Source of the DNA: Acanthosoma haemorrhoidale
Taxonomy: Eukaryota > Arthropoda > Insecta > Hemiptera > Acanthosomatidae
Direction: 5' to 3'
NCBI GenBank assembly: GCA_930367205.1
Contig: OV884011.1
Coordinates: 37,585,754 to 37,649,753 of the forward strand
DNA: 64,000 nt
Shown piece by piece: positions 1 through 64,000 of this stretch. The translations under genes were made by a program, and so were the position numbers. Positions within the stretch are counted from its first letter, which is position 1. Each line of letters starts with the position of its first letter. The notes beneath the pieces were generated by a model that was given only the letters and a program-made list of their open reading frames with translations, was not told the DNA's origin and did not search any database.

Positions 1-277
1 AAAGGTTGATGACCCCTGGACTAAATCATATTTGGTCCACATAGATGTTTGAAGGAAAAAAGAAGGGTCTATAAATGTAATGATCTTAGATATTTGCATT
101 TTCCACAATTTATATTTAAATTAAGCTACTTACTCCCTGACTATCCCAGACCACCTAAACCAGTAGGTTATTTCGGCCACCAGTTCAATGCAAGATCATA
201 TTGGTTAAATAATATAGTTTCATTGTTAAATCTAGCATCTTAGAACTAAGTGGCTCCTTAGTTCAATACTTACTTAC

Positions 278-3200
278 ACATGATTTGCATTCCACCAGAA
301 CCGATTATCTTCAGGGTTTGGAGAAAGTAATCCACCAACTAAATGAAAACACATGAACATGTTAATAATTCTGTTTTTTGGATCAGTTTCAATAAGACCA
401 AAACAATTGTGAATCTTTTTTTCAAATTTAAACAATTATGACTTTAAAAAAATGGATGCTAATTATATATGACATAATACATATATAACATTTCCAAATG
501 TCATCCATAAATAAATTTGATGATAATACCAACCTAAGCCAATATCCCAACAAATATATCCCCTTGGATCTAAATTCACACCTAAGTATGAACTCATAGT
601 TTTTCAATAAGTATTCAGCATTTTAAAACTTGGCACACACATCCAAATATGTATCTTATAGGTTGCGTTCTTTACCTAAAGACTTATTTTTATTCTACAA
701 CATAGGAAATCATATAGCATCATTCTTCTCAAATAATCCTCACTGCACACAGTTGGAGACTTGGAGAGAAGTATGGGGAGATGATAGGAAAATTTTGATA
801 ATCTATACAAAAGCAGTTCATTTTTATTGCCAGTTGATACCTTTTCAATGTGTTTTTTTAGTTCCCAAATTATATAGAATTTAAAATTATGCAATAAAAA
901 CACTATCTCAGAAATCCAGATTCATCTTGAGCAAAAAAAAAAAATAAAGCCTCCGTAAATAGTAAATGCCTGGAAAATTGGCTTCCTAACAGATCATTTT
1001 GTAAATATATCTTATAAATTGTTTCTTCCTTTTCATCATTATCGTCTTTTCTCATATCTTCTACAGCAGAAATGTTTTTTCCCTGTCATTCAATTAGTAA
1101 ATAACTTGATTTTCATCCCTTGACAAAACTATTTTTGTTTTGAAGACAATGCACTCATTTCAACAAATTTTACATGAATCAGAAACTATGGAATAACATT
1201 TGAATCAATCGATCATTTTTCCACAAACAATTTATTAGACAATTGGTAAATAGTGGTTTTTAGAATAGACCAGTAAAACCACTTTTGTTCAATACCATAA
1301 ACCCTTATGTTTTCCATCTTACATTTGTTTGTTCTCGTCTTTGCGAGTCCCATGTTCAAGCTAGAGACATGATATTTTACATTCACATCCCATTCGATGC
1401 TAGGGAAACATACAAAATAAAGCCGTACATAGGCATGAATAAGTGTCAATAATTAATTACTTAGTCAGAATTTAAAAAATATTGTTCATGTTTTGAATAG
1501 TGAATCAAATTAAGAATTATGCCTTGCTGATTAACTTAAAGTAATTTTTGTTTTGTTTTTTTAACTACAATTACAAAAAATAATTAAAACTGTCATTAAA
1601 ATCTATTACTAAGCCAAAACAAGACCTTTGATTATTTGATACATCAAATTTTACGTGAATGTTTTTGGTTAAGTATGGAATTTAAAAACAAGATGATACA
1701 GATAATTGGAATCTAACCAACTCGTAAACTACTATGTGAAGTGTCATAAATAAAATTATTTTAATTTGTTTTCTCTAACCTAATCCTCTTAAAACTGACA
1801 AATATTTCTAAGGATAATAAATAGTTCATTATTGCCCTGTAAGTAGGAACTTTGAAATTAATGAATTGGCAGATATTACTTCTGTTAGATCAACAGTATC
1901 TATTTTTATATAAATAAAGTTCTACATAGTTTCTTTTTTTTTTTTTAATATGATCTCAGTAGCTATTGCTACTCAATCAAAGTACATAAAGTAAGTAAAT
2001 CAAAGTACACTAAAAGATAAATTTATTGGTTTGAAAGTCATTAATTCCACATTTAATGGTTTGTCTAGTCTTTTAACTTACCTTTTAAATTTATTTTGTA
2101 ATTAAAACAATCATCAAACTTACAGCATTTAAATTGCCACTTATATACTACCTGATCATCGCTGCTATTTAAATGTTTTGACGACTAATCTATCTTTATC
2201 TATATTAGTTGGAACCTGAAATATGCTAGAAAATCCATGTTGCATTGTTTTGTAAATATTCTGTCCCCCGTCAGGAGGATTTTTTTGAGATCTGAAACAA
2301 GGAACTACCATAGACTTGAAGAAAACCGATGGAGGGAAGACAGAAGAATACATACAAACTTATGTTTAGAAATTTTGTTTGATGCTCAAACCGTACCTGG
2401 TTTAAAGTACAGTTAGAGCCTCTTTTGATTTCTACACTTTTATTGTAGTTCAAATAAATTATCTTAGTACATTTATTATTTATGCGAATGTTAGCAGACC
2501 TCTGATAACACTGATCTTTCACTCTTCTCAGGCTTATCATAGCTTTTGGTTTGTAATTGAGCATATCATGACTTCCTGGTTTAGGGGTAAATAATATTCA
2601 TAAATTATTAACTATAATATAATAGAGAACTGAAAATTTACAGGTCAGCAGAATGAAGTTAAATGAAAATAGAATAAGTTTAGGAATAATATGTTTAGGG
2701 AAAACTCTAAATCCTTTTGAGACATTGCTTTTGGGGGTTTTTATGCATTTATTTTTAATGGGTATCATGTAAGTGGGGAGACACCAACTTTTATTTATGG
2801 GAATATAACAAAATTCACTGTCATCTGGGAGTATGAACCAAAATCCTTCAAGTGTTCACCAGGGTACATACTTTTTTTTTGAAAGAGAAATCTTATTGTG
2901 CACGCCAACCCAGTCGGTAGAGCCCCTGACTGGACATAAGGGAGGCCCTCCGTTCCAAGCCAGCCAATTTATTTTATATTTGGCCAAAATTATTAATAAT
3001 AGAGGAACATATAAAACAAAAATCGACTGAACAAGATCCTTCACAATATGGAACATTTAAGTTAACCCCTACACCAGCATCATATTTAGGTAATTAATTA
3101 CTGTTTTATTTATGTTAAATAAATTGAGTAAGCAAACTACTTACCGTTCCTTACATCTGACCAATGTTTGGAAGACATGAGGTGTTTCATACGAGACCAA

Positions 3201-6200
3201 CGGGTATGGCAACTTGTTGAGTCATAGCAGTACCATCCTCCTGTTAGGGATATCCAACCAAAATCTTTTTTAATTTCAACTTTTTATCAGTTTCCTGTTT
3301 TGTATAGTTCAACTCAACAAAGCAAGAGTTTTAGCAATCATTAGAAAAATTAATGGATAATCAAAGTAATCAGAAATTTGATATTCGATGGGATAGCCTT
3401 TAATATTTTATATAAAATAAAGAACCATAACCAAGTACTATCAAAGGTTTAATTATATATTGTATTGAGGAATAAGGGTAGGCGATTAGCCCTGAATAAA
3501 GATAGCAGAAAAGTGTCTTTCACTCCAATTTAATTAATATGATAAAGAAATAATACAATTTAACATAAAAAATTAAAGACTAGAATGAGAACAGTAAAAA
3601 ATGGCTGAGCGGCAAAAAAATAAATTACAATTTGCATCATCGTAAGGAATATATAATACAAAATGAGCCTGTTCTGCATTCAGGAAGTTTACCAATATGC
3701 ATTGAAGATATAAAAATGTCTTAAAAAATAAAAGTACAATCATCCAAGTCACAATTTGCAACTGTTTTCACGCAATAAAAAAATATTGTGTAAGTTATTC
3801 TACAACAAATTAAATTAATCTTCTTTAGTTCCTCACCAGTTCAGGGTAGAGTGAGTCATTCCTTTTGATAGATCAATGAAATCGTGAGCAAATTTGCGAG
3901 TAATAATTTAGAATTTTGGTTGAATTAATTTTACTTGTCTTTGTACTTTTTGATGATTTCCCTCATCGTGAAATCAGCACAAAAAGGTCAAACTATAAAA
4001 CATGTTTTGCTTATGAACATTAAAAAGATATGCATGAGTGATGTAGAATTACAATCCAAAATAATAAGCTTTACTTCCTGGATGATTGGTTCACAGTTAG
4101 ATACCCTGTTTATTTGGGTGGATGGTTCCTTGGACTGGTGTGAAACTAAGGAAAGAACAGGGTAATTCAAGTCCCTTACAAAGTTATTTTCTATTCTGGT
4201 TTGAATTTCCCTGCCAAGAAGGTCTGTTAGATGTGCCTCCTCCTCCTCCACCTCTGGACTGAGATCCTCTTCCGCGAGCAGCTTGAGCCCTGAGAATTGC
4301 GGACTTCCCACGACCAGCCCCCGTGTTGCCTTTATTCCCCTGTTTCTTGAACATAGGGGCATTTTTAAGCATGTCAGGCAGTATAAGAAAACGTATTTTT
4401 GAACCTCTGATAAAAACGTTTTCGAGCTGGGCGACTCTGCCGTCTCTATAAGTCACCGTCAAGCCGGTCATCTGGCAGTTCATGTTGTCCTCCGCTTCGA
4501 TTAGCTTGCCCCTATAGACTTCACCAGTTTTCGTCTCGCATGTAACCACATGCCCTTCGGCCTCGTGCAAAACTTTTATCGGCACTCCGATAGACATGAT
4601 TGAGATAAAATCGTAAAAAGCCTTACGCACAAACAACTAAGAACGCCTAAAGACCTACTAACAACGATCGACGCCCGCTACAATTCGCCTTTGAACACAA
4701 TCGATACATCGAGTTCCCAAACGATAGCTTCTCTACGCCACCATAGAGCTAAGATATTTGGAAACTCAATACTCAAATGGTAACTTTTACAATAAATATA
4801 CGAGTATGTGTAGTATACCAACTTATCATTGTTTCAACAAATTATATAGTAAAATGGCATTTGGATTCTTTTTATGATCCCTCTTCTTCTCCCCCCCCCC
4901 CAACCAATGATTTCAGATTAAAACTTTTTTAAGTCAACGAATTAAACCAACACTTTATCACAAATGAAAGAAAATAATTTGAAATAACATGTTTCTCATT
5001 TATTTAAAATAGAAGAAATTTAATTTTTCAAAAATAATTCCTACTTATGAAGCTCTTTATTTAGGGAAGTAATGGTAGTAAAAATTACTATTCTAAATAT
5101 AAGTTCATAAGGAACGTATGCACATATACAGAAGAACTTTTTACACTGAGTTGTAGGATAAGCAGACCAACAATCTGTGAAAATGTCTGACAGAACCAAG
5201 GCTACTGTTCCCTGCTGAAGCAGTAGGCAAGGAAATCGACTTTGCCAATATTCATCAAATTGATAATGGACATGAATAATGTCTGTTATTTTAGAAGTAT
5301 ATTAATAATAATAATAATTAAATGTGTTACCTTACACCCTTTTATTTGCATTAGGTTATTTGTTCATCCCCCCTCTTCTTTACCTCTACTACATTTCATA
5401 CCACGTTCTTTCTTCATTTTATACCTCTATTAAAATTTATATTTTACTTATAACTTATTAGAATACATTATCTTAATTCAGCTAAAGAGGTTTATATACA
5501 CTAGGGGTGTGCCAAAAAAATGTATGCACTGTTGTTTTCTTTCTTTACAAGGTGTAATTAATTGGAATAATGAGTAGAACAAGATTAACTTCCAAAAAAA
5601 ACCTCACCACACTTAACTCCAGATAAATTTATGAAGTGTTCCTTGGTAGCATGCAGATTTACAGTTCCCTAGTAACTGCAATTATGTCGATTAATTGTGC
5701 CCTTTGATTTGAATGTAGCTTCATTGCTCCAAACAATCTTCTCGTAAAAATTGTGCATTGTAGATACTTTTTTAAGTATCATCCACAAAAATTGTTTTCT
5801 TCAGTTTGTATCATCTTCATTGATAGTATGTACCATTTGATAGAATGTAACTTTTCCATTTACAACCTCTTAAAATGTGTTGGACACTTGATTTGCTGAT
5901 GATAATCCTACAACTTGTTGATCTCAGCTCATTGATGTTCTTGGTCTTCCAGAACTTGGCCATGAAAATCATGAAGAGTTCCATTTGTTCAAACTTATCT
6001 TTTATTTGAATAATTGTAAGGCCCATAGGTGGATCTGCCTGAAACTCCCTGCAATATTGGCTTTGTACTTCTGCTACATTTTCATGCTTCTAATAGAATT
6101 TTAAAATCAATTTTCTTTTTTCAAAAGTTAATCTTAGTCCACTCATCATTCCCAATGAATTACACTCTGAATAGAAAGAAAAATCAAAAAGATACAACCC

Positions 6201-7437
6201 GCTAAACAATTTACAAATTGGGAAGATTGAAGCAACATTTTTTCAGAACAATGCCAAATCATACGAAGCATGTAAATATTTTTTTGAATACGTTTAAATA
6301 ATATTATATGAATTTGATTCCGTTAATAAGCAAACATATTTAAGGATATCAGCAGAAATACATTACTCCTTATGCTTTTAATATTATTACTCATTAGTAA
6401 AAAATGTTGATAATTTTTTGACAAGTAATTAAATTAAATTGTTATCAATTCACCTTCGAGAAAGACAATCCATCTTTTGCTCCCATGGGATTTACGGAAA
6501 TAATACCTGAAAAATTCACAAATATTACAGAAATAATTTAGTAATAATTTCTAAGGTATTTTCATATATACATCATTAAAATATTTAACTTGATACAAAA
6601 TATGATGGAACACAATTAAATATTGTGGTATCTCATATTTACCAGAACCATTCATAAAACAAACTAGTAATGTTTTGCTAAGAGTGAATTCTTTGATGGG
6701 CTTTGGTTCATGACAGAAAGATGACAGATGTTCATCAAATTTATTAATAGGTGAATTTTCGGGATACTATTATGTCACCATCAGGTCATGATAAAAGGAA
6801 AGAGATGCTAAGCATACTGTTAGCATTGTTATTAACAAGAATGTAAAAAAGATATAGTAATATAAGTGTAACATAAATAGTTTATGCAATGGTATTCACA
6901 TTCTCCTTTTATGTGGTATATCAAGACCAGATGTGGCTATATGTAGTATGTTGAAAAGTTATCCATTGTTAAACTTTATGAAAATCTAACATCTTTCTTT
7001 CATTGACCAGTTTTGCAATGTAGTGTTAAAATTAGAAACAGTAATATCTGGAAGGTATTTCAAACACATTATTGCTTAAAATATACTAACTTATTATATT
7101 ATACTATAGTATATTATACTAAAATATACTAACCCTGCAGGAGTCCCATCATTACAAGTTGCATTGCCATTCTTCAGAAAGTACCTTTTAAGGCTTTGTA
7201 CATCTTTCAGGCCACAGCCTTCAAGTATCTGAAAAATATTTGTTTGATTTTTGTACTAATATTACTATAGCAGTTGAATAATCAATTCTGATTAAAACAA
7301 AGAATCACCTTAATCAGCTCTTGTAATTTTTCATGATGGGGTATTGTGTTCAGGATGTTAACTGGCTCTTGAGGAAAACTTGAAGAATAATGATATTTCA
7401 CAAATATCAAAGCTAATATGTATTTCCAATAGGCCAT
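278..7437 (-). CDS. Notum: Notum palmitoleoyl-protein carboxylesterase, 5' part (five exons, 3' end outside window)
   Basis: Secreted serine hydrolase that removes the palmitoleate from Wnt proteins and so shuts off Wnt signalling. Coding exons in transcript order are 7309-7437, 7134-7228, 6454-6506, 3145-3240 and 278-338, all with AG/GT borders and matching phases (0, 2, 1, 1, then out in 2). They give about 144 residues. The start ATG at 7435-7437 lies directly behind an AG acceptor and opens a hydrophobic leader ([12 protein letters not shown]). Family motifs seen in order are [25 protein letters not shown] (the GGW oxyanion segment), HLMSSKHW and [11 protein letters not shown]. The catalytic Ser, Asp and His exons would lie below position 1, so activity cannot be judged. 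A same-strand SNRPD3 gene lies in the intron between exons 3 and 4. The protein assignment is firm; the short exon borders rest on splice consensus and phase only. Confidence 0.88.
1210..1680. repeat. Dispersed repeat family R1, copy in a Notum intron
   Basis: Recognisable landmarks in order are a GAGTCcCatGTTCAAGCt block near 1345, ATTTTACATTC near 1374, TACAAAATAAAGCC near 1410, GTCAATAATTAATTACTT near 1444 and AAAACTGTCATTAAAATC near 1587. The same landmarks in the same order recur at 7.6-8.8 kb and 14.4-15.3 kb, with partial copies at 40.5 and 50.2 kb. I see no coding capacity. The family is old and divergent, so the ends are approximate. Confidence 0.45.
2895..3003 (+). repeat. tRNA-derived SINE-like repeat, copy 1
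   Basis: It contains CAGTCGGTAGAGC, a perfect tRNA D-arm and A-box segment of tRNA-Lys type. A CTGACTGGA stem follows, then a degenerate B-box (CGTTCCAAGCC) about 40 bases on. It ends in TTTGGCCAAAATTATTAATAAT, which matches the tail of the copies near 48.5 and 53.6 kb. It is too degenerate for a functional tRNA because there is no acceptor stem. A SINE with a tRNA-derived head fits best. Confidence 0.5.
4109..4114 (-). terminator. SNRPD3 polyadenylation signal
   Basis: AATAAA on the minus strand, about 70 bases past the SNRPD3 stop codon at 4184. It supports independent termination of this nested gene inside the Notum intron. Confidence 0.55.
4184..4597 (-). CDS. SNRPD3: Small nuclear ribonucleoprotein Sm D3
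   Basis: Core Sm protein that joins the heptameric ring on U1, U2, U4 and U5 snRNAs in the spliceosome. The frame gives 137 residues with no intron. I chose the ATG at 4595-4597 because it opens with [16 protein letters not shown], the invariant SmD3 N-terminus; an upstream in-frame ATG at 4636 would add an unrelated leader. Sm1 (residues about 8-40, with [16 protein letters not shown]) and Sm2 (about 60-78, with [13 protein letters not shown]) are intact. The tail is rich in Arg-Gly and Gly ([15 protein letters not shown]), the usual site of symmetric arginine methylation. It lies within a Notum intron on the same strand. The intact frame, 3' signal and GC-richer 5' flank suggest a working gene. 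An intronless retrocopy is possible but shows no decay. Confidence 0.95.
5499..6135 (-). pseudogene. Decayed DD41D-type mariner transposase fragment
   Basis: The left end carries AGGGGTGTGCCAAAAAAATGTATGCACTG without the blanks of a simple AT tract, resembling the TIR of the intact mariner at 27.5-28.8 kb. Minus-strand fragments then match the N-terminal part of that transposase: IQIKDKFEQ near 6005, [17 protein letters not shown] near 5860, with several frameshifts between. The catalytic half is absent and I cannot place the other TIR. It is an old, 5'-biased remnant in the Notum intron upstream of SNRPD3. Confidence 0.6.
6712..6795. repeat. Dispersed repeat R2, copy 1
   Basis: TTCATCAAATTTATTAAT near 6731 followed by CACCATCAGGTCATGA matches two copies in the glutamate-receptor intron near 41.7 and 43.0 kb. 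It probably comes from one transposon family with an unrecognised body. Confidence 0.4.
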
Positions 7438-7589
7438 CTGTAATTTAAGAAATATATATGAATATTCCTTATTGGTCATATTATATCGTATGAGCTTACT
7501 ATAAAAATTTGTAAATTTGTTTGAGTGACTTTCATTAAACTACATACTAGTTTTTAGGGTTTTTTTTTTGTTTTTTTTTAAATAAAACC

Positions 7590-8760
7590 ATAAATCCTCG
7601 TTTGCAGCAGTGTACTTGTTCATTCTTTGTGAGTCACTAGTTCAAGCTTGACATCATAAGCATACAATTTTACAGGTGGTCCAATTTGAAATTGGGGAAG
7701 ACATGGAAAATACAGCCATCTCAACAAAATATTATTAATTGTCATTAATTAATTATTTGGTATTAATGAAATTTCAGTTAGGTTATCAATTTCAAAAACT
7801 TGACTTTCTTTTAGGAACTTTATTAACCAGTGTTTTTATCACAGAGACATGGTATTTTGCATGGCAGTTCCATTCATTGATTCTAAAAAGTAAATTTATC
7901 ACATTGAGCAGGATAACAATTTGACGATCCCAGTCTTCTGATTAATAATATACAATGTGTATTGGATTATATGCACTATGATTGCAAAAAATTATTAAAA
8001 TGGTTTTTGTGACTGTAATGAAACTCTTAACCTCCCTTGAATGGAACATTTTTATCCACTACCCCAGAGGTCTAGAGGTCCAGAGGTGGAAGTGACAACC
8101 ATTTGCATTGTTGGGGAAACATTAGTACCATTAATACCTTAAATATAACTTTTGACAGTCACCAGCAAAGATATGTAAACCCTCTTATTGACATTAAAAT
8201 TGTATTCACAACTTAAACTCAACCAATGTTTTTTTTGGAGGCATGATGAAGGTAAAATAAAACCTACACTATGATAAATAATGAAGGGTCATTAATAAAT
8301 TAATTAATAATAGAAAATCATATTTGGTTGGTTATTGAATTAAAGATCTCAAAATCCTTTACTAATGCGATATGACTGATATGATATGTATTGGCGCTTA
8401 TAATTTAAAAAAATCATAAAATACTGTCATTAAAAGTTGTTGTTTTTTATCCAAGTTCCATATAAAGTAAGATATTTTGCATAGAAGATTCATTTGATAG
8501 CCCAGAGAAGCAGAAAATACAAGCAACCTTACATGAAATAACGAAGGGAGAATTATTAATCAATTACTTGGAATACAAAGTAAATGTTTTCTTTTCATAA
8601 TAAGTAGGGTATAAAATTAATGATCTCGACATACTGACTAATAATAATGACAAAAAGTCATTAAAATCGTTTTCCCCACCGTAATGAAAACCTTAATTGC
8701 ATGTGCATGACATTTGACTTGAATTGTCATCACTTCTAATGAAAAGATTTATTCTAGATA
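7590..8760. repeat. Cluster of dispersed repeat R1 copies upstream of the Notum ATG exon
   Basis: About three successive, divergent R1 units. The landmarks GTTCAAGC near 7642, ATTTTACA near 7669, GTCATTAATTAATTA near 7741, TAATGAAGGGTCATTAAT near 8280, ATTAATCAATTACTTGG near 8555, GTCATTAAAATCGTTTT near 8655 and GACTTGAATTGTCATCA near 8718 recur at similar spacing. No frame longer than background is seen. If the GC-rich block at 8.8-9.0 kb is the first exon, these sit in the first Notum intron. Confidence 0.45.
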
Positions 8761-8783
8761 GACAGGAAGGCGATCAGGGGTAC

Positions 8784-9025
8784 CTGAATGAAAGTAGAGG
8801 CCCTCCCCCTGTAGTGGGCAATGCGAAGGCCGGTGGTAGTGAGAACTAGATCTGAGAGGACTAGCCTCAGGATAGAGGAAGTGGTTAGGCGGTTAGGTAG
8901 CCGTTTGATCTTGCCGCGGACCAACAAGAAGAAATAAAGGAGAGAGATAGCGAGAGAGAGAGTGTAAAAGAGGGAGGGAGTGATGGTCGGTAATCAGACG
9001 GAGAGAGGGGGAGAGAGTGACAGAT
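8784..9025 (-). other. Candidate 5' untranslated first exon of Notum
   Basis: This GC-rich block stands out from its AT-rich surroundings. Read on the minus strand, it is CT-rich (CTCTCTCTCTCG tract) and ends in a good donor, CATTCAG|GTACCC, at 8784/8783. It lies 1.35 kb upstream of the Notum ATG exon, which itself begins at a splice acceptor, so an upstream non-coding exon is required. The 5' border (about 9025) is placed only by the distance from the TATA box. This is inference; a transposon-derived block is the alternative. Confidence 0.4.
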
Positions 9026-9050
9026 CAACAACAGCCCCCCTCCCATCAGA

Positions 9051-9057
9051 TTATATA
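9051..9057 (-). promoter_or_regulatory. TATA box of the putative Notum promoter
   Basis: On the minus strand the sequence reads GCATATATAATCTG, a good TATA element. It sits about 25-30 bases before the inferred start of the CT-rich candidate first exon. GA/CT repeats just downstream resemble the GAGA-type elements common at arthropod promoters. Function is inferred from position. Confidence 0.35.
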
Positions 9058-10666
9058 TGCTTCTAAGGCGGTATAGCTCTCTTCTTTTTATTCCGACCTC
9101 GCTGCTTCATCGTCTTTATTATCGCCGGCTGCCCTCTTGCTCCCTTTGTATAACAGTCAACCACCTCCGGAGGTAGTGAGGTGAGGGTTGAATATTGCCT
9201 GTGCTATGTTAATAACCTTCCCTTTCAGGGGGCGCTTGCAACTTCCCGTTCTTGACGCAAAAGGAAAGTAACGTTCCCAATTGAACACATTTATGACGGT
9301 TTTGTAATATAGTCCTAATACATAATGGTCATTAAAACGTCGAAATATAATTTGAAAGCTTTATTTTTTCTCAAGGTTTTGTTTTAATCTATGTTGCATT
9401 AAGTAAAACATCCATGACAGAGATAGTCTCGACTAACCAATCGAATCTCCCTTAGTGGGTGGCATCAATGACCCTTTTGGTTGACATGCCCTTAAACAAG
9501 CAAAGAAAAAGATCGAAGCAAAATATCGTCCTTCTGTATGAAACTGGAGTTCCATAAAATCTAGTTGATGACAGTTTAAACCACTTTACATAACAGTAGT
9601 CGGTATCTTTAATTTGATTCTCTACTAAATGTGACAGAAAAAATTTTTTTTTTTTAAATATTACATAATTAATTTAATAATAATCCTTCATTATTTTTTT
9701 TGGATAGAAAAATAAGTGCTATTATGTTTCGCATCAAATGGAACTAGCATGCAAAATAGTAAAACTGTTGATATGACATGGCCGGCCGGATCTTCGAAGC
9801 TTATCTCCGATTTGGCAGAGCTATGCTAACTGAAGCTTAGCAGATATTTAAGCAGATTTAGACACGCTCCATAGAAACCTCATAATGCTTGATAAGTAAT
9901 AATTATTGTTCTCCGACTACTAATAATTTATTAATTAAAAACCCCTTAGTGAACAGTCATATCAAATCCTTTTAGAGATTTTTTTTCAAAATTACTGTTA
10001 TAAGCTATACTATATTATAAAGAGGTATTGTGGGCTAGCACAGTTGTTGTGGTATTCTAAATTGCATTATAAAATTTTCGAACCATACGAAGCTTTTTTA
10101 TTCGCGAGAAATTTAAAAATTAATATGCATAATCCAAGCTTAGCTGTTAAGCGCTTTTTAAAAGAAATACTTGTTCTGGGTTTTAAGTGAAAAAAATGGC
10201 CACCTAACTCAGAATCAGAAAATATAGCTTCTTCTGAAGCTGTCCAGTTGGGAACAAGTGAGCCTTTCCACGGATTCATTACTAAGATGGACTTCAATCA
10301 GATATCTAAGTGTACTATTAGATAATGGTTTTGGGTATTTTAAAGTGTATAAGGCTTCGTACTATAGGGGAGACCGGGGCCATTGAACATCATTAAACAA
10401 AATAATAAATGAAAAGAAAATTGGACCAAAATTGAATGTGCGAGCGAGAGAATTCTGTATTTTATTGTAAGCTACGAGAGCTCATTACAGTAATATCCAG
10501 ACACTAGACCACCTTCAAACTTAAAACAACCCCTTATTAACATATAGTAAAATAGAAACAAAAAAGAAACCTACAACTAAAAGACTAATTTCTATTGGTG
10601 CTGAAAAATAGAATTAATAACTTTACGTTTCTTTTCCCAAGTTGAAACATTCGTATGCATTCTTTT

Positions 10667-10837
10667 ACTATGTTATAGATAAAGTCAATGTCAGTGGTTG
10701 GTGTAATGCAGTCGGGAGATGGTAATATGCCTAGGTGAATTTGTTATTATTGTTAGTAATTCATTATGCGTTCTCTCTCTGCGTTCAGTTTAAGGAAGTT
10801 GCCAGAACAGTTCATACTCGAGGATAGCGATGCATAG
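10667..10837 (+). repeat. Left arm of a 0.5-kb imperfect inverted repeat
   Basis: 171 bases from ACTATGTTATAGAT to GATGCATAG. It pairs with 11011-11164 with only scattered mismatches, plus an 18-19-base insertion near 10805-10823. The single-stranded form would fold into a hairpin of about 150 bp with a 173-base loop. Shared landmarks include GTCAGTGGTTGGTGTAATG, GGGAGATGGTAATATGCC and TTTAAGGAAGTTGCCAG. Confidence 0.8.
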
Positions 10838-11010
10838 ATCAATAGAGCTCTGACAATCATCTTTTAAAACAACGCATTATATTTTATCGACAGTTTAGAT
10901 GTTTTATAAAGGAGTGGGAACAGCAATGACATAGCAAGTAGCCCTGCCTAAATACTTAACAGTCTGGGCCCATTTAAGCTCAGTATTTCTTAAATTAATT
11001 TGGGCCTATT

Positions 11011-11164
11011 CTATGCATCGCTATCCTGGCAACTTCCTTAAACTGAACGCGGAGAGAGAACGCATAATGAATTACTAACAATAATAACACATTCACCTAG
11101 GCATATTACCATCTCCCGACTACATTACACCAACCACTGACACTGACTTTATCTATAACATAGT
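11011..11164 (-). repeat. Right arm of the 0.5-kb imperfect inverted repeat
   Basis: 154 bases, the reverse complement of 10667-10837. The arms differ by few substitutions, so the duplication is recent or under conversion. There is no coding capacity in arms or loop. It could be a foldback (MITE-like) element or a source of double-stranded RNA. Confidence 0.8.
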
Positions 11165-14100
11165 GAATAGCTTCAGTATTCAGCCGTATGGTTATTTGAA
11201 CACCAGTCCGCAAGTTGAATTGTACGATATCAATTGCTTGTAGCTTGTAGCATCCTGTATTACCTTTCTGCCATCTGTGAATATTATTAAATTAGGTTTT
11301 GCGACATATTTGAGTTCATTGTACTCTACAGTTGATGGGTGCCTTAAGGATCATATCCCCCATGTTAGATAAGTCGCTAAGCTCTCTCTCTCTCTCTCTA
11401 ATCAACTTTAAGCCACCTGGAAAACACTAAAGTTGGTCTTGGATATTTATGGTTCCGACCTTGAGATGGTATAAGACTGGTGTCGGTCTTTCGGACGAAC
11501 ACAAAGGGAGCCGGAACACCTGCACATTCCGCAGGAGTTTCTAAGAAATACTACTCGATATCTTTCCCTAGGCTGTCCTAGGCATGAGAGTCATCTAAGC
11601 AAGCTGCACTGCTAATGTATACACATATTCAAGAATGGTTGACGACTTTGGTTAGGTGCTTTGGTCATGATAACCGTTTCATTGACGAATCCGAAGAGAG
11701 AGGCTCTACTTCTAAACAGGTACGGAGAAATTAAAATGAGTGTTTTTGTCAAATAAGCTACTTCTAGTGACAGAGATATTTTAACAAAAAATATGAAGCA
11801 TTATTTTTGATAAAAAATACAAAGTAATTTTTCACAATCATTTAGTAGTTGTAAAAACCCTCCCGCTTTTCTTACCGTAATAGTTTCTCCTCTATCTCTG
11901 TACAGCATCTCTCGATATTGTTTCCTCCCTTCGTGCCTACATTAAGTACATTACATATATGCATCATCGATACATCAAAAATCTTTTAACTAATAAAAAC
12001 AATTCAAATGAAGTTTGCTAGTTGTTAGTAGGTTGTGAAAACGTATTTGTTAACACTTTTTGTTATAATAGTCCACTAAAGCCCTAATACATGATACGTA
12101 TTAATAATGATGACGAACAGATCTTTAATTTGATACATTACACAGTATGATAGACACATAATCACAAAATAATTTATTAATTACTTCATTATTTTTCTCT
12201 GGGCTGGTTTTAATTTTTAGCAACATCGGGACGTCGAATGAAACTACCATAATTGTTTGTTTACCTACTTAAACCTTCACGTTCTCCCATTTAATGGCTG
12301 AATGGCAAGTTATCATATCTGAAACTACACGCTTATATTCATAAAATAAATGAATACAAAAATATAACAATAAAATAAAATAAAGGACTTGTACCCATAC
12401 AAGCAGTTACGATAACCGCTACACCTTATAACTGTATGGAAAATATCATACCCCTAAAAAACAAAACATTGGTTGATAACACGTTAGCTCTAATTTAAAT
12501 GACATTTTGTAGTTGTTGTTACGAAACACTACATAAATATTATTCATCGTTCGTCGAAATCTTTATTTTGATACCCTTCCAAAATACCAGATGTGTAGTT
12601 AATTAATAAAAGACACTTTTACTCCAGGATTATGGTTGGATTTTTCATGTCTTCCTTATATCAAATAGGCCCTACATGTAAAATCTTGACTAGGACTGTC
12701 AGCCCAGAATAATCAGACAGACAAACGAGTGAAAACCCTTTTTACGAAACCCTGAAAACTGTCGAACTAAACTGTGACCGCTAGAACTGAGCCCCTTTGT
12801 CAACCCGGAACTAGAGATACAGGTCCTAATTTTCGAGAAGTCAGGTTCCTTTGTCGGTACCTGTCCGGAATTGACCAGGTAGAAAAAGGGTTTCCTCCGC
12901 TCCGTCCAGACGAAATTACCTTTACTTGGAAATACCCGATGGGAGCCACAAAGTTACTATATGTTTTAGACAATAGATTTTTTTGTAAACCAGAACAACT
13001 TATAAGATAGGTTGTAGTAAGAGACATGGCGTGTGAAAACATTTTATGTACATAAAAAAAATGAATATTTATAAAACTAACCAATGTTAAAGACAAGAGA
13101 AATTTGAATGTTAACTCGTCTAACGTGAACCGGGAAAAAATGAATGTTCAGTGTGCACTTACGTTTGTAAAAAAACCAAATCTAGACGGAAAACATTCGT
13201 AATCCCACACTAATTCCGCACATTCCCTTACCAATTCGAATTTTGTATCCACACGTGCGTTGTTTGCGTGTGAACAGCAAAGAGTCGTACACGAACATGC
13301 AGGTCGAGGTACACGCTTGTCCTCAAGTAGGTCTACAAAACGTACATTGTAGCTCTAAGCTTTATTTTTTTAATTTATTAAACTAAATTAAGCCTCTAAC
13401 GTGCCCTAAACCAATAGGGAAAAATAAATACTTAAATAGCTTTTGAGCTAGACTTGTTTACATTTTAGCAAAACTGGTCCTACTTTTATCACGCTTATTT
13501 TTTATTTTTTGTACCATCATTGAATTTTAACCGAAAACTAATCAACATATTTCGAGGATTAGTAAGTACTCTACCTTCGAGCTCGGTCTTTACTCGCCTT
13601 TCTTTCAGATCTTTAATATGAAACTTTACTTATCATGAAAAATAAATACTTTATTTAATAACACGTAGTTGACTAATTAATGCCTCTTAATCACGTTTTT
13701 TTAGAGATGGTGATATATATATATATTTAATGCATTCCTTATATCAAATAGGACTGCTTTGTTAACTGTCTTATCTCTATCTTGAACAGAGAGCGACAGA
13801 CACACTCAAGGTGAAAATATAACAGTTTCTGGTTTTGAAAAAAACTAGTGAATGAAAACCTAACAATACTAGATACGCCCGGAAATAATGAACTCTCCTC
13901 ATCTAAGCTGTTGTTTAGGTGGATGATTCCCACGACGAAGGTCATGAGTTTGAGTCAAGGGATAATGACTTTTTTTGTTATTCTACGTTAGTTAAATAAT
14001 AAATCTTGCCTCTTATGTATATTAATATCTGTATGTATACATAATTCTAAGTGGGTTTATTAAAAACCAGAACCCCTTGGTTTTCACCCTTGTGTGTCAA

Positions 14101-14379
14101 CAGTTATGTTCAATCATCGCGAAATGACGCTTCACTGTTTCAGTGGAATTTTTCTCATTTCTTTGGATATTGTGGCCAGAGAATTCCCACACGAGGCTTC
14201 GATTGTCATAAGGAACATCGTTCTTGTTTCCAACTAGTTTTCCTTCTTCAGGCATCACCTCCTTTTCAGTCGCAGACTTCAGAGGTTCTCTTTTTAATGG
14301 TAAGTACATTTTACGATTACATGCATGCTAACATTTTTCTGACGTGGAACAGTATCCAACGATAAGCGTCCCTTATTTT

Positions 14380-15330
14380 TCCTTGTTTTCTTTGAGGTGG
14401 ATTCGTTCATTCCGGGAATCAATTTTGGTCTATATTCTGTCCAATGAAATTTTACATTAAGGTCCCAATAGTATGCACGGAAGACAGGAAAAATAATTGA
14501 TTGAGATTGAATATTGAAAAAAATATTTGTCTACGATTTTGAGTATGGTATCATATTAAAGATTTCGGCTTCCTGATTAACAGCATGTAATTTTGTTCTT
14601 TTTTTTCCTAAAATGTAGTAACAAAAAGTCATTGTAACTGTCATTAACGTCGTGTAGAGGCATGATTTCCAAGGAATTATCGTTGAAACCACGAGGATGC
14701 TAAAATAAAATCAGCCATACGCAAAATAATGAAGGATCGTTAAGCGATTAATTAATTAGTTATCAAAAAATTTCCCTATCATTGTTGGATGTAGAAGTCA
14801 CGGTTGATAGTATGTAATATTAATAATGTTAGGGCTGTAGTCGATTATAATTGCGTAATGCCATTAAAACTGTCATCAAAAGTGTATTCGGAAATTATTT
14901 GCAGCCCCACTTACAAATACAGTTATGGATATTTCTCATCAACGTGTTGTTGTTCAATGCGCCAGAGAAGCTAAAATTTATTTATAAATAACATTTCATT
15001 AAATAAAAATTATTAATAAAATTCCATAAGAAATGAAATATGTAATACTTGTCAAGACTTTAGCGGTTTCCGAAGATGTCATTAACATTGTTTTCAATTT
15101 TTTTATAGCCATGATAATGTCTAAAATTAAATCAACCAAATTAAAACTAATGAAGGGTCATTGAAGAATTAATCAGTAAAACAAAAAAAAAAGTTTTCCG
15201 TCACAGATTGTTGGAGATATCGAACTAAAGATCTCATGCCACAAATCAGCAATATGTATAGGGACTTGAGTATACTGTAATTGCTTAGTGCCGTCATTAA
15301 ATTTGTTTTCGCCACCGTAAGACTGCCATT
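14380..15330. repeat. Second cluster of dispersed repeat R1
   Basis: Units recognised by ATTTTACATTAAGGTCCCAATAG near 14450 (interrupted match), AAAAAGTCATTGTAACTGTCATTAA near 14625, AATGAAGGATCGTTAAGCG near 14727, CCATTAAAACTGTCATC near 14860, AATGAAGGGTCATTGAAG near 15148 and GCCGTCATTAAATTTG near 15289. Order and spacing match the 7.6-8.8 kb cluster. Boundaries are approximate. Confidence 0.4.
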
Positions 15331-15411
15331 AGCAGTGTGAATCTTTAGCTGGATAAATGACCGTCCATTTTCCCTGCAGGTATATAGTGTATTCTGAGAT
15401 ATCGCACTCAC

Positions 15412-15560
15412 CTGTGCTGTAACATAGAAGACGGCGGGTAGAAGACGAACAAGAGACGCGAACTGAAGACCCACACTCACACACACGCGGACAGAGCCAG
15501 ACAACAACTGGCGGTCCCTGTGATCTCCCGTCGTTCCCTCTAACTGTACCTCCCATACCT
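15412..15560 (-). other. Exon-like GC-rich block with strong splice donor
   Basis: On the minus strand this GC-rich segment ends in ACAGCACAG|GTGAGTGC at 15412/15411, a near-consensus donor. No conserved protein is encoded. It could be a 5' non-coding exon of a minus-strand gene, for example a distal Notum promoter, or a piece of an unrecognised repeat. Only the donor and base composition support it. Confidence 0.22.
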
Positions 15561-15720
15561 CAGGCTATACTCAGTCTTCTGGCTTTGAGTCCGGGCTGTT
15601 TTAGCTAATTTTATTTAGCAACAGTCCATTCATGGCTCAGTAGCCGATCCACTTTATTTTTATTTTTTTTAGATGAATTCCTGAATAAATTGTAATTTAT
15701 AAACATACAGTGGTATTACA

Positions 15721-16640
15721 TACAGGGGTGTGAAAAAGTCTTTGAACAAACCAAATTGTGATAAAATGATATTTTTTCCATTTCAAAAGTGTTTTTATCT
15801 TTTTTGCTTTCCATAGCCCCTTTAAATTTCCAATAATTATATATAATTATAGATCCTCCACTGTGTCATGACATTGGTCTCGTTCGGGGCCACACAGCAA
15901 AACAAAAATACTAAAACTGTTTTAATCGAGATATAGCATACACTTTCATATTAGTATTGTTTTCACTCAACAACGAGATGAAATATGAAAATTGTTCTAA
16001 TTTAGGCATTCTTCACTTTTTTTTTTGGTAAGTTAATTACAATTTCTTCTCTATTTAATGTTACTTTTATTTTTAAAAAATGAGAAAAAATACGTTTTTG
16101 ACGGACATAAAATTATGACTTTGCACCAAAAAGGTCTTAAAATCAGGGAAATTCATTAAGGTAAAGGTGTTTATTATGTTAAAATTTAAAAAAACAAGAC
16201 AAGCAAGGTGGTAACTCAAAACGTTCAGTCAGGCCTAAAAAACTAAGTCCTGCTCCTGAACAATATTTAAAAGTATTGACCGTTCGCGACCTTAAAAAAT
16301 CTAGTAGATAACTGGCTCAGGAAACAGCTGTTACTACAGCGACCAAATCTTCATCCTTCTCGATCAGATGGAAATTTCTATCAATTACCGTGTTGCCAGA
16401 AGAAACAAATTTCTTCGACCTGTTAACAAGCGCGATCGTCTAAAGTTTGCCAAATAATGCGAAAACTGGACGGTAGACGAGTGAAACAGAGTCCCCGTAA
16501 CACTCTGTTGATGAGTCAAAATTTGAATGTTTCGTTTTCTGAAGGAGTCCGGACCTGGAGAGGAATTTCTGGATTTATGAGTGATGCAATGCAATACCAT
16601 CTGGGCTAATAAAGCTAATTGGAACTTCATTGCCAAAATC
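15721..16640 (+). pseudogene. Decayed Tc1-type DNA transposon
   Basis: The left end is a TA followed by CAGGGGTGTGAAAAAGTCTTTGAAC, a Tc1-type terminal repeat. Plus-strand translation in shifting frames gives a basic N-terminal patch (SKRSVRPKKLSP, near 16217), a stretch matching the end of the Tc1 DNA-binding domain (RPVNKRDRLKFAK near 16417), then WTVDE and DESKFECF near 16470-16530 around the first catalytic Asp. Stops and frameshifts interrupt it and the second and third catalytic residues are missing. I did not find a matching right TIR, so it looks 3'-truncated. Confidence 0.6.
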
Positions 16641-17779
16641 TTATTTCCAGTACTACAAAAATAATTGTAATATGCTTATGTGAATAAAGTATTTCTTTTC
16701 TGATTTTATTTTGTTTTAATAGTAGAATACTATGTTGTTTAAATACGTTTTCAGCCCACTGCAGATGAATACACAGTATAATCCCCAGGAGTGGGACGGA
16801 GCGGTGCTCCCACAATGGTTTGAAGTATTGTTCTTCTAAGTTACTTAAATTAGAACGAGTAGGGAGCACTCTAATCTTTGTATTTTTTAGCTGTCTATAT
16901 TTTTATAGTGTACAGATGGTATATTTATGATGTGAGCACTGGTTGAAATCACACAAAAATCAGCTGATGACGAAGAGAATATTTTTTCTGACTTGCTGCA
17001 AATTTTCAAATGTAATATGTTGAAAAAATTGTAGCTGTAAGTACTTTTTTGGCATTTAATAAGAGATACACAGCAGGAACGTAATGTGAACTCCACCCTC
17101 TGTTTAAACTTACGTACACTTAAAAAAAAGTTTTATGTTGTTTATTGAATTAGGATACAGACTTATAGTATACACTTCCCAGTTGTGGATTAAAATTTAT
17201 AATCTGACTTATGTGTATGTATAAATCTAATAAAATCAACTGTTTCGCTCCATTTGTTTTAGAAATCATTATTTACAAAACACCCTTTAAACACCTCTTA
17301 AATCTATGTTCTGATCTTAAGAGCCAAACAGGCGCACCTGTCCGAAAAAGCGAAATTTAAGAATGGTCGAGAGAAAAAATAATGAAATTTTAATAGCGAT
17401 ATTTATTGTGAAATTAAAGAATAAGAAAGAAACCTCAAACGGATAATAACAGAACGGATTTTATCCGGAGTTTCATAAAGATAGCGTTACAACGGACATC
17501 TATTGCACTGTCAAGGGTTTACAGTCGCGGGAAAAACATATTCGCTCACATCTGTTTTCGTTAACAAATATTGACGCAAACCATTGAGGTAGAATTAAGT
17601 ATATATCATGCTGTAATATTATTATTAGTCAATTGTCTTTTCACCATCGGCTACGGGTTGTACAATTTTCGAATTATTTAAAAGCACTAGTTTATAAGTA
17701 CTGCACTCAGCGTTCATTTGCTCTCGGAATGGGCCGCTGACGACAAACAGACCGAAATGCGAAAACTAAAGGAATATTG

Positions 17780-18908
17780 CTCCTTCAAGGAATATCACCC
17801 AGCCCACTACCGCCCGATAAGTTTGCTACCGTAGATGGGAAAAATTTTTGAGAAAATTCTATTGAATTGTCTCAAAAATTACTGCTCTGAAAATGATATT
17901 ATTCCGCCAGAACAGACTGGATTTCAATCCAGTATGAGCGCAGAGCACCCCCTTCTGAAGGTGCAGTCAGAAGTTAACCATAACATGAATAGGAACATAG
18001 CCATGGCTATGATTTCGATTGACGTGCAGTCAAGCATTCGTCTCACGGGACACTGTGTCAAATGCTCTGGGACCGGGAATGCCCGGAGCAACTATTCAAG
18101 TTCGATGGGGGTACGGGTGGGTGATAGCTTCTCCGTAGCTGTTCCACTGACCTGTGGAGTACCCAAAGGAGCCGTCTTATCTATCCCCTTAGCAAAATTC
18201 ACCAGCCAAAAACCTTGTATACCTGGGGATTAAAATGGACAGACACCTCCATTTTAGTAACCATTTGGCAAGGAAGTTAAAGCAAACTCGCAGGAGGTCT
18301 TACCGGCTTACGCATTTATTGACTTCCCCCAAACTATCACTGCGTCTAAAGCTATTGATTTACAAGAGTGTACTCAGGCCTACTCTACTGTATGGCGCAC
18401 CGCTATTTCGTCATCTGACGTATACGACAGCTCGGCGACTCCAACAATTCCAAAACGGTATACTGATGAAAGTGGTCAGACATAGTTCATTCGAACAGCG
18501 GAGCAACAGTTAGCTTCACGAGATCTTTGATTTGCCTACGGTGGATGAATTCATTCAACGTAGACATATCAAATTTGTCGACTCCTTGCAGTACTTAACA
18601 AACCCGATGTTTAACACGATAATCCCCGCTCCGTTCCCCCATCGATGGCAGGAACGCTTTTGTCTTAGGTTCTAGTTTAAGGTTTTAGTTTTTAGTTTCC
18701 CACAATGTAAATCGAAGGTGAGTCCCATCACCTATGTATATATGTTATTTGACCTTTTAACTTCAAAACGATATTGTAATTGTAATCCTACCCTCCTTCG
18801 AATGCATCTGCGTTTGCAGCAAGAGGAGAAATCCGTAAATATTTGTTCACTGATTTTGTTCACATATTGTATAATAAATAAAGGGGTTATGGAAAAAAAA
18901 AAAAAAAA
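17780..18908 (+). pseudogene. Jockey-type LINE fragment A (reverse transcriptase, deleted core)
   Basis: 3' half of a non-LTR retrotransposon. It opens in the RT palm (GKIFEKILLNCLKNYC, then PPEQTGFQSSM), continues to PLTCGVPKGAVLS, then jumps near 18190-18200 straight to the post-catalytic segment before MDRHLHFSNHLARK. The stretch carrying the FADD catalytic motif, present in copy B, is lost. The C-terminal part (YKSVLRPTLLYGAPLF) ends in a stop near 18513. A 3' UTR with AATAAAGGGGTTATGG and a 15-A tail closes at 18908. The same 3' UTR ends LINE copy C near 27.4 kb. Confidence 0.8.
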
Positions 18909-19988
18909 GTAGCGACGAGTGTTAGTTGTCGCTGTGTCAACATCTCCTGATCTTGATCCAGCCACCATCTTTTTAGACGCCATCACCACGCTGCGCCCGT
19001 ATAGCGTCTCATGTGACGCCTGTTTAAGGTGAACGTTTTACAAACTATTTAGTGCAGTGAAATTAGTGCATTGACTAATGGGGACGGTACCCCATTAAAA
19101 TGAAATTTACCGTATTGTTTGAACTTTTTACTAATTTCGGATTTTTACTAAGTCGATACTTCCAGGAAGCACCCGGCTTCCCCGCCACCAACCCTGGAAA
19201 GTGTAGAGGACTTCACTTTCCCGAAAATAAGAAGAAGACAAATCCGAATAAGGTCGGAAATAAATTTCAGGTACTCGCGAGCGAGTCACCTGAAAGTCCA
19301 CAACCCATGACGCCGTTGGCCGTAAAAAAGCCACCGCCAATTATTGTCTCCGGAGAGACAACTATCTTATCTCATTAGCCCAGATGCTCAAAACCGCAAA
19401 TATAAACAGTTTCGCCCTAAGGAAGACGAAAGAAGGGGTCACAATCTACCTAGAAGTGGAGGAAGAAGGATCCTCATTGTGGAGACGCTAAAACAAATAG
19501 GAAGAGAGTACCACTCCTTCGCCCCGAGAGGTGGCACCAAGAATAAGAAGTTTCATATTCTTGGGCTAGATGTCCAGGAGGACATGGAAGTAACTAAGCA
19601 ATACATTACAGCAGCAGAGCCTGATGTCATAGACGTAAGAAGATTCAGAAAGACCCTAGTAGACAGAAGACAGATATATCTAGTTTCCTGGTCACAGCCA
19701 AGCCCAATGTGATGCTTAGCAAACTAAACGATGTGCCACAAATCACGTGATTATCAGAGTGGTGACTTTTAAGGAGCAGAGGGGGGCTCCTCAATGCTAC
19801 CGTTGCCAGGAGTTCGGCCACACCCGTAATAACTGCGGCCGGAAATTGAAATGCGTCCGATGTACGGGACCCCATGAGGTGGCTCAATTTCCCAGAAATG
19901 ACTCAGCCCCGCTGAATTGCCCTAACTGCGGCGAGGTGCATCCGGCATCTGATAGAGGCTGCGCGAAGAGGAAGGAGCTTCTCGCCAG
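18909..19988 (+). pseudogene. Jockey-type LINE copy C: 5' UTR and ORF1 (gag-like), frameshifted
   Basis: It begins exactly after the poly-A of fragment A. After a GC-richer 5' UTR, ORF1 starts at 19100. It can be followed through at least two frameshifts: a proline-rich N-terminus (PESPQPMTPLAVKKPPP), a middle domain (LDVQEDMEVTKQYI) and a C-terminal zinc-knuckle block from 19795 (CYRCQEFGHTRNNC, CVRC, CPNCGEVH), typical of Jockey-clade ORF1 RNA-binding proteins. The reading stops at 19988, where LINE copy B is inserted in the opposite direction. The element resumes at about 21452. Confidence 0.75.
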
Positions 19989-21451
19989 TTTTTTTTATTT
20001 CAAAACCTCAAAACAAAATAATACAATGTATAAAAAATAATAAAATAATTGGATTACAGATTTCTCCTCTTTCTGCATTTACATGTATTTGGAGGAGTGC
20101 ATAAATATAATAAAAAATTTATTGTGGTTAAAAGTTCATCGTTCTTATACAACACTAGGTGATGAGGCTCACCTTCGCCTTGTCACCAACACCAATCACT
20201 AAACCCTAAGACACTAAAACAAAACAAAACAAAGAAACAAAATCTGTACCTATAACCTGGGACTACAGTGTTCCAGCCGCGACAGCGTCCTGCCATCGAT
20301 GGGGGAACGGAGCGGGGGTTATAGGGTTTGTTAAATATTGTAATGAGTCGAATTGGATGAATTCATCTACAGTAGGCAGCTCAAATATCTCATGCAGCTC
20401 ACTGTTTCTTCGCTGCTCAAATGAAGTACCTCTGACCACTTTCATCAGTATACCGTTTTGGAATTGTTGGAGTTTCTTAGCTGTCGTATACGTCAGATAA
20501 CGAAATAGCGGTGCACCATACAGCAGAGTAGGCCTTAGTATGCTCTTGTATATCAATAGGTTGAGACGCAGTGATAGATTGGGGGAAGTTAATAAGTGCG
20601 CAAGCCGGTAAGACGTGTTAGCTTCAACTTCTTCGCAAAATGGTTACTAAAATGGAGATGTCTGTCCATTTTAATTCCCAGATATACTAGGTCGTTGGCT
20701 GGTGAATTTTCCTCCGTTCCTACTATGTAACTAGTAGGGAGCGGGCTTTTTCCCTTTTGGAAAGAGAAAATTACACAGTCAGTCTTACCCGCGTTTACAG
20801 AGATATTGAGTCTCCCCAATCTCACATCTGGTTACAGGCTACTTCAGCCTGCCTTAGAGCTACCTTGGCACTCATGCTGCTACTGTACACCGCTATGTCA
20901 TCTGCGAAAGCAGTAACTTTGGTATTTTTGTACCGGGCTCCGACAATCTCAGACGTGTATACGTTGAATAGTACAGGGGATAAGACAGCCCCTTGGGGTA
21001 CGCCACAGGTCAGTGGCACAGCTTCGGAGAAGCTATCACCCACCCGCACCCACAACGATCTGTTTTTCAGGAAGCTATCCAGAATTGAATAGAATTGTTC
21101 CGGGCATTCCCGGTCTCAGAGCATTTGACACAGTGTCCCGTGAGACACCGAGTCGAATGCTTGGGTGCAATCTAGGGATATCATAGCCGTGGATATGTTT
21201 CTATTCATATTATGGCTAGCCTCTGACTGTACCTTCATAAGGGGGAGCTCTGAGCTCATACTGGATTGGAATCCAGTCTGCTCTGGCGGAATGATGTCGT
21301 TTTCCGAGCAGTAATCTTTGAGATAATTGAAAATAATTTTCTCAAAGATCTTCCTCATCTGTGGTAGCAGACTGATCGCGTGGTAGTTGGCTTTCACGCC
21401 AGAGTGAGACCGACCAACAAGCAGCAGCCCCAGCTGGAGAGGAGAGGTCAA
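19989..21451 (-). pseudogene. Jockey-type LINE copy B, 5'-truncated and inserted in antisense
   Basis: Minus-strand reverse-transcriptase half of the same LINE family. From 21451 downward it reads MRKIFEKIIFNYLKDYC, PPEQTGFQSSM, LDCTQAFDSVSHG, a frameshift, then PLTCGVPQGAVLSPVLFN and VTAFADDIAVYSS (the RT catalytic FADD). It continues through NAGKTDCVIFSF and YKSILRPTLLYGAP to a stop near 20263. The 3' UTR ends in an A-rich tail at about 19989. At least three frame breaks make it non-functional, but it keeps the catalytic core that fragment A lost. No target-site duplication could be identified. Confidence 0.78.
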
Positions 21452-22947
21452 GACGAGCCAATGATGAGGCCGGCTTCACCGCCATCTGCCAATGCTTGGG
21501 AGAACCCACTGCACAAGCGATTTCTGGACCATACTTAAGACATCGATGGCCCCTCCTCGTCGAAAACTACCAGGTTCCCGGGCCGTACTGAAGGCGCACC
21601 CAACCATAGAAGACGTACATCGAGTAAGTATGTAAATCTAGATCCTAGACTAACGTTCTTGACAAACGACCAGCGTCAAGACCTTGAATGTGTACTGAAA
21701 TGGGTAACTACCCTCGTTGATTTATGCAACCATGTTTATCGTTATAATATCTTGGAATCAACACAAATGGCGAGTCACCACATACTACATTTTAAAGTAG
21801 ATGGTCTCATGGCCAAAATAGATGAGATAGAAGTATTGATAGCCCTCTACCAACCAGATATTGTAGCTTTGACAGACACGAGGGTGTTTACACAATCGAT
21901 CCACATGAAAGGTTATTCTACTGTCATTGAAAGGGTCACCAGTTACAGTGGTGTTCTCATTGCTGTACGCCTTGTTATCAATTGGAAGGAAGTGGCTCCA
22001 CCACTGACTACAAGTGATCCCAGGCTTCACCACCTGACAGTAAAGGTAAATTTAGGGAAACCCATTTACCTTACCACTCTATATAGAAGACCGTACGCGT
22101 CTCTCCAGGAGAACTCAGCCCTGCAACACGCATGTGCGCAGAGGTCTAACCACTGGGTGCTGGGATATCTCAATGCGAGACACACGATCTGGTATAACAC
22201 CGCAACAAGCAGGGCTGGGAGTCTTCTGGCGAGAGCACCGTTTACGGTCGTTCTCCCCCAGACTTTTACTTTTCGACATACAGGCCACCTCGACAATTGA
22301 CTTACTTCTGACAAGACAACTCCACCGTATTACTGGTTGCACCGCTCTTGACTTTATTACGTCTGACCACAAACCCAGTACTGTACGCAGTGGATGGTAG
22401 AGTGCCGACCCCTCGCCCCACGAGATACGACTACCGTCGTGCCTACAGGGAGCTGTATTTACCATAACCTGCATACGGTGCCAATTCTCCGCACAAAAGA
22501 AGAAGTAGAGAGAACTAACTTTCATAACTGATGTGATCATAGACGCCACAGAAACTGCAATCCCGAAGTTTAGCCTCATGCCACCGACCCTGCGACCACC
22601 TCCAGACTATATTCTTAAACTTATTGCCTTGCACCACAATTAGAAGAATAGATGGTACAAGACGAGAGATCAGCAAGCTAAGGTAGTTGTGAATTCTCTC
22701 ACAACGGAAATCTGCGGCGTGATGAAACTCTGGAAAACAGTAAAGTGGTATTAGCGACTTCGTAGCACTCACGGCGATCACAGAAAGTTCTGGAAGCTGT
22801 TGAAAACTACTAAAGGCAAGGAAGCCACTGAACGTCTACACGAAGTCGACAATGGTCTTACTGCTGAGCAACAGGCAACAAAACTGGCCGACCATTACGG
22901 CTAGGACGGGCTACTACTACATGCCTCCTCCGGTAGATGCTGTACAG
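21452..22947 (+). pseudogene. LINE copy C continued: end of ORF1 and ORF2 endonuclease domain
   Basis: ORF2 plausibly starts at ATG 21767. It encodes the apurinic-like endonuclease domain (HFKVDGLMAKIDEIEVLI, YQPDIVALTDTRV, LTTLYRRPYA, then GYLNARHTIWYN). Canonical GDLNARH has become GYLNARH, which probably removes a catalytic Asp. The frame breaks at 22300 and carries on in another (DIQATSTIDLLL, ITSDHKP). The linker to RT near 22800 reads KLLKTTKGKEATERLHEV. The Copia element interrupts it at 22948, after the duplicated TACAG. Confidence 0.75.
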
Positions 22948-23104
22948 TGTTGAAATATTGTATCTCTTTGGTTGATGTAGGCACCCATGGTTAGGCAGGA
23001 GTTTATATAACAGTGTGTGTAATAAAGTTGTTCCCAAGTAATGTGCTGGCTGTGCGCCGCTAGTTTATTATATTTTTCCCTTGCCTGAATCATATAATTT
23101 GACA
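22948..23104 (+). repeat. Copia 5' LTR
   Basis: 157 bases beginning TGTTGAAATATTG and ending TTTGACA (TG...CA). It holds a TATATAA element at 23004-23010 and AATAAA at 23021-23026. Identical to the 3' LTR. Confidence 0.95.
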
Positions 23105-23118
23105 GGTTATGGGCCCAG
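23105..23118 (+). other. Copia primer-binding site
   Basis: GGTTATGGGCCCAG directly follows the 5' LTR. It is complementary to the anticodon stem-loop of initiator tRNA-Met (CTGGGCCCATAACC) rather than to the 3' end. Priming by an internal initiator-tRNA half is the known Copia mechanism. Confidence 0.85.
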
Positions 23119-23211
23119 AAGTACGTAGTGCCGTGTTATAATCGTGGAAAGTACGGGGGTCGTGAATCGTGTGATTGAGACTGATAAATCCGACGTATCC
23201 GTTCGAGAACT

Positions 23212-26200
23212 ATGGCCGCCAACAACAACGTAACGATCTTTCCCCAACTAACAGATACAAATTTTAAAAACTGGAAGTTCCGTGTCACCACCTTACTGGA
23301 TGAGAAAGGGTTCAAAGAAACGATTGAAGATGATTGGAAGCCGGACACCAACGAGAAGAAGTCTATGGATAAAAAGGCAATGAATGTAATTATTAATTGT
23401 GTTACTGATCGTCATATAGACTACATTCGAGGCGCGGAATCAGCCAAGGGAATGATGAAATCGCTTAGTAATGTGTTTGAACGGAAGAGTACGATATCTA
23501 AACTCTTAGTTCGGAAGAAATTGTTAACATTAAAGTGCACTACGAGTCTGCAAGACCATTTTAATAAATTTGATGCTCTAGTCAGAGATCTTGAATCTAT
23601 GGGATCCAAGATGGCAGAAGACGATCAGGTCTGTCACTTATTATTAACTCTTCCCGATAAATATGAACATATTGTGACAGTGTTGGAAGCAATGGATACG
23701 GAGCTCACTGTGGACTTTGTAAAATCAAGGCTTTTAGATGCAGAACTCAAAATGAATATGCAAGGCACCGTTATCAACGAAGCATCATTCATATCACTCC
23801 CTAAAAGTGGACATTCCGTCAAGAAATGTTTCGAATGCGGTGACACCAGACACTTAGTGGCGAAATGTCCAAAACTCAAATTCAAAAGCAGTTCTAAACA
23901 AAATAATGCTAATTACAATAAAGTTGGTAATCGGGAAAATCGATCATCGAACGATAACAACAATTGTACAATTGTACCAAATCTGACATTAAATATAATA
24001 TCAGTGAAGAAAATAGTGGAATCTGGAAAGGAGGTAATTTTCAGAAATGATAAGACAATGATTGTTCATAATAACATTATAGAGGGCCAATTATGTGGAA
24101 AGCTTTATATACTAAACCTGTTTATTAATGTTGAAAAGTGTAACATCACGAACGATTTGAATTTATGGCACAGAAGATTGGGGCATTTGGGGCGAAAAGG
24201 ACTCCATGAAATGGGATTGCCTTATTCTAAAGACGTTTGTGATTCATGTAGACAGGGCAAGGCTGTTAGGCTTCCTTTTAATCCTTCCGTTGAACCAAAA
24301 TCAAGTCGGATTGGGGAATTCATCCACACCGATATAAGTGGACCAGTGACTCCTCATTCAATCAATGGAGAAAAATATTTCCAAGTTGTTCTTGATGACT
24401 TTTCTCACTTTTGTGTGGTGTATTTACTAAAAAGCAAGGATGAAGCTACCTACAATTTAATAAATTACATCAAGGAATCAGAAACCAAGTTCGGGCCTGT
24501 TTGCCGTATACGTTGTGATAACGGAGGTGAGTTCTCTAATAAAATCATTCAGAAGTTTTGTCAAGATAAAGGAATACGTATCGAATACACAGCTCCATAT
24601 TCTCCTCAAATGAATGGCAGAACTGAGAGAATGAATGGAACGTTGCTTAACAAAGTGAGAACTATGTTCATCGATACAGGGTTGCCCAAGATTCTTTGGG
24701 GCGAGGCAATTAGAACAGCTGCCTTTCAGCTTAATCGGTCCCCAACAGCGGCTTTGAAAGGAGGAATACCCGCCAATATTTATCACGGAAAGCTGGACTT
24801 AGAAAAATTAAGAGTTTTTGGAGCCAAAGCCTGGGCTTTACAGTTGCCTAAGAAAAGGAAATTAGAACCTCGTGCTAAACCAACTATTTTTATAGGCTAC
24901 GCCTCAAATGGCTATCGCCTTTGGGACCCTGAAGCTAATACCATACAGATATCCAGAGACGTCACATTCGATGAAAATAATATAAAATACAGTGATTGGA
25001 AAACAACCGACAAAACACCAATAAGAGTCATTACGGAAGAGAATAGTGAACCTGAAGAAAAAGAACAGGCAATGCAAGATGAAAACAGTGATGAGGAGTC
25101 GTTTCATGAATTTGAAGATGATGAAGAGAAAGAAGCTCGAGAGAAGATAAGAAGAGAGACGCGACTTCCAAAAAGGTTTGATGATTATGAATTGTATAGT
25201 GCATATTGTTTATTAGCTGGTGATCCATCTTCATATTCTGAAGCTGTAAAATCTGGTGAAGGCTGGAATAAAGCTATTGAAACCGAACTAGAAGCACTTG
25301 AAAAGTTTGAAACTTGGGAGCCAGCTAAACTTCCTGAAGGTGTTAAGCCCATCGATACTAAATGGGTCTTCACGACTAAACAGAATGGTCTTAAAAAAGC
25401 CAGATTAGTGGCTCGTGGCTTTCAAGAAGAATGTACTTACGATGTATATTCCCCTGTTGCAAAAATGTCTACTGTACGAATGATGTTGTCTTTTGCATTA
25501 AACAAAAATTATTTGACTAGACAGCTGGATATTCCAACTGCATTTTTAAACGGTGAGCTAGAACAAGATATATACATCAAGACTCCAGAAGGGGTAGATA
25601 GTGAAAGCCCAGTGTTAAAACTAAGGAAAGCATTATATGGACTTAAAGAAGCACCAAGAAGCTGGAACCGGAAATTTCACGAATTTGTAACAAAAAATGG
25701 ACTTATTAGATCAAGTTGTGATGTTTGTCTCTATTCTGGAAGAAATATATGGCTAGTACTGTTTGTAGACGATATACTACTTGTTGGAAAGAAAGAAGAG
25801 CTAAGTAATTTTACTTCATTGTTGAAAGGTGAATTTAATGCTAAGGATTTAGGAGAAATTAACTGTTACCTTGGTGCCAACATTTCAAGGAACAAAGAAG
25901 AAATCAAGATTTCACAAAAAACCATGATTAGTGCATTGCTAGACAGATTCAATATGTCTGACTGCAAAGGTGTTTCCACTCCTTTAGCTAGTGACGGTTT
26001 ACCACAAGGAGACGGAAAAGTGATACATGTTCCCTACCGTCAATTGATTGGAGGTTTAATGTACCTTTGTATGATAAGTAGACCAGACATTATGTTTGCT
26101 ACCTCATATTTGAGTCGATTTTTAGATAGACCAAATCCCAGTTTATGGAAATCAGCCAAACGTATATTGAGATATTTAAACCAAACTAAAGACTTTAAAC

Positions 26201-26694
26201 TTGTATTTAAGAAGAATCCATCATTGGACATCATAGCATACTCTGATGCGGACTGGGCAGGCGATCGTCGAGACCGAAAAAGCACCAGTGGCACTGCTGT
26301 CTACTTCGGTGGGAATCTTATTTCGTGGAAGTCTGTAAAGCAGCAGAGCGTCGCACTCTCTACAGCCGAGGCGGAGTATGTAGCAGCAGCACAGACAGCG
26401 GCAGAGGTCATACATCTCCACAACTTAGCAAGAAGTGTGTCAGTGAGTGCTAGTGATGAAGTGCCCTTAATAAAGGTGGATAACAAAAGTGCCATATTTA
26501 TGTTAAGTAATTATGAAAATTCAAAAAGATCAAAGCATATTGACATAAAAGTAAATTTTATAAAGGATTTAATTGCAAATAATAAAATTAAAATTGAATA
26601 TGTACAGTCAGAAAATAACATAGCAGATATTTTAACAAAAGGTTTAGTGGCTCAAAGGTTTGAATTTTTAAGAGAGAAATTGTCAATTTTGTAA
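23212..26694 (+). CDS. Copia Gag-Pol polyprotein lacking the protease segment
   Basis: 1160 residues, stop TAA at 26692-26694. Gag ends with a zinc knuckle at residues 206-219 (CFECGDTRHLVAKC). Integrase has the HHCC finger (H320, H325, C343, C346) and the catalytic triad D374, D436, E472, with 35 residues between the last two. Reverse transcriptase shows QLDIPTAFLN (D773) and FVDD at 851-854. RNase H shows YSDADW (D1012), the E of STAEAEY and D1090. The D-S/T-G-A protease motif and its flanks, normally between knuckle and integrase finger, are missing. The frame passes from an Asn/Lys-rich stretch straight into CTIVPNL near residue 252. The expected length with protease would be roughly 70-120 residues more. 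All other catalytic residues are present. Confidence 0.93.
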   Translation: MAANNNVTIFPQLTDTNFKNWKFRVTTLLDEKGFKETIEDDWKPDTNEKKSMDKKAMNVIINCVTDRHIDYIRGAESAKGMMKSLSNVFERKSTISKLLVRKKLLTLKCTTSLQDHFNKFDALVRDLESMGSKMAEDDQVCHLLLTLPDKYEHIVTVLEAMDTELTVDFVKSRLLDAELKMNMQGTVINEASFISLPKSGHSVKKCFECGDTRHLVAKCPKLKFKSSSKQNNANYNKVGNRENRSSNDNNNCTIVPNLTLNIISVKKIVESGKEVIFRNDKTMIVHNNIIEGQLCGKLYILNLFINVEKCNITNDLNLWHRRLGHLGRKGLHEMGLPYSKDVCDSCRQGKAVRLPFNPSVEPKSSRIGEFIHTDISGPVTPHSINGEKYFQVVLDDFSHFCVVYLLKSKDEATYNLINYIKESETKFGPVCRIRCDNGGEFSNKIIQKFCQDKGIRIEYTAPYSPQMNGRTERMNGTLLNKVRTMFIDTGLPKILWGEAIRTAAFQLNRSPTAALKGGIPANIYHGKLDLEKLRVFGAKAWALQLPKKRKLEPRAKPTIFIGYASNGYRLWDPEANTIQISRDVTFDENNIKYSDWKTTDKTPIRVITEENSEPEEKEQAMQDENSDEESFHEFEDDEEKEAREKIRRETRLPKRFDDYELYSAYCLLAGDPSSYSEAVKSGEGWNKAIETELEALEKFETWEPAKLPEGVKPIDTKWVFTTKQNGLKKARLVARGFQEECTYDVYSPVAKMSTVRMMLSFALNKNYLTRQLDIPTAFLNGELEQDIYIKTPEGVDSESPVLKLRKALYGLKEAPRSWNRKFHEFVTKNGLIRSSCDVCLYSGRNIWLVLFVDDILLVGKKEELSNFTSLLKGEFNAKDLGEINCYLGANISRNKEEIKISQKTMISALLDRFNMSDCKGVSTPLASDGLPQGDGKVIHVPYRQLIGGLMYLCMISRPDIMFATSYLSRFLDRPNPSLWKSAKRILRYLNQTKDFKLVFKKNPSLDIIAYSDADWAGDRRDRKSTSGTAVYFGGNLISWKSVKQQSVALSTAEAEYVAAAQTAAEVIHLHNLARSVSVSASDEVPLIKVDNKSAIFMLSNYENSKRSKHIDIKVNFIKDLIANNKIKIEYVQSENNIADILTKGLVAQRFEFLREKLSIL

Positions 26695-26803
26695 TGAACT
26701 TATGTACTTAACTGTTTTTTTTTAGATTATGCTTTTGTGGCAATTTTGTTTTTTGTATATTTTTTCTTAAATTCTTTTTGCTTAAAAAAAAAAAATCAAA
26801 ATT

Positions 26804-26812
26804 GAGAAGGGG
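26804..26812 (+). other. Copia polypurine tract
   Basis: GAGAAGGGG immediately before the 3' LTR, the usual primer site for plus-strand DNA synthesis. Confidence 0.8.
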
Positions 26813-26969
26813 TGTTGAAATATTGTATCTCTTTGGTTGATGTAGGCACCCATGGTTAGGCAGGAGTTTATATAACAGTGTGTGTAATAAAGTTGTTCCC
26901 AAGTAATGTGCTGGCTGTGCGCCGCTAGTTTATTATATTTTTCCCTTGCCTGAATCATATAATTTGACA
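26813..26969 (+). repeat. Copia 3' LTR
   Basis: 157 bases, identical to 22948-23104, with TATATAA at 26869-26875 and AATAAA at 26886-26891. Followed directly by the TACAG duplication. Confidence 0.95.
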
Positions 26970-26974
26970 TACAG

Positions 26975-27495
26975 AACCACATGTTTGTATCACCGAAGCA
27001 GCTCAAGGCGATTCTTCGCCAGTGTCAGGGAAACGGAGCACCAGGGCACGGTGGGATACAAACAGTCCTGCTCAAACAAATGCCGAGGAGAGTGATAGTA
27101 TAACTTCCAAACTTATACAACTCTTGTATAAGATTGCGGTACTTTCCTTGGAAACAAAGCATCTTGTTTCCATTACTTAAGCCAGCAAAGAGTGGAGATC
27201 ACCCAGCCCACTACCACCCGATCAGCTTGTTACCGCAGACGGGGAAAATTTTTGAAAAAATTCTATTGAATTATGATATCTAAAAAATTACTGCAGACTG
27301 GATTTCAATCCATAATAATAAATAAATATTGCTCCAGTTTTAACTTCAAAATATTGTTATTGTAATTCTACCCTCCTTCGAATGCATCTGCGTATGCAGA
27401 AAGAGGAGAAATTTGTAAATCTTGTACATTGAATTTTGTTCATCTGTTTGTAAATAATGCTGTTAAATAAAGGGGTTTTGGAAAAATAAAAAATA
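26975..27495 (+). pseudogene. LINE copy C, 3' remainder with deleted RT
   Basis: It resumes after the Copia target duplication with the EN-RT linker, then the start of RT (near 27130-27280, ending in GKIFEKILLN-like sequence and TGFQS). It then jumps at about 27310 to the 3' UTR found in fragment A (CCTACCCTCCTTCGAATGC, then AATAAAGGGGTTTTGG). Most of RT is therefore deleted. The A/T-rich tail is followed by the TA target of the mariner at 27506. Confidence 0.75.
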
Positions 27496-28623
27496 TATAT
27501 ATATACAGAGGGGTTGAAAAAAATGTATCCACTCGTTAACAGTCCATAACTTGCAAACTAATTGACGGTTTTCGAAATGGTCACCATTAACATCCACACA
27601 CAAACGATGCCGCCGAACTGCAGCACGAACTACTGACTGCAACGTGTTCAGTTGGATATTTGCACATGAATGTACGATGGATTCTCGAAGTTCATCCAAT
27701 GTGCGTGGCTTTTGTCGATAAACGACGTCCTTTAGTGTTCCCCACAGGTAAAAGTCCAGAGGAGTTAAGTCTGGGGAACGTGGTGGATACTCTACAGCAC
27801 CTCTACGGCCCATCCATCTTCCTGGTAGATTTTCGTCGGGATAAGCCTTAACACGATTGCGGTAGTGGCCTGGAGCACTATCTTGTTGAAAGTAAAATCT
27901 TCCGTCTCCATACAAGTCTTGGATGGCAGGTAAAATGGATGTTTGAAGCTTCTGAAGGTACACCTCACCGGTAACTGTGCCGTCAAAGAAGAATGGCCCA
28001 ATCAAGCCCCGGTAAGACAACCCACACCACACATTTACTCCTGACAAATTCACGGCTTTGTCTACATGGACGTTTGGATTTTTGGCGGCCCAGTAGATGC
28101 AATTGTGGCGATTTACTGTACCATTGAGTTTGAACTGTGCCTTATCTGTCCACACAATCATCTCTGCAAACTCTTCATCGTTGCGCACCATCTTATTAAA
28201 CCACTCGCTGTACTCCATTCTACGATCTGGGTCGTCCTCGTTCATTGCGTGTAGCAATCTTGGGATGTAGCACTTCCACTTTGCTGTCTTCAAAATTCGC
28301 CGAACACTTGAGCGACTCACTCCAGTTTCACGGGCACACTGTCTCACAGACTTCTGTGGTGAGCGAGTGAATTGTTGTAACACAAGATGGGAGTTAAATG
28401 GACTTGTTACTGTTACAGGTCGTCCAGATCGTTGTTTGTTTACATCTTTAACACAGCCTTCGGCTTCAAATTTGTCTTGAATGCGACGAATCGTTAAACG
28501 TGTCGGTGGCTCTGCTTGATACACATTTCGCCATTTCCGTTGAGCCTCATTAATGTTTTCGTACTTAAAATACCACTTTAAAACAGACTTCCTTTCATCA
28601 AATGTAAGCCTTACGCCAGCCAT
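27463..28623 (-). CDS. Mariner (DD41D) transposase
   Basis: Cut-and-paste DDE transposase. I take the ATG at 28621-28623 (MAGVRLTFDERK); an upstream ATG adds eight unlikely residues. Residues 1-120 hold two helix-turn-helix regions joined by QRSGRP. The catalytic triad is D160 (IVWTDKAQF), D248 (FYFQQDSAPGH) and D290 (SPDLTPLDFYLWG), with exactly 41 residues between the last two, which places it in the DD41D group rather than classic DD34D mariners. The frame is open throughout. It has no stop before the left TIR, so the last residues (from about FENRQLVCKLW on) are encoded by the TIR and then by flanking LINE DNA to 27463. Plausibly active or recently so. Confidence 0.88.
   Translation of the reverse strand: MAGVRLTFDERKSVLKWYFKYENINEAQRKWRNVYQAEPPTRLTIRRIQDKFEAEGCVKDVNKQRSGRPVTVTSPFNSHLVLQQFTRSPQKSVRQCARETGVSRSSVRRILKTAKWKCYIPRLLHAMNEDDPDRRMEYSEWFNKMVRNDEEFAEMIVWTDKAQFKLNGTVNRHNCIYWAAKNPNVHVDKAVNLSGVNVWCGLSYRGLIGPFFFDGTVTGEVYLQKLQTSILPAIQDLYGDGRFYFQQDSAPGHYRNRVKAYPDENLPGRWMGRRGAVEYPPRSPDLTPLDFYLWGTLKDVVYRQKPRTLDELRESIVHSCANIQLNTLQSVVRAAVRRHRLCVDVNGDHFENRQLVCKLWTVNEWIHFFQPLCIYIYFLFFQNPFI
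27506..27568 (+). repeat. Left TIR of the DD41D mariner
   Basis: Begins CAGAGGGGTTGAAAAAAATG and ends AACTAATTGACGG. It pairs with 28769-28830. The transposase frame reads on through this repeat. Confidence 0.9.
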
Positions 28624-28768
28624 GTTTACTCGAGTAACAAGGTACAACTAACAATAAAACACTAACTATCTAGCGACTGTCATCTGACAAAACAAAACAA
28701 CGCAATACAACGCTTGTATGGCGATTGCCGGAACTACCAACTAATTCACTACCAAAATTGGGACAACT

Positions 28769-28830
28769 CCGTCAATTAGTTTGCAAGTTATGGATTTTAA
28801 ACAGTGGATACATTTTTTTGGACCCCTCTG
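28769..28830 (-). repeat. Right TIR of the DD41D mariner
   Basis: On the minus strand it begins CAGAGGGGTCCAAAAAAATG and ends AACTAATTGACGG. It lies upstream of the transposase and presumably contains its promoter. Confidence 0.9.
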
Positions 28831-28930
28831 TATATATTGCTCCAAAAAGGAAACAAAAAATGTAACAAGTACAACATATTATTAAGCAGAACGTCGGAAT
28901 CTTTAATTTAATACTGTACTACTATTATAG

Positions 28931-28952
28931 AGAAATATATATATATATATAA
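28931..28952. repeat. AT microsatellite
   Basis: About ten uninterrupted AT dinucleotides next to the mariner insertion region. Confidence 0.7.
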
Positions 28953-28990
28953 ATTTGTTACCAACATATTAAGTATATAATTACACTTAC

Positions 28991-29184
28991 TCATGTTTTA
29001 TGGGTATAACTATATTTTTCATTTCTTCCTTGTAACATAGGCTTCTCCTGTCAATTTTAGGTCTATCTTGAGAACAAGGGTTTGTGGTTTCGGAACGAAA
29101 TCCTAAACCACCCCGCTCTACTTTATTCGTTAACGTAATTAAAATACCTAAAAACGAAGCTATTTCGTCCACTAGCTTAGACAT
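28991..29184 (-). CDS. Possible first coding exon of an unrecognised gene
   Basis: From ATG 29182-29184 the frame encodes 64 residues (MSKLVDEIASFLGILITL, later GGLGFRSETTNPCSQ and RSLCYKEEMKNI). It ends in a consensus donor, CATGA|GTAAGTG, leaving phase 2. Composition is protein-like rather than intron-like. I do not recognise the family. Following exons would have to lie beyond the 11-kb transposon block on the minus strand, and I found none. Confidence 0.35.
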
Positions 29185-30553
29185 TTTGGAATCGTTTGTC
29201 TCTTTTGGAAATATTTTTAAGCTGGGCTTGATAAATTGCTAATCGTGCTATCCCTCTCCGTATGGTTTCATTTCTTGTGCAAAGAGATTTCATAGGAAGC
29301 AGTTACCATTGAAAGATTTTGATGAAAGCTCATTACTTTGTTTTTTGAATATAAATTTCTGGTTGCAGAACATTTTTTTTTTTCAATGAAATACGATCTC
29401 AAGACTGAACCAACCGAATACTTGAAATAAAAATCAGAATGATTCTTCTTAAGGTATCTGTTGTATTCTTTAGGCATTAAAATATTTCTACCACAGATCT
29501 AACACACTGGTTTTGAGACGTTTTCATGCGAAAACAGAAACCGTTCTTCCTAATCGCTGTTGAACACTCATTTCAATGTCCTTTTCGTGTTTCCGTTTGC
29601 TCATTTCACTAGTAAAAGGGCAACGAACGGGGTGAAGAGTTTTTAAAGGAACTTAGAATCACTTTTACGCTACATAGCACTGTAATTCTACTGAAACATT
29701 ATATTAATCGTGAATAGGTACCTACTATAACGAAAACTATAAAGAAAAGGTCAGAGATGTAATCTTAGAAAACTTGAAGAAATTGATCAGAAAAGGAGGG
29801 CCGGGGAATCCTAGGTGAAAAGTAGGGACTACACGAGGATGTTGATTTTCAGAAAATATCAGAGGATCATACGCACCGAGACGATCGAGAACATCGGTGC
29901 CACATGATACCCTGTTAGAAGACCCTACCGGCTCTTGCCACTTTTCTTATAAGTTTACCGAATCACACGATTGTGACCATATCATGTATTGATCAGATAA
30001 ACTTAGAAGAAAAAAAAACTCCTGGGCGAGTTGCCCCCCCCCCCCTGTAGTACAACCTCGCCTCTCATTGATTGCACAGGCGGTTGAAGAGGGCACCATC
30101 TTGGTTTTTTTTTTCTTGTTTGAAATATCTTTCATCGAGCATACAATCAGTACAAAGTATTTTAAGCAGTGCTTAGGACTTCAGTTTTTTGACGTCTCGT
30201 TTCTTTCGGGGAAAGAGGTTCTTAAGCCAAAACCACGCATCGGAAGACAGAGCTCACGATAAAAATGCTAGTTGCCTTGGAGGAGGTAGCGAGGCCACCT
30301 TCACCATAGGCTACGCTCTGAGTTGCTGGGGATGACAGATAGTATGACACATCATTAGTTTATGGATTTACGGATTAGGCTGGGGCTGGAAAGGGGAGGC
30401 GGGAATGGAAGCTCTGATAGGGTGAGGTGGCTAGGCCTTGTGTGAATGGAATATTGAGATCAGTGTGAAGGGTAGAAAAAGCATTACAGACATAAGAAGA
30501 CATAGAAAGGAGCATTGACTATCTTATGGAGGGTCCTGGATTACTGTAATCCA

Positions 30554-30632
30554 GGTTGGATCTTTTTAAGACTGCTATTTTAGAATAACACATACATACA
30601 GACAGAATCTCCCTTCGGGCTAGGCGAATAAA
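30554..30632 (+). repeat. 77-base direct repeat, copy 1
   Basis: GGTTGGATCTTTTTAAGACTG to CTCCCTTCGGGCTAGGCGA with about six differences from 31246-31326. It is unusual in being GC-balanced within AT-rich DNA. Confidence 0.75.
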
Positions 30633-31245
30633 CAATCCCTGGGATTGGATACGAGGAATATTGGAGGGCTTGGTACATAAAAATTTTATTTTAGTTTTCC
30701 ATACTTCCCGTTATTACATTTTAAGCAAACATGCTCCTTACATTTTGAGATGTTGAGGAACATATACTTCAAATTTCAAATAGATTGAAACATTTTCAAC
30801 CTTGAACCTGGAACTGGAACATTGAACAGTTCTCGAAATGATGTCCTGTCTATCATTTTCCACATGTCAAAACAATCGAGATCTCATTTTAAAGTGGAAG
30901 ATCCAAATGTTAAAAAAAATTAAACCAATTAAAATTAGAATCGAGTTAAGGTACATTCTGAACATGATTTTAAAAGAAATTCTCATTCGCTCATCCAATC
31001 CCAACAACATTTATTTTTGCATTAGTGACTTTAATGTCTCCTTAACCATGGGGAGATAAATCTTGAATAGCTTCTAAGTCCGAGGGACTTGAGAAATATT
31101 AGAAGTTAGTGAAACTGACACGACTTTTAGCACCTTTGTTTTTGTTGTCATACTTTTCATTATGGTATTTTAACCAAAACATAATCAGCATATTTTGAAT
31201 CCTGGTTGTATGGATATGTGGAATTCTTATTAAAAATTTAAGATA

Positions 31246-31326
31246 GGTTGGATATTTGTAAGACTGCTATTTTAGAATAACATATGCATACAGACAGAAT
31301 CTCCCTTCGGGCTAGACGATAAACAA
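31246..31326 (+). repeat. 77-base direct repeat, copy 2
   Basis: Matches 30554-30632 through GACTGCTATTTTAGAATAAC, CAGACAGAATCTCCCTTCGG and GCTAGACGA. The sequence between the copies is not repeated. Confidence 0.75.
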
Positions 31327-32354
31327 CAAACTAAATGTTCAACAAAAATTGTTTTCCTTATTCTTGGATTAACTTTTTTCTAGACGTTTTCTTTTTGAAA
31401 ATGTATGTATGGAGTCCATGCCATAAAAAACACATTTACTTGGTCTTAATGAAACTCAATCACACAGCCATATCATTTACCTTCAAAATAAATAATCAGT
31501 AGGTAATTCCTTGAGCAACTTTAAATTTCTACCACCATTACTAGTTTTAATGTGTTCTGAGATTATAGGTGAAAAAATCAGAACTTTTAATTTCGAATAT
31601 ATTGTAATGTTTATATTAAATTAAACTTATTATATATATATATTAAACTTAACCTAAAGAAGCAAATTTATCGGATTATCAGGCATTTGAACAGAATTAT
31701 AAATCACATAATCACTTTTTGATTTATTATAGAAAACTTTTATAAAATGAATTCTTTCACACATACAATAAGGTTTCTTAAACTGTCTTTTCATCTATTG
31801 AAATAATATTCTTATTGGCGTGGATACCTTTGCAAAAAGTTAATCAAAAACATATTCTTATAACAAACAAGAAAACATTAAAAGACATAAGTCTTTTGTT
31901 GATTAGTCTATAAACTTAAACTCAAACTTTGAAATTATAAACAAGCATATTGTACAGTTAATTTAGTAATGCAATTCATAAATATAAGCCCAAAAATCCA
32001 ACTTAATGTATTAATACAATTTTCACAGAAAATATCTGTAAAGTCAGTACTACACCTACACCCAGGATAGAATAGATCCACAAAACTTTTTTATAAAAAA
32101 AAATTGAAAACTACGAAACAAAGCCATTATATAATATGTTTTGACATAGTTGTTCTAATATATCTTGTATTGCACTATAATTATTACTAATAAAGTATTT
32201 AACTAATGGATATTAGTAATAAACTTTGATTATAATTTGTTAATATTTGTTCTCTTCCCCAAGAAAAAATACTCTTAAAAAAAATAATGCCTGGCTATGC
32301 CCCTGCTGATAATGTTACAGAAAAAAACAAACAATAAAAATCATGAACTGCTAT

Positions 32355-35300
32355 TCAGGAATAGGATTGTGTGCTTTTTGCACGGATGTTATTGCTGAAA
32401 CCATTCAATCGAATGTATTCTTCCTCCATATTTTCGTCTCCGAAGAAACCTCTGTCTTCTTCTTCTTCTTCAACATGCTCTTCAACACATTCTGCGAAAT
32501 CTTCTTCCACTACGGACCCTTCTCTTGGCTTGCGAACAGGTTTAGTCGTACCGTAGCATTGAATAGCAAATTTCAATTCAAGTAGAAACGCTTCTCCGGG
32601 TGATATCTTAAAATGAAGAAATATTTATTAATTCAACAAGTTATAAAAACTACTTAACATCAAAAAATTGGTGGTTAATAGCCAAAATCCATTACATCAA
32701 AATAATCCTTACAGTATTTTGCCGAGATGTTACTCAAGTACAAAATTTCTAATTGTAACACTCTATAGGTAAACCAAGTTTTGTCAATCAAAACTGATTT
32801 ATCATATTTATTTAATGCATTAAAATTTTAACCAGACATTTACAGAGATTAAAAGCTCTAAGCTGGGGAGAAATTAAGATGTTAAGTTTAAGTTACAAAG
32901 CATAATTAAATTTAAGGTATGTCTTTCACTTAAGAAAACAAAAAAAAGCAATGTTATATTTCCTGAATATAATTACCTTTTCTTCAACTGCAACTTTTCT
33001 TACATTCCAAAGAAATTCCAGGATTGAAACAAAGAAACCAACGACACAGCCTACTGCCAGTACCAAAAAGACACCACCCACATTTTCGATACCTAACTCT
33101 GATGAATCCGCCTCTTCTTTATCTTCAACCTATTATTGATCATCATATAATTAATTCCACGCTTAGTAGTATTAACAATGTTAATGATGTTATTAAAATA
33201 TTACTATCTTACAATGCATTTACTCTCGCCCTTCCACCATTTATCCTTCAGAGCCAAAAGTTTCCCACTTTCCTGCATTTTCAAAACTGAACCACTTATC
33301 GCAATACGGTATGGAGAATCTATCAACAGATGAAACCACCAGAAAAATAATTAAGTTTAAAATAATTATAGAATCTATCATAATTAGAAGAAAGCAGAAT
33401 ATATTTAAGCCAACAAATTAGCTATGGTTCTTTTGCTTAACAACATAAGTCAAGGAAAAATTAAATAGGTTCATGAAATGATTACTTATTTTAAGGGTCC
33501 ACAGAATTCTTCTTTATTTATTCTTTATATTTTTTCTTGAATTATTCCATTCAAGAAAAAAAATTTTATATTATGAAATATCATTATTCTTACAGAGTAT
33601 TTTTAAATTCGTTTTAAGCCATATCATGATTCTACTCTTAAAATCCTTCATGTTGTCTAGCTTAGCTCACACCAGCTGACAACAGACATTTTAGTTTCTT
33701 CCATGGGCTCTTATAAAAATTAAAAAAAATATATTAATAATTATTAGTTGTGGTGTACCATTGAGATAGGAAAAGGGTAAATCTACCCATCATCTTGCGG
33801 GGAGAAAACTACTGGTCCTTGTTTTGCCTCAGGAGAGTGAGTATGTAGTATGTATTTTGTTTCATATCATAAGCTTATGTTTAGTTTTAATGCAGATTGA
33901 TGTTCTGTTACCATTGTGAGCCCATTAAGTTTCTAATTATTATGTTCAAGATAGGATTGTAAATAGTTTTTGGTAGTATGGTAATAACATACCAGGTTAA
34001 ACATAACAAAAGCTGGCTGGGGGATTGTAAATAACATGTATTAATATTTCTTACCTCTGCTGCTATATATCCCTTATAATAAAGTTTTGTGTATAAAATC
34101 TAATTCATTGTAAATGTTCATATGTTTTCCCTAAAATTTTATTAATAATATTATATTTATGGAGTGTTTTAGTTACCATTATTCTGTTTTGTACTGTTAG
34201 TGTATAGGGTATGCATATGTATGAATTCTCCACTGTTTAATGGTACTCTAAATATATCTTAAGGGTAGTGATTTAATGCATAAGGGTTTAGATAACTAAT
34301 ACTTTGAGAGTTAAGTAGACTTTTAAGTTCAGTTATTTCCCTCAGTCCCATCAGTGGAATCTGACCCTTACCCTTTTGTTGTTTATTCTGTTGGTTCAAT
34401 TACCCTGGTGCAAACAGGAACCCTGAAGTAACAGGAAATTTTTATCTACTGATGTCCCCCCCTCACTTTTACTATGGCTGTGTGGTGTATGGGCGTCTCT
34501 CGGTGGAACTCAAGGACGAGTTGAAGTGAATCATGAATTGCTTCATTAGATTTGTCTTTGGGACTCTGCAGCGCTCCCATGACTCACCTCTATACCAAGT
34601 TAGGGTGGCTCTTCCCAGCACAATCCTTCCTCGGTTAATTCGTTTTTCAAACCATCAATTTGCATCACTTCCCTTTATATATACAATATCTTACAGTTCA
34701 AATCCACACTCCACTTCTGGAATACAAGATCCTGACTCTGACCTGCCTACAAAACTGCAGTGTACAATCTGTTCTTCCTGACTCAATCTACTACCCTTCA
34801 TCCTTACGAACCTTCAAAGCTTTCCAATTGCAACACTTCCTCGGCATCCAAAGGGACACTCATTATTCTGGTATTAATTCATTCTTTGTACATTAATAAT
34901 TATAATTATTATTCTTTGGGTACTTTGTCCCAAATTGTTTTCTATTATATTCTACCTTCATTTCTCATTGAAGAATGATGCCTTTGTTGCAATTTCAGGG
35001 TTACCTTTGGTTTCAGAAAATTATCTGCTGACATTGGAGGCCTTGAAGTTGTGTTACCAGAACAAGAGATGACTAGCTACTGGTTGCCTGGTTAAAATAA
35101 CAGAGTTCTCACCGTTGATGAATAGTGGGTATAATGAGTTACAGAGATTTTTAACCACCCATGAGATATGCCTTGATGCACTTGAAGCCCTAAGACTACC
35201 TGATAACTGAGATTTTCCCAAACTTGTACTCTCATTGAATAATTTACACTAGGTGTCACCTTTGAGGACAAACATCAATCACAATCTATACCTTCCCCCA

Positions 35301-38300
35301 AAGACTTGTTGATGTTTGTTACCGAACAGTGCAATGGTATGCACTTATACTGATGTTAAGACCCTAGTAATTACTAGCCAAAGAGTAAAACCTCTCTTTT
35401 AGGCTCATAATTATTAAAAATAATAGAATCAATATCACAACTTATCATTAATAACATATTAGTTATGTTCATGGAAAATCCTGACCTTATATTGGAGACC
35501 ACCACCAATATTGGAGAGATTTAAAAAATATAAACAGGTAAAGAACTATCACTGATAAATATAAGTAAGAAATTGTTATTTGTTCACATTTTCTGCTACA
35601 ATTAAGACTTCCTACTTGTTTTTTTATAGATCCTTGGCTGCCTAAACCTCTATCTCTACCAGTATCTGTTTTATCAGTAAAAATAAACATTGATTATAAA
35701 TGACGCTAGTGTAATTCAAGAAGTTTCAAAATAGATTTAAATACAGTATCATAATCATTTCTGGATGTTCTATTTAGTCCGGTCTCAACTTACATTAGTG
35801 TCATTCTCAGCTTATCAACACAAATATGTACAAATTTAAATTAAGACTCATACGGAAAGGCATGGCTATTCCATATCCTTTTGAATCGAGTAGACCACCA
35901 ACTTGCATCAGTTTATTGCAATGTTTTTCTTTTTGATATTCAATAGTGGTAGATTCCATGAAAAAGGCATATCCTCTCTTCCCACGTAGCACTCTGTCGA
36001 CTCCCTCGTCATTGTTCTTGGTGAAGACGGATGGTCGGGCAGAATCCATCTGGCTCCAAATTTTCTGGTAAAGGCTGGTATTGCTGTCCTATAAAGTATT
36101 AACAAAACAGTTCCATAATTAATACTAATAGTTTCCTCTTAAGGCAATGTTTTTATTGTGCTATGCCTTTGTATTGTTTAAATTACCCTGAAAAAATTAG
36201 CTGATGATCCTCCTGTCATGACGCCGTACTTAATCTTATTTTGATTAGCAAGGTCTTCAACACTCTCAATGGTTGCTTCCATTCTGTCCATGGTCAAAAA
36301 AGCTGCGAGATTTGCAGTGTAGGAGGAAATCATAATAAGAACAAAGAACCACCACATTCCTGCCACGACTCTTGTAGAAAGGGCTCTGAAAAGTTATTGT
36401 TGAATGATACTAATCTAATACAATATTCTCATTCACATACAAACTATTACTCTTCTACATCTTAATACAACTAAAAAAAAAAGGTCTAATCAAAAACAGC
36501 ATTAAGCACCTGTATGGATTATTAAAATATAAAAACCCTTACTTTGACCAGAGTTGGGAAATATTCTTCCTGTAGTTTTTGTTTCTTAAACAAAAACTAA
36601 ATGAATTTCCAACATATTTATTTATAACTAAGTTGTAAAAAATTACATTTTATTTTAGCAAATTTTCAAGTAATTCGCTGTAATTTTTTTTAATTAAATC
36701 AAATATTAAATAATTTTTTTTAGTTAAATTACTAGTTTTATTTACTCACTTTTAACTAATTTGTAGTTAGAACAAGTAGTTTTGATTGAGTTTAATTACC
36801 CATTTAGGTTAAAAAAGTTTTATCCAGCAACAGAAAAGGATATAACAAGTTTGAAAAAAAAAATTATTCCTTCAATTCAGGCTATGATCATTAATTTTTG
36901 AATGAAATGTAAAATTCAACTAGTAAATGCTATTTTGAAATTATTTTACTATTTACTTTCTCTTACTATTAATTGATAGTGTAAATAATTATACTAAATA
37001 AATCAGTTCTAATTCTAACTACTGATAATCATATAACTACTTGTATTTAAATATATTTAACTACTTTTTAAATTTAATTTATTCAGTATTTTTAAATTAT
37101 TCAAATATAAAGTAAATTAAAAAATAAATTTTATTATCAATTTTGAAATGTTTCACCATTATTAAAGTACAATTATTAATTATAAAAAAGTGAAATATTA
37201 GTTTCAAAATTAGTTTGTCAACTTAATTATATACATTTATCCCAATATCCAAATTCTCATTTTGATAATGTTAATTTTATAAATCTAATAATAAAGAAAT
37301 GATTTATAATTTTGTGGTGGTTCTACCGAGATGGGCAAACGTTACTCCCAAACCTTTTCCAAAAAATTGTTATTGCAGTGTCTGCACAATTTTTTTTTCA
37401 ATTCATTACTTGTTCTAAATACACGGATGGTTATTATTAAGGTTATGAGCGTTTCTCACTTGACAGTGCTTTCTTCTTCACCAGCATTAACTTTAGAGAG
37501 TTTTAAAAATTATTCATTCGATCAAATCTCCCTATTCTCAAAGTAGACAACATTAATCTAGCCTTCTTCCTTATAGCCTAGAAAGCCTTCTCACTATCAT
37601 GTCAGCCATTTCACAATTGCAATATAAGTTCTTACTGTCAAATTTTGGAAAAACGTAAGTTTAAATTTTTTTTATGAAAAATTTTAACTTTAATTCACCT
37701 TTCTCTGGAGAATCACCATTAGGTAGACTCACTAAACAAGGTAAAGAATTCTTTGATTACTTTTAAAACATCACATATTAGGTTGATAAAAAAGTCCTTG
37801 TGCATGAAAATATCCTTTTTTTTTTTTTTCTTTTTTTTTCTAAGCTCTCTAGTTAGAATATTCGGATGAGGGATAAATATAAAATATTTAGGGTGATCGG
37901 ATCCTTGTACTAGGAGGACCTGCTTGAAGGTGGTGTGAGAGGAGTAAGGAGTGTGGGAATCCTCGGTGGAGGTTGATTGTTACGGCACAGTGGTAAAATA
38001 TCCTTATTTGACCTCTTTGTTTATATAGTTTGTATCACTGTTAATAGTGACAAATCCTTCATTAAATTACGTGCCCCAAACAGCTTCGCATTTCATTTAT
38101 TATTTTATGGTTTATATAATTCAGAATGTCTGAAGAAAAAATTGTAATTCGTGGTCTTTTAATTATAAAACACTACTGGAAAAAATGATTGAGAAAAATA
38201 CTCAAGTTCAAACGCTTCAATGGTGGGGGAATGTCAGTCTTTGCGACACGTCTCGATAAAGTCACCCTTCAGTTGTCAATGATGAATCACTTGAGAGCGT

Positions 38301-41300
38301 CAGTCAGGATTTGATGAGACCAAAAAATAATGGTAATATATTTGAGGAGTAACATTTAAGTTAGTATTTTATATTCATTTTTGAAATAAACCAGCTTTAT
38401 TTAAAAGATTTTTTGTAAAAACCTAGTAAGTATGCTATTAAAAACCTATAGTTTCAGTTAATGGTAAAAAAATTTAACTGTTTTTACTTTTAGCCTAACT
38501 CTCAATTATTTTTCTATATAATTCTAAACTAATACTAACCCATAATAATAAAATTTTCTATAAAAAAAATAAATACTTATTTCTGCATAACCATTATTCA
38601 AAAAAGACATGCGATCAATTAATAGTGTGTTTTGCATTCACTGTTTATTTTAAAACAGTTGTATGTCATATGCCTATAACTGTGATTGTCATTTATAGGT
38701 TAGAAGGAACACCAAAGAGCAATATCTTACTGGGGTGCAATATCAGAGCCTTGTTGCATTAGAGATCCAATATTGTGCCAAATAGCATTGTATATTGGCA
38801 AAGCGTTTTCAAGTTCATCCGGGTCTGGTTTGCATGGGTGAGGGTTTTTCCATTCCATGGGAGATATCCTGTAACAATGTTAGTTCTCGGTTAGTTCTTT
38901 CTCACGAGATTACATGCTTGTTCCGATGACAACAGAGCCACTTCTGCCTTGACGTTTTCTCACTTCAAAAACTCACTTGATCACTTGTGAGTACTACACA
39001 TTTGGAAGGAGGGGTATAAGACATATACACAAGGATTTGTAAAGCCACTATGAGGTTAGTTAGTTAAAACAGTAACCATGCAGTTTCTTTTATGAAATAT
39101 TAGTAATGCATTCCTTGGGGGTCGCCTGTCTCGGAGAAGGGATGTCCTTTGGTTTATTCTTACTTTGGCAAAAGATCACAGCCTTGAGCCATAAGAGAGC
39201 CGATAGAAAACCAAAGGCAGTTGTGAAGCGAGAAGATGCACTCAAGTTCGGTCGGATCTGGGTCACATGGGTGAGGATTATCCCACTCATCGGGCGTGCA
39301 TCTGCAACAAAGATTATTTTCTACTTCTACATTTCTAATGTTAACACTACTACATGGAATAAAATGCATTAATTATTTTAAGTTTATTTTAACTCTACGG
39401 ACAAACAGCACTTGAAATAACCTATACATGTAATGTTAAATACTTTTAACAGCAGGGTTCGAAGCAGTCAAAAAATAAATAAAATTGAAAATTAATAAGT
39501 AATAAAACCAAGATTTCAAAATTTCCATTATTAATAATTTTAGAATATAAATTATTTTAGTAAAGTATAGTAGTAAAGCAATAAAGTGAATCATAAAATC
39601 GATTCTTTATTTGTATGTATCTTTAAAATATCTAATATACATAACAAATAAAAAAAAAATCAATGGGCACTTATAATTAATTACAATGCTGCTACAATTT
39701 TTTAATGTCCATATTTACTATATTTTTTTTAATTCAATAATTTTTCTCCAAATTTATCTATGTTTATGGGCTATAGCTTACTTTTTTATTAATTACTTTG
39801 TTTTCAAATTGTTAACTGAATTCATATCTATTACTTAATGTCACTTGAAAAGCTTTTAAATATATGTAATATAAAAGTCTCCAGCTCCCTAAGGTTTGGT
39901 CTCGTCAGAAATCTGAGGTCATAAAATTAAAAAGTAATTTCATGAAGGGTATTTAAATCCCATTTTTTGTGGCTAGGAGCAGCTAGCTATAAATAAGTTT
40001 TATAGTTTGTAATAGATAAAATACATTATTTAGTTCGAACCCTGTTAAAATATTAGTTTAAATTAATGAGATAAAAAATATTACAAAAAAAAACAAAAAA
40101 CTATATACTTCCAACATTACTTTAAAAAAGCTCAGTATAAAAGCAAGAAAATTTCTAAACAGAGGATGGGTGATGGCTGATGAATACGTACTATAAAGGC
40201 CAACACACAAGCTATTCTAAATAAAGACAATTCAAAAGGAGTTGTGGAAATTAATAAAAAAATACAAACATGTGAGAGTTTGTTGTCGTGAGGAGAAAAT
40301 ACTGAAAAGAATGAAGTTTAAGAAACTATTTTAAATAAAAACCAGTATTAGTTCATGGATCATAAACTGACAGTTCTTAATGGACTTAATCAAAGTAGAT
40401 TATGTTGCTTATCAGGAATAGAAAATATATTGTTTAGAGTTGAATGTAGAGTTTAGTTTTTTAAGAGGAATGATATGATAAATAATAAAAAAAAATTCTA
40501 TCATATTGAGTAGAATATCAAATTAAATATCTCAATGACCTAATTAATTGTCATTATATGTTGGGTTTTTAGAGTACTATAGTCATATAAAATCATTAAA
40601 GGTGTCAATAAATTTATTTTCAATACTGTAAAACAATACTTGATAGTGTGATAAATCACACTTCACTTTATTTTTTTTTTTTATTTTTTTTTTTTTTTTC
40701 AGGCAAGCTACTACGTATATAATTTTATAAAAATAAATAGAAAAAGGGTATACACACATTGGAAATGAGCAGTTTTATGCACTTAAATGATACTTATAAA
40801 ATCCAAATCATATGAAATGTTCAAAGTAATCATCACGCTTTTAAAATTACCTCAAGATCCTGAGAATAACTAGACCAACTGATTCAGACCAAAAAGATGA
40901 CCAATCATTTGTACTTTCTTAATTTTTTTTAATTTTCACATACATTAAGCACTGTCAGTAATCCATGATCTGGTGCTGTGTTGACATAACTTAACAAATA
41001 TTTAAACAATTTGTTTAGTGGTACAGTGTACCTCTGCTTCTGAATGATTAAAAATTTTATGTTTGGATTTGTATTAATAAAAATTGAAAGAAATTTAAGA
41101 TGTTCTGAAAATATATTTTTAATTTGTTAAGTTTTGTTCTCAAAAAATACTTTGATGGTAAAATTGAAGTACTGTTACTCTACCAAGTATAAGGCACCTA
41201 TAGTTTAAATGACAATTTTATTTTACTTCAATTATATTATCAAAAAATAAATTAAAATCGATGAGCTCTATAATTCAAAAATATATTTATATATCAAAAG

Positions 41301-44300
41301 GGTTATTTAGTTATTAAACAATTAAGTGTCTTAATACTTTTCTTTGCATTATTTAAAACAAATATAGAGTAAGTAACAATTATCTAAAACTACAATAAAG
41401 CTGGAACACATGAAGTATGTAGTTGACGATGTTACGTGATTCTCATCCTTAAAGTACTGGTATCTCGAAGGCATCAGATAAACAGACACATCTTTTGGGA
41501 TGACTTCAACCGCTGAGAAATAAAAATATTTTTGAAATCTATTTATACTCTTTAAAGATAAATATCATAAGCATAGTTATATTAAAGATATAAAAATAAA
41601 CTGTCTCACTTGTAAACATTTTTTATTTCTCTATTTCATACTTAGCCGTGAGTGTATTATGCGTTGGGATATCCGCTTAGGTTGATGAATGAGAGATGTT
41701 GGATTTTCATCAAATTTATTAATGAACAATGTTTCAACACACAATAATTGTTCGATTTGCATAGCAATAACTGTACTGCTTCCTCTTCCTTTGGTTGGGA
41801 TTTTCGTTTAGCAAAACTTGCTTTGCCAGAAACCCTGAGATGACCAGTATCTGTCTAGCACTTCTTGAATACGTTGTATACAGCCAACATCTCTTACTTC
41901 TGTCCTCGAACCATCCCACATATGTATGGTATAGGTAAATTAAAAAACTTACTAACAGTTATATTATCTATGTTATTGTTGTTCTCTATGTAACTTCAAA
42001 TCTTTTAATTATTAGCAAATATCTATAGATCGTTTCCTTCTCACTTATAACATACACTTATTTCTTGTTACTGTCAACTTTTTCTGTCCAATTATTACAC
42101 CATTATCTGTGAATACTTTCATTCTCCTCTCATTAAACTTGTAACACACTTTTGTCATTTTTTTCCTTTTTATATATTGTCAAACTATATATTACAACAA
42201 TATTTTTTGATAGTCACATTCAAAAAGAGTTTTATTTTAAAATAAATATTTAGTTAGATGGAAAAGCTAGAAGATGTATTTTTTAGACTTTAGGTATAAA
42301 ACTAGGCAACCAAGGGTTTACCTCAGGGAAAAACCACATATATATGGTTTGTCAATTTGAGCCAATATTCTTACTAACATGAAATAATTATGTTTCACTT
42401 ATATTCACTTATTTTTTTTGCATTCTCATTAATAATAATTGTCACACTTTTTTGCTAATCAAGATCTAACCCATGAATGTCATTCGTATAAGATCAATTT
42501 GATGAAAATGTAACATATTTCTCTCATCAATCAAAGCTGATATCCCAATAAACAATTCACTCATAGTTTTTGTCTCCTTTCTCAAAATCTTCAGGAGGGC
42601 AATATGTTTCAACTTGTTTTTTGCAAAGTGTTGCACTTTCTACTTTTATCAAATTCAAATTTTGAGAGTGGTAAATAGGAATTTATTTATTACTCAAGTA
42701 TTATTCTGAAGAAGGGTATATATACTTGATATGTATATATAAACACACTGCTCTGTTAAGGTCACATGAATTCTATTATTAAATTGCCAAATGTCTGATT
42801 AAATTGCCAAATTTATAACAAATATCTTAATAAGCTGTCCTTGGTTTAAAGTATTCCTGTAAAAATTGAACATTTAAATTAATATTAATACATATTACAG
42901 TGTGAGTTACTTGTTTCCCTGAATATATAAATGAGTTGAAGGTTTTTTTTGGAAGTTATGTTGATGAAAAAGAGATGTTAGGTTTTCATCAAGTTTATTC
43001 ATGGACAACATTTCAATATGATATGTATGTCTGCATCAGGTCCCTGTGCATAATTCACAGAGACAATCATGCACAAACAGCAAAATTCAGTCAGAAGTTT
43101 AATAAAACCGTTTAGTTAATTGGATAGATTTAACCTTTTCCTTTCCACCTCCCTACAAAACCTTCAATTCAATAATAATTATTAAATCACTTAGGGCTCA
43201 TTTACATTTGTTAAGTATTAATTAGTTAAAAGCAGGTTTTTTTAAGGGCATGTCGACCACAAGTGTCATTGACACCCGAAAGATCCTCTTTTAAGACAGA
43301 TTTTAAAGCAGTTTCTTCACTTCAACATGACTGGTAATGAACTAGATTAAATAATTGTGTCCAAAGCTGTGAAGTTGATTAATAGTAGTATAAAAATAAG
43401 TTATATTATAATTATTATATAAATTAATTTTATCAAAATTTGATCGCCACCAATGTCTTACCTAGCCAGGAAATAGAGTAAAAGGGATACACCTAAATAG
43501 GCGGTAGCCATATATGTCCAGACGTCTATTGAAAATGGCGAGAGGAAGGAAAATAAATCTGGCGGCTGCTTTGTTGGTTTACTGTACAAAATACTGATTC
43601 CTGGGGGAAAAAAACAAAATTCAACTTTCTATTTATTTATTAAAGTGTTATAATGTAACTGAGTATAGTAGAAAAGTGGTACACATAAAGAGAGACAAAA
43701 TCCAACATTTTCCAGTTCTTTCCCACTATCCCAGACCACCTTGTCAGGCTTGGTTAATAATATTTATAATACTAATTATTACTTGTGGCAACCATTCTCA
43801 CTGGTGTAAATTTTAAATTATAATTTAATGCTTCACTAGCAAAAGCAACATAAAAAAAAAAATGAAATGGTACAAAATATATGCCTAAAAATTATCAATA
43901 ATTACCTAAACTATACACAAATCAATAAGATGCATAGAGAATTAAATTGTGATAATTCTCATAAACTTTTTTTTTATGACTGCCCTTATTCAATAAATCC
44001 CATGATTAAAGAACTAGGAACTAACACTGGATTTATGTGGAAGTGTTACATGTATAAGAAAACAAAAACATTGATGACAATCTTATTTTATTAAATTTTT
44101 AATGTATTTTTTTATTATTCAAATTGTCTTTAAGTTACACATTACTTTGTTATTTAGTTGGGTTTATGTTACTTTTTCCTAACATTGAAAGTTTGTTATA
44201 TCTTTTAAGAATTTATGTAATATTAAACAGTGTATTTGAGGTAAGTCAGTATATGTGTATTGTTTAAAAAAAAATGTTTTAATTTAATTATATTGTGTAA

Positions 44301-47300
44301 ATTATTTGTTAGCTTTAACAAACAATTATTATTCATATTTGTCGTACAGTAAAAAGATATTTTATAGCAACTAGGCAACTAGTTTTTTGGGGGGAATTAT
44401 CCCCAATCACCCGGTTACTCCACAGGTGGTCTGGAGGCTGGAGGTGGTCCTAGATATTGGTGAAGTGTAAGTTTTCCACTGTATTGCTAAAAACTAATTT
44501 CCATTTTTTTTAAGGTCATTTGTTTTTGCTGCTATTTTATATTGTCCCTTACATTCTGGTATTCAAACTTTACACAGTTTCAACCTCAACTCGGGACTGA
44601 TAAAAAATTGGCATTTCATCTTTCTTTTGTGGGCTTTTCAATTGTTAAGTTAACTAAATTGTGTATATTGTGATACCTAAGTTCATGAAAGGCATAGTGA
44701 AATCGACCGCACTCCTTCTTTCGTAAGTTATAGTCAGATCGCATATAGCGAGATCAGCTTTCTGTAATAAATGATTACAATTATCGAATTATTATTTTGG
44801 AATGTAAAATATTGTAACTATATTTTTATGATCAATTAATTTTATACATTAGGAATACGAGGGTGAAAGTCTGAAAAGTTTCTGACCTAACAAAGCTTTT
44901 ATTTTAGCTTTTATTTCACTAGCTTTTATTTATTTTATTATCATCTTCATGTTGAGGTTGGAAACTTTTCAGTCCAGCAGTGTAAGCTGATTTTGGTTTT
45001 GTCAAGAGAATTGAATTCTTGTTTAAAATTATATTGATAAATAAAAAGAATGTGCAGGAATGCCTAGTTTAGTATCTAGGGTATAAGCCAGGATGGCAAG
45101 GGATGAATAGACGGGATGAATAGACATGATGAAAAAAGTATAGTTTGAGAGAGGAGGGACTGGTATGAGTTCAGTTAGTGCTTCTTCTGAGAAGAGAAAC
45201 TGAGGCGATTTGGTGTTGGAAGCAAGAATTTATTCTGGGCCAGCAGAGGAGTGAGGAGATGATTTGGAGTTAAAAAAGTTATTTATATATCAGTTTTGTG
45301 ATACTAGAATTAAAAAAATATTTTAATTATATCTAACTTATCTATAGTCATCTATATTTTAAGAAACCTTTAAATCGCCAAAATATACACTAGAACCACT
45401 AGAAATCATCTTAAATAATACTTGCAAAATAAATTAGTATTCATTAAAAACTTTTAATAATTTTCCTTTACTCGTTATAAATAAGCAAGTAAAATATAGT
45501 TATAGTATCCTCATATGAGGCCTTTAGAATGCCTGGATTAGGGTTGTTTTTTGTATCTCCAGTAAAATTTCTGGAAATGGACACAGCGGGTTTTGATTCT
45601 AAAGGCCTCATATATTCTGGTAAGAAGCAAAGGGCTGTAACTGACAACATTTTGGAAACAGATAGTACAGAGCTGAGATCATTATGAAAATCTCAAGGAA
45701 GATACAAATACAAATGTAAGAGTGTAGTAGATCATACTTTGAAATTATATATTGGACGTAAATTCATTTGAGTTTGAATTAAAGGTTAATTCATAAACTT
45801 AATTAAAAAAACCAAATTAAAAAATAAGTACAGAACAATCTTTTTTTTTGTGTGTTTTTTTTTAATACACGCGTTATTCTGTCTTTGATGTCCCCGACTC
45901 CCCCCCCCACCATGCCAGATGTAAACAGACATGCCCACTCTTACTTTTCCCACCCTTCCCTAGCTGCTTATTCATTCGCGACTTGCGCTCCAGTGCCTCT
46001 TCTTCATCCACTGTTTTATTTAATGAGTGTATGTATGATGTCAATGAAACAAAAACATGTGATATTAACTTAATGTCACAAACAGGAGATTATTAAGAAA
46101 CTGGAGAAATAAACCATGGCTAACCTGGCACGAAATTATGATATTGGAAGATCCACAATCTGCGACATCAATGTCTACCACGATTAAATCCTAGTTTGTT
46201 AGGACTTCTAAAAGGGATTTGCAGAAAAGAAAGACAGTTAAAACAGGTGAGTGTCCTGAAATGGGAAATTCTTTATTCACTTGGTTTATGCCTTCAAGGT
46301 ATATATGGCATTATCAGGTGAAATTCTTCGAGAAAAGGCAAAAATTTGTCCCGCTGATGAAAACGAAACCAATGATGATGTGGATGTTTCAACTGGAATA
46401 ACTGCAACCAATAGCAGTGCATTCGACACACTCAATGTTTGCACGAAATGGGTAGAAGAAAACAATATTGCAAGTGATGATGTATTAGTGTTAAAAAGGA
46501 TGCAAGAAGTTAGCTAAGAAACAAAATACAAATTAAAGACTATTTTTCATAAACTTTCTTCAGTAATTTTTATTTTATTTGTTTTTAGCATGTACATATT
46601 TTGTTTTATATGCACATAGATATTTGTTTATTTCTGAAATATTTACCATCATACTTCGTATTTCCTCATACATTATATTTGAATATTGGCAGAATCTACA
46701 GGAGGCCATTGAGGCTGCATTATATTTGGAGTTTTGGGATCAACAAAACACAATACTTGGGCTGGAGATAGACAATTAGAGACAGAAAAATTGTAAAGGA
46801 CTTAAAAACAGTGTATGTCTTTTTTTTCTTTTCTTTTTTATGTAAATGTTTGGGTGGCAAGGAACCTCCTGAGAAACAATAAATTATATGTTTAAATGTT
46901 AAATTGATTTTTGTTTTTATATTAGTAAATAAACAAAACACTGAAATATACATGTACATACAAATATGTAAAATTGTTTTGTTTTTTTACTTCTGATAAT
47001 CCGGCAGTGTTCTGGTCCCATATGTGTCAGATTATCAAAATTGTACTCTATTCTTTACAGTTTTATTTTGTTATTTACACATTCCAAGCCCTATAGTCTC
47101 TGAAAATAAACTGCTACCATTTGTATTGCTTCATGGGCTTTCTTTTGTAATGAAAGTGGATCAAAATGATTTTATTTTGTGGTATATTAGAGAGACTAAA
47201 ATATCATTTTATTGTTGAAAATCCCATTAGTAATTAATTTAAGCTGAACAAAGAAAAGTAATTGTTACATATATAAGACGTAAATAAAAAATTACCCTCT

Positions 47301-50300
47301 CTCTCAATTCCTTGATGAGACCATTCCACTGTTTGGTATCTTTGTTGAATGAACCATAAGCCCCATCAGGTGCTAAATAAAATTTGTATTTGAAGTTGAG
47401 ATCCTTAGCAATTTCATCTATGAGGTCCATTGAATATCCTTCATAGCGGGCGTTACCTTCTAGGGATGGATCGACCTCGCTCAGATATGGTCTTCCCTTC
47501 AATACACCATGGTGCACAAAACAAAAATTTATAACGTACAGAAATAAATTTACTCACAATATAAACTCACTGTACAAATATACTCACAAGTCTGGAAACG
47601 ACCATAAATGTCTTATTGCTTATACTTTTATACATCTCCTGTTTCATTTGACTCTCAGTTCTAGTATAAGAGATCCCTTTTTCAGGGTCCCATTGCCCAA
47701 TTTTCCTGAAACCATTTTTAGTCAGCTCTGTTATGTCCAGTGTAAAAAATGATCTTCGCCCCTCTTCATCGAATTTAATAGTTCCTGTCATACCCTCAAC
47801 AATGATCTGGAAAATGTATCATAATCATTGGTTATGTAATATTACATAATCAAAATATTATTAAAATAATTTTAAGAAAAATACTAAAATCTGAATTATT
47901 AACCAAAGAAAAAAGATGTACACAGGGTTCCTGCACCCAGGACCTCTCTAATTGATACAAAAGCTATTAATTTATAATAATTAACTCATACATCATGGCT
48001 AACAGGTTTAATAGTTTAGGAATAACACCTAACATTATTTGACATTAATTCCAATGGTTATAAATAAGATAACAAAATTAAAATAATAATTACTTTTATT
48101 TTTACATAATTGACATAATTTTTATCGTTTCATCACCGGAAACCATTATTTTTTTCATAAGTGTCTTAGTTTGATTTTTAGTCCCATGTTTAACTAAGAG
48201 CCATGACATTTTTAATTGAAATAAAGGTTTAAAGGTAAATACAAATAATAAATAGTTGTCGTCTTGCATAGTAATATATAGTATTTTCTGTGTTCTTAAG
48301 TGAATTATAGTTACAAAAAGGTGATAAAACTGTCAATATTATCTTATAGGCAGTTCATTTGTAACTTCCATTCAACCTAGAAGTATAAAATTTCACATCC
48401 TGGTTACTCTTTTCCATGCCCCAGCGATGAAAAAAAACACTTTTCCAATATGAAAACTAGCCTCAGTTAGTAGAGTCCCTGACTAGATATTGGATAGGTC
48501 ACGGGTCTAAATTCCGATTCTCCCAAAATATGTTTTCTTTGGCTAGTAATTATTAATATTAATATAATTTTTTTTTGTCTCAACTATCTACCAACTCTTC
48601 AACAGATAATTCAAATCTAAGAAGCTATTGCTTATTTTCCATTCAAAGCCACTATTTTAATTCATAATTGGTTTGAATATATTACTTAAATAACTATGAA
48701 TAGATAAAAATATGTATCAGTATTAAAAATAGATTAGTTTCATACACACATATATCAAAAAAAAAAAGTCGAAAAGCTTATATGACTCACTTTTTTCATT
48801 TCATTATTAATGATAGAACCATGATACCATTTCTCAGAATTAGAACACTGCAATGGCATGACTTCCATCTCTTCCGGGAGCTCTTTTTGCACTCGCTGGA
48901 GAGCTTCTGAGTAGACCTTGATTGCATCATATGTCAATGCGGCTTCTGTCTGAAATCGTACAGGGTTAATAAATCACATCCAACTACTAAAACACAATTA
49001 TAAAAATATTTGATTTAAGTGTTTTTAAAATAGGTTAGTTATGTTTTTCAAATTTTTGATGGAGGTGATTTTCTGCTCTTGGAGTTCTCGAGCTGGAACT
49101 TTTAAAGGAACCTGAGATATTTATTTCTCAGAGAATCATGAAAGTTTAAAAAAAAAAAACCTTTGAATATAACCAAGAAATAGAACTCTGCTTTAGAGAT
49201 TAGAAATAGAACAGGTGAGTTAGGAGTTACTTTTAGTGTGTCTGCAGTTAGTTGAAGATTATCCTTTAGTAAGGTTTTGTGAAAGAAGACCCAATCTTGC
49301 ACGGTGCTCTGTACATAGTGGCTCTGCGGGTTTATGAGTCTCAGTGTGGTGATATTGGTCGTCTCCAATTGCAGATCAGAATAGTCCAAGGTGTGGGCAT
49401 CCTGAAAAAAGAATTTTAAATTATCAATACATCTTAAAATCTTCGACATGACTTCAACTCTAGCCATAACAATAGTAAAAATTTTGGATTATGCTGATTA
49501 GCTTTTAATTAAGGAATACTAATGTGAAGCATTAAAAACAAATAATAAACATAAAAAATTAGACATTTTTGTATGATACAAAATATTGAGCAAATTATTT
49601 GGCCACAGAGATTTTTATTTGTCAATATTTTAGCTGTTTACAATTTTTTTTTTTTTTTAGAAGTAATCAGACCGGGGAGATTTTACAAACAAAATTAATT
49701 GTACTTAACGATATGGTTATGGATTAATTTAAACGACAATCATTTTCTAGAATATGTAACATTTTTGAGACACAAAAATATTATCACAATAAAGTAATAT
49801 ATTAAATTAGAGACCAAAATTAGGTAAATCACTACCTATTGCCTAATAAATAATTAGTCTCAAAATCAAAACTTTACCAAAAAAATTCAAAGGGAATATG
49901 AAAAATTATAGCTTACCAAAGATGTCAAAACGTAGCTATGGTAATCTCCAAGCATTTTGACTTCTTTTGCTTGTTTCAAGATATCAATGATTCTTTCAGT
50001 AGAACAATCCAGTACGATATGAGATTCTGAGGTCCTCTGGATCTCCTTCAGTATAGGTCTATAACAAAAACAACAAAATAAATGTTTATGCATCCTGTTT
50101 TGAGTAGAATATCAAATTGAAGAACTTGAAGGCCTGATAAACAATGTTTGTGTTTTGTTGTAACTATAATTTGGAAAAATATACTAAAACTGTCAATAAA
50201 ATCATTTTCAGAGGCATAACAAAACCTTAAGTGTGTGATCCATCACAATTGACTTGAATTTGTTGAGGGATCTTCACACCTGCAGTGGTTTACCATATGA

Positions 50301-52274
50301 AATAATCTGTTTCATTGGTACTAGAATATATAAGGGTAATAACCTTGTGTCTGTTTGAATTAATATTTAATTTACGAGCACCTGAGGTCTCTTGTATTAG
50401 GGTCCAGTTGCCAAACAGTAAATGGAACATGACCTTCTGAGGTAAAGGATCTTTTATGTGATTTGAGCAGCTCCTGGAGGCGTATTAGGCCATCATTGTT
50501 TTCGTAAATTATGGTATATTTATTCCAATCCATATCATTGACAACAGCTACCAGTGCCTGGAAAACATTGCATTTTAATTTATTAATAAATATATGATCC
50601 TAATTAATTTATCACTCCCATCTTTATTCATCTATCAAAAATTATAAAATCTATACATATTTTAACAATATGTGAAAATGTTTGTCTACACACAAAATTG
50701 TTTGCTTTAAGTACTTTCAAAAATGAATTTTTATTTTCAAAATCTAAAACAAAGGTGATTAAGGTAGACAGACATCTAGGATAGACATAGTAATGGATAA
50801 ACATTATCTTTTCAACTGTCTATAAAATTCAGCTCACAAGCGGCACACCGTTACTATATACTATAACACTTCACATAAATTTATGAGCTATCTCAGTTAG
50901 AAAACAATATCAAAGGAACCCTACCTTTGCCAAGAGATCCGGATCTGGGTAAAGGTTGATCGCTGATCTAGAAGGCATTGAAGATATATCCCAGAAAGTC
51001 TTGATCATCGGGATCTCCATTGAGTCGCAGAGAGACTCTGTGATTCCAACTGCCTCAAGGGATTGCGGGCCAAAGATTCCACCGATTCCCTCGTTTGTCA
51101 GATCGCAAACTGCTCAAACACATCATTTTATTAGTACAAATTTATTTTTTTTAATTTTATTATATGGTGTTATTATCAAATGGAAGCAAGAAAAAAATAG
51201 GACTAGTATAAAAAAACCCATAATATAAATTATAATTGTATTATAACACAATACAATAAGGAAATTGTAATAAGGATATAAAGAAAATATATAACCTGCT
51301 AAAATATATGAGAGGAAAGATTTAAGATTCAGTGGCAGGTAGGTAAATATTTTTCAGAAAGGAAATTGAAGGGTTTGCTGCAAAAAGGAGGTAGCTCCAT
51401 CCCATGGCTGTTGGGAGTTAGAAACACTTTCTTGTGTCAAAAAAAACCTCTTTTATTTGGCACAAAAAGGATGCAGCTCCAATCGTAATATGTAAACACC
51501 ATAATTGAAAGTAAGCAACAACAATATTTTTACATAACTTAAAATTTGAATTTTTTAAACGTTTTGTTTGGTTTCCCAACAAATGGAAAAATTGGAGCTA
51601 CCTCCTTTTTGCAGCAAACCCTTCAATTGTGAAAGTAAATATTTTGCAGTTGTCAAAATTTAAATGTGAAAAAAGGGGTGTAATTGAAAATAAATCTGAC
51701 TGAAACTTGATATTTAAAAGGTTTACCTCGTCTGCTGATATTGTAGCTGTCGAACGATGAAACATGTTCAATGCGTTCCTCCAGAAACACCTTCTCTTCC
51801 CCATAGTTGTTATCTTGGATAATATGATTAACATTTTCCACTGCTAGTTTAAAAACTAGTTCCTGTTCTGCATCTCCAGTGTGAAAGAATCCAGCTTTAA
51901 AATAAATATATTCTTCAGAATAGTAAATAATTAATAACATTCATTATGAATACTGCATGTTTCAGAAAAAATATGAGATCAAACGATAAACTTGGACAAG
52001 GTAATAAATTTAAAAAATTTTCAAAAGATAATAAAGTAAAAATTTCACAGTTTAAAATAAAATATTGGTTAAAGAAAATATGAAATGAAATAATTAAAAA
52101 TTAATCGGGTTATAATCTTGTTTTGATTCCACAATTAATCATTAGTGATTAATAAAAAAATATATTTATATTTATTGTTTTTGAAAATAAAGTCTGATAT
52201 ATACCTATTGGTATCTTTGCAGTTGAAGAACATTTCAAAATGATGAGGAATATTAAACAATTAAAATAATCCAT
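32355..52274 (-). CDS. Kainate-type ionotropic glutamate receptor subunit (17 coding exon positions, 932 aa)
   Basis: Ligand-gated cation channel subunit of the plasma membrane. Exons: 52205-52274, 51727-51894, 50925-51109, 50382-50557, 49917-50058, 49231-49401, 48791-48949, 47588-47806, 47296-47496, 44677-44761, 43462-43600, 39164-39301 or 38731-38868, 36187-36385, 35854-36088, 33213-33319, 32977-33129, 32355-32606. All borders are GT-AG and phases match. Residues 1-19 are a signal peptide. The amino-terminal domain runs to about 425. S1 has [12 protein letters not shown] and [14 protein letters not shown], keeping the ligand-carboxylate Arg. M1 is at 546-570 ([15 protein letters not shown]), the pore loop at 572-617 and M3 includes [13 protein letters not shown]2 has GGSSANFF and [10 protein letters not shown], keeping the acidic ligand contact. 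M4 is at about 815-840. The C-tail has EEEEED. The Pro of vertebrate APLT is Asp here. Introns hold transposon remnants. The exact paralogue group is uncertain. Confidence 0.93.
34460..34895 (+). pseudogene. LINE RT C-terminal fragment in a receptor intron
   Basis: Plus-strand translation gives [18 protein letters not shown], a frame break or stop, then [21 protein letters not shown] and later [14 protein letters not shown] text, matching the region downstream of the RT domain in CR1/Jockey-like LINEs. The family differs from the LINEs at 18-27 kb. Decayed, in the intron between the S2 exons at 33319 and 35854. Confidence 0.55.
37783..38340 (+). pseudogene. Decayed mariner fragment in a receptor intron
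   Basis: It starts with TTAGGTTGATAAAAAAGTCC, a mariner-type TIR. A plus-strand N-terminal transposase remnant runs from 38127 ([12 protein letters not shown]), then SLRDTSR-like and [16 protein letters not shown] near 38260-38310, the linker around the conserved GRPS motif. The catalytic domain is missing. It lies between pore exon B and the M3 exon. Confidence 0.5.
38731..38868 (-). CDS. Glutamate receptor pore-loop exon, version B (Gln at Q/R site)
   Basis: 138 bases, the same length and phases as version A and about 55 percent identical to it in protein. It encodes [18 protein letters not shown], then [17 protein letters not shown]. The Q/R position is Gln. It has its own acceptor (GTTACAG|GATATC) and donor (CCCCA|GTAAGA). 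The open frame, intact splice sites and conserved pore residues argue that it is a used alternative exon, not a relic. Confidence 0.85.
39164..39301 (-). CDS. Glutamate receptor pore-loop exon, version A (Ala at Q/R site)
   Basis: 138 bases, phase 2 in and out, encoding the M1-M2 linker and re-entrant pore loop ([18 protein letters not shown], then [17 protein letters not shown]). The residue at the Q/R selectivity position, first after the Met, is Ala, and the GCD following it is arthropod-like. It ends AA|GTAAG and joins the M3 exon at 36385 to give K-ALSTRVV. It lies 295 bases upstream, in transcript order, of version B. Confidence 0.88.
40500..40660. repeat. Partial copy of dispersed repeat R1 in a receptor intron
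   Basis: Contains AATCATTAAAGGTGTCAATAAATTTATTTTC near 40590 (interrupted match), AAACAATACTTGATAGTGTG and a terminal ATCACAC, matching the R1 landmarks at 50.2 kb and 8.65 kb. Confidence 0.3.
41682..41750. repeat. Dispersed repeat R2, copy 2
   Basis: GAGATGTTGGATTTTCATCAAATTTATTAATG without the divergent flanks, then ACAATGTTTCAAC. It matches 42961-43050 and, less closely, 6712-6795. Confidence 0.5.
42961..43050. repeat. Dispersed repeat R2, copy 3
   Basis: GAGATGTTAGGTTTTCATC, AAGTTTATTCATGGACAAC, ATTTCAATATG, then CTGCATCAGGTCCCTG. The last block aligns with CACCATCAGGTCATG in copy 1, so the family extends to about 90 bases. Confidence 0.5.
45510..45615. repeat. Short inverted repeat in a receptor intron
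   Basis: TATGAGGCCTTTAGAAT near 45514 and its reverse complement ATTCTAAAGGCCTCATA near 45596, separated by about 65 bases. A hairpin-like or MITE-end structure of unknown origin. Confidence 0.55.
46030..47045 (+). pseudogene. Tigger/pogo (Jerky-like) transposon remnant in a receptor intron
   Basis: The N-terminal CENP-B-type helix-turn-helix is recognisable at 46035-46180: [35 protein letters not shown]. The start of the second DNA-binding domain follows at 46220-46340 ([19 protein letters not shown]). It then jumps to a C-terminal motif ([21 protein letters not shown]), so the DDE core is deleted. The right end near 46990-47035 carries the Tigger-type terminus CTGATAATCCGGCA...GTCAGATTATCA. 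Non-coding now, between exons 9 and 10 of the receptor. Confidence 0.6.
48440..48560 (+). repeat. tRNA-derived SINE-like repeat, copy 2
   Basis: CTCAGTTAGTAGAGTCCCTGAC matches the D-arm region of copy 1, followed by GGGTCTAAATTCCGA (B-box) and a tail ending TTTCTTTGGCTAGTAATTATT. Inserted in the receptor intron between exons 7 and 8. Confidence 0.5.
50160..50290. repeat. Partial copy of dispersed repeat R1
   Basis: Contains AAACTGTCAATAAAATCATTTTC, GCATAACAAAACCTTAAGTG, and GTGTGATCCATCACAATTGACTTGAATT in broken form, matching R1 at 8650-8740. In the intron between receptor exons 4 and 5. Confidence 0.4.
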
Positions 52275-53923
52275 AATGGAATGAATCACATAACTTGGGT
52301 AGTCAGGATTCTAGGCTCCCCATAGACCAGCATTCTCAAGTATTAATGGCATAAATAGACATGGGCAACCTGCCAGTCTCTTCTTTATGTTATTTACTGT
52401 TTACTTATCTTTAAAACATGTAGACATACAAATTTTAAATTTCCAGATTTCTTATCTAGTAATATTATACAAATATTATTTTAATTAATTTCCCTACAAT
52501 AGCTACCATAGTAAAGTTCTGTAAGAAAAAAAATACTTCAAAATAGCTACATCATGTTCATTCAGATCTCACTTCAATGTTATAAATTTATAAGTTACAT
52601 TCATAAGCTTCTGAAAAAGAAAACATGGATACATATAGGGTAGGATCCGAATGAATTTGTATATTTTTAAATGAGAAAGAACAAAATATTTTTTTTTTTG
52701 TATTTACGCTCTATTTTTACAATCTTACAAAAGTATAATTTGATATTCGTTTTTTGTTGGTCACTCTAACACCTCCACATTGTCATTCAGCTCAACAAAA
52801 AGTATCATAATTAAAAAAGAAATGTGTGCCTGTTGCATAGATTGTTTTGGGCTCTTAAAGGAAGAATGAGTTTGAGGTGGATTTCTCCACCCTGATGGGT
52901 TGCTTCCTGTTGGGTCCCATTTTACCTAGGGATACCTAACATGGAGAGTGGTTACTCATCTAAGAAGTACCTGCTGAGATTAGTGAGAATATATATAGTC
53001 TATTTTTCTATGTGTGTTCTTTTTTATCTTATTATAAAGATAGGGATTAGAAATTAAATTATAGGTTTTTCATTTATAGAGAGGTCTTAATTCCACTAAA
53101 ATATAATGATTTACTTGAGAATATAAGTATTAAAGTTTCATCTATAGTTTTTAATAGACTTGAATGACTTTTGTAGCTTAAACTTGCTGTTGAGATCAGC
53201 ATGAAGGGCAAGGTTGTTGATATAGAAGGGAAATTAGCTATCTTGCAGAGGATTATGCATTGCAGGGACTGGATGGGAAGAATATCAATATCGGAGGGCT
53301 TGGCTACCTACTCAATTACGTAGGACGAGGTAGAATGGAGGTATCCTTGTGTGGATTAGTCTCTTGTTTTCTATTGCTATTTAGATCGAAAGCCCTGACA
53401 CAGGCAATTAATGCCTTCACTCTAATAATAATTATGTCTTCTGCACATAATGCCCTAACACAGGAAAACTCACTCTCTGGTAAATTAAATTTAGGGAACA
53501 CATGGAGTCCCCTCTGTTACTAGGCCCCCACAGTCTTTGCGAGATTTTGACTATAGAAAATTTATATTGGACGAATTCTCTGTGTCTCATATAGGCTAGT
53601 CTTAGTTGGAAGTAGTGGAGTTAAAAAATGGAGTCCCGATACTGCCAGAATATTTTTTCTTTGGCTAATAGTGGAATATATACCTCAACGAATATTTACA
53701 ATAAACAATATTTAGATTTCTGGATATGTAAAATTCTAGCTCTTTGTAACTCTACCTGCTTAATACCTCTTTGGATTTATGAAAGTTAGTTTGGTAGGTT
53801 ACAATATCACCAAGAAGTATTACCTTTTCTAATCAGTATTCACTTTAATCGTGATATTTCATAAACTACATCTACATGTGTAACGAGTTATAATTAATAA
53901 CTTATCGTTAATTCAGTTTAAAA
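52275..53923. promoter_or_regulatory. Divergent intergenic region between the glutamate receptor and eIF2B beta
   Basis: 1.65 kb separating two head-to-head start codons, so both promoters must lie here unless upstream exons exist. I do not see a convincing TATA box. It holds a SINE-like tail near 53580-53695 and a repeat shared with 30.4-30.7 kb (53190-53310, with GGAGGGCTTGG). A 264-base frame at 53260 is mostly this repeat. Confidence 0.4.
53580..53695 (+). repeat. tRNA-derived SINE-like repeat, copy 3 (tail conserved)
   Basis: Tail GATACTGCCAGAATATTTTTTCTTTGGCTAATAG aligns in pieces with the tail of copy 2; the head (TAGTCTTAGTTGGAAGTAG) is a weak match to the tRNA-like region. Confidence 0.35.
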
Positions 53924-54970
53924 ATGATTGAAAACAAACAGTTTGGACTGGATGATTCCGTCAGGAACTTCATACTGGATGTTAAATATGAAAGGATTCA
54001 AAATGACATTGTCATCGAAGCGGTCAAATTATTCAAAGATATTATCACCAACGTGAATTGGACCACGGCCCATGAACTTCTTCAGATCATCAAAATCCAA
54101 GGTAAAAAAATTACTAAAAACATGCCTCTTCATTCTTCTGTAGGGAATATCGTCCGCCGTATTTTGAAAATTATCCGTGAAGAATATCTGTCCCTCCTTA
54201 AAAACAAACAGGATGAATCTCAAGAGGAATCTCTACATAAATTAGTTACTAGCGAAGGACACAGTGATGACTTCAACAAATATATCCCTCAGTTAGAACT
54301 TTCTATAATAGATCATTTAAATGAATTTGAAACAGAACTGGAAGGCATCGCTGAGAACATTGCTCAACAAGCGAGGGAGCATATACATTCTAACGAAATA
54401 ATTATGACAATAGGAAATTCTGAAACTGTCGAGGCTTTTTTGAAAAAAGCTGCCAAGGACAGAAAGTTTGAGGTGATAGTTGCGGCTTGCTCTCCTTCGA
54501 ACCAAGGACACAATCTAGCTGTAAATTTAGCAAAAAATAAAATTCAAACTACAGTTATTCCAGATTCTGCTATTTTTGGTATAATGTCAAGGGTGAATAA
54601 AGTTATAATTGGTACTCAATCTGTGATGGCGAACGGAGGTTTAAGATCTGTCTGTGGAACTCACCCTCTTGCTTTAGCTGCTAAACACTACTCCGTCCCT
54701 GTGATTGTTTTAGCTCCTCTTTTTCAACTCAGTCCTCAGTATTTGTGCTCTTACGATCAAGATTCTTTCAATACTTTCATATCACCCGAAGGAGTTCTCA
54801 ACTATGCAGATGGAGACATTTTGTCTAAGGTACACTGTTATAATCCTGTCTATGATTATGTTCCTCCTGAATTTGTTACATTGTTTATATCTAACACCGG
54901 AGGTCATGCGCCTTCTTATGTCTACAGATTGCTCAGTGAGTTGTATCATCCTGATGATTATGAATTATAA
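53924..54970 (+). CDS. EIF2B2: Translation initiation factor eIF2B subunit beta
   Basis: Regulatory subunit of the decameric guanine-nucleotide exchange factor for eIF2, which recycles eIF2-GDP and is inhibited by phosphorylated eIF2 in the integrated stress response. It has 348 residues in one exon, close to the usual size of about 350. The N-terminal helical half (residues about 10-120) contains HSSVGNIVRRILKIIREEY. The C-terminal Rossmann-like half includes IMTIGNSETVEAFLKKA, VIVAACSPSNQGHNLA, VIPDSAIFGIMSRVNKVIIG and VMANGGLRSVCGTH. The ending YVPPEFVTLFISNTGGHAPS and YRLLSELYHPDDYEL is the beta-subunit signature that separates it from alpha and delta. The ATG follows TTTAAAA. No intron, frameshift or decay. 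Confidence 0.95.
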   Translation: MIENKQFGLDDSVRNFILDVKYERIQNDIVIEAVKLFKDIITNVNWTTAHELLQIIKIQGKKITKNMPLHSSVGNIVRRILKIIREEYLSLLKNKQDESQEESLHKLVTSEGHSDDFNKYIPQLELSIIDHLNEFETELEGIAENIAQQAREHIHSNEIIMTIGNSETVEAFLKKAAKDRKFEVIVAACSPSNQGHNLAVNLAKNKIQTTVIPDSAIFGIMSRVNKVIIGTQSVMANGGLRSVCGTHPLALAAKHYSVPVIVLAPLFQLSPQYLCSYDQDSFNTFISPEGVLNYADGDILSKVHCYNPVYDYVPPEFVTLFISNTGGHAPSYVYRLLSELYHPDDYEL

Positions 54971-54988
54971 TAATTGAAATTGTTTTTC

Positions 54989-54994
54989 AATAAA
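54989..54994 (+). terminator. eIF2B beta polyadenylation signal
   Basis: AATAAA 19 bases after the stop codon, followed by T-rich sequence, giving a very short 3' UTR. Confidence 0.65.
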
Positions 54995-55009
54995 TCTCAT
55001 TATTTTTTT

Positions 55010-56838
55010 AATTTGTAAATTTTGTTTATACCCATTAAGTAACATATATGTTTTACTATTCTAATATGTATATTAAAAATTAGATATTTGAACTTCACTT
55101 TACATTTAACAATGCTTTGGTTGGTAAGTTCAAATGAAGTTGTAAGTTGATGACAAAGTTATTATCGAGACAAAACGGGGCTGGTAATTTTATTTTATGG
55201 TGGTCCTATAGAATTAAACTCACACAGAAAAGGCTGGCAACTTTTATGTATACTTATTTTGTTTCACTTGTCGGCTTCAGCCCAAATATGTTTTATCACC
55301 CTAAGATTTTGATACTCTGGTGGTTCATGAAGATGAAAAGGACCATTCTACAGCCACTATTGTTCTTTTTGGACTCTGTTTCTGGCATAAGAAATTATTT
55401 GATTTTACAAATTGGTGCAAATATCATAGCTTCAACATTTTTTTTTTTTTTTTTTAAGGTTAAAAATTCTTGTTTATCAATTATGAACTGTATTGTATTT
55501 GAGACACTTACGGGACTTCAAGGTGTTTTCTTAAATACTTATTAACTGATAGTGATAAACTACTCTTGTATTATTGATAAAAAATACTTCATTTTAATTG
55601 TTTAACCATCTCAGTCATTGAAAATTCCCTTTTCATCAAATACTATAAATTGTTGCAATCAGTTAAAATATTTATCTAATGAAAACCTATTGGAACCTGC
55701 TCAAACGGCATTAAATCCTTGTTTGATAATCGTCAAGAAAAAATAAGAATCGTATATTCTAAGCTGACATGAGAAATTTGGTTAGTAAGTTAACTAAAAA
55801 TTGCGATTTATAGACACATAGATGAAAGACAGTTTGAGCCTCTCCTTTCGGTTTCAGTAATAATTTGAATTTATGTATGGCAAGGTCGATTATCTATTGG
55901 TATAATAAAATATTGTCTTTGAGAGAACCTAATTCAACCCTCAGACTATTTATATTCAAAACACAATGTCATTATTTAAATTTCACATCACTACTAAAAG
56001 CCGTTCAAGGATTGCTGATAAGATAACGCTTTGTTTTTCATCATTTTATTATGGTAACATTTTACACTTCTCCATATTTTAACACCAATAGGGACATTCA
56101 TTTACCCCTAGCCTGCTCTTGGCAGTCCTGTCTTTTCTCCTATAGAACTTCAATGTTAGACACAAATACTTCTGGAACTCCCATGGACACATTCCTTCAG
56201 TAAGTATTTTTAAATCCAAGATGTTTAATTATTTGATTGAGTGAAGCAATTAGCAGTTTCAACTAACTAACCTTGAAATCATGACTGCTTCAATTTTTTT
56301 ATTATTTTATATATCAGTTTGTAGAGTAAATTTAGATTTCTTTTTTAATATTTTTGTTTACTTATCTATTCTCTTATATACTCCCCGGGGGGCTATCCTA
56401 CCAGGAGCCAGTCACTTTTTTTTATAGCGGTGAAATAAATCCCCACCTAAAGCATCTTAACCCAGAATGTTATAAATATTATTCAACATATGAGAACCCC
56501 CCTTCATATTTGGTAACAATGAACTGTATACTATTGGTTAAAATTACTTATTAATAGATGAGCATTTATACTTTAGTAATCAGTTTGGCTTCTAAATTTA
56601 AAAATATTCATTTATACATTACCTAATTTTAAAAATATTTGGTCGATTAGGCTCGAGTTTATAAAGAAATTTTCCATCTACAGAATTATTTTTTGATTTA
56701 ATTAGAAGCAAATGGGTCCAAGTGGTTATTTTTTAGAAAATAAATCAAATTCGATAGTAAGGAACATTCATTGAATTAGTAGGGTTAATCTGAATTATTC
56801 TCCACTTGCACCCTTCTTGGGGAGGCAAAAATATTGTA
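55010..56838. other. Non-coding interval
   Basis: AT-rich. A 132-codon frame at 55147-55545 includes a run of Phe from a T tract and matches no family I know. A GC-richer patch at 56090-56205 has exon-like composition but no recognisable product. Confidence 0.4.
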
Positions 56839-57713
56839 TTGAGGTCGCCAAGAAAGTAATTTCGGTTTTTTAGTGTGAATAAAACTTAATTTTTTGTATA
56901 CAAAAATGAACTTTAATCAGCCAAATATCTTCCATTCTGTTCCATGTCCTTTTGCCATATTTTTGGTAACTTCATGATCCCGCCCTCATAGAACTTCTGG
57001 TCAGCAAAAAAACTCAACCAAGTGTGATTTGAGGTCATAGTTATTACTGAAATTTTTACCATTTAAGAAGTTTTGTAAACTTTGAAATGAATGATAATCC
57101 GATGGTGGTTGTATGGAGGATGTGACATCACTTCCCAACCAAGCTCTAATAGTTTCATACGTGTTGCTAAAGATGTGTGAGGCCTTGTATTGTCGTGGGG
57201 GAACCCACATATTAAGCTTCTTAACAAGTCCAAGATGTCTCATATGATTTTCAATTGTGAGTGATACGTTTAACTGTTTCGCAATCTCTTGCACAGTTAT
57301 ATGAAGATTCGATTCAATTATGGCTTTCATTTTGTCATCAACTTCAGAAGGTCAACCAGAACGTTGGTCATCTTTGGGTGACAAATCCCCAGAAAAATTT
57401 TTTTCAACAAATTCTGACACGTGCATTCTGTTAAACAATCAACGCCATAAACTTCATATATCTCTTTGTGAGCCTTGACCACTTTCTTGCCTTTATGAAA
57501 ATAAAAAAGTAAAATGTGTCAAAATGCTTATTTTTGCACTCCAGGTTAAAACTGTCAGTTGTAAACAAAATTACACGGAATTTCTTTCTATAACATAAAG
57601 GTGTCGACTACCAAATCTCAAAAGAAAAAAATTCTAACATTGACAACGGAATAACGAAACAAACATAACTATATCTATTGGTGCAAACTGAAATCACTTT
57701 CTTGCTAACCCAA
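56839..57713 (-). mobile_element. Internally deleted mariner with both TIRs and TA target sites
   Basis: 875 bases flanked by TA (56837-56838 and 57714-57715), with TIRs of about 28 bases (TTGAGGTCGCCAAGAAAGTAATTTC left; TTGGGTTAGCAAGAAAGTGATTTC read from the right). On the minus strand the transposase keeps the N-terminal helix-turn-helix (ITVQEIAKQLNVS, then VKKLNMWVP). It then jumps to the C-terminal third (PPSDYHSFQSLQNFLNGK), removing the first two catalytic Asp residues and the middle of the protein. The third-Asp region (PSDYH) and the C-terminus remain. Non-autonomous. Confidence 0.82.
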
Positions 57714-58218
57714 TAGTAATAGGATTTTTATAAATTTGCTGATCTATATACAGAACAGTAGTATAGAGGCAAGTATTTTCAAGGTATCAAAGATAACTAA
57801 AATTTGCTGTGTTTTTACTTAAAAGTTTAATATAACATTTTTAAATAATAAATTTCTTATGATTCTAAAATCTTGCATACATTAACAAAAAAAATGTAGG
57901 TACATATATTACAAGAGCATTAAAATGGTACAGAACTTTTAATTTTTGTGATATTTAAAAAAAAAAATATTTTTTGTGTTCCATTACTTTTACTGCAGTG
58001 AGAGGCCATGTTTGACATGCTTTATTCTGGCATCTTCTTTAAAGGTAATGGCCCTTTTCATCAAATCTTAATGACTAAGGGGCCGATGTCACTTGAGGTT
58101 TTCTAGGATAACTCTGAATGCTTCACTATTTTTAATTGCTTAGTGTAATTTCACTTGCAAAAAATAAAAGTATCTAAAGTATAAAGTAAATATCTAGTTT
58201 AATTTGTCGATTGGTATT

Positions 58219-58908
58219 GTTATGAAACAGGTGAACATTTATTAATGCCACATCTATAATTCTTGGGAAAATGCACCAGTACCACTTTTGGGTATGAAGT
58301 TCTATGTATTGTGATACCATTCAATCGTGTAAGTTTATCTACACCATCCTTGTTCTTACTTAATTTTTTATAACATTAAGCTGGGGACAGATACATTCTC
58401 CTTTTTGTTTTTCCACAATACCTTGAAATACTTGCATGAGGTATTCTTGTAGTGGTAGCAATTCTATCATGGTTCGTAACTATAGTTACAATACTGTTGT
58501 ACATCCATTTAACAAATAGTAAATTGTTAGAGGCATCATACTTGTAATATATTGTTCATGATGTTGGTTTATGCTAATTTCCTTTTTTTCGGGCAAAATA
58601 TTGCAATAACTTTTATTACTCCATTCAGGTTGATTATATGGAATGTAATTATGCTTTTTTTTGACCAGGTTCATTTCTGATTAGTTTATCATACTACAAA
58701 GTTTCAAACTGTAATTCCATGTTACCTGGCACTTCTTATTGTGATCAGTGGGATGGATGGTTAATGTCGTGTCTTCATCATCAGTTAGATCGTCAACTTT
58801 GCGTGAAGAAAGAAAAAAGCAATCAACTTCGGCTGATTGGAATGCTTCTAGATACAATAAATCTAATGCCTCATGGACTGTTGTGGTCCTATTAATCACT
58901 TTACCCAT
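58219..58908 (-). pseudogene. piggyBac-like transposase remnant
   Basis: The minus-strand frame from ATG 58908 has an acidic N-terminus with DDLTDDEDTTLT, a stop near 58681, then YIPYNQPEWSNKS, PEKKEISINQHHEQYI and PLTIYYLLN, the start of the piggyBac core. At about 58510 it jumps to a late segment (VKWMYNSIVTIVTNHDRIA) and continues to GVDKLTRLNGITIHRTS, the counterpart of the conserved GVD motif before the C-terminal region. Most of the catalytic core is deleted. No TTAA-flanked ends were identified. A non-autonomous or dead copy. Confidence 0.6.
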
Positions 58909-58984
58909 ATTGTAAACATTTGTTGATAACTTTTATGACAAAATTTAAAATTATGTACACCTTATAGGTCTGGAAATGAAACTG

Positions 58985-61900
58985 AAGGGGGGGGGGGACA
59001 TGAACAAAATTGAAAAGTTAGAAAGGGGAATAAACATGTTTGAACAGGAACTTCAAGACTACTTTCTTCTAAATTGCACTACCAATGTATTTATATATTA
59101 CTAACCTTTTCCAACTTTCTGTCCACTAATATTAAAAATCCATAATTGAAGCATTGCATTCTGTTAAATATGAATTTACTTCACAACTATATTGTGGTTC
59201 AAGAGTTAAAAATAAGTCTTTTTTTTTACAAATTTTGAGCATTGTCAATTGTTTACCATTGTATTTTTAAATATATTGTACTTTTTCTCTATCAGTAAAA
59301 ATGGCCATCGAATTTTTTTTATTGAATTCCCATGGGTTTTCGGTGATACAAAATAACAGGGAAATTTATATTCAGGCTCAATCATGAGCGGGAAAAATTT
59401 GTGATGTTGGTGTTGCTGATCTATATATAGAGCAGTGGTATTAAATGGGTTATGATCTTGGAATCTCCTCCGTTATGATGGAATATACTTGACAAAAAGT
59501 AAGTTCCACTCGCATCTTTAATCAGAAGATTTGATGCAAAGGCTAAGTTCTACAGTTTTGAAGAGTTCAGTTCAAAAATTAATCAAAAGAAAATCACCAA
59601 CATATAATACAAACAAAATAAAATATTCACTACAGAATTAATTTATTTTTACATGGTAATACAATAGTAATAATTAACAAATAAAGAAAAAATAATAATT
59701 AAAGTGAATAAAGTATAAACATGTACAGAGAAGATAAGGACTAAATATATTTATGACTGTTCGTCTTATTTGGTCAAATATACTGTGTATTGTGCTGATT
59801 AATTATTTAAGCCAGCAAATCATCAATTATCTAATAGGGAATTACAATCACAACAATGATTATAGACAGAAGAATGAAAAAAAAAAATTTGAATTAATGT
59901 CCTTGTATCTATGGCATTTAACACTTGATGAATTCAGAGACATAAACATCAGATGTAATGAATGATAAATAAAGGAGGTGTAAAGGAATAAGTAATATAT
60001 TTCACGATTACTTAAATGCAAGTAGTAAATGACTTGTACATAGCATTAATTATAATATTAGAAGACAAGAATTCACATATAAAATAAATAAAGAGTTTAA
60101 AATTAAACATATATATATCTATCTTTATTCACTTACTATCAACAACATCATTTAAGCAATGAATACAGTCTTCCTGTCAAATTCAGTATTCGACAATTAT
60201 AATGTTAAACATCAAACTTTTTCACCAATATTAAATACTGCACCACACAAACTTAAATACTCAAATTAATAAAATTTTTACAGTTTTAATTGTTTTCAAT
60301 ATACAATATAAGTAGCTTTAAGGGTACTACAACGTATAATCTATTAACAATACTATCATTCCCTCACAATGTTAACACTCAGTTAATAAGACTAATTATT
60401 AAAATAAAATTTTACTGTTAATTTATGTGAGAGGATGTAATATGAATCGAAAACTACATAAGACAATAAAGCATACAAATGAGACTAATATTGCACATTG
60501 CATAAACTATTACAAAGTAAAAATTGGAAAACAAAAGTAATAAAAATAATATGAGGAAATCAATAGTTAAGTAAATATTGGAATTGTTTAATCAACATAG
60601 TATTTAGTAATTAAGCCTAATTAGTCTAACATTGAAGAGTGTAAGATGGAAACTTCAAACTCGAGGTAAAGCCGACTTCTATACATGTATAAGTTGTTTT
60701 ATAAGTTAATTTTTATATTTATTAAGACTTTTTCTTTAAAATACAAATAGAACTTATTTCAAGTTTATTATAAAAGCAATGAACAACTTAAATTCTTTAT
60801 ATACAACCAGAGGAGTCTTACATCACTGGAGTGTACGTATTTGCTGAAATTGATGGTGCTTTATTTTAATTTATCTAAAACAAATCCTTTGTTCATTGCT
60901 ACTGTCATTTATCTAATAAAATTCAATACCAAAATATACAGATATGCCATAGCAATAACATATTGATCCTTTTTAACTTAAATTAAGTATGACAAATAAT
61001 AGTGTATAACATCTTGAACAAATATTTCGCACATGAGCATAAACTGTACCCCCGAAGGGATAAGTTTTTATTGCTCCGTCAGATCACTTAACCGATCAGT
61101 GACCCTTAAACCCACCAATAATGAACAATATTGGTTGGGAAAAGGTCTTCTTTCCAAAAAAAACAAAACAAGTATAACCGAAGGAGATAATAAAAAACTA
61201 TAATACTTTTGATTGAAAATGGATAAACATTATTGAAACTCATCACCTTCCTAAAGTTTTTAGGTAAATAAATATTTAATAAGGTTACAAAACACAGAAA
61301 ATTACCTTATAACCATCATTTTAATAAATAGCACTATATAACTTATAAAGCCGAGTGCAATAATTATATCTAGAAATCAATATTGATCAATCAACATTTC
61401 AGAGATTTTATTTATATCTAATCAATATAATATAACCGACTACTATGCAAAAAAAATTAAAATATTAATTGGTATCATTTATGACTGTTAATTTTGAAGA
61501 AGAGAGAGTAAAGCTTATGGGAAAATGTAACTTTTCCATTATCCCAGACCAGCTTTAAGTTGTCACCTTGCCTACAGGCTTATGTCTGGGATAACATAAA
61601 ATAACCAGTAGCCTGTATATAGCTGTAAGATTTCTTAAATGTTTAAAACAAATATTTGAAAAATAATTGGAATTGGGCATGTTAATGATCTCCAAAGCAA
61701 TTTTATGGCTTTAAGACATAAGTATTGCTTAACAAGTAGTAATACTAGAAAATGAAAAGACTATTGCAAATGAAACTTTTAAACTGGTTAAGTTATACTT
61801 TCATAATTCTCAAGTTATTCCTAAATTGAGAAGCTTTAATAAGAATGATGGGATACTCAATATTTCATTTCTGCCAGCATATTAGTAATTTTCTTAGAAT

Positions 61901-62770
61901 GAAGAACCATTGATTAAGAAATTATAACCAGTAACAATTCAAGCGGTTCAAATAAGTTCATAATTTGAAGGCATGATTGTCATAAAAAGTGTTAACAGTG
62001 ACAAAATGATTATAGAGTAATTGAAATCATAACCTAGCCTTAACAAGAAACTTTCACTGTAATAGCCACCAAATTGGGCTCAAATATTGGAATAGTATCT
62101 GGGCAGATATTGTTTCCAGCCTCAAGTTTGCTTTAACTTCATTTTATAAAATTTATGCAAACAAGTGTTAGCTTTAGACATTTTAGTTGGATATAACTGC
62201 ATGTAGAACAACTTGTCCAAATATCTGAGAATGTAAGGCACAGCTTTTAAGAAGTTATATGTAAAAACTAAAATGTGAAATAAACGTTTATCCAAAATTA
62301 TAATAATCTCTTTTGGTTACGAAAATGTATGATAACTTCTAAATTATTTGAGAAGAAATAATACTTTTATAATGATTGAAGTTTTGAAAAAATAATATGA
62401 TGGCACAGAATACTTCTGTACAAAAATACAATTAAAACTTTGAAATTACAGATTATAATTTACACCTGGCAGTTTTAAATTGTAAGCAATTCACAAAACA
62501 CACTGTAATTGTGCACACATACAGTAAAAATGAACAATTAACCTAAATGTAAAAGATGTGTAACAGTCCCATTGGTATGTACTTTTGAGCATGCACGAGC
62601 GTTAAGGATATAATAACATGTAAGCCAAAATGCACTTATCATAAGATCAGATTATAAAAACCATCTGTTGCGAAGATATTCCTCTCGTGTGCAAAATTGG
62701 AAGCTAAGCAAAAAATGTATACATTTATTTATTAAAGTGTTCTCTACAGAGGTGTGATTTTTACTAAATG
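58985..62770. other. Long AT-rich non-coding interval
   Basis: Contains a poly-G run at 58987-58997 and otherwise AT-rich, low-complexity sequence with no frame or family match. A TATCCCAGACC...GTCTGGGATA inverted pair sits at 61541-61592. If the exon at 62.8-63.0 kb is real, part of this could be a long 3' UTR. Confidence 0.4.
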
Positions 62771-62772
62771 TG

Positions 62773-63006
62773 CTAAATGTTCTGTCGTTTGTTAAGTCTC
62801 ACACTCTCCACCTCCCAGCAGTGGCCTCCGCACTTCAACCTGCACAAAGACAACACATTATCAATAGAACACTTTGATAAAATACAATCATCGAAAGAAC
62901 GCCGATAATCCAATAGTCTCCAAACATATATCCGATTTCTCATCTCCTGAAATAGTAATAATAAAAAGCTATTGTTAGTTTCCATGGTGTTCTGATGAGG
63001 CATCAT
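62773..63006 (-). CDS. Possible terminal exon(s) of an unrecognised minus-strand gene
   Basis: GC-richer than the surroundings. A minus-strand acceptor (TATTTCAG|GAGATG near 62945) opens a frame EMRNRIYVWRLLDYRRSF. A second strong acceptor (TCTTTGTGCAG|GTTGAAG near 62840) could instead start a short final segment ending VEVRRPLLGGGECET before a stop. I recognise neither product. Only splice signals and composition support it. Confidence 0.25.
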   Translation of the reverse strand: MMPHQNTMETNNSFLLLLFQEMRNRIYVWRLLDYRRSFDDCILSKCSIDNVLSLCRLKCGGHCWEVESVRLNKRQNI

Positions 63007-63009
63007 ATA

Positions 63010-64000
63010 TCTTCTATATCAGACCATGAGACAGATTTAATTCTGAGATAAAAAAAAGTTAGTTACTTTGTATATAAAAAATTATTTTCATCATTTCACA
63101 AAAACTTAACTTATATAAGATACAAAATAACTGCAAAAGAAAACTTTTATTTTGTTGACTATAATTGAAAAAAATATATATTAGAAGTGCCCTTTATCCT
63201 GTATTTATAACCTTTTTTGCATCCCTTGCTTGACATAGAGGCCTGAAATGTGGCAAGGAGGTTCCACATTAACCCCATTAAGCAGCATTAATTAATTAAA
63301 CACTTGGTGAAAAAAAATCCTTTTTACTTGTTGAGTAAAGTGTGTATCAAATTAAAGGCAAACCAATCCCCTGATTAAAAATATGTAATATTTATTGATT
63401 TTTTAGAGGATTATAATAACTTGAGTCGAACTATAATAATCAAATTATCATTAGACATAATAGGAACTGACTCCATATGGTTTCATTAATGAGTGACCTA
63501 ATGTGAAACTAGTTTGTTCAGATCGAACCTTTATTATTTCACATTTAAAATGAAATAAATAAAAGTTTTTTGCTATATTTTATTAATATTAATAACGAGA
63601 AAATGTAACTTAATAGCCTTTACTATTTTTAAAAATGAATATTTATATCACAATGTAAACGACTGAGTCCTTGCTAACAAAATAATGTATAGGTAATGCT
63701 TTTTTTTATTCCAAATAATTATACTTAGTTTTATAAGAGTTATTATTTAATAACCATAAAAGGAACATTACCTGTAGCAGTTAAATAACTAAAATAGAAA
63801 AGTTACTTTTTCAGGAAAAATAAATACAGATTTATTTATTGTTAAAATTTAATTAGCTTAAATTAATTAGATTTATCTCATCAGTTGTGTTGAATGACTA
63901 TTGATAAAATACTTTCAATTGTAATATATTCAAGAACTTGTAACAAGTAGATTCCTTTAGCCGGTTATTTATTTGTAACCAGGAAACATTTCTCCATCAC
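63010..64000. other. AT-rich sequence to the window edge
   Basis: No frame, splice pair or repeat that I can support; probably intron or intergenic. Confidence 0.4.

What the first reader, a model, noticed from the sequence alone, without database searches (positions are those of the whole stretch)
38731..39301. Tandem, probably mutually exclusive pore-loop exons in a kainate-type glutamate receptor differing at the Q/R site
Both exons are 138 bases, both are phase 2 in and out, both have intact GT-AG borders and both encode the complete pore loop. Version A carries Ala at the Q/R position (SLMAQGCD) and version B carries Gln (SLMQQGSD); flanking charges also differ (DPDPTELE versus KPDPDELE). 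In vertebrates this site is known to control calcium permeability and polyamine block and is altered by RNA editing. Here the choice would be made by exon selection. Including both exons would keep the frame but double the pore, so exclusivity is expected. Most tandem-exon swaps known in glutamate receptors are flip/flop exons, not the selectivity filter; novelty is my inference.
Basis: partly seen in the sequence, partly recalled or inferred. Interest (0 to 1): 0.88.

Follow-up and report, generated by a model that had tools for sequence, protein, structure and literature searches.

The report
Swappable pore exons in insect glutamate receptor
An insect gene for a glutamate-gated ion channel holds two neighbouring versions of the exon for the channel's pore, one with alanine and one with glutamine at the site that sets calcium flow in related channels, and cells likely splice in one or the other; predicted proteins of many other insects and some crustaceans carry such a pair, so arthropods would have a splicing-based counterpart to the RNA editing that vertebrates use at this site.

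Summary
A kainate-type receptor gene runs on the minus strand (about 51.9 to 32.4 kb). Between its TM1 and TM3 exons lie two 138-base exons of equal phase with GT-AG borders, each encoding the whole pore loop: A (39301-39164, Ala at the Q/R site) and B (38868-38731, Gln). The pair is old: 32 database proteins of insects and crustaceans carry two such segments in series. The second has Gln in 32 of 32; the first has Gln in 16, Ala in 7, Arg in 7, Cys and Gly in 1 each. In the window gene's family the first exon is Ala, Gly or Thr in 22 of 29 proteins. In the KaiR1D-type paralogue, all 11 hymenopteran first exons identified have Arg, the residue that editing makes in vertebrates. This genome's KaiR1D-type gene has tandem pore exons too. 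Public models Homalodisca X1 and X2 differ only inside this 46-residue segment. Exclusive use is not proven: no RNA reads were available, some predicted models contain both exons, and the reading frame enforces no choice. I commit to exon choice that sets calcium permeability and polyamine block. Ten full-text searches showed no description of it.

The parts
39164..39301 (-). Pore exon A (first exon): 138 bases, SLMAQGCD, Ala (GCT) at the Q/R site
   Evidence: Splice borders and frame; codon; up to 44/46 residues shared with other insects
38731..38868 (-). Pore exon B (second exon): 138 bases, SLMQQGSD, Gln (CAA) at the Q/R site
   Evidence: Splice borders and frame; codon; up to 42/46 residues shared with other insects
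38869..39163 (-). 295-base spacer intron between A and B; CTAAC motifs at 270 and 281 of 295; no pairing with the flanking introns above shuffles
43462..43600 (-). TM1 exon (E10), constant upstream partner
36187..36385 (-). TM3 exon (E12, SYTANLAAF), constant downstream partner
39302..43461 (-). Intron upstream of exon A, 4,160 bases
36386..38730 (-). Intron downstream of exon B, 2,345 bases
44677..44761 (-). Exon E9, ligand-binding S1 (ADLAICDLTITYERRSAVDFT)
47296..47496 (-). Exon E8, ligand-binding S1
47588..51894 (-). Exons E1-E7 of the amino-terminal domain (51894-51727, 51109-50925, 50557-50382, 50058-49917, 49401-49231, 48949-48791, 47806-47588); the first coding exon was not found
35854..36088 (-). 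Exon E13, ligand-binding S2
33224..33319 (-). Exon E14, end of S2
32929..33129 (-). Open frame with TM4 (NVGGVFLVL...EFLWNVRKVAVEEK); exon borders not resolved
32358..32624 (-). Open frame with the C-terminal tail (ISPGEAFLLELKFAIQC...STQSYS), similar to the tail of Halyomorpha P0001; exon borders not resolved
   Evidence: P0001 sequence

Best explanation
This is a kainate-type glutamate receptor gene with two homologous 138-base pore exons, Ala or Gln at the Q/R site, of which each mRNA likely takes only one, so that splicing would set the channel's calcium permeability and polyamine block. Shown: two intact exons with matching phase and splice sites, and both kinds of segment conserved in predicted proteins of other insects. 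Inferred: one exon per transcript; a Gln (B) subunit that makes a calcium-permeable, polyamine-blocked channel; an Ala (A) subunit that lowers both. Inferred history: one exon duplication at or before the base of Pancrustacea, before the gene was copied into a KaiR1D-type gene and the window gene. The second exon kept Gln; the first changed by lineage: Ala, Gly or Thr in the window family, Arg in the KaiR1D-type gene of Hymenoptera, Gln elsewhere. What makes the choice exclusive is open; with no intron pairing or spacing constraint found, trans-acting splicing factors are my guess.
For: Exon anatomy, equal phase and length. Homalodisca X1 and X2, 936 aa each, 910 identical, all 26 differences within residues 580-625, i.e. 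this 46-residue segment. Both segments in 32 database proteins; second segment Gln in 32 of 32. Window family: first exon Ala 16, Gly 3, Thr 3, Gln 7 of 29; second exon Gln 19 of 19; the Asp four residues on kept in 29 of 29 and 19 of 19. KaiR1D-type first exon: Arg in 11 of 11 hymenopteran, Gln in 9 of 9 other. Same layout in this genome's KaiR1D-type gene. A-only transcript-like contig P0008. Ser at this site lowers calcium permeation in GluA2 and in a placozoan receptor, and Gln raises it there (PMC12226733, section 11).
Against: No RNA reads were available. Predicted models with both segments in series exist, also among multi-isoform annotations (Halyomorpha X2, Rhodnius X2, Lycorma X2, Vespa X12, Bombus X4, Anabrus X3). 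Both-included and both-skipped forms stay in frame, so decay of wrong products cannot enforce exclusivity. No docking-type pairing above shuffles, no U12 donor pattern, no distant branch point needed. Ala itself was not measured in the paper read. In 16 of 32 two-pore proteins both exons have Gln, so Q/R difference is not the general purpose of the pair.
Confidence: 0.75

Rival explanations
1. The exons are chosen alternatively, but the main effect is on gating, assembly or subunit partnering rather than on calcium permeability and polyamine block.
For: A and B differ at 21 of 46 residues (25 shared), most of them outside the filter; in 16 of 32 two-pore proteins both segments have Gln.
Against: Within the window family the first exon is Ala, Gly or Thr in 22 of 29 while the second is Gln in 19 of 19; Hymenoptera changed the same residue, to Arg, in 11 of 11.
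Confidence: 0.15
2. Both exons are often included together, giving a subunit with two pore loops in series, perhaps a dominant-negative or non-conducting form.
For: Frame stays open with both; 32 database proteins have both in series, some of them named isoforms of RefSeq style.
Against: Other records have one segment only: Homalodisca X1/X2, P0008, Vespa X10 second only against X12 both (718 of 719 otherwise identical), Andrena X9 first only. Gene models that chain open exons, and clusters represented by long members, would favour the double form (inference).
Confidence: 0.07
3. One exon is a silent relic or the pair is an assembly artefact.
For: Nothing beyond the lack of RNA data.
Against: The exons agree at only 83 of 138 bases and 21 of 45 third codon positions, so they are old; both are intact and similar to segments of other insects; single-gene hits in a 72-contig assembly.
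Confidence: 0.03

Closest known systems
NALCN leak channel, alternative selectivity-filter exons 15a/15b and 31a/31b (PMC3557258; abstract in listing, passages)
   Same: Tandem, homologous, mutually exclusive exons spanning the re-entrant pore loop, differing at the selectivity residue, old and lost in some lineages
   Different: Four-domain leak channel, Glu or Lys; not a glutamate receptor. Here a tetramer of kainate-type subunits, Ala/Gln or Arg/Gln at the Q/R site
Q/R-site RNA editing of vertebrate AMPA and kainate receptors (established knowledge; related passages)
   Same: Same pore residue; two forms from one gene; Arg form of bees and wasps equals the edited residue
   Different: Here two exons encode the forms. 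Ala (GCT) cannot be reached from Gln (CAA) by A-to-I editing (inference from the codons)
Flip/flop exons of AMPA receptors (recalled)
   Same: Tandem mutually exclusive exons in a glutamate receptor
   Different: Flip/flop change the ligand-binding S2 segment, not the pore loop
KaiR1D-type insect kainate receptor
   Same: Sister family in the tree; its gene in this genome and predicted proteins of several orders have the same tandem layout
   Different: The window gene lies in a separate clade (23 rows, SH-aLRT 99) without a holometabolous member in my sample; its first exon is Ala, Gly or Thr in Hemiptera, Polyneoptera and a louse

Membership tests
Kainate-type ionotropic glutamate receptor | Amino-terminal, glutamate-binding and ligand-gated channel domains | tested here: met
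   PF01094, PF10613, PF00060 over their cut-offs
Kainate-type ionotropic glutamate receptor | Closer to kainate than to AMPA or NMDA receptors | tested here: met
   GluK2 676, GluK1 666, GluK3 640 bits; best AMPA row 514 bits; GluK5 530 (best 60 of 400 shown)
Kainate-type ionotropic glutamate receptor | Glutamate-gated current | not testable with these tools
   Needs expression
Mutually exclusive exon pair | Neighbouring, homologous exons of similar length and equal phase with intact splice sites | tested here: met
Mutually exclusive exon pair | Exactly one exon per mature transcript | tested here: inconclusive
   For: Homalodisca X1/X2, P0008. Against: 32 predicted proteins with both. No reads available
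Mutually exclusive exon pair | A device that enforces exclusivity (docking pairs, U2/U12 mismatch, steric spacing, frame) | tested here: inconclusive
   None found. Pairing test on one genome has little power
Alternative selectivity filter by exon choice (NALCN-like; works like, not a member) | Exons span the pore loop and differ at the selectivity residue | tested here: met
Q/R-site RNA editing | Two pore forms made by A-to-I editing of one exon | tested here: not met
   The two forms lie in separate exons, GCT and CAA. Editing of the CAA codon of exon B was not tested

The most novel reading that the evidence does not exclude
Arthropods carry a hard-wired, splicing-run counterpart of vertebrate Q/R editing. 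A pore-exon duplication at the base of Pancrustacea gave kainate receptors two interchangeable selectivity filters; one copy stayed Gln, the other was retuned more than once, to Ala, Gly or Thr in the paralogue of bugs, stick insects, cockroaches and lice, and to Arg in bees and wasps. A neuron sets calcium entry by exon choice.
Probability: 0.6. Interest if true: 0.88.

Novelty: new variant of a known kind. Interest (0 to 1): 0.8.

Why it matters
Q/R-site control of calcium permeability is a textbook case of RNA editing. Here the same residue would be switched by exon choice, in receptors of insects that include crop pests, disease vectors and pollinators. It makes a long-standing question testable, namely why one receptor gene must supply two pore forms: each exon can be tagged, deleted or forced on its own. 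It would also mean that calcium and polyamine data from one insect kainate cDNA describe only part of what the gene makes.

Tried and rejected
Docking sequences: the best ungapped pairing of the spacer with intron 10, intron 11, the last 800 bases of intron 10 and the first 800 of intron 11, and of these two 800-base stretches with each other, was matched or beaten by 60, 38, 38, 78 and 98 of 100 dinucleotide shuffles.

Steric spacing by a distant branch point, as in OGDH (PMC7969005: abstract in listing, passages): not needed, because another AG lies 15 bases before the final AG of the spacer and CTAAC motifs start at 270 and 281 of 295, so an ordinary branch point fits. CTAAT at 61 and CTAAC at 101 also exist.

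Nezara P0005 (A) and P0046 (B) looked like an isoform pair and are called so in my note; they differ along the whole protein (689 of 822 identical) and look like two paralogues, so they are not counted as evidence.

Rows dropped or handled by hand: from the count of 32 I left out the window itself, P0051 (looks like a fusion of two neighbouring genes) and P0062 (second pattern match outside a pore); P0041, P0043, P0044, P0045 and P0054 were located by hand because the pattern missed or shifted them. The gene tree lacked P0045 and P0090, which had no parsed pore. Several of the 29 window-family proteins are near-copies or paralogues (three Timema species plus P0016, which is alike and whose name was cut off; P0017/P0018 one gene; P0010/P0020 and P0004/P0011 paralogues; P0043/P0044 one locus), so evolutionary events are fewer than proteins.

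A third pore copy in the window: none at E up to 1. A second gene of the window type in this genome: none among 18 matches. Structure prediction was not run; it would not decide the question.

Literature: 10 searches of open-licence full text; no listed paper is about alternative pore exons in a glutamate receptor. Several listings were capped (20 of 30, 25 of 206, 10 of 15, 20 of 130 papers). Passages of PMC2924276, PMC3923563, PMC8956072 and PMC11188076 do not mention it. Subscription papers were not seen, among them, recalled, the 2013 survey of mutually exclusive exons in Drosophila and the 2016 KaiR1D paper.

Full report
What is in the window. The window lies at C1:37585754-37649753 of an unnamed 865.6 Mb genome in 72 contigs. 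Its minus strand holds a kainate-type receptor gene. I placed 13 constant exons from 51894 to 33224, plus open frames for TM4 and the C-terminal tail down to 32358; the first coding exon was not found. The product has ANF_receptor, Lig_chan-Glu_bd and Lig_chan domains. Its best solved relatives are GluK2 (676 bits), GluK1 (666) and GluK3 (640); the best AMPA row has 514 bits (best 60 of 400 shown). Its nearest protein by tree path is Nezara viridula P0046 (91% over 335 columns), then Halyomorpha halys, so the insect is probably a true bug near the stink bugs (inference).

The two exons. Exon A (39301-39164) and exon B (38868-38731) are both 138 bases with ag and gt at their borders and begin and end in the same split codons. 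Each runs from just after TM1 to just before TM3 and so encodes the whole re-entrant loop. A reads SLMAQGCD, B reads SLMQQGSD; the Q/R codons are GCT and CAA. They agree at 83 of 138 bases, with 27, 34 and 21 of 45 at first, second and third codon positions, and at 25 of 46 residues: an old duplication under protein constraint. The frame is open with either, both or neither.

Both copies are kept in other insects. A protein search seeded with exon A returned 20 proteins; those with a legible organism name are all insects. One seeded with exon B returned 136, best 120 listed. One seeded with the first KaiR1D exon of Bombus returned 106, many of them fish kainate receptors with Arg at the site. 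Halyomorpha P0001 matches A at 44/46 and B at 41/46, against 270/387 for the amino-terminal domain. Homalodisca vitripennis X1 and X2 have 936 residues each, 910 identical, and all 26 differences fall within residues 580-625: X1 has the A type (Thr at the Q/R site), X2 the B type. P0008, 896 residues, sits on a contig of only 2,790 bases and has the A segment only; since the gene here spans about 19 kb, such a contig is best read as a transcript (inference).

Two pores in series in predictions. Thirty-two database proteins hold both segments (with sequences). They come from stink bug, kissing bug, planthoppers, whitefly, psyllid, thrips, louse, stick insects, katydid, beetles, bees, wasps, dragonfly, mayfly, ostracods and an amphipod (names). 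I read many of them as gene models that chain every open exon, but some carry isoform numbers (for example Halyomorpha X2, Vespa X12), and real double inclusion is not excluded. The second pore has Gln in 32 of 32; the first has Gln in 16, Ala in 7, Arg in 7, Cys in 1 and Gly in 1.

Two gene families. A tree from the ligand-binding and TM3 regions without the pore (58 rows, quick method, SH-aLRT only) puts the window gene in a clade of 23 rows (99), sister to a KaiR1D clade of 18 rows (85). The window clade holds Odonata, Ephemeroptera, Thysanoptera, Phasmatodea, Blattodea-like and Hemiptera rows and no holometabolous insect; the seven holometabolous rows in the tree all fall in the KaiR1D clade. 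In the window family the first exon has Ala in 16, Gly in 3, Thr in 3 and Gln in 7 of 29 proteins, the Gln cases being dragonfly, mayflies and thrips; the second has Gln in 19 of 19. In the KaiR1D family the first exon has Gln in 9 of 9 non-hymenopteran and Arg in 11 of 11 hymenopteran proteins that I identified. Part of the hymenopteran hits came from a search seeded with an Arg exon, which may favour Arg. For proteins predicted from genomes the Arg must be in the DNA.

This genome's own comparison set. The KaiR1D-type gene at C1:166235880-166235341 has tandem pore exons of 138 and 141 bases with a 261-base spacer, both Gln. A third kainate-type gene about 29 kb away shows one pore exon in the stretch read. 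The other non-NMDA pores matched appear single in the 3-kb loci read, one with Arg (GTFLRQG, C5:5752027). One gene of the window type was found.

Order of events. In a tree of 58 pore segments (46 columns) the first exons of both families group (93/87) together with one ostracod and one prawn segment. The second exons of the window family group (96/83) with two ostracod second exons, a springtail segment and an unnamed one. The KaiR1D second exons join neither group; they lie unresolved near the base. A clade of both KaiR1D exons is rejected (p 0.026), a clade of both window-family exons is not quite rejected (p 0.062), and all first exons of both families as one clade is not rejected (p 0.33). 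So the exon duplication most likely came before the gene duplication, at or before the base of Pancrustacea. With so few columns and an unsettled bootstrap this is a lead, not a proof.

Mechanism. I commit to exon choice, one per transcript. What enforces it is open: frame, U12 donor pattern, spacing and intron pairing gave no answer, so trans-acting factors are my guess. The expected effect follows from work on this residue. In GluA2 a Ser in place of Gln lowers calcium permeation; a placozoan receptor with a native Ser is less calcium-permeable and its Gln mutant more so (PMC12226733, section 11 read). Ala was not measured there; Ser is the nearest proxy. The Asp four residues on, reported to be critical for polyamine regulation (passage), is kept in 29 of 29 first and 19 of 19 second exons of the window family, so block may be weakened rather than lost. 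Since both exons have Gln in 16 of 32 two-pore proteins, the pair must have had another use first, or still has.

What is new. Choice of a selectivity filter by tandem exons is known in NALCN (PMC3557258, passages). Control of the Q/R site by RNA editing is known in vertebrates. Ten full-text searches of open-licence papers listed no report of alternative pore exons in a glutamate receptor. Annotation pipelines have already modelled such isoforms (Homalodisca), so the pieces are public even if undescribed. I rate it a new variant of a known kind.

Limits. There were no RNA reads and no nucleotide data from other insects; the organisms of some database proteins are unnamed; permeation effects rest on sequence and on work in other receptors.

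Noticed in passing
C5:5752027-5752176 of the same genome (L014): A separate glutamate receptor subunit with Arg at the Q/R position (GTFLRQGSGLNPK), so this genome also has a fixed Arg pore in another gene.
   Followed up: partly
P0030 (Trinorchestia, amphipod): First of two pore segments has Cys at the Q/R position (TFLCQGADIAPR), second has Gln.
   Followed up: no
P0001, P0005, P0046 (Halyomorpha, Nezara): Stink bugs seem to have two paralogues of the window gene; the window gene is closer to Nezara P0046 than to P0001. This genome shows one only.
   Followed up: partly
P0012, P0020, P0045, P0015, P0018: Gly or Thr in place of Ala at the Q/R site of the first exon, so a small residue rather than Ala itself seems to be kept.
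   Followed up: partly
53912-54967 plus strand; 4187-4636 minus strand: Long open frames that look like a translation initiation factor 2B subunit and a small nuclear ribonucleoprotein of the Sm kind (by eye, recalled names, not searched).
   Followed up: no
23188-26691 plus; 27466-28647 minus; 20825-21475 minus; 57004-57351 minus: Open frames that look like a copia-type element, mariner-like transposases and a non-LTR reverse transcriptase (by eye, not searched).
   Followed up: no
46260-46514 plus strand, between exons E8 and E9 of the receptor gene: An open frame on the opposite strand (MALSGEILREKAKICPADENETNDD...) that looks like part of a transposon-derived protein; not searched.
   Followed up: no
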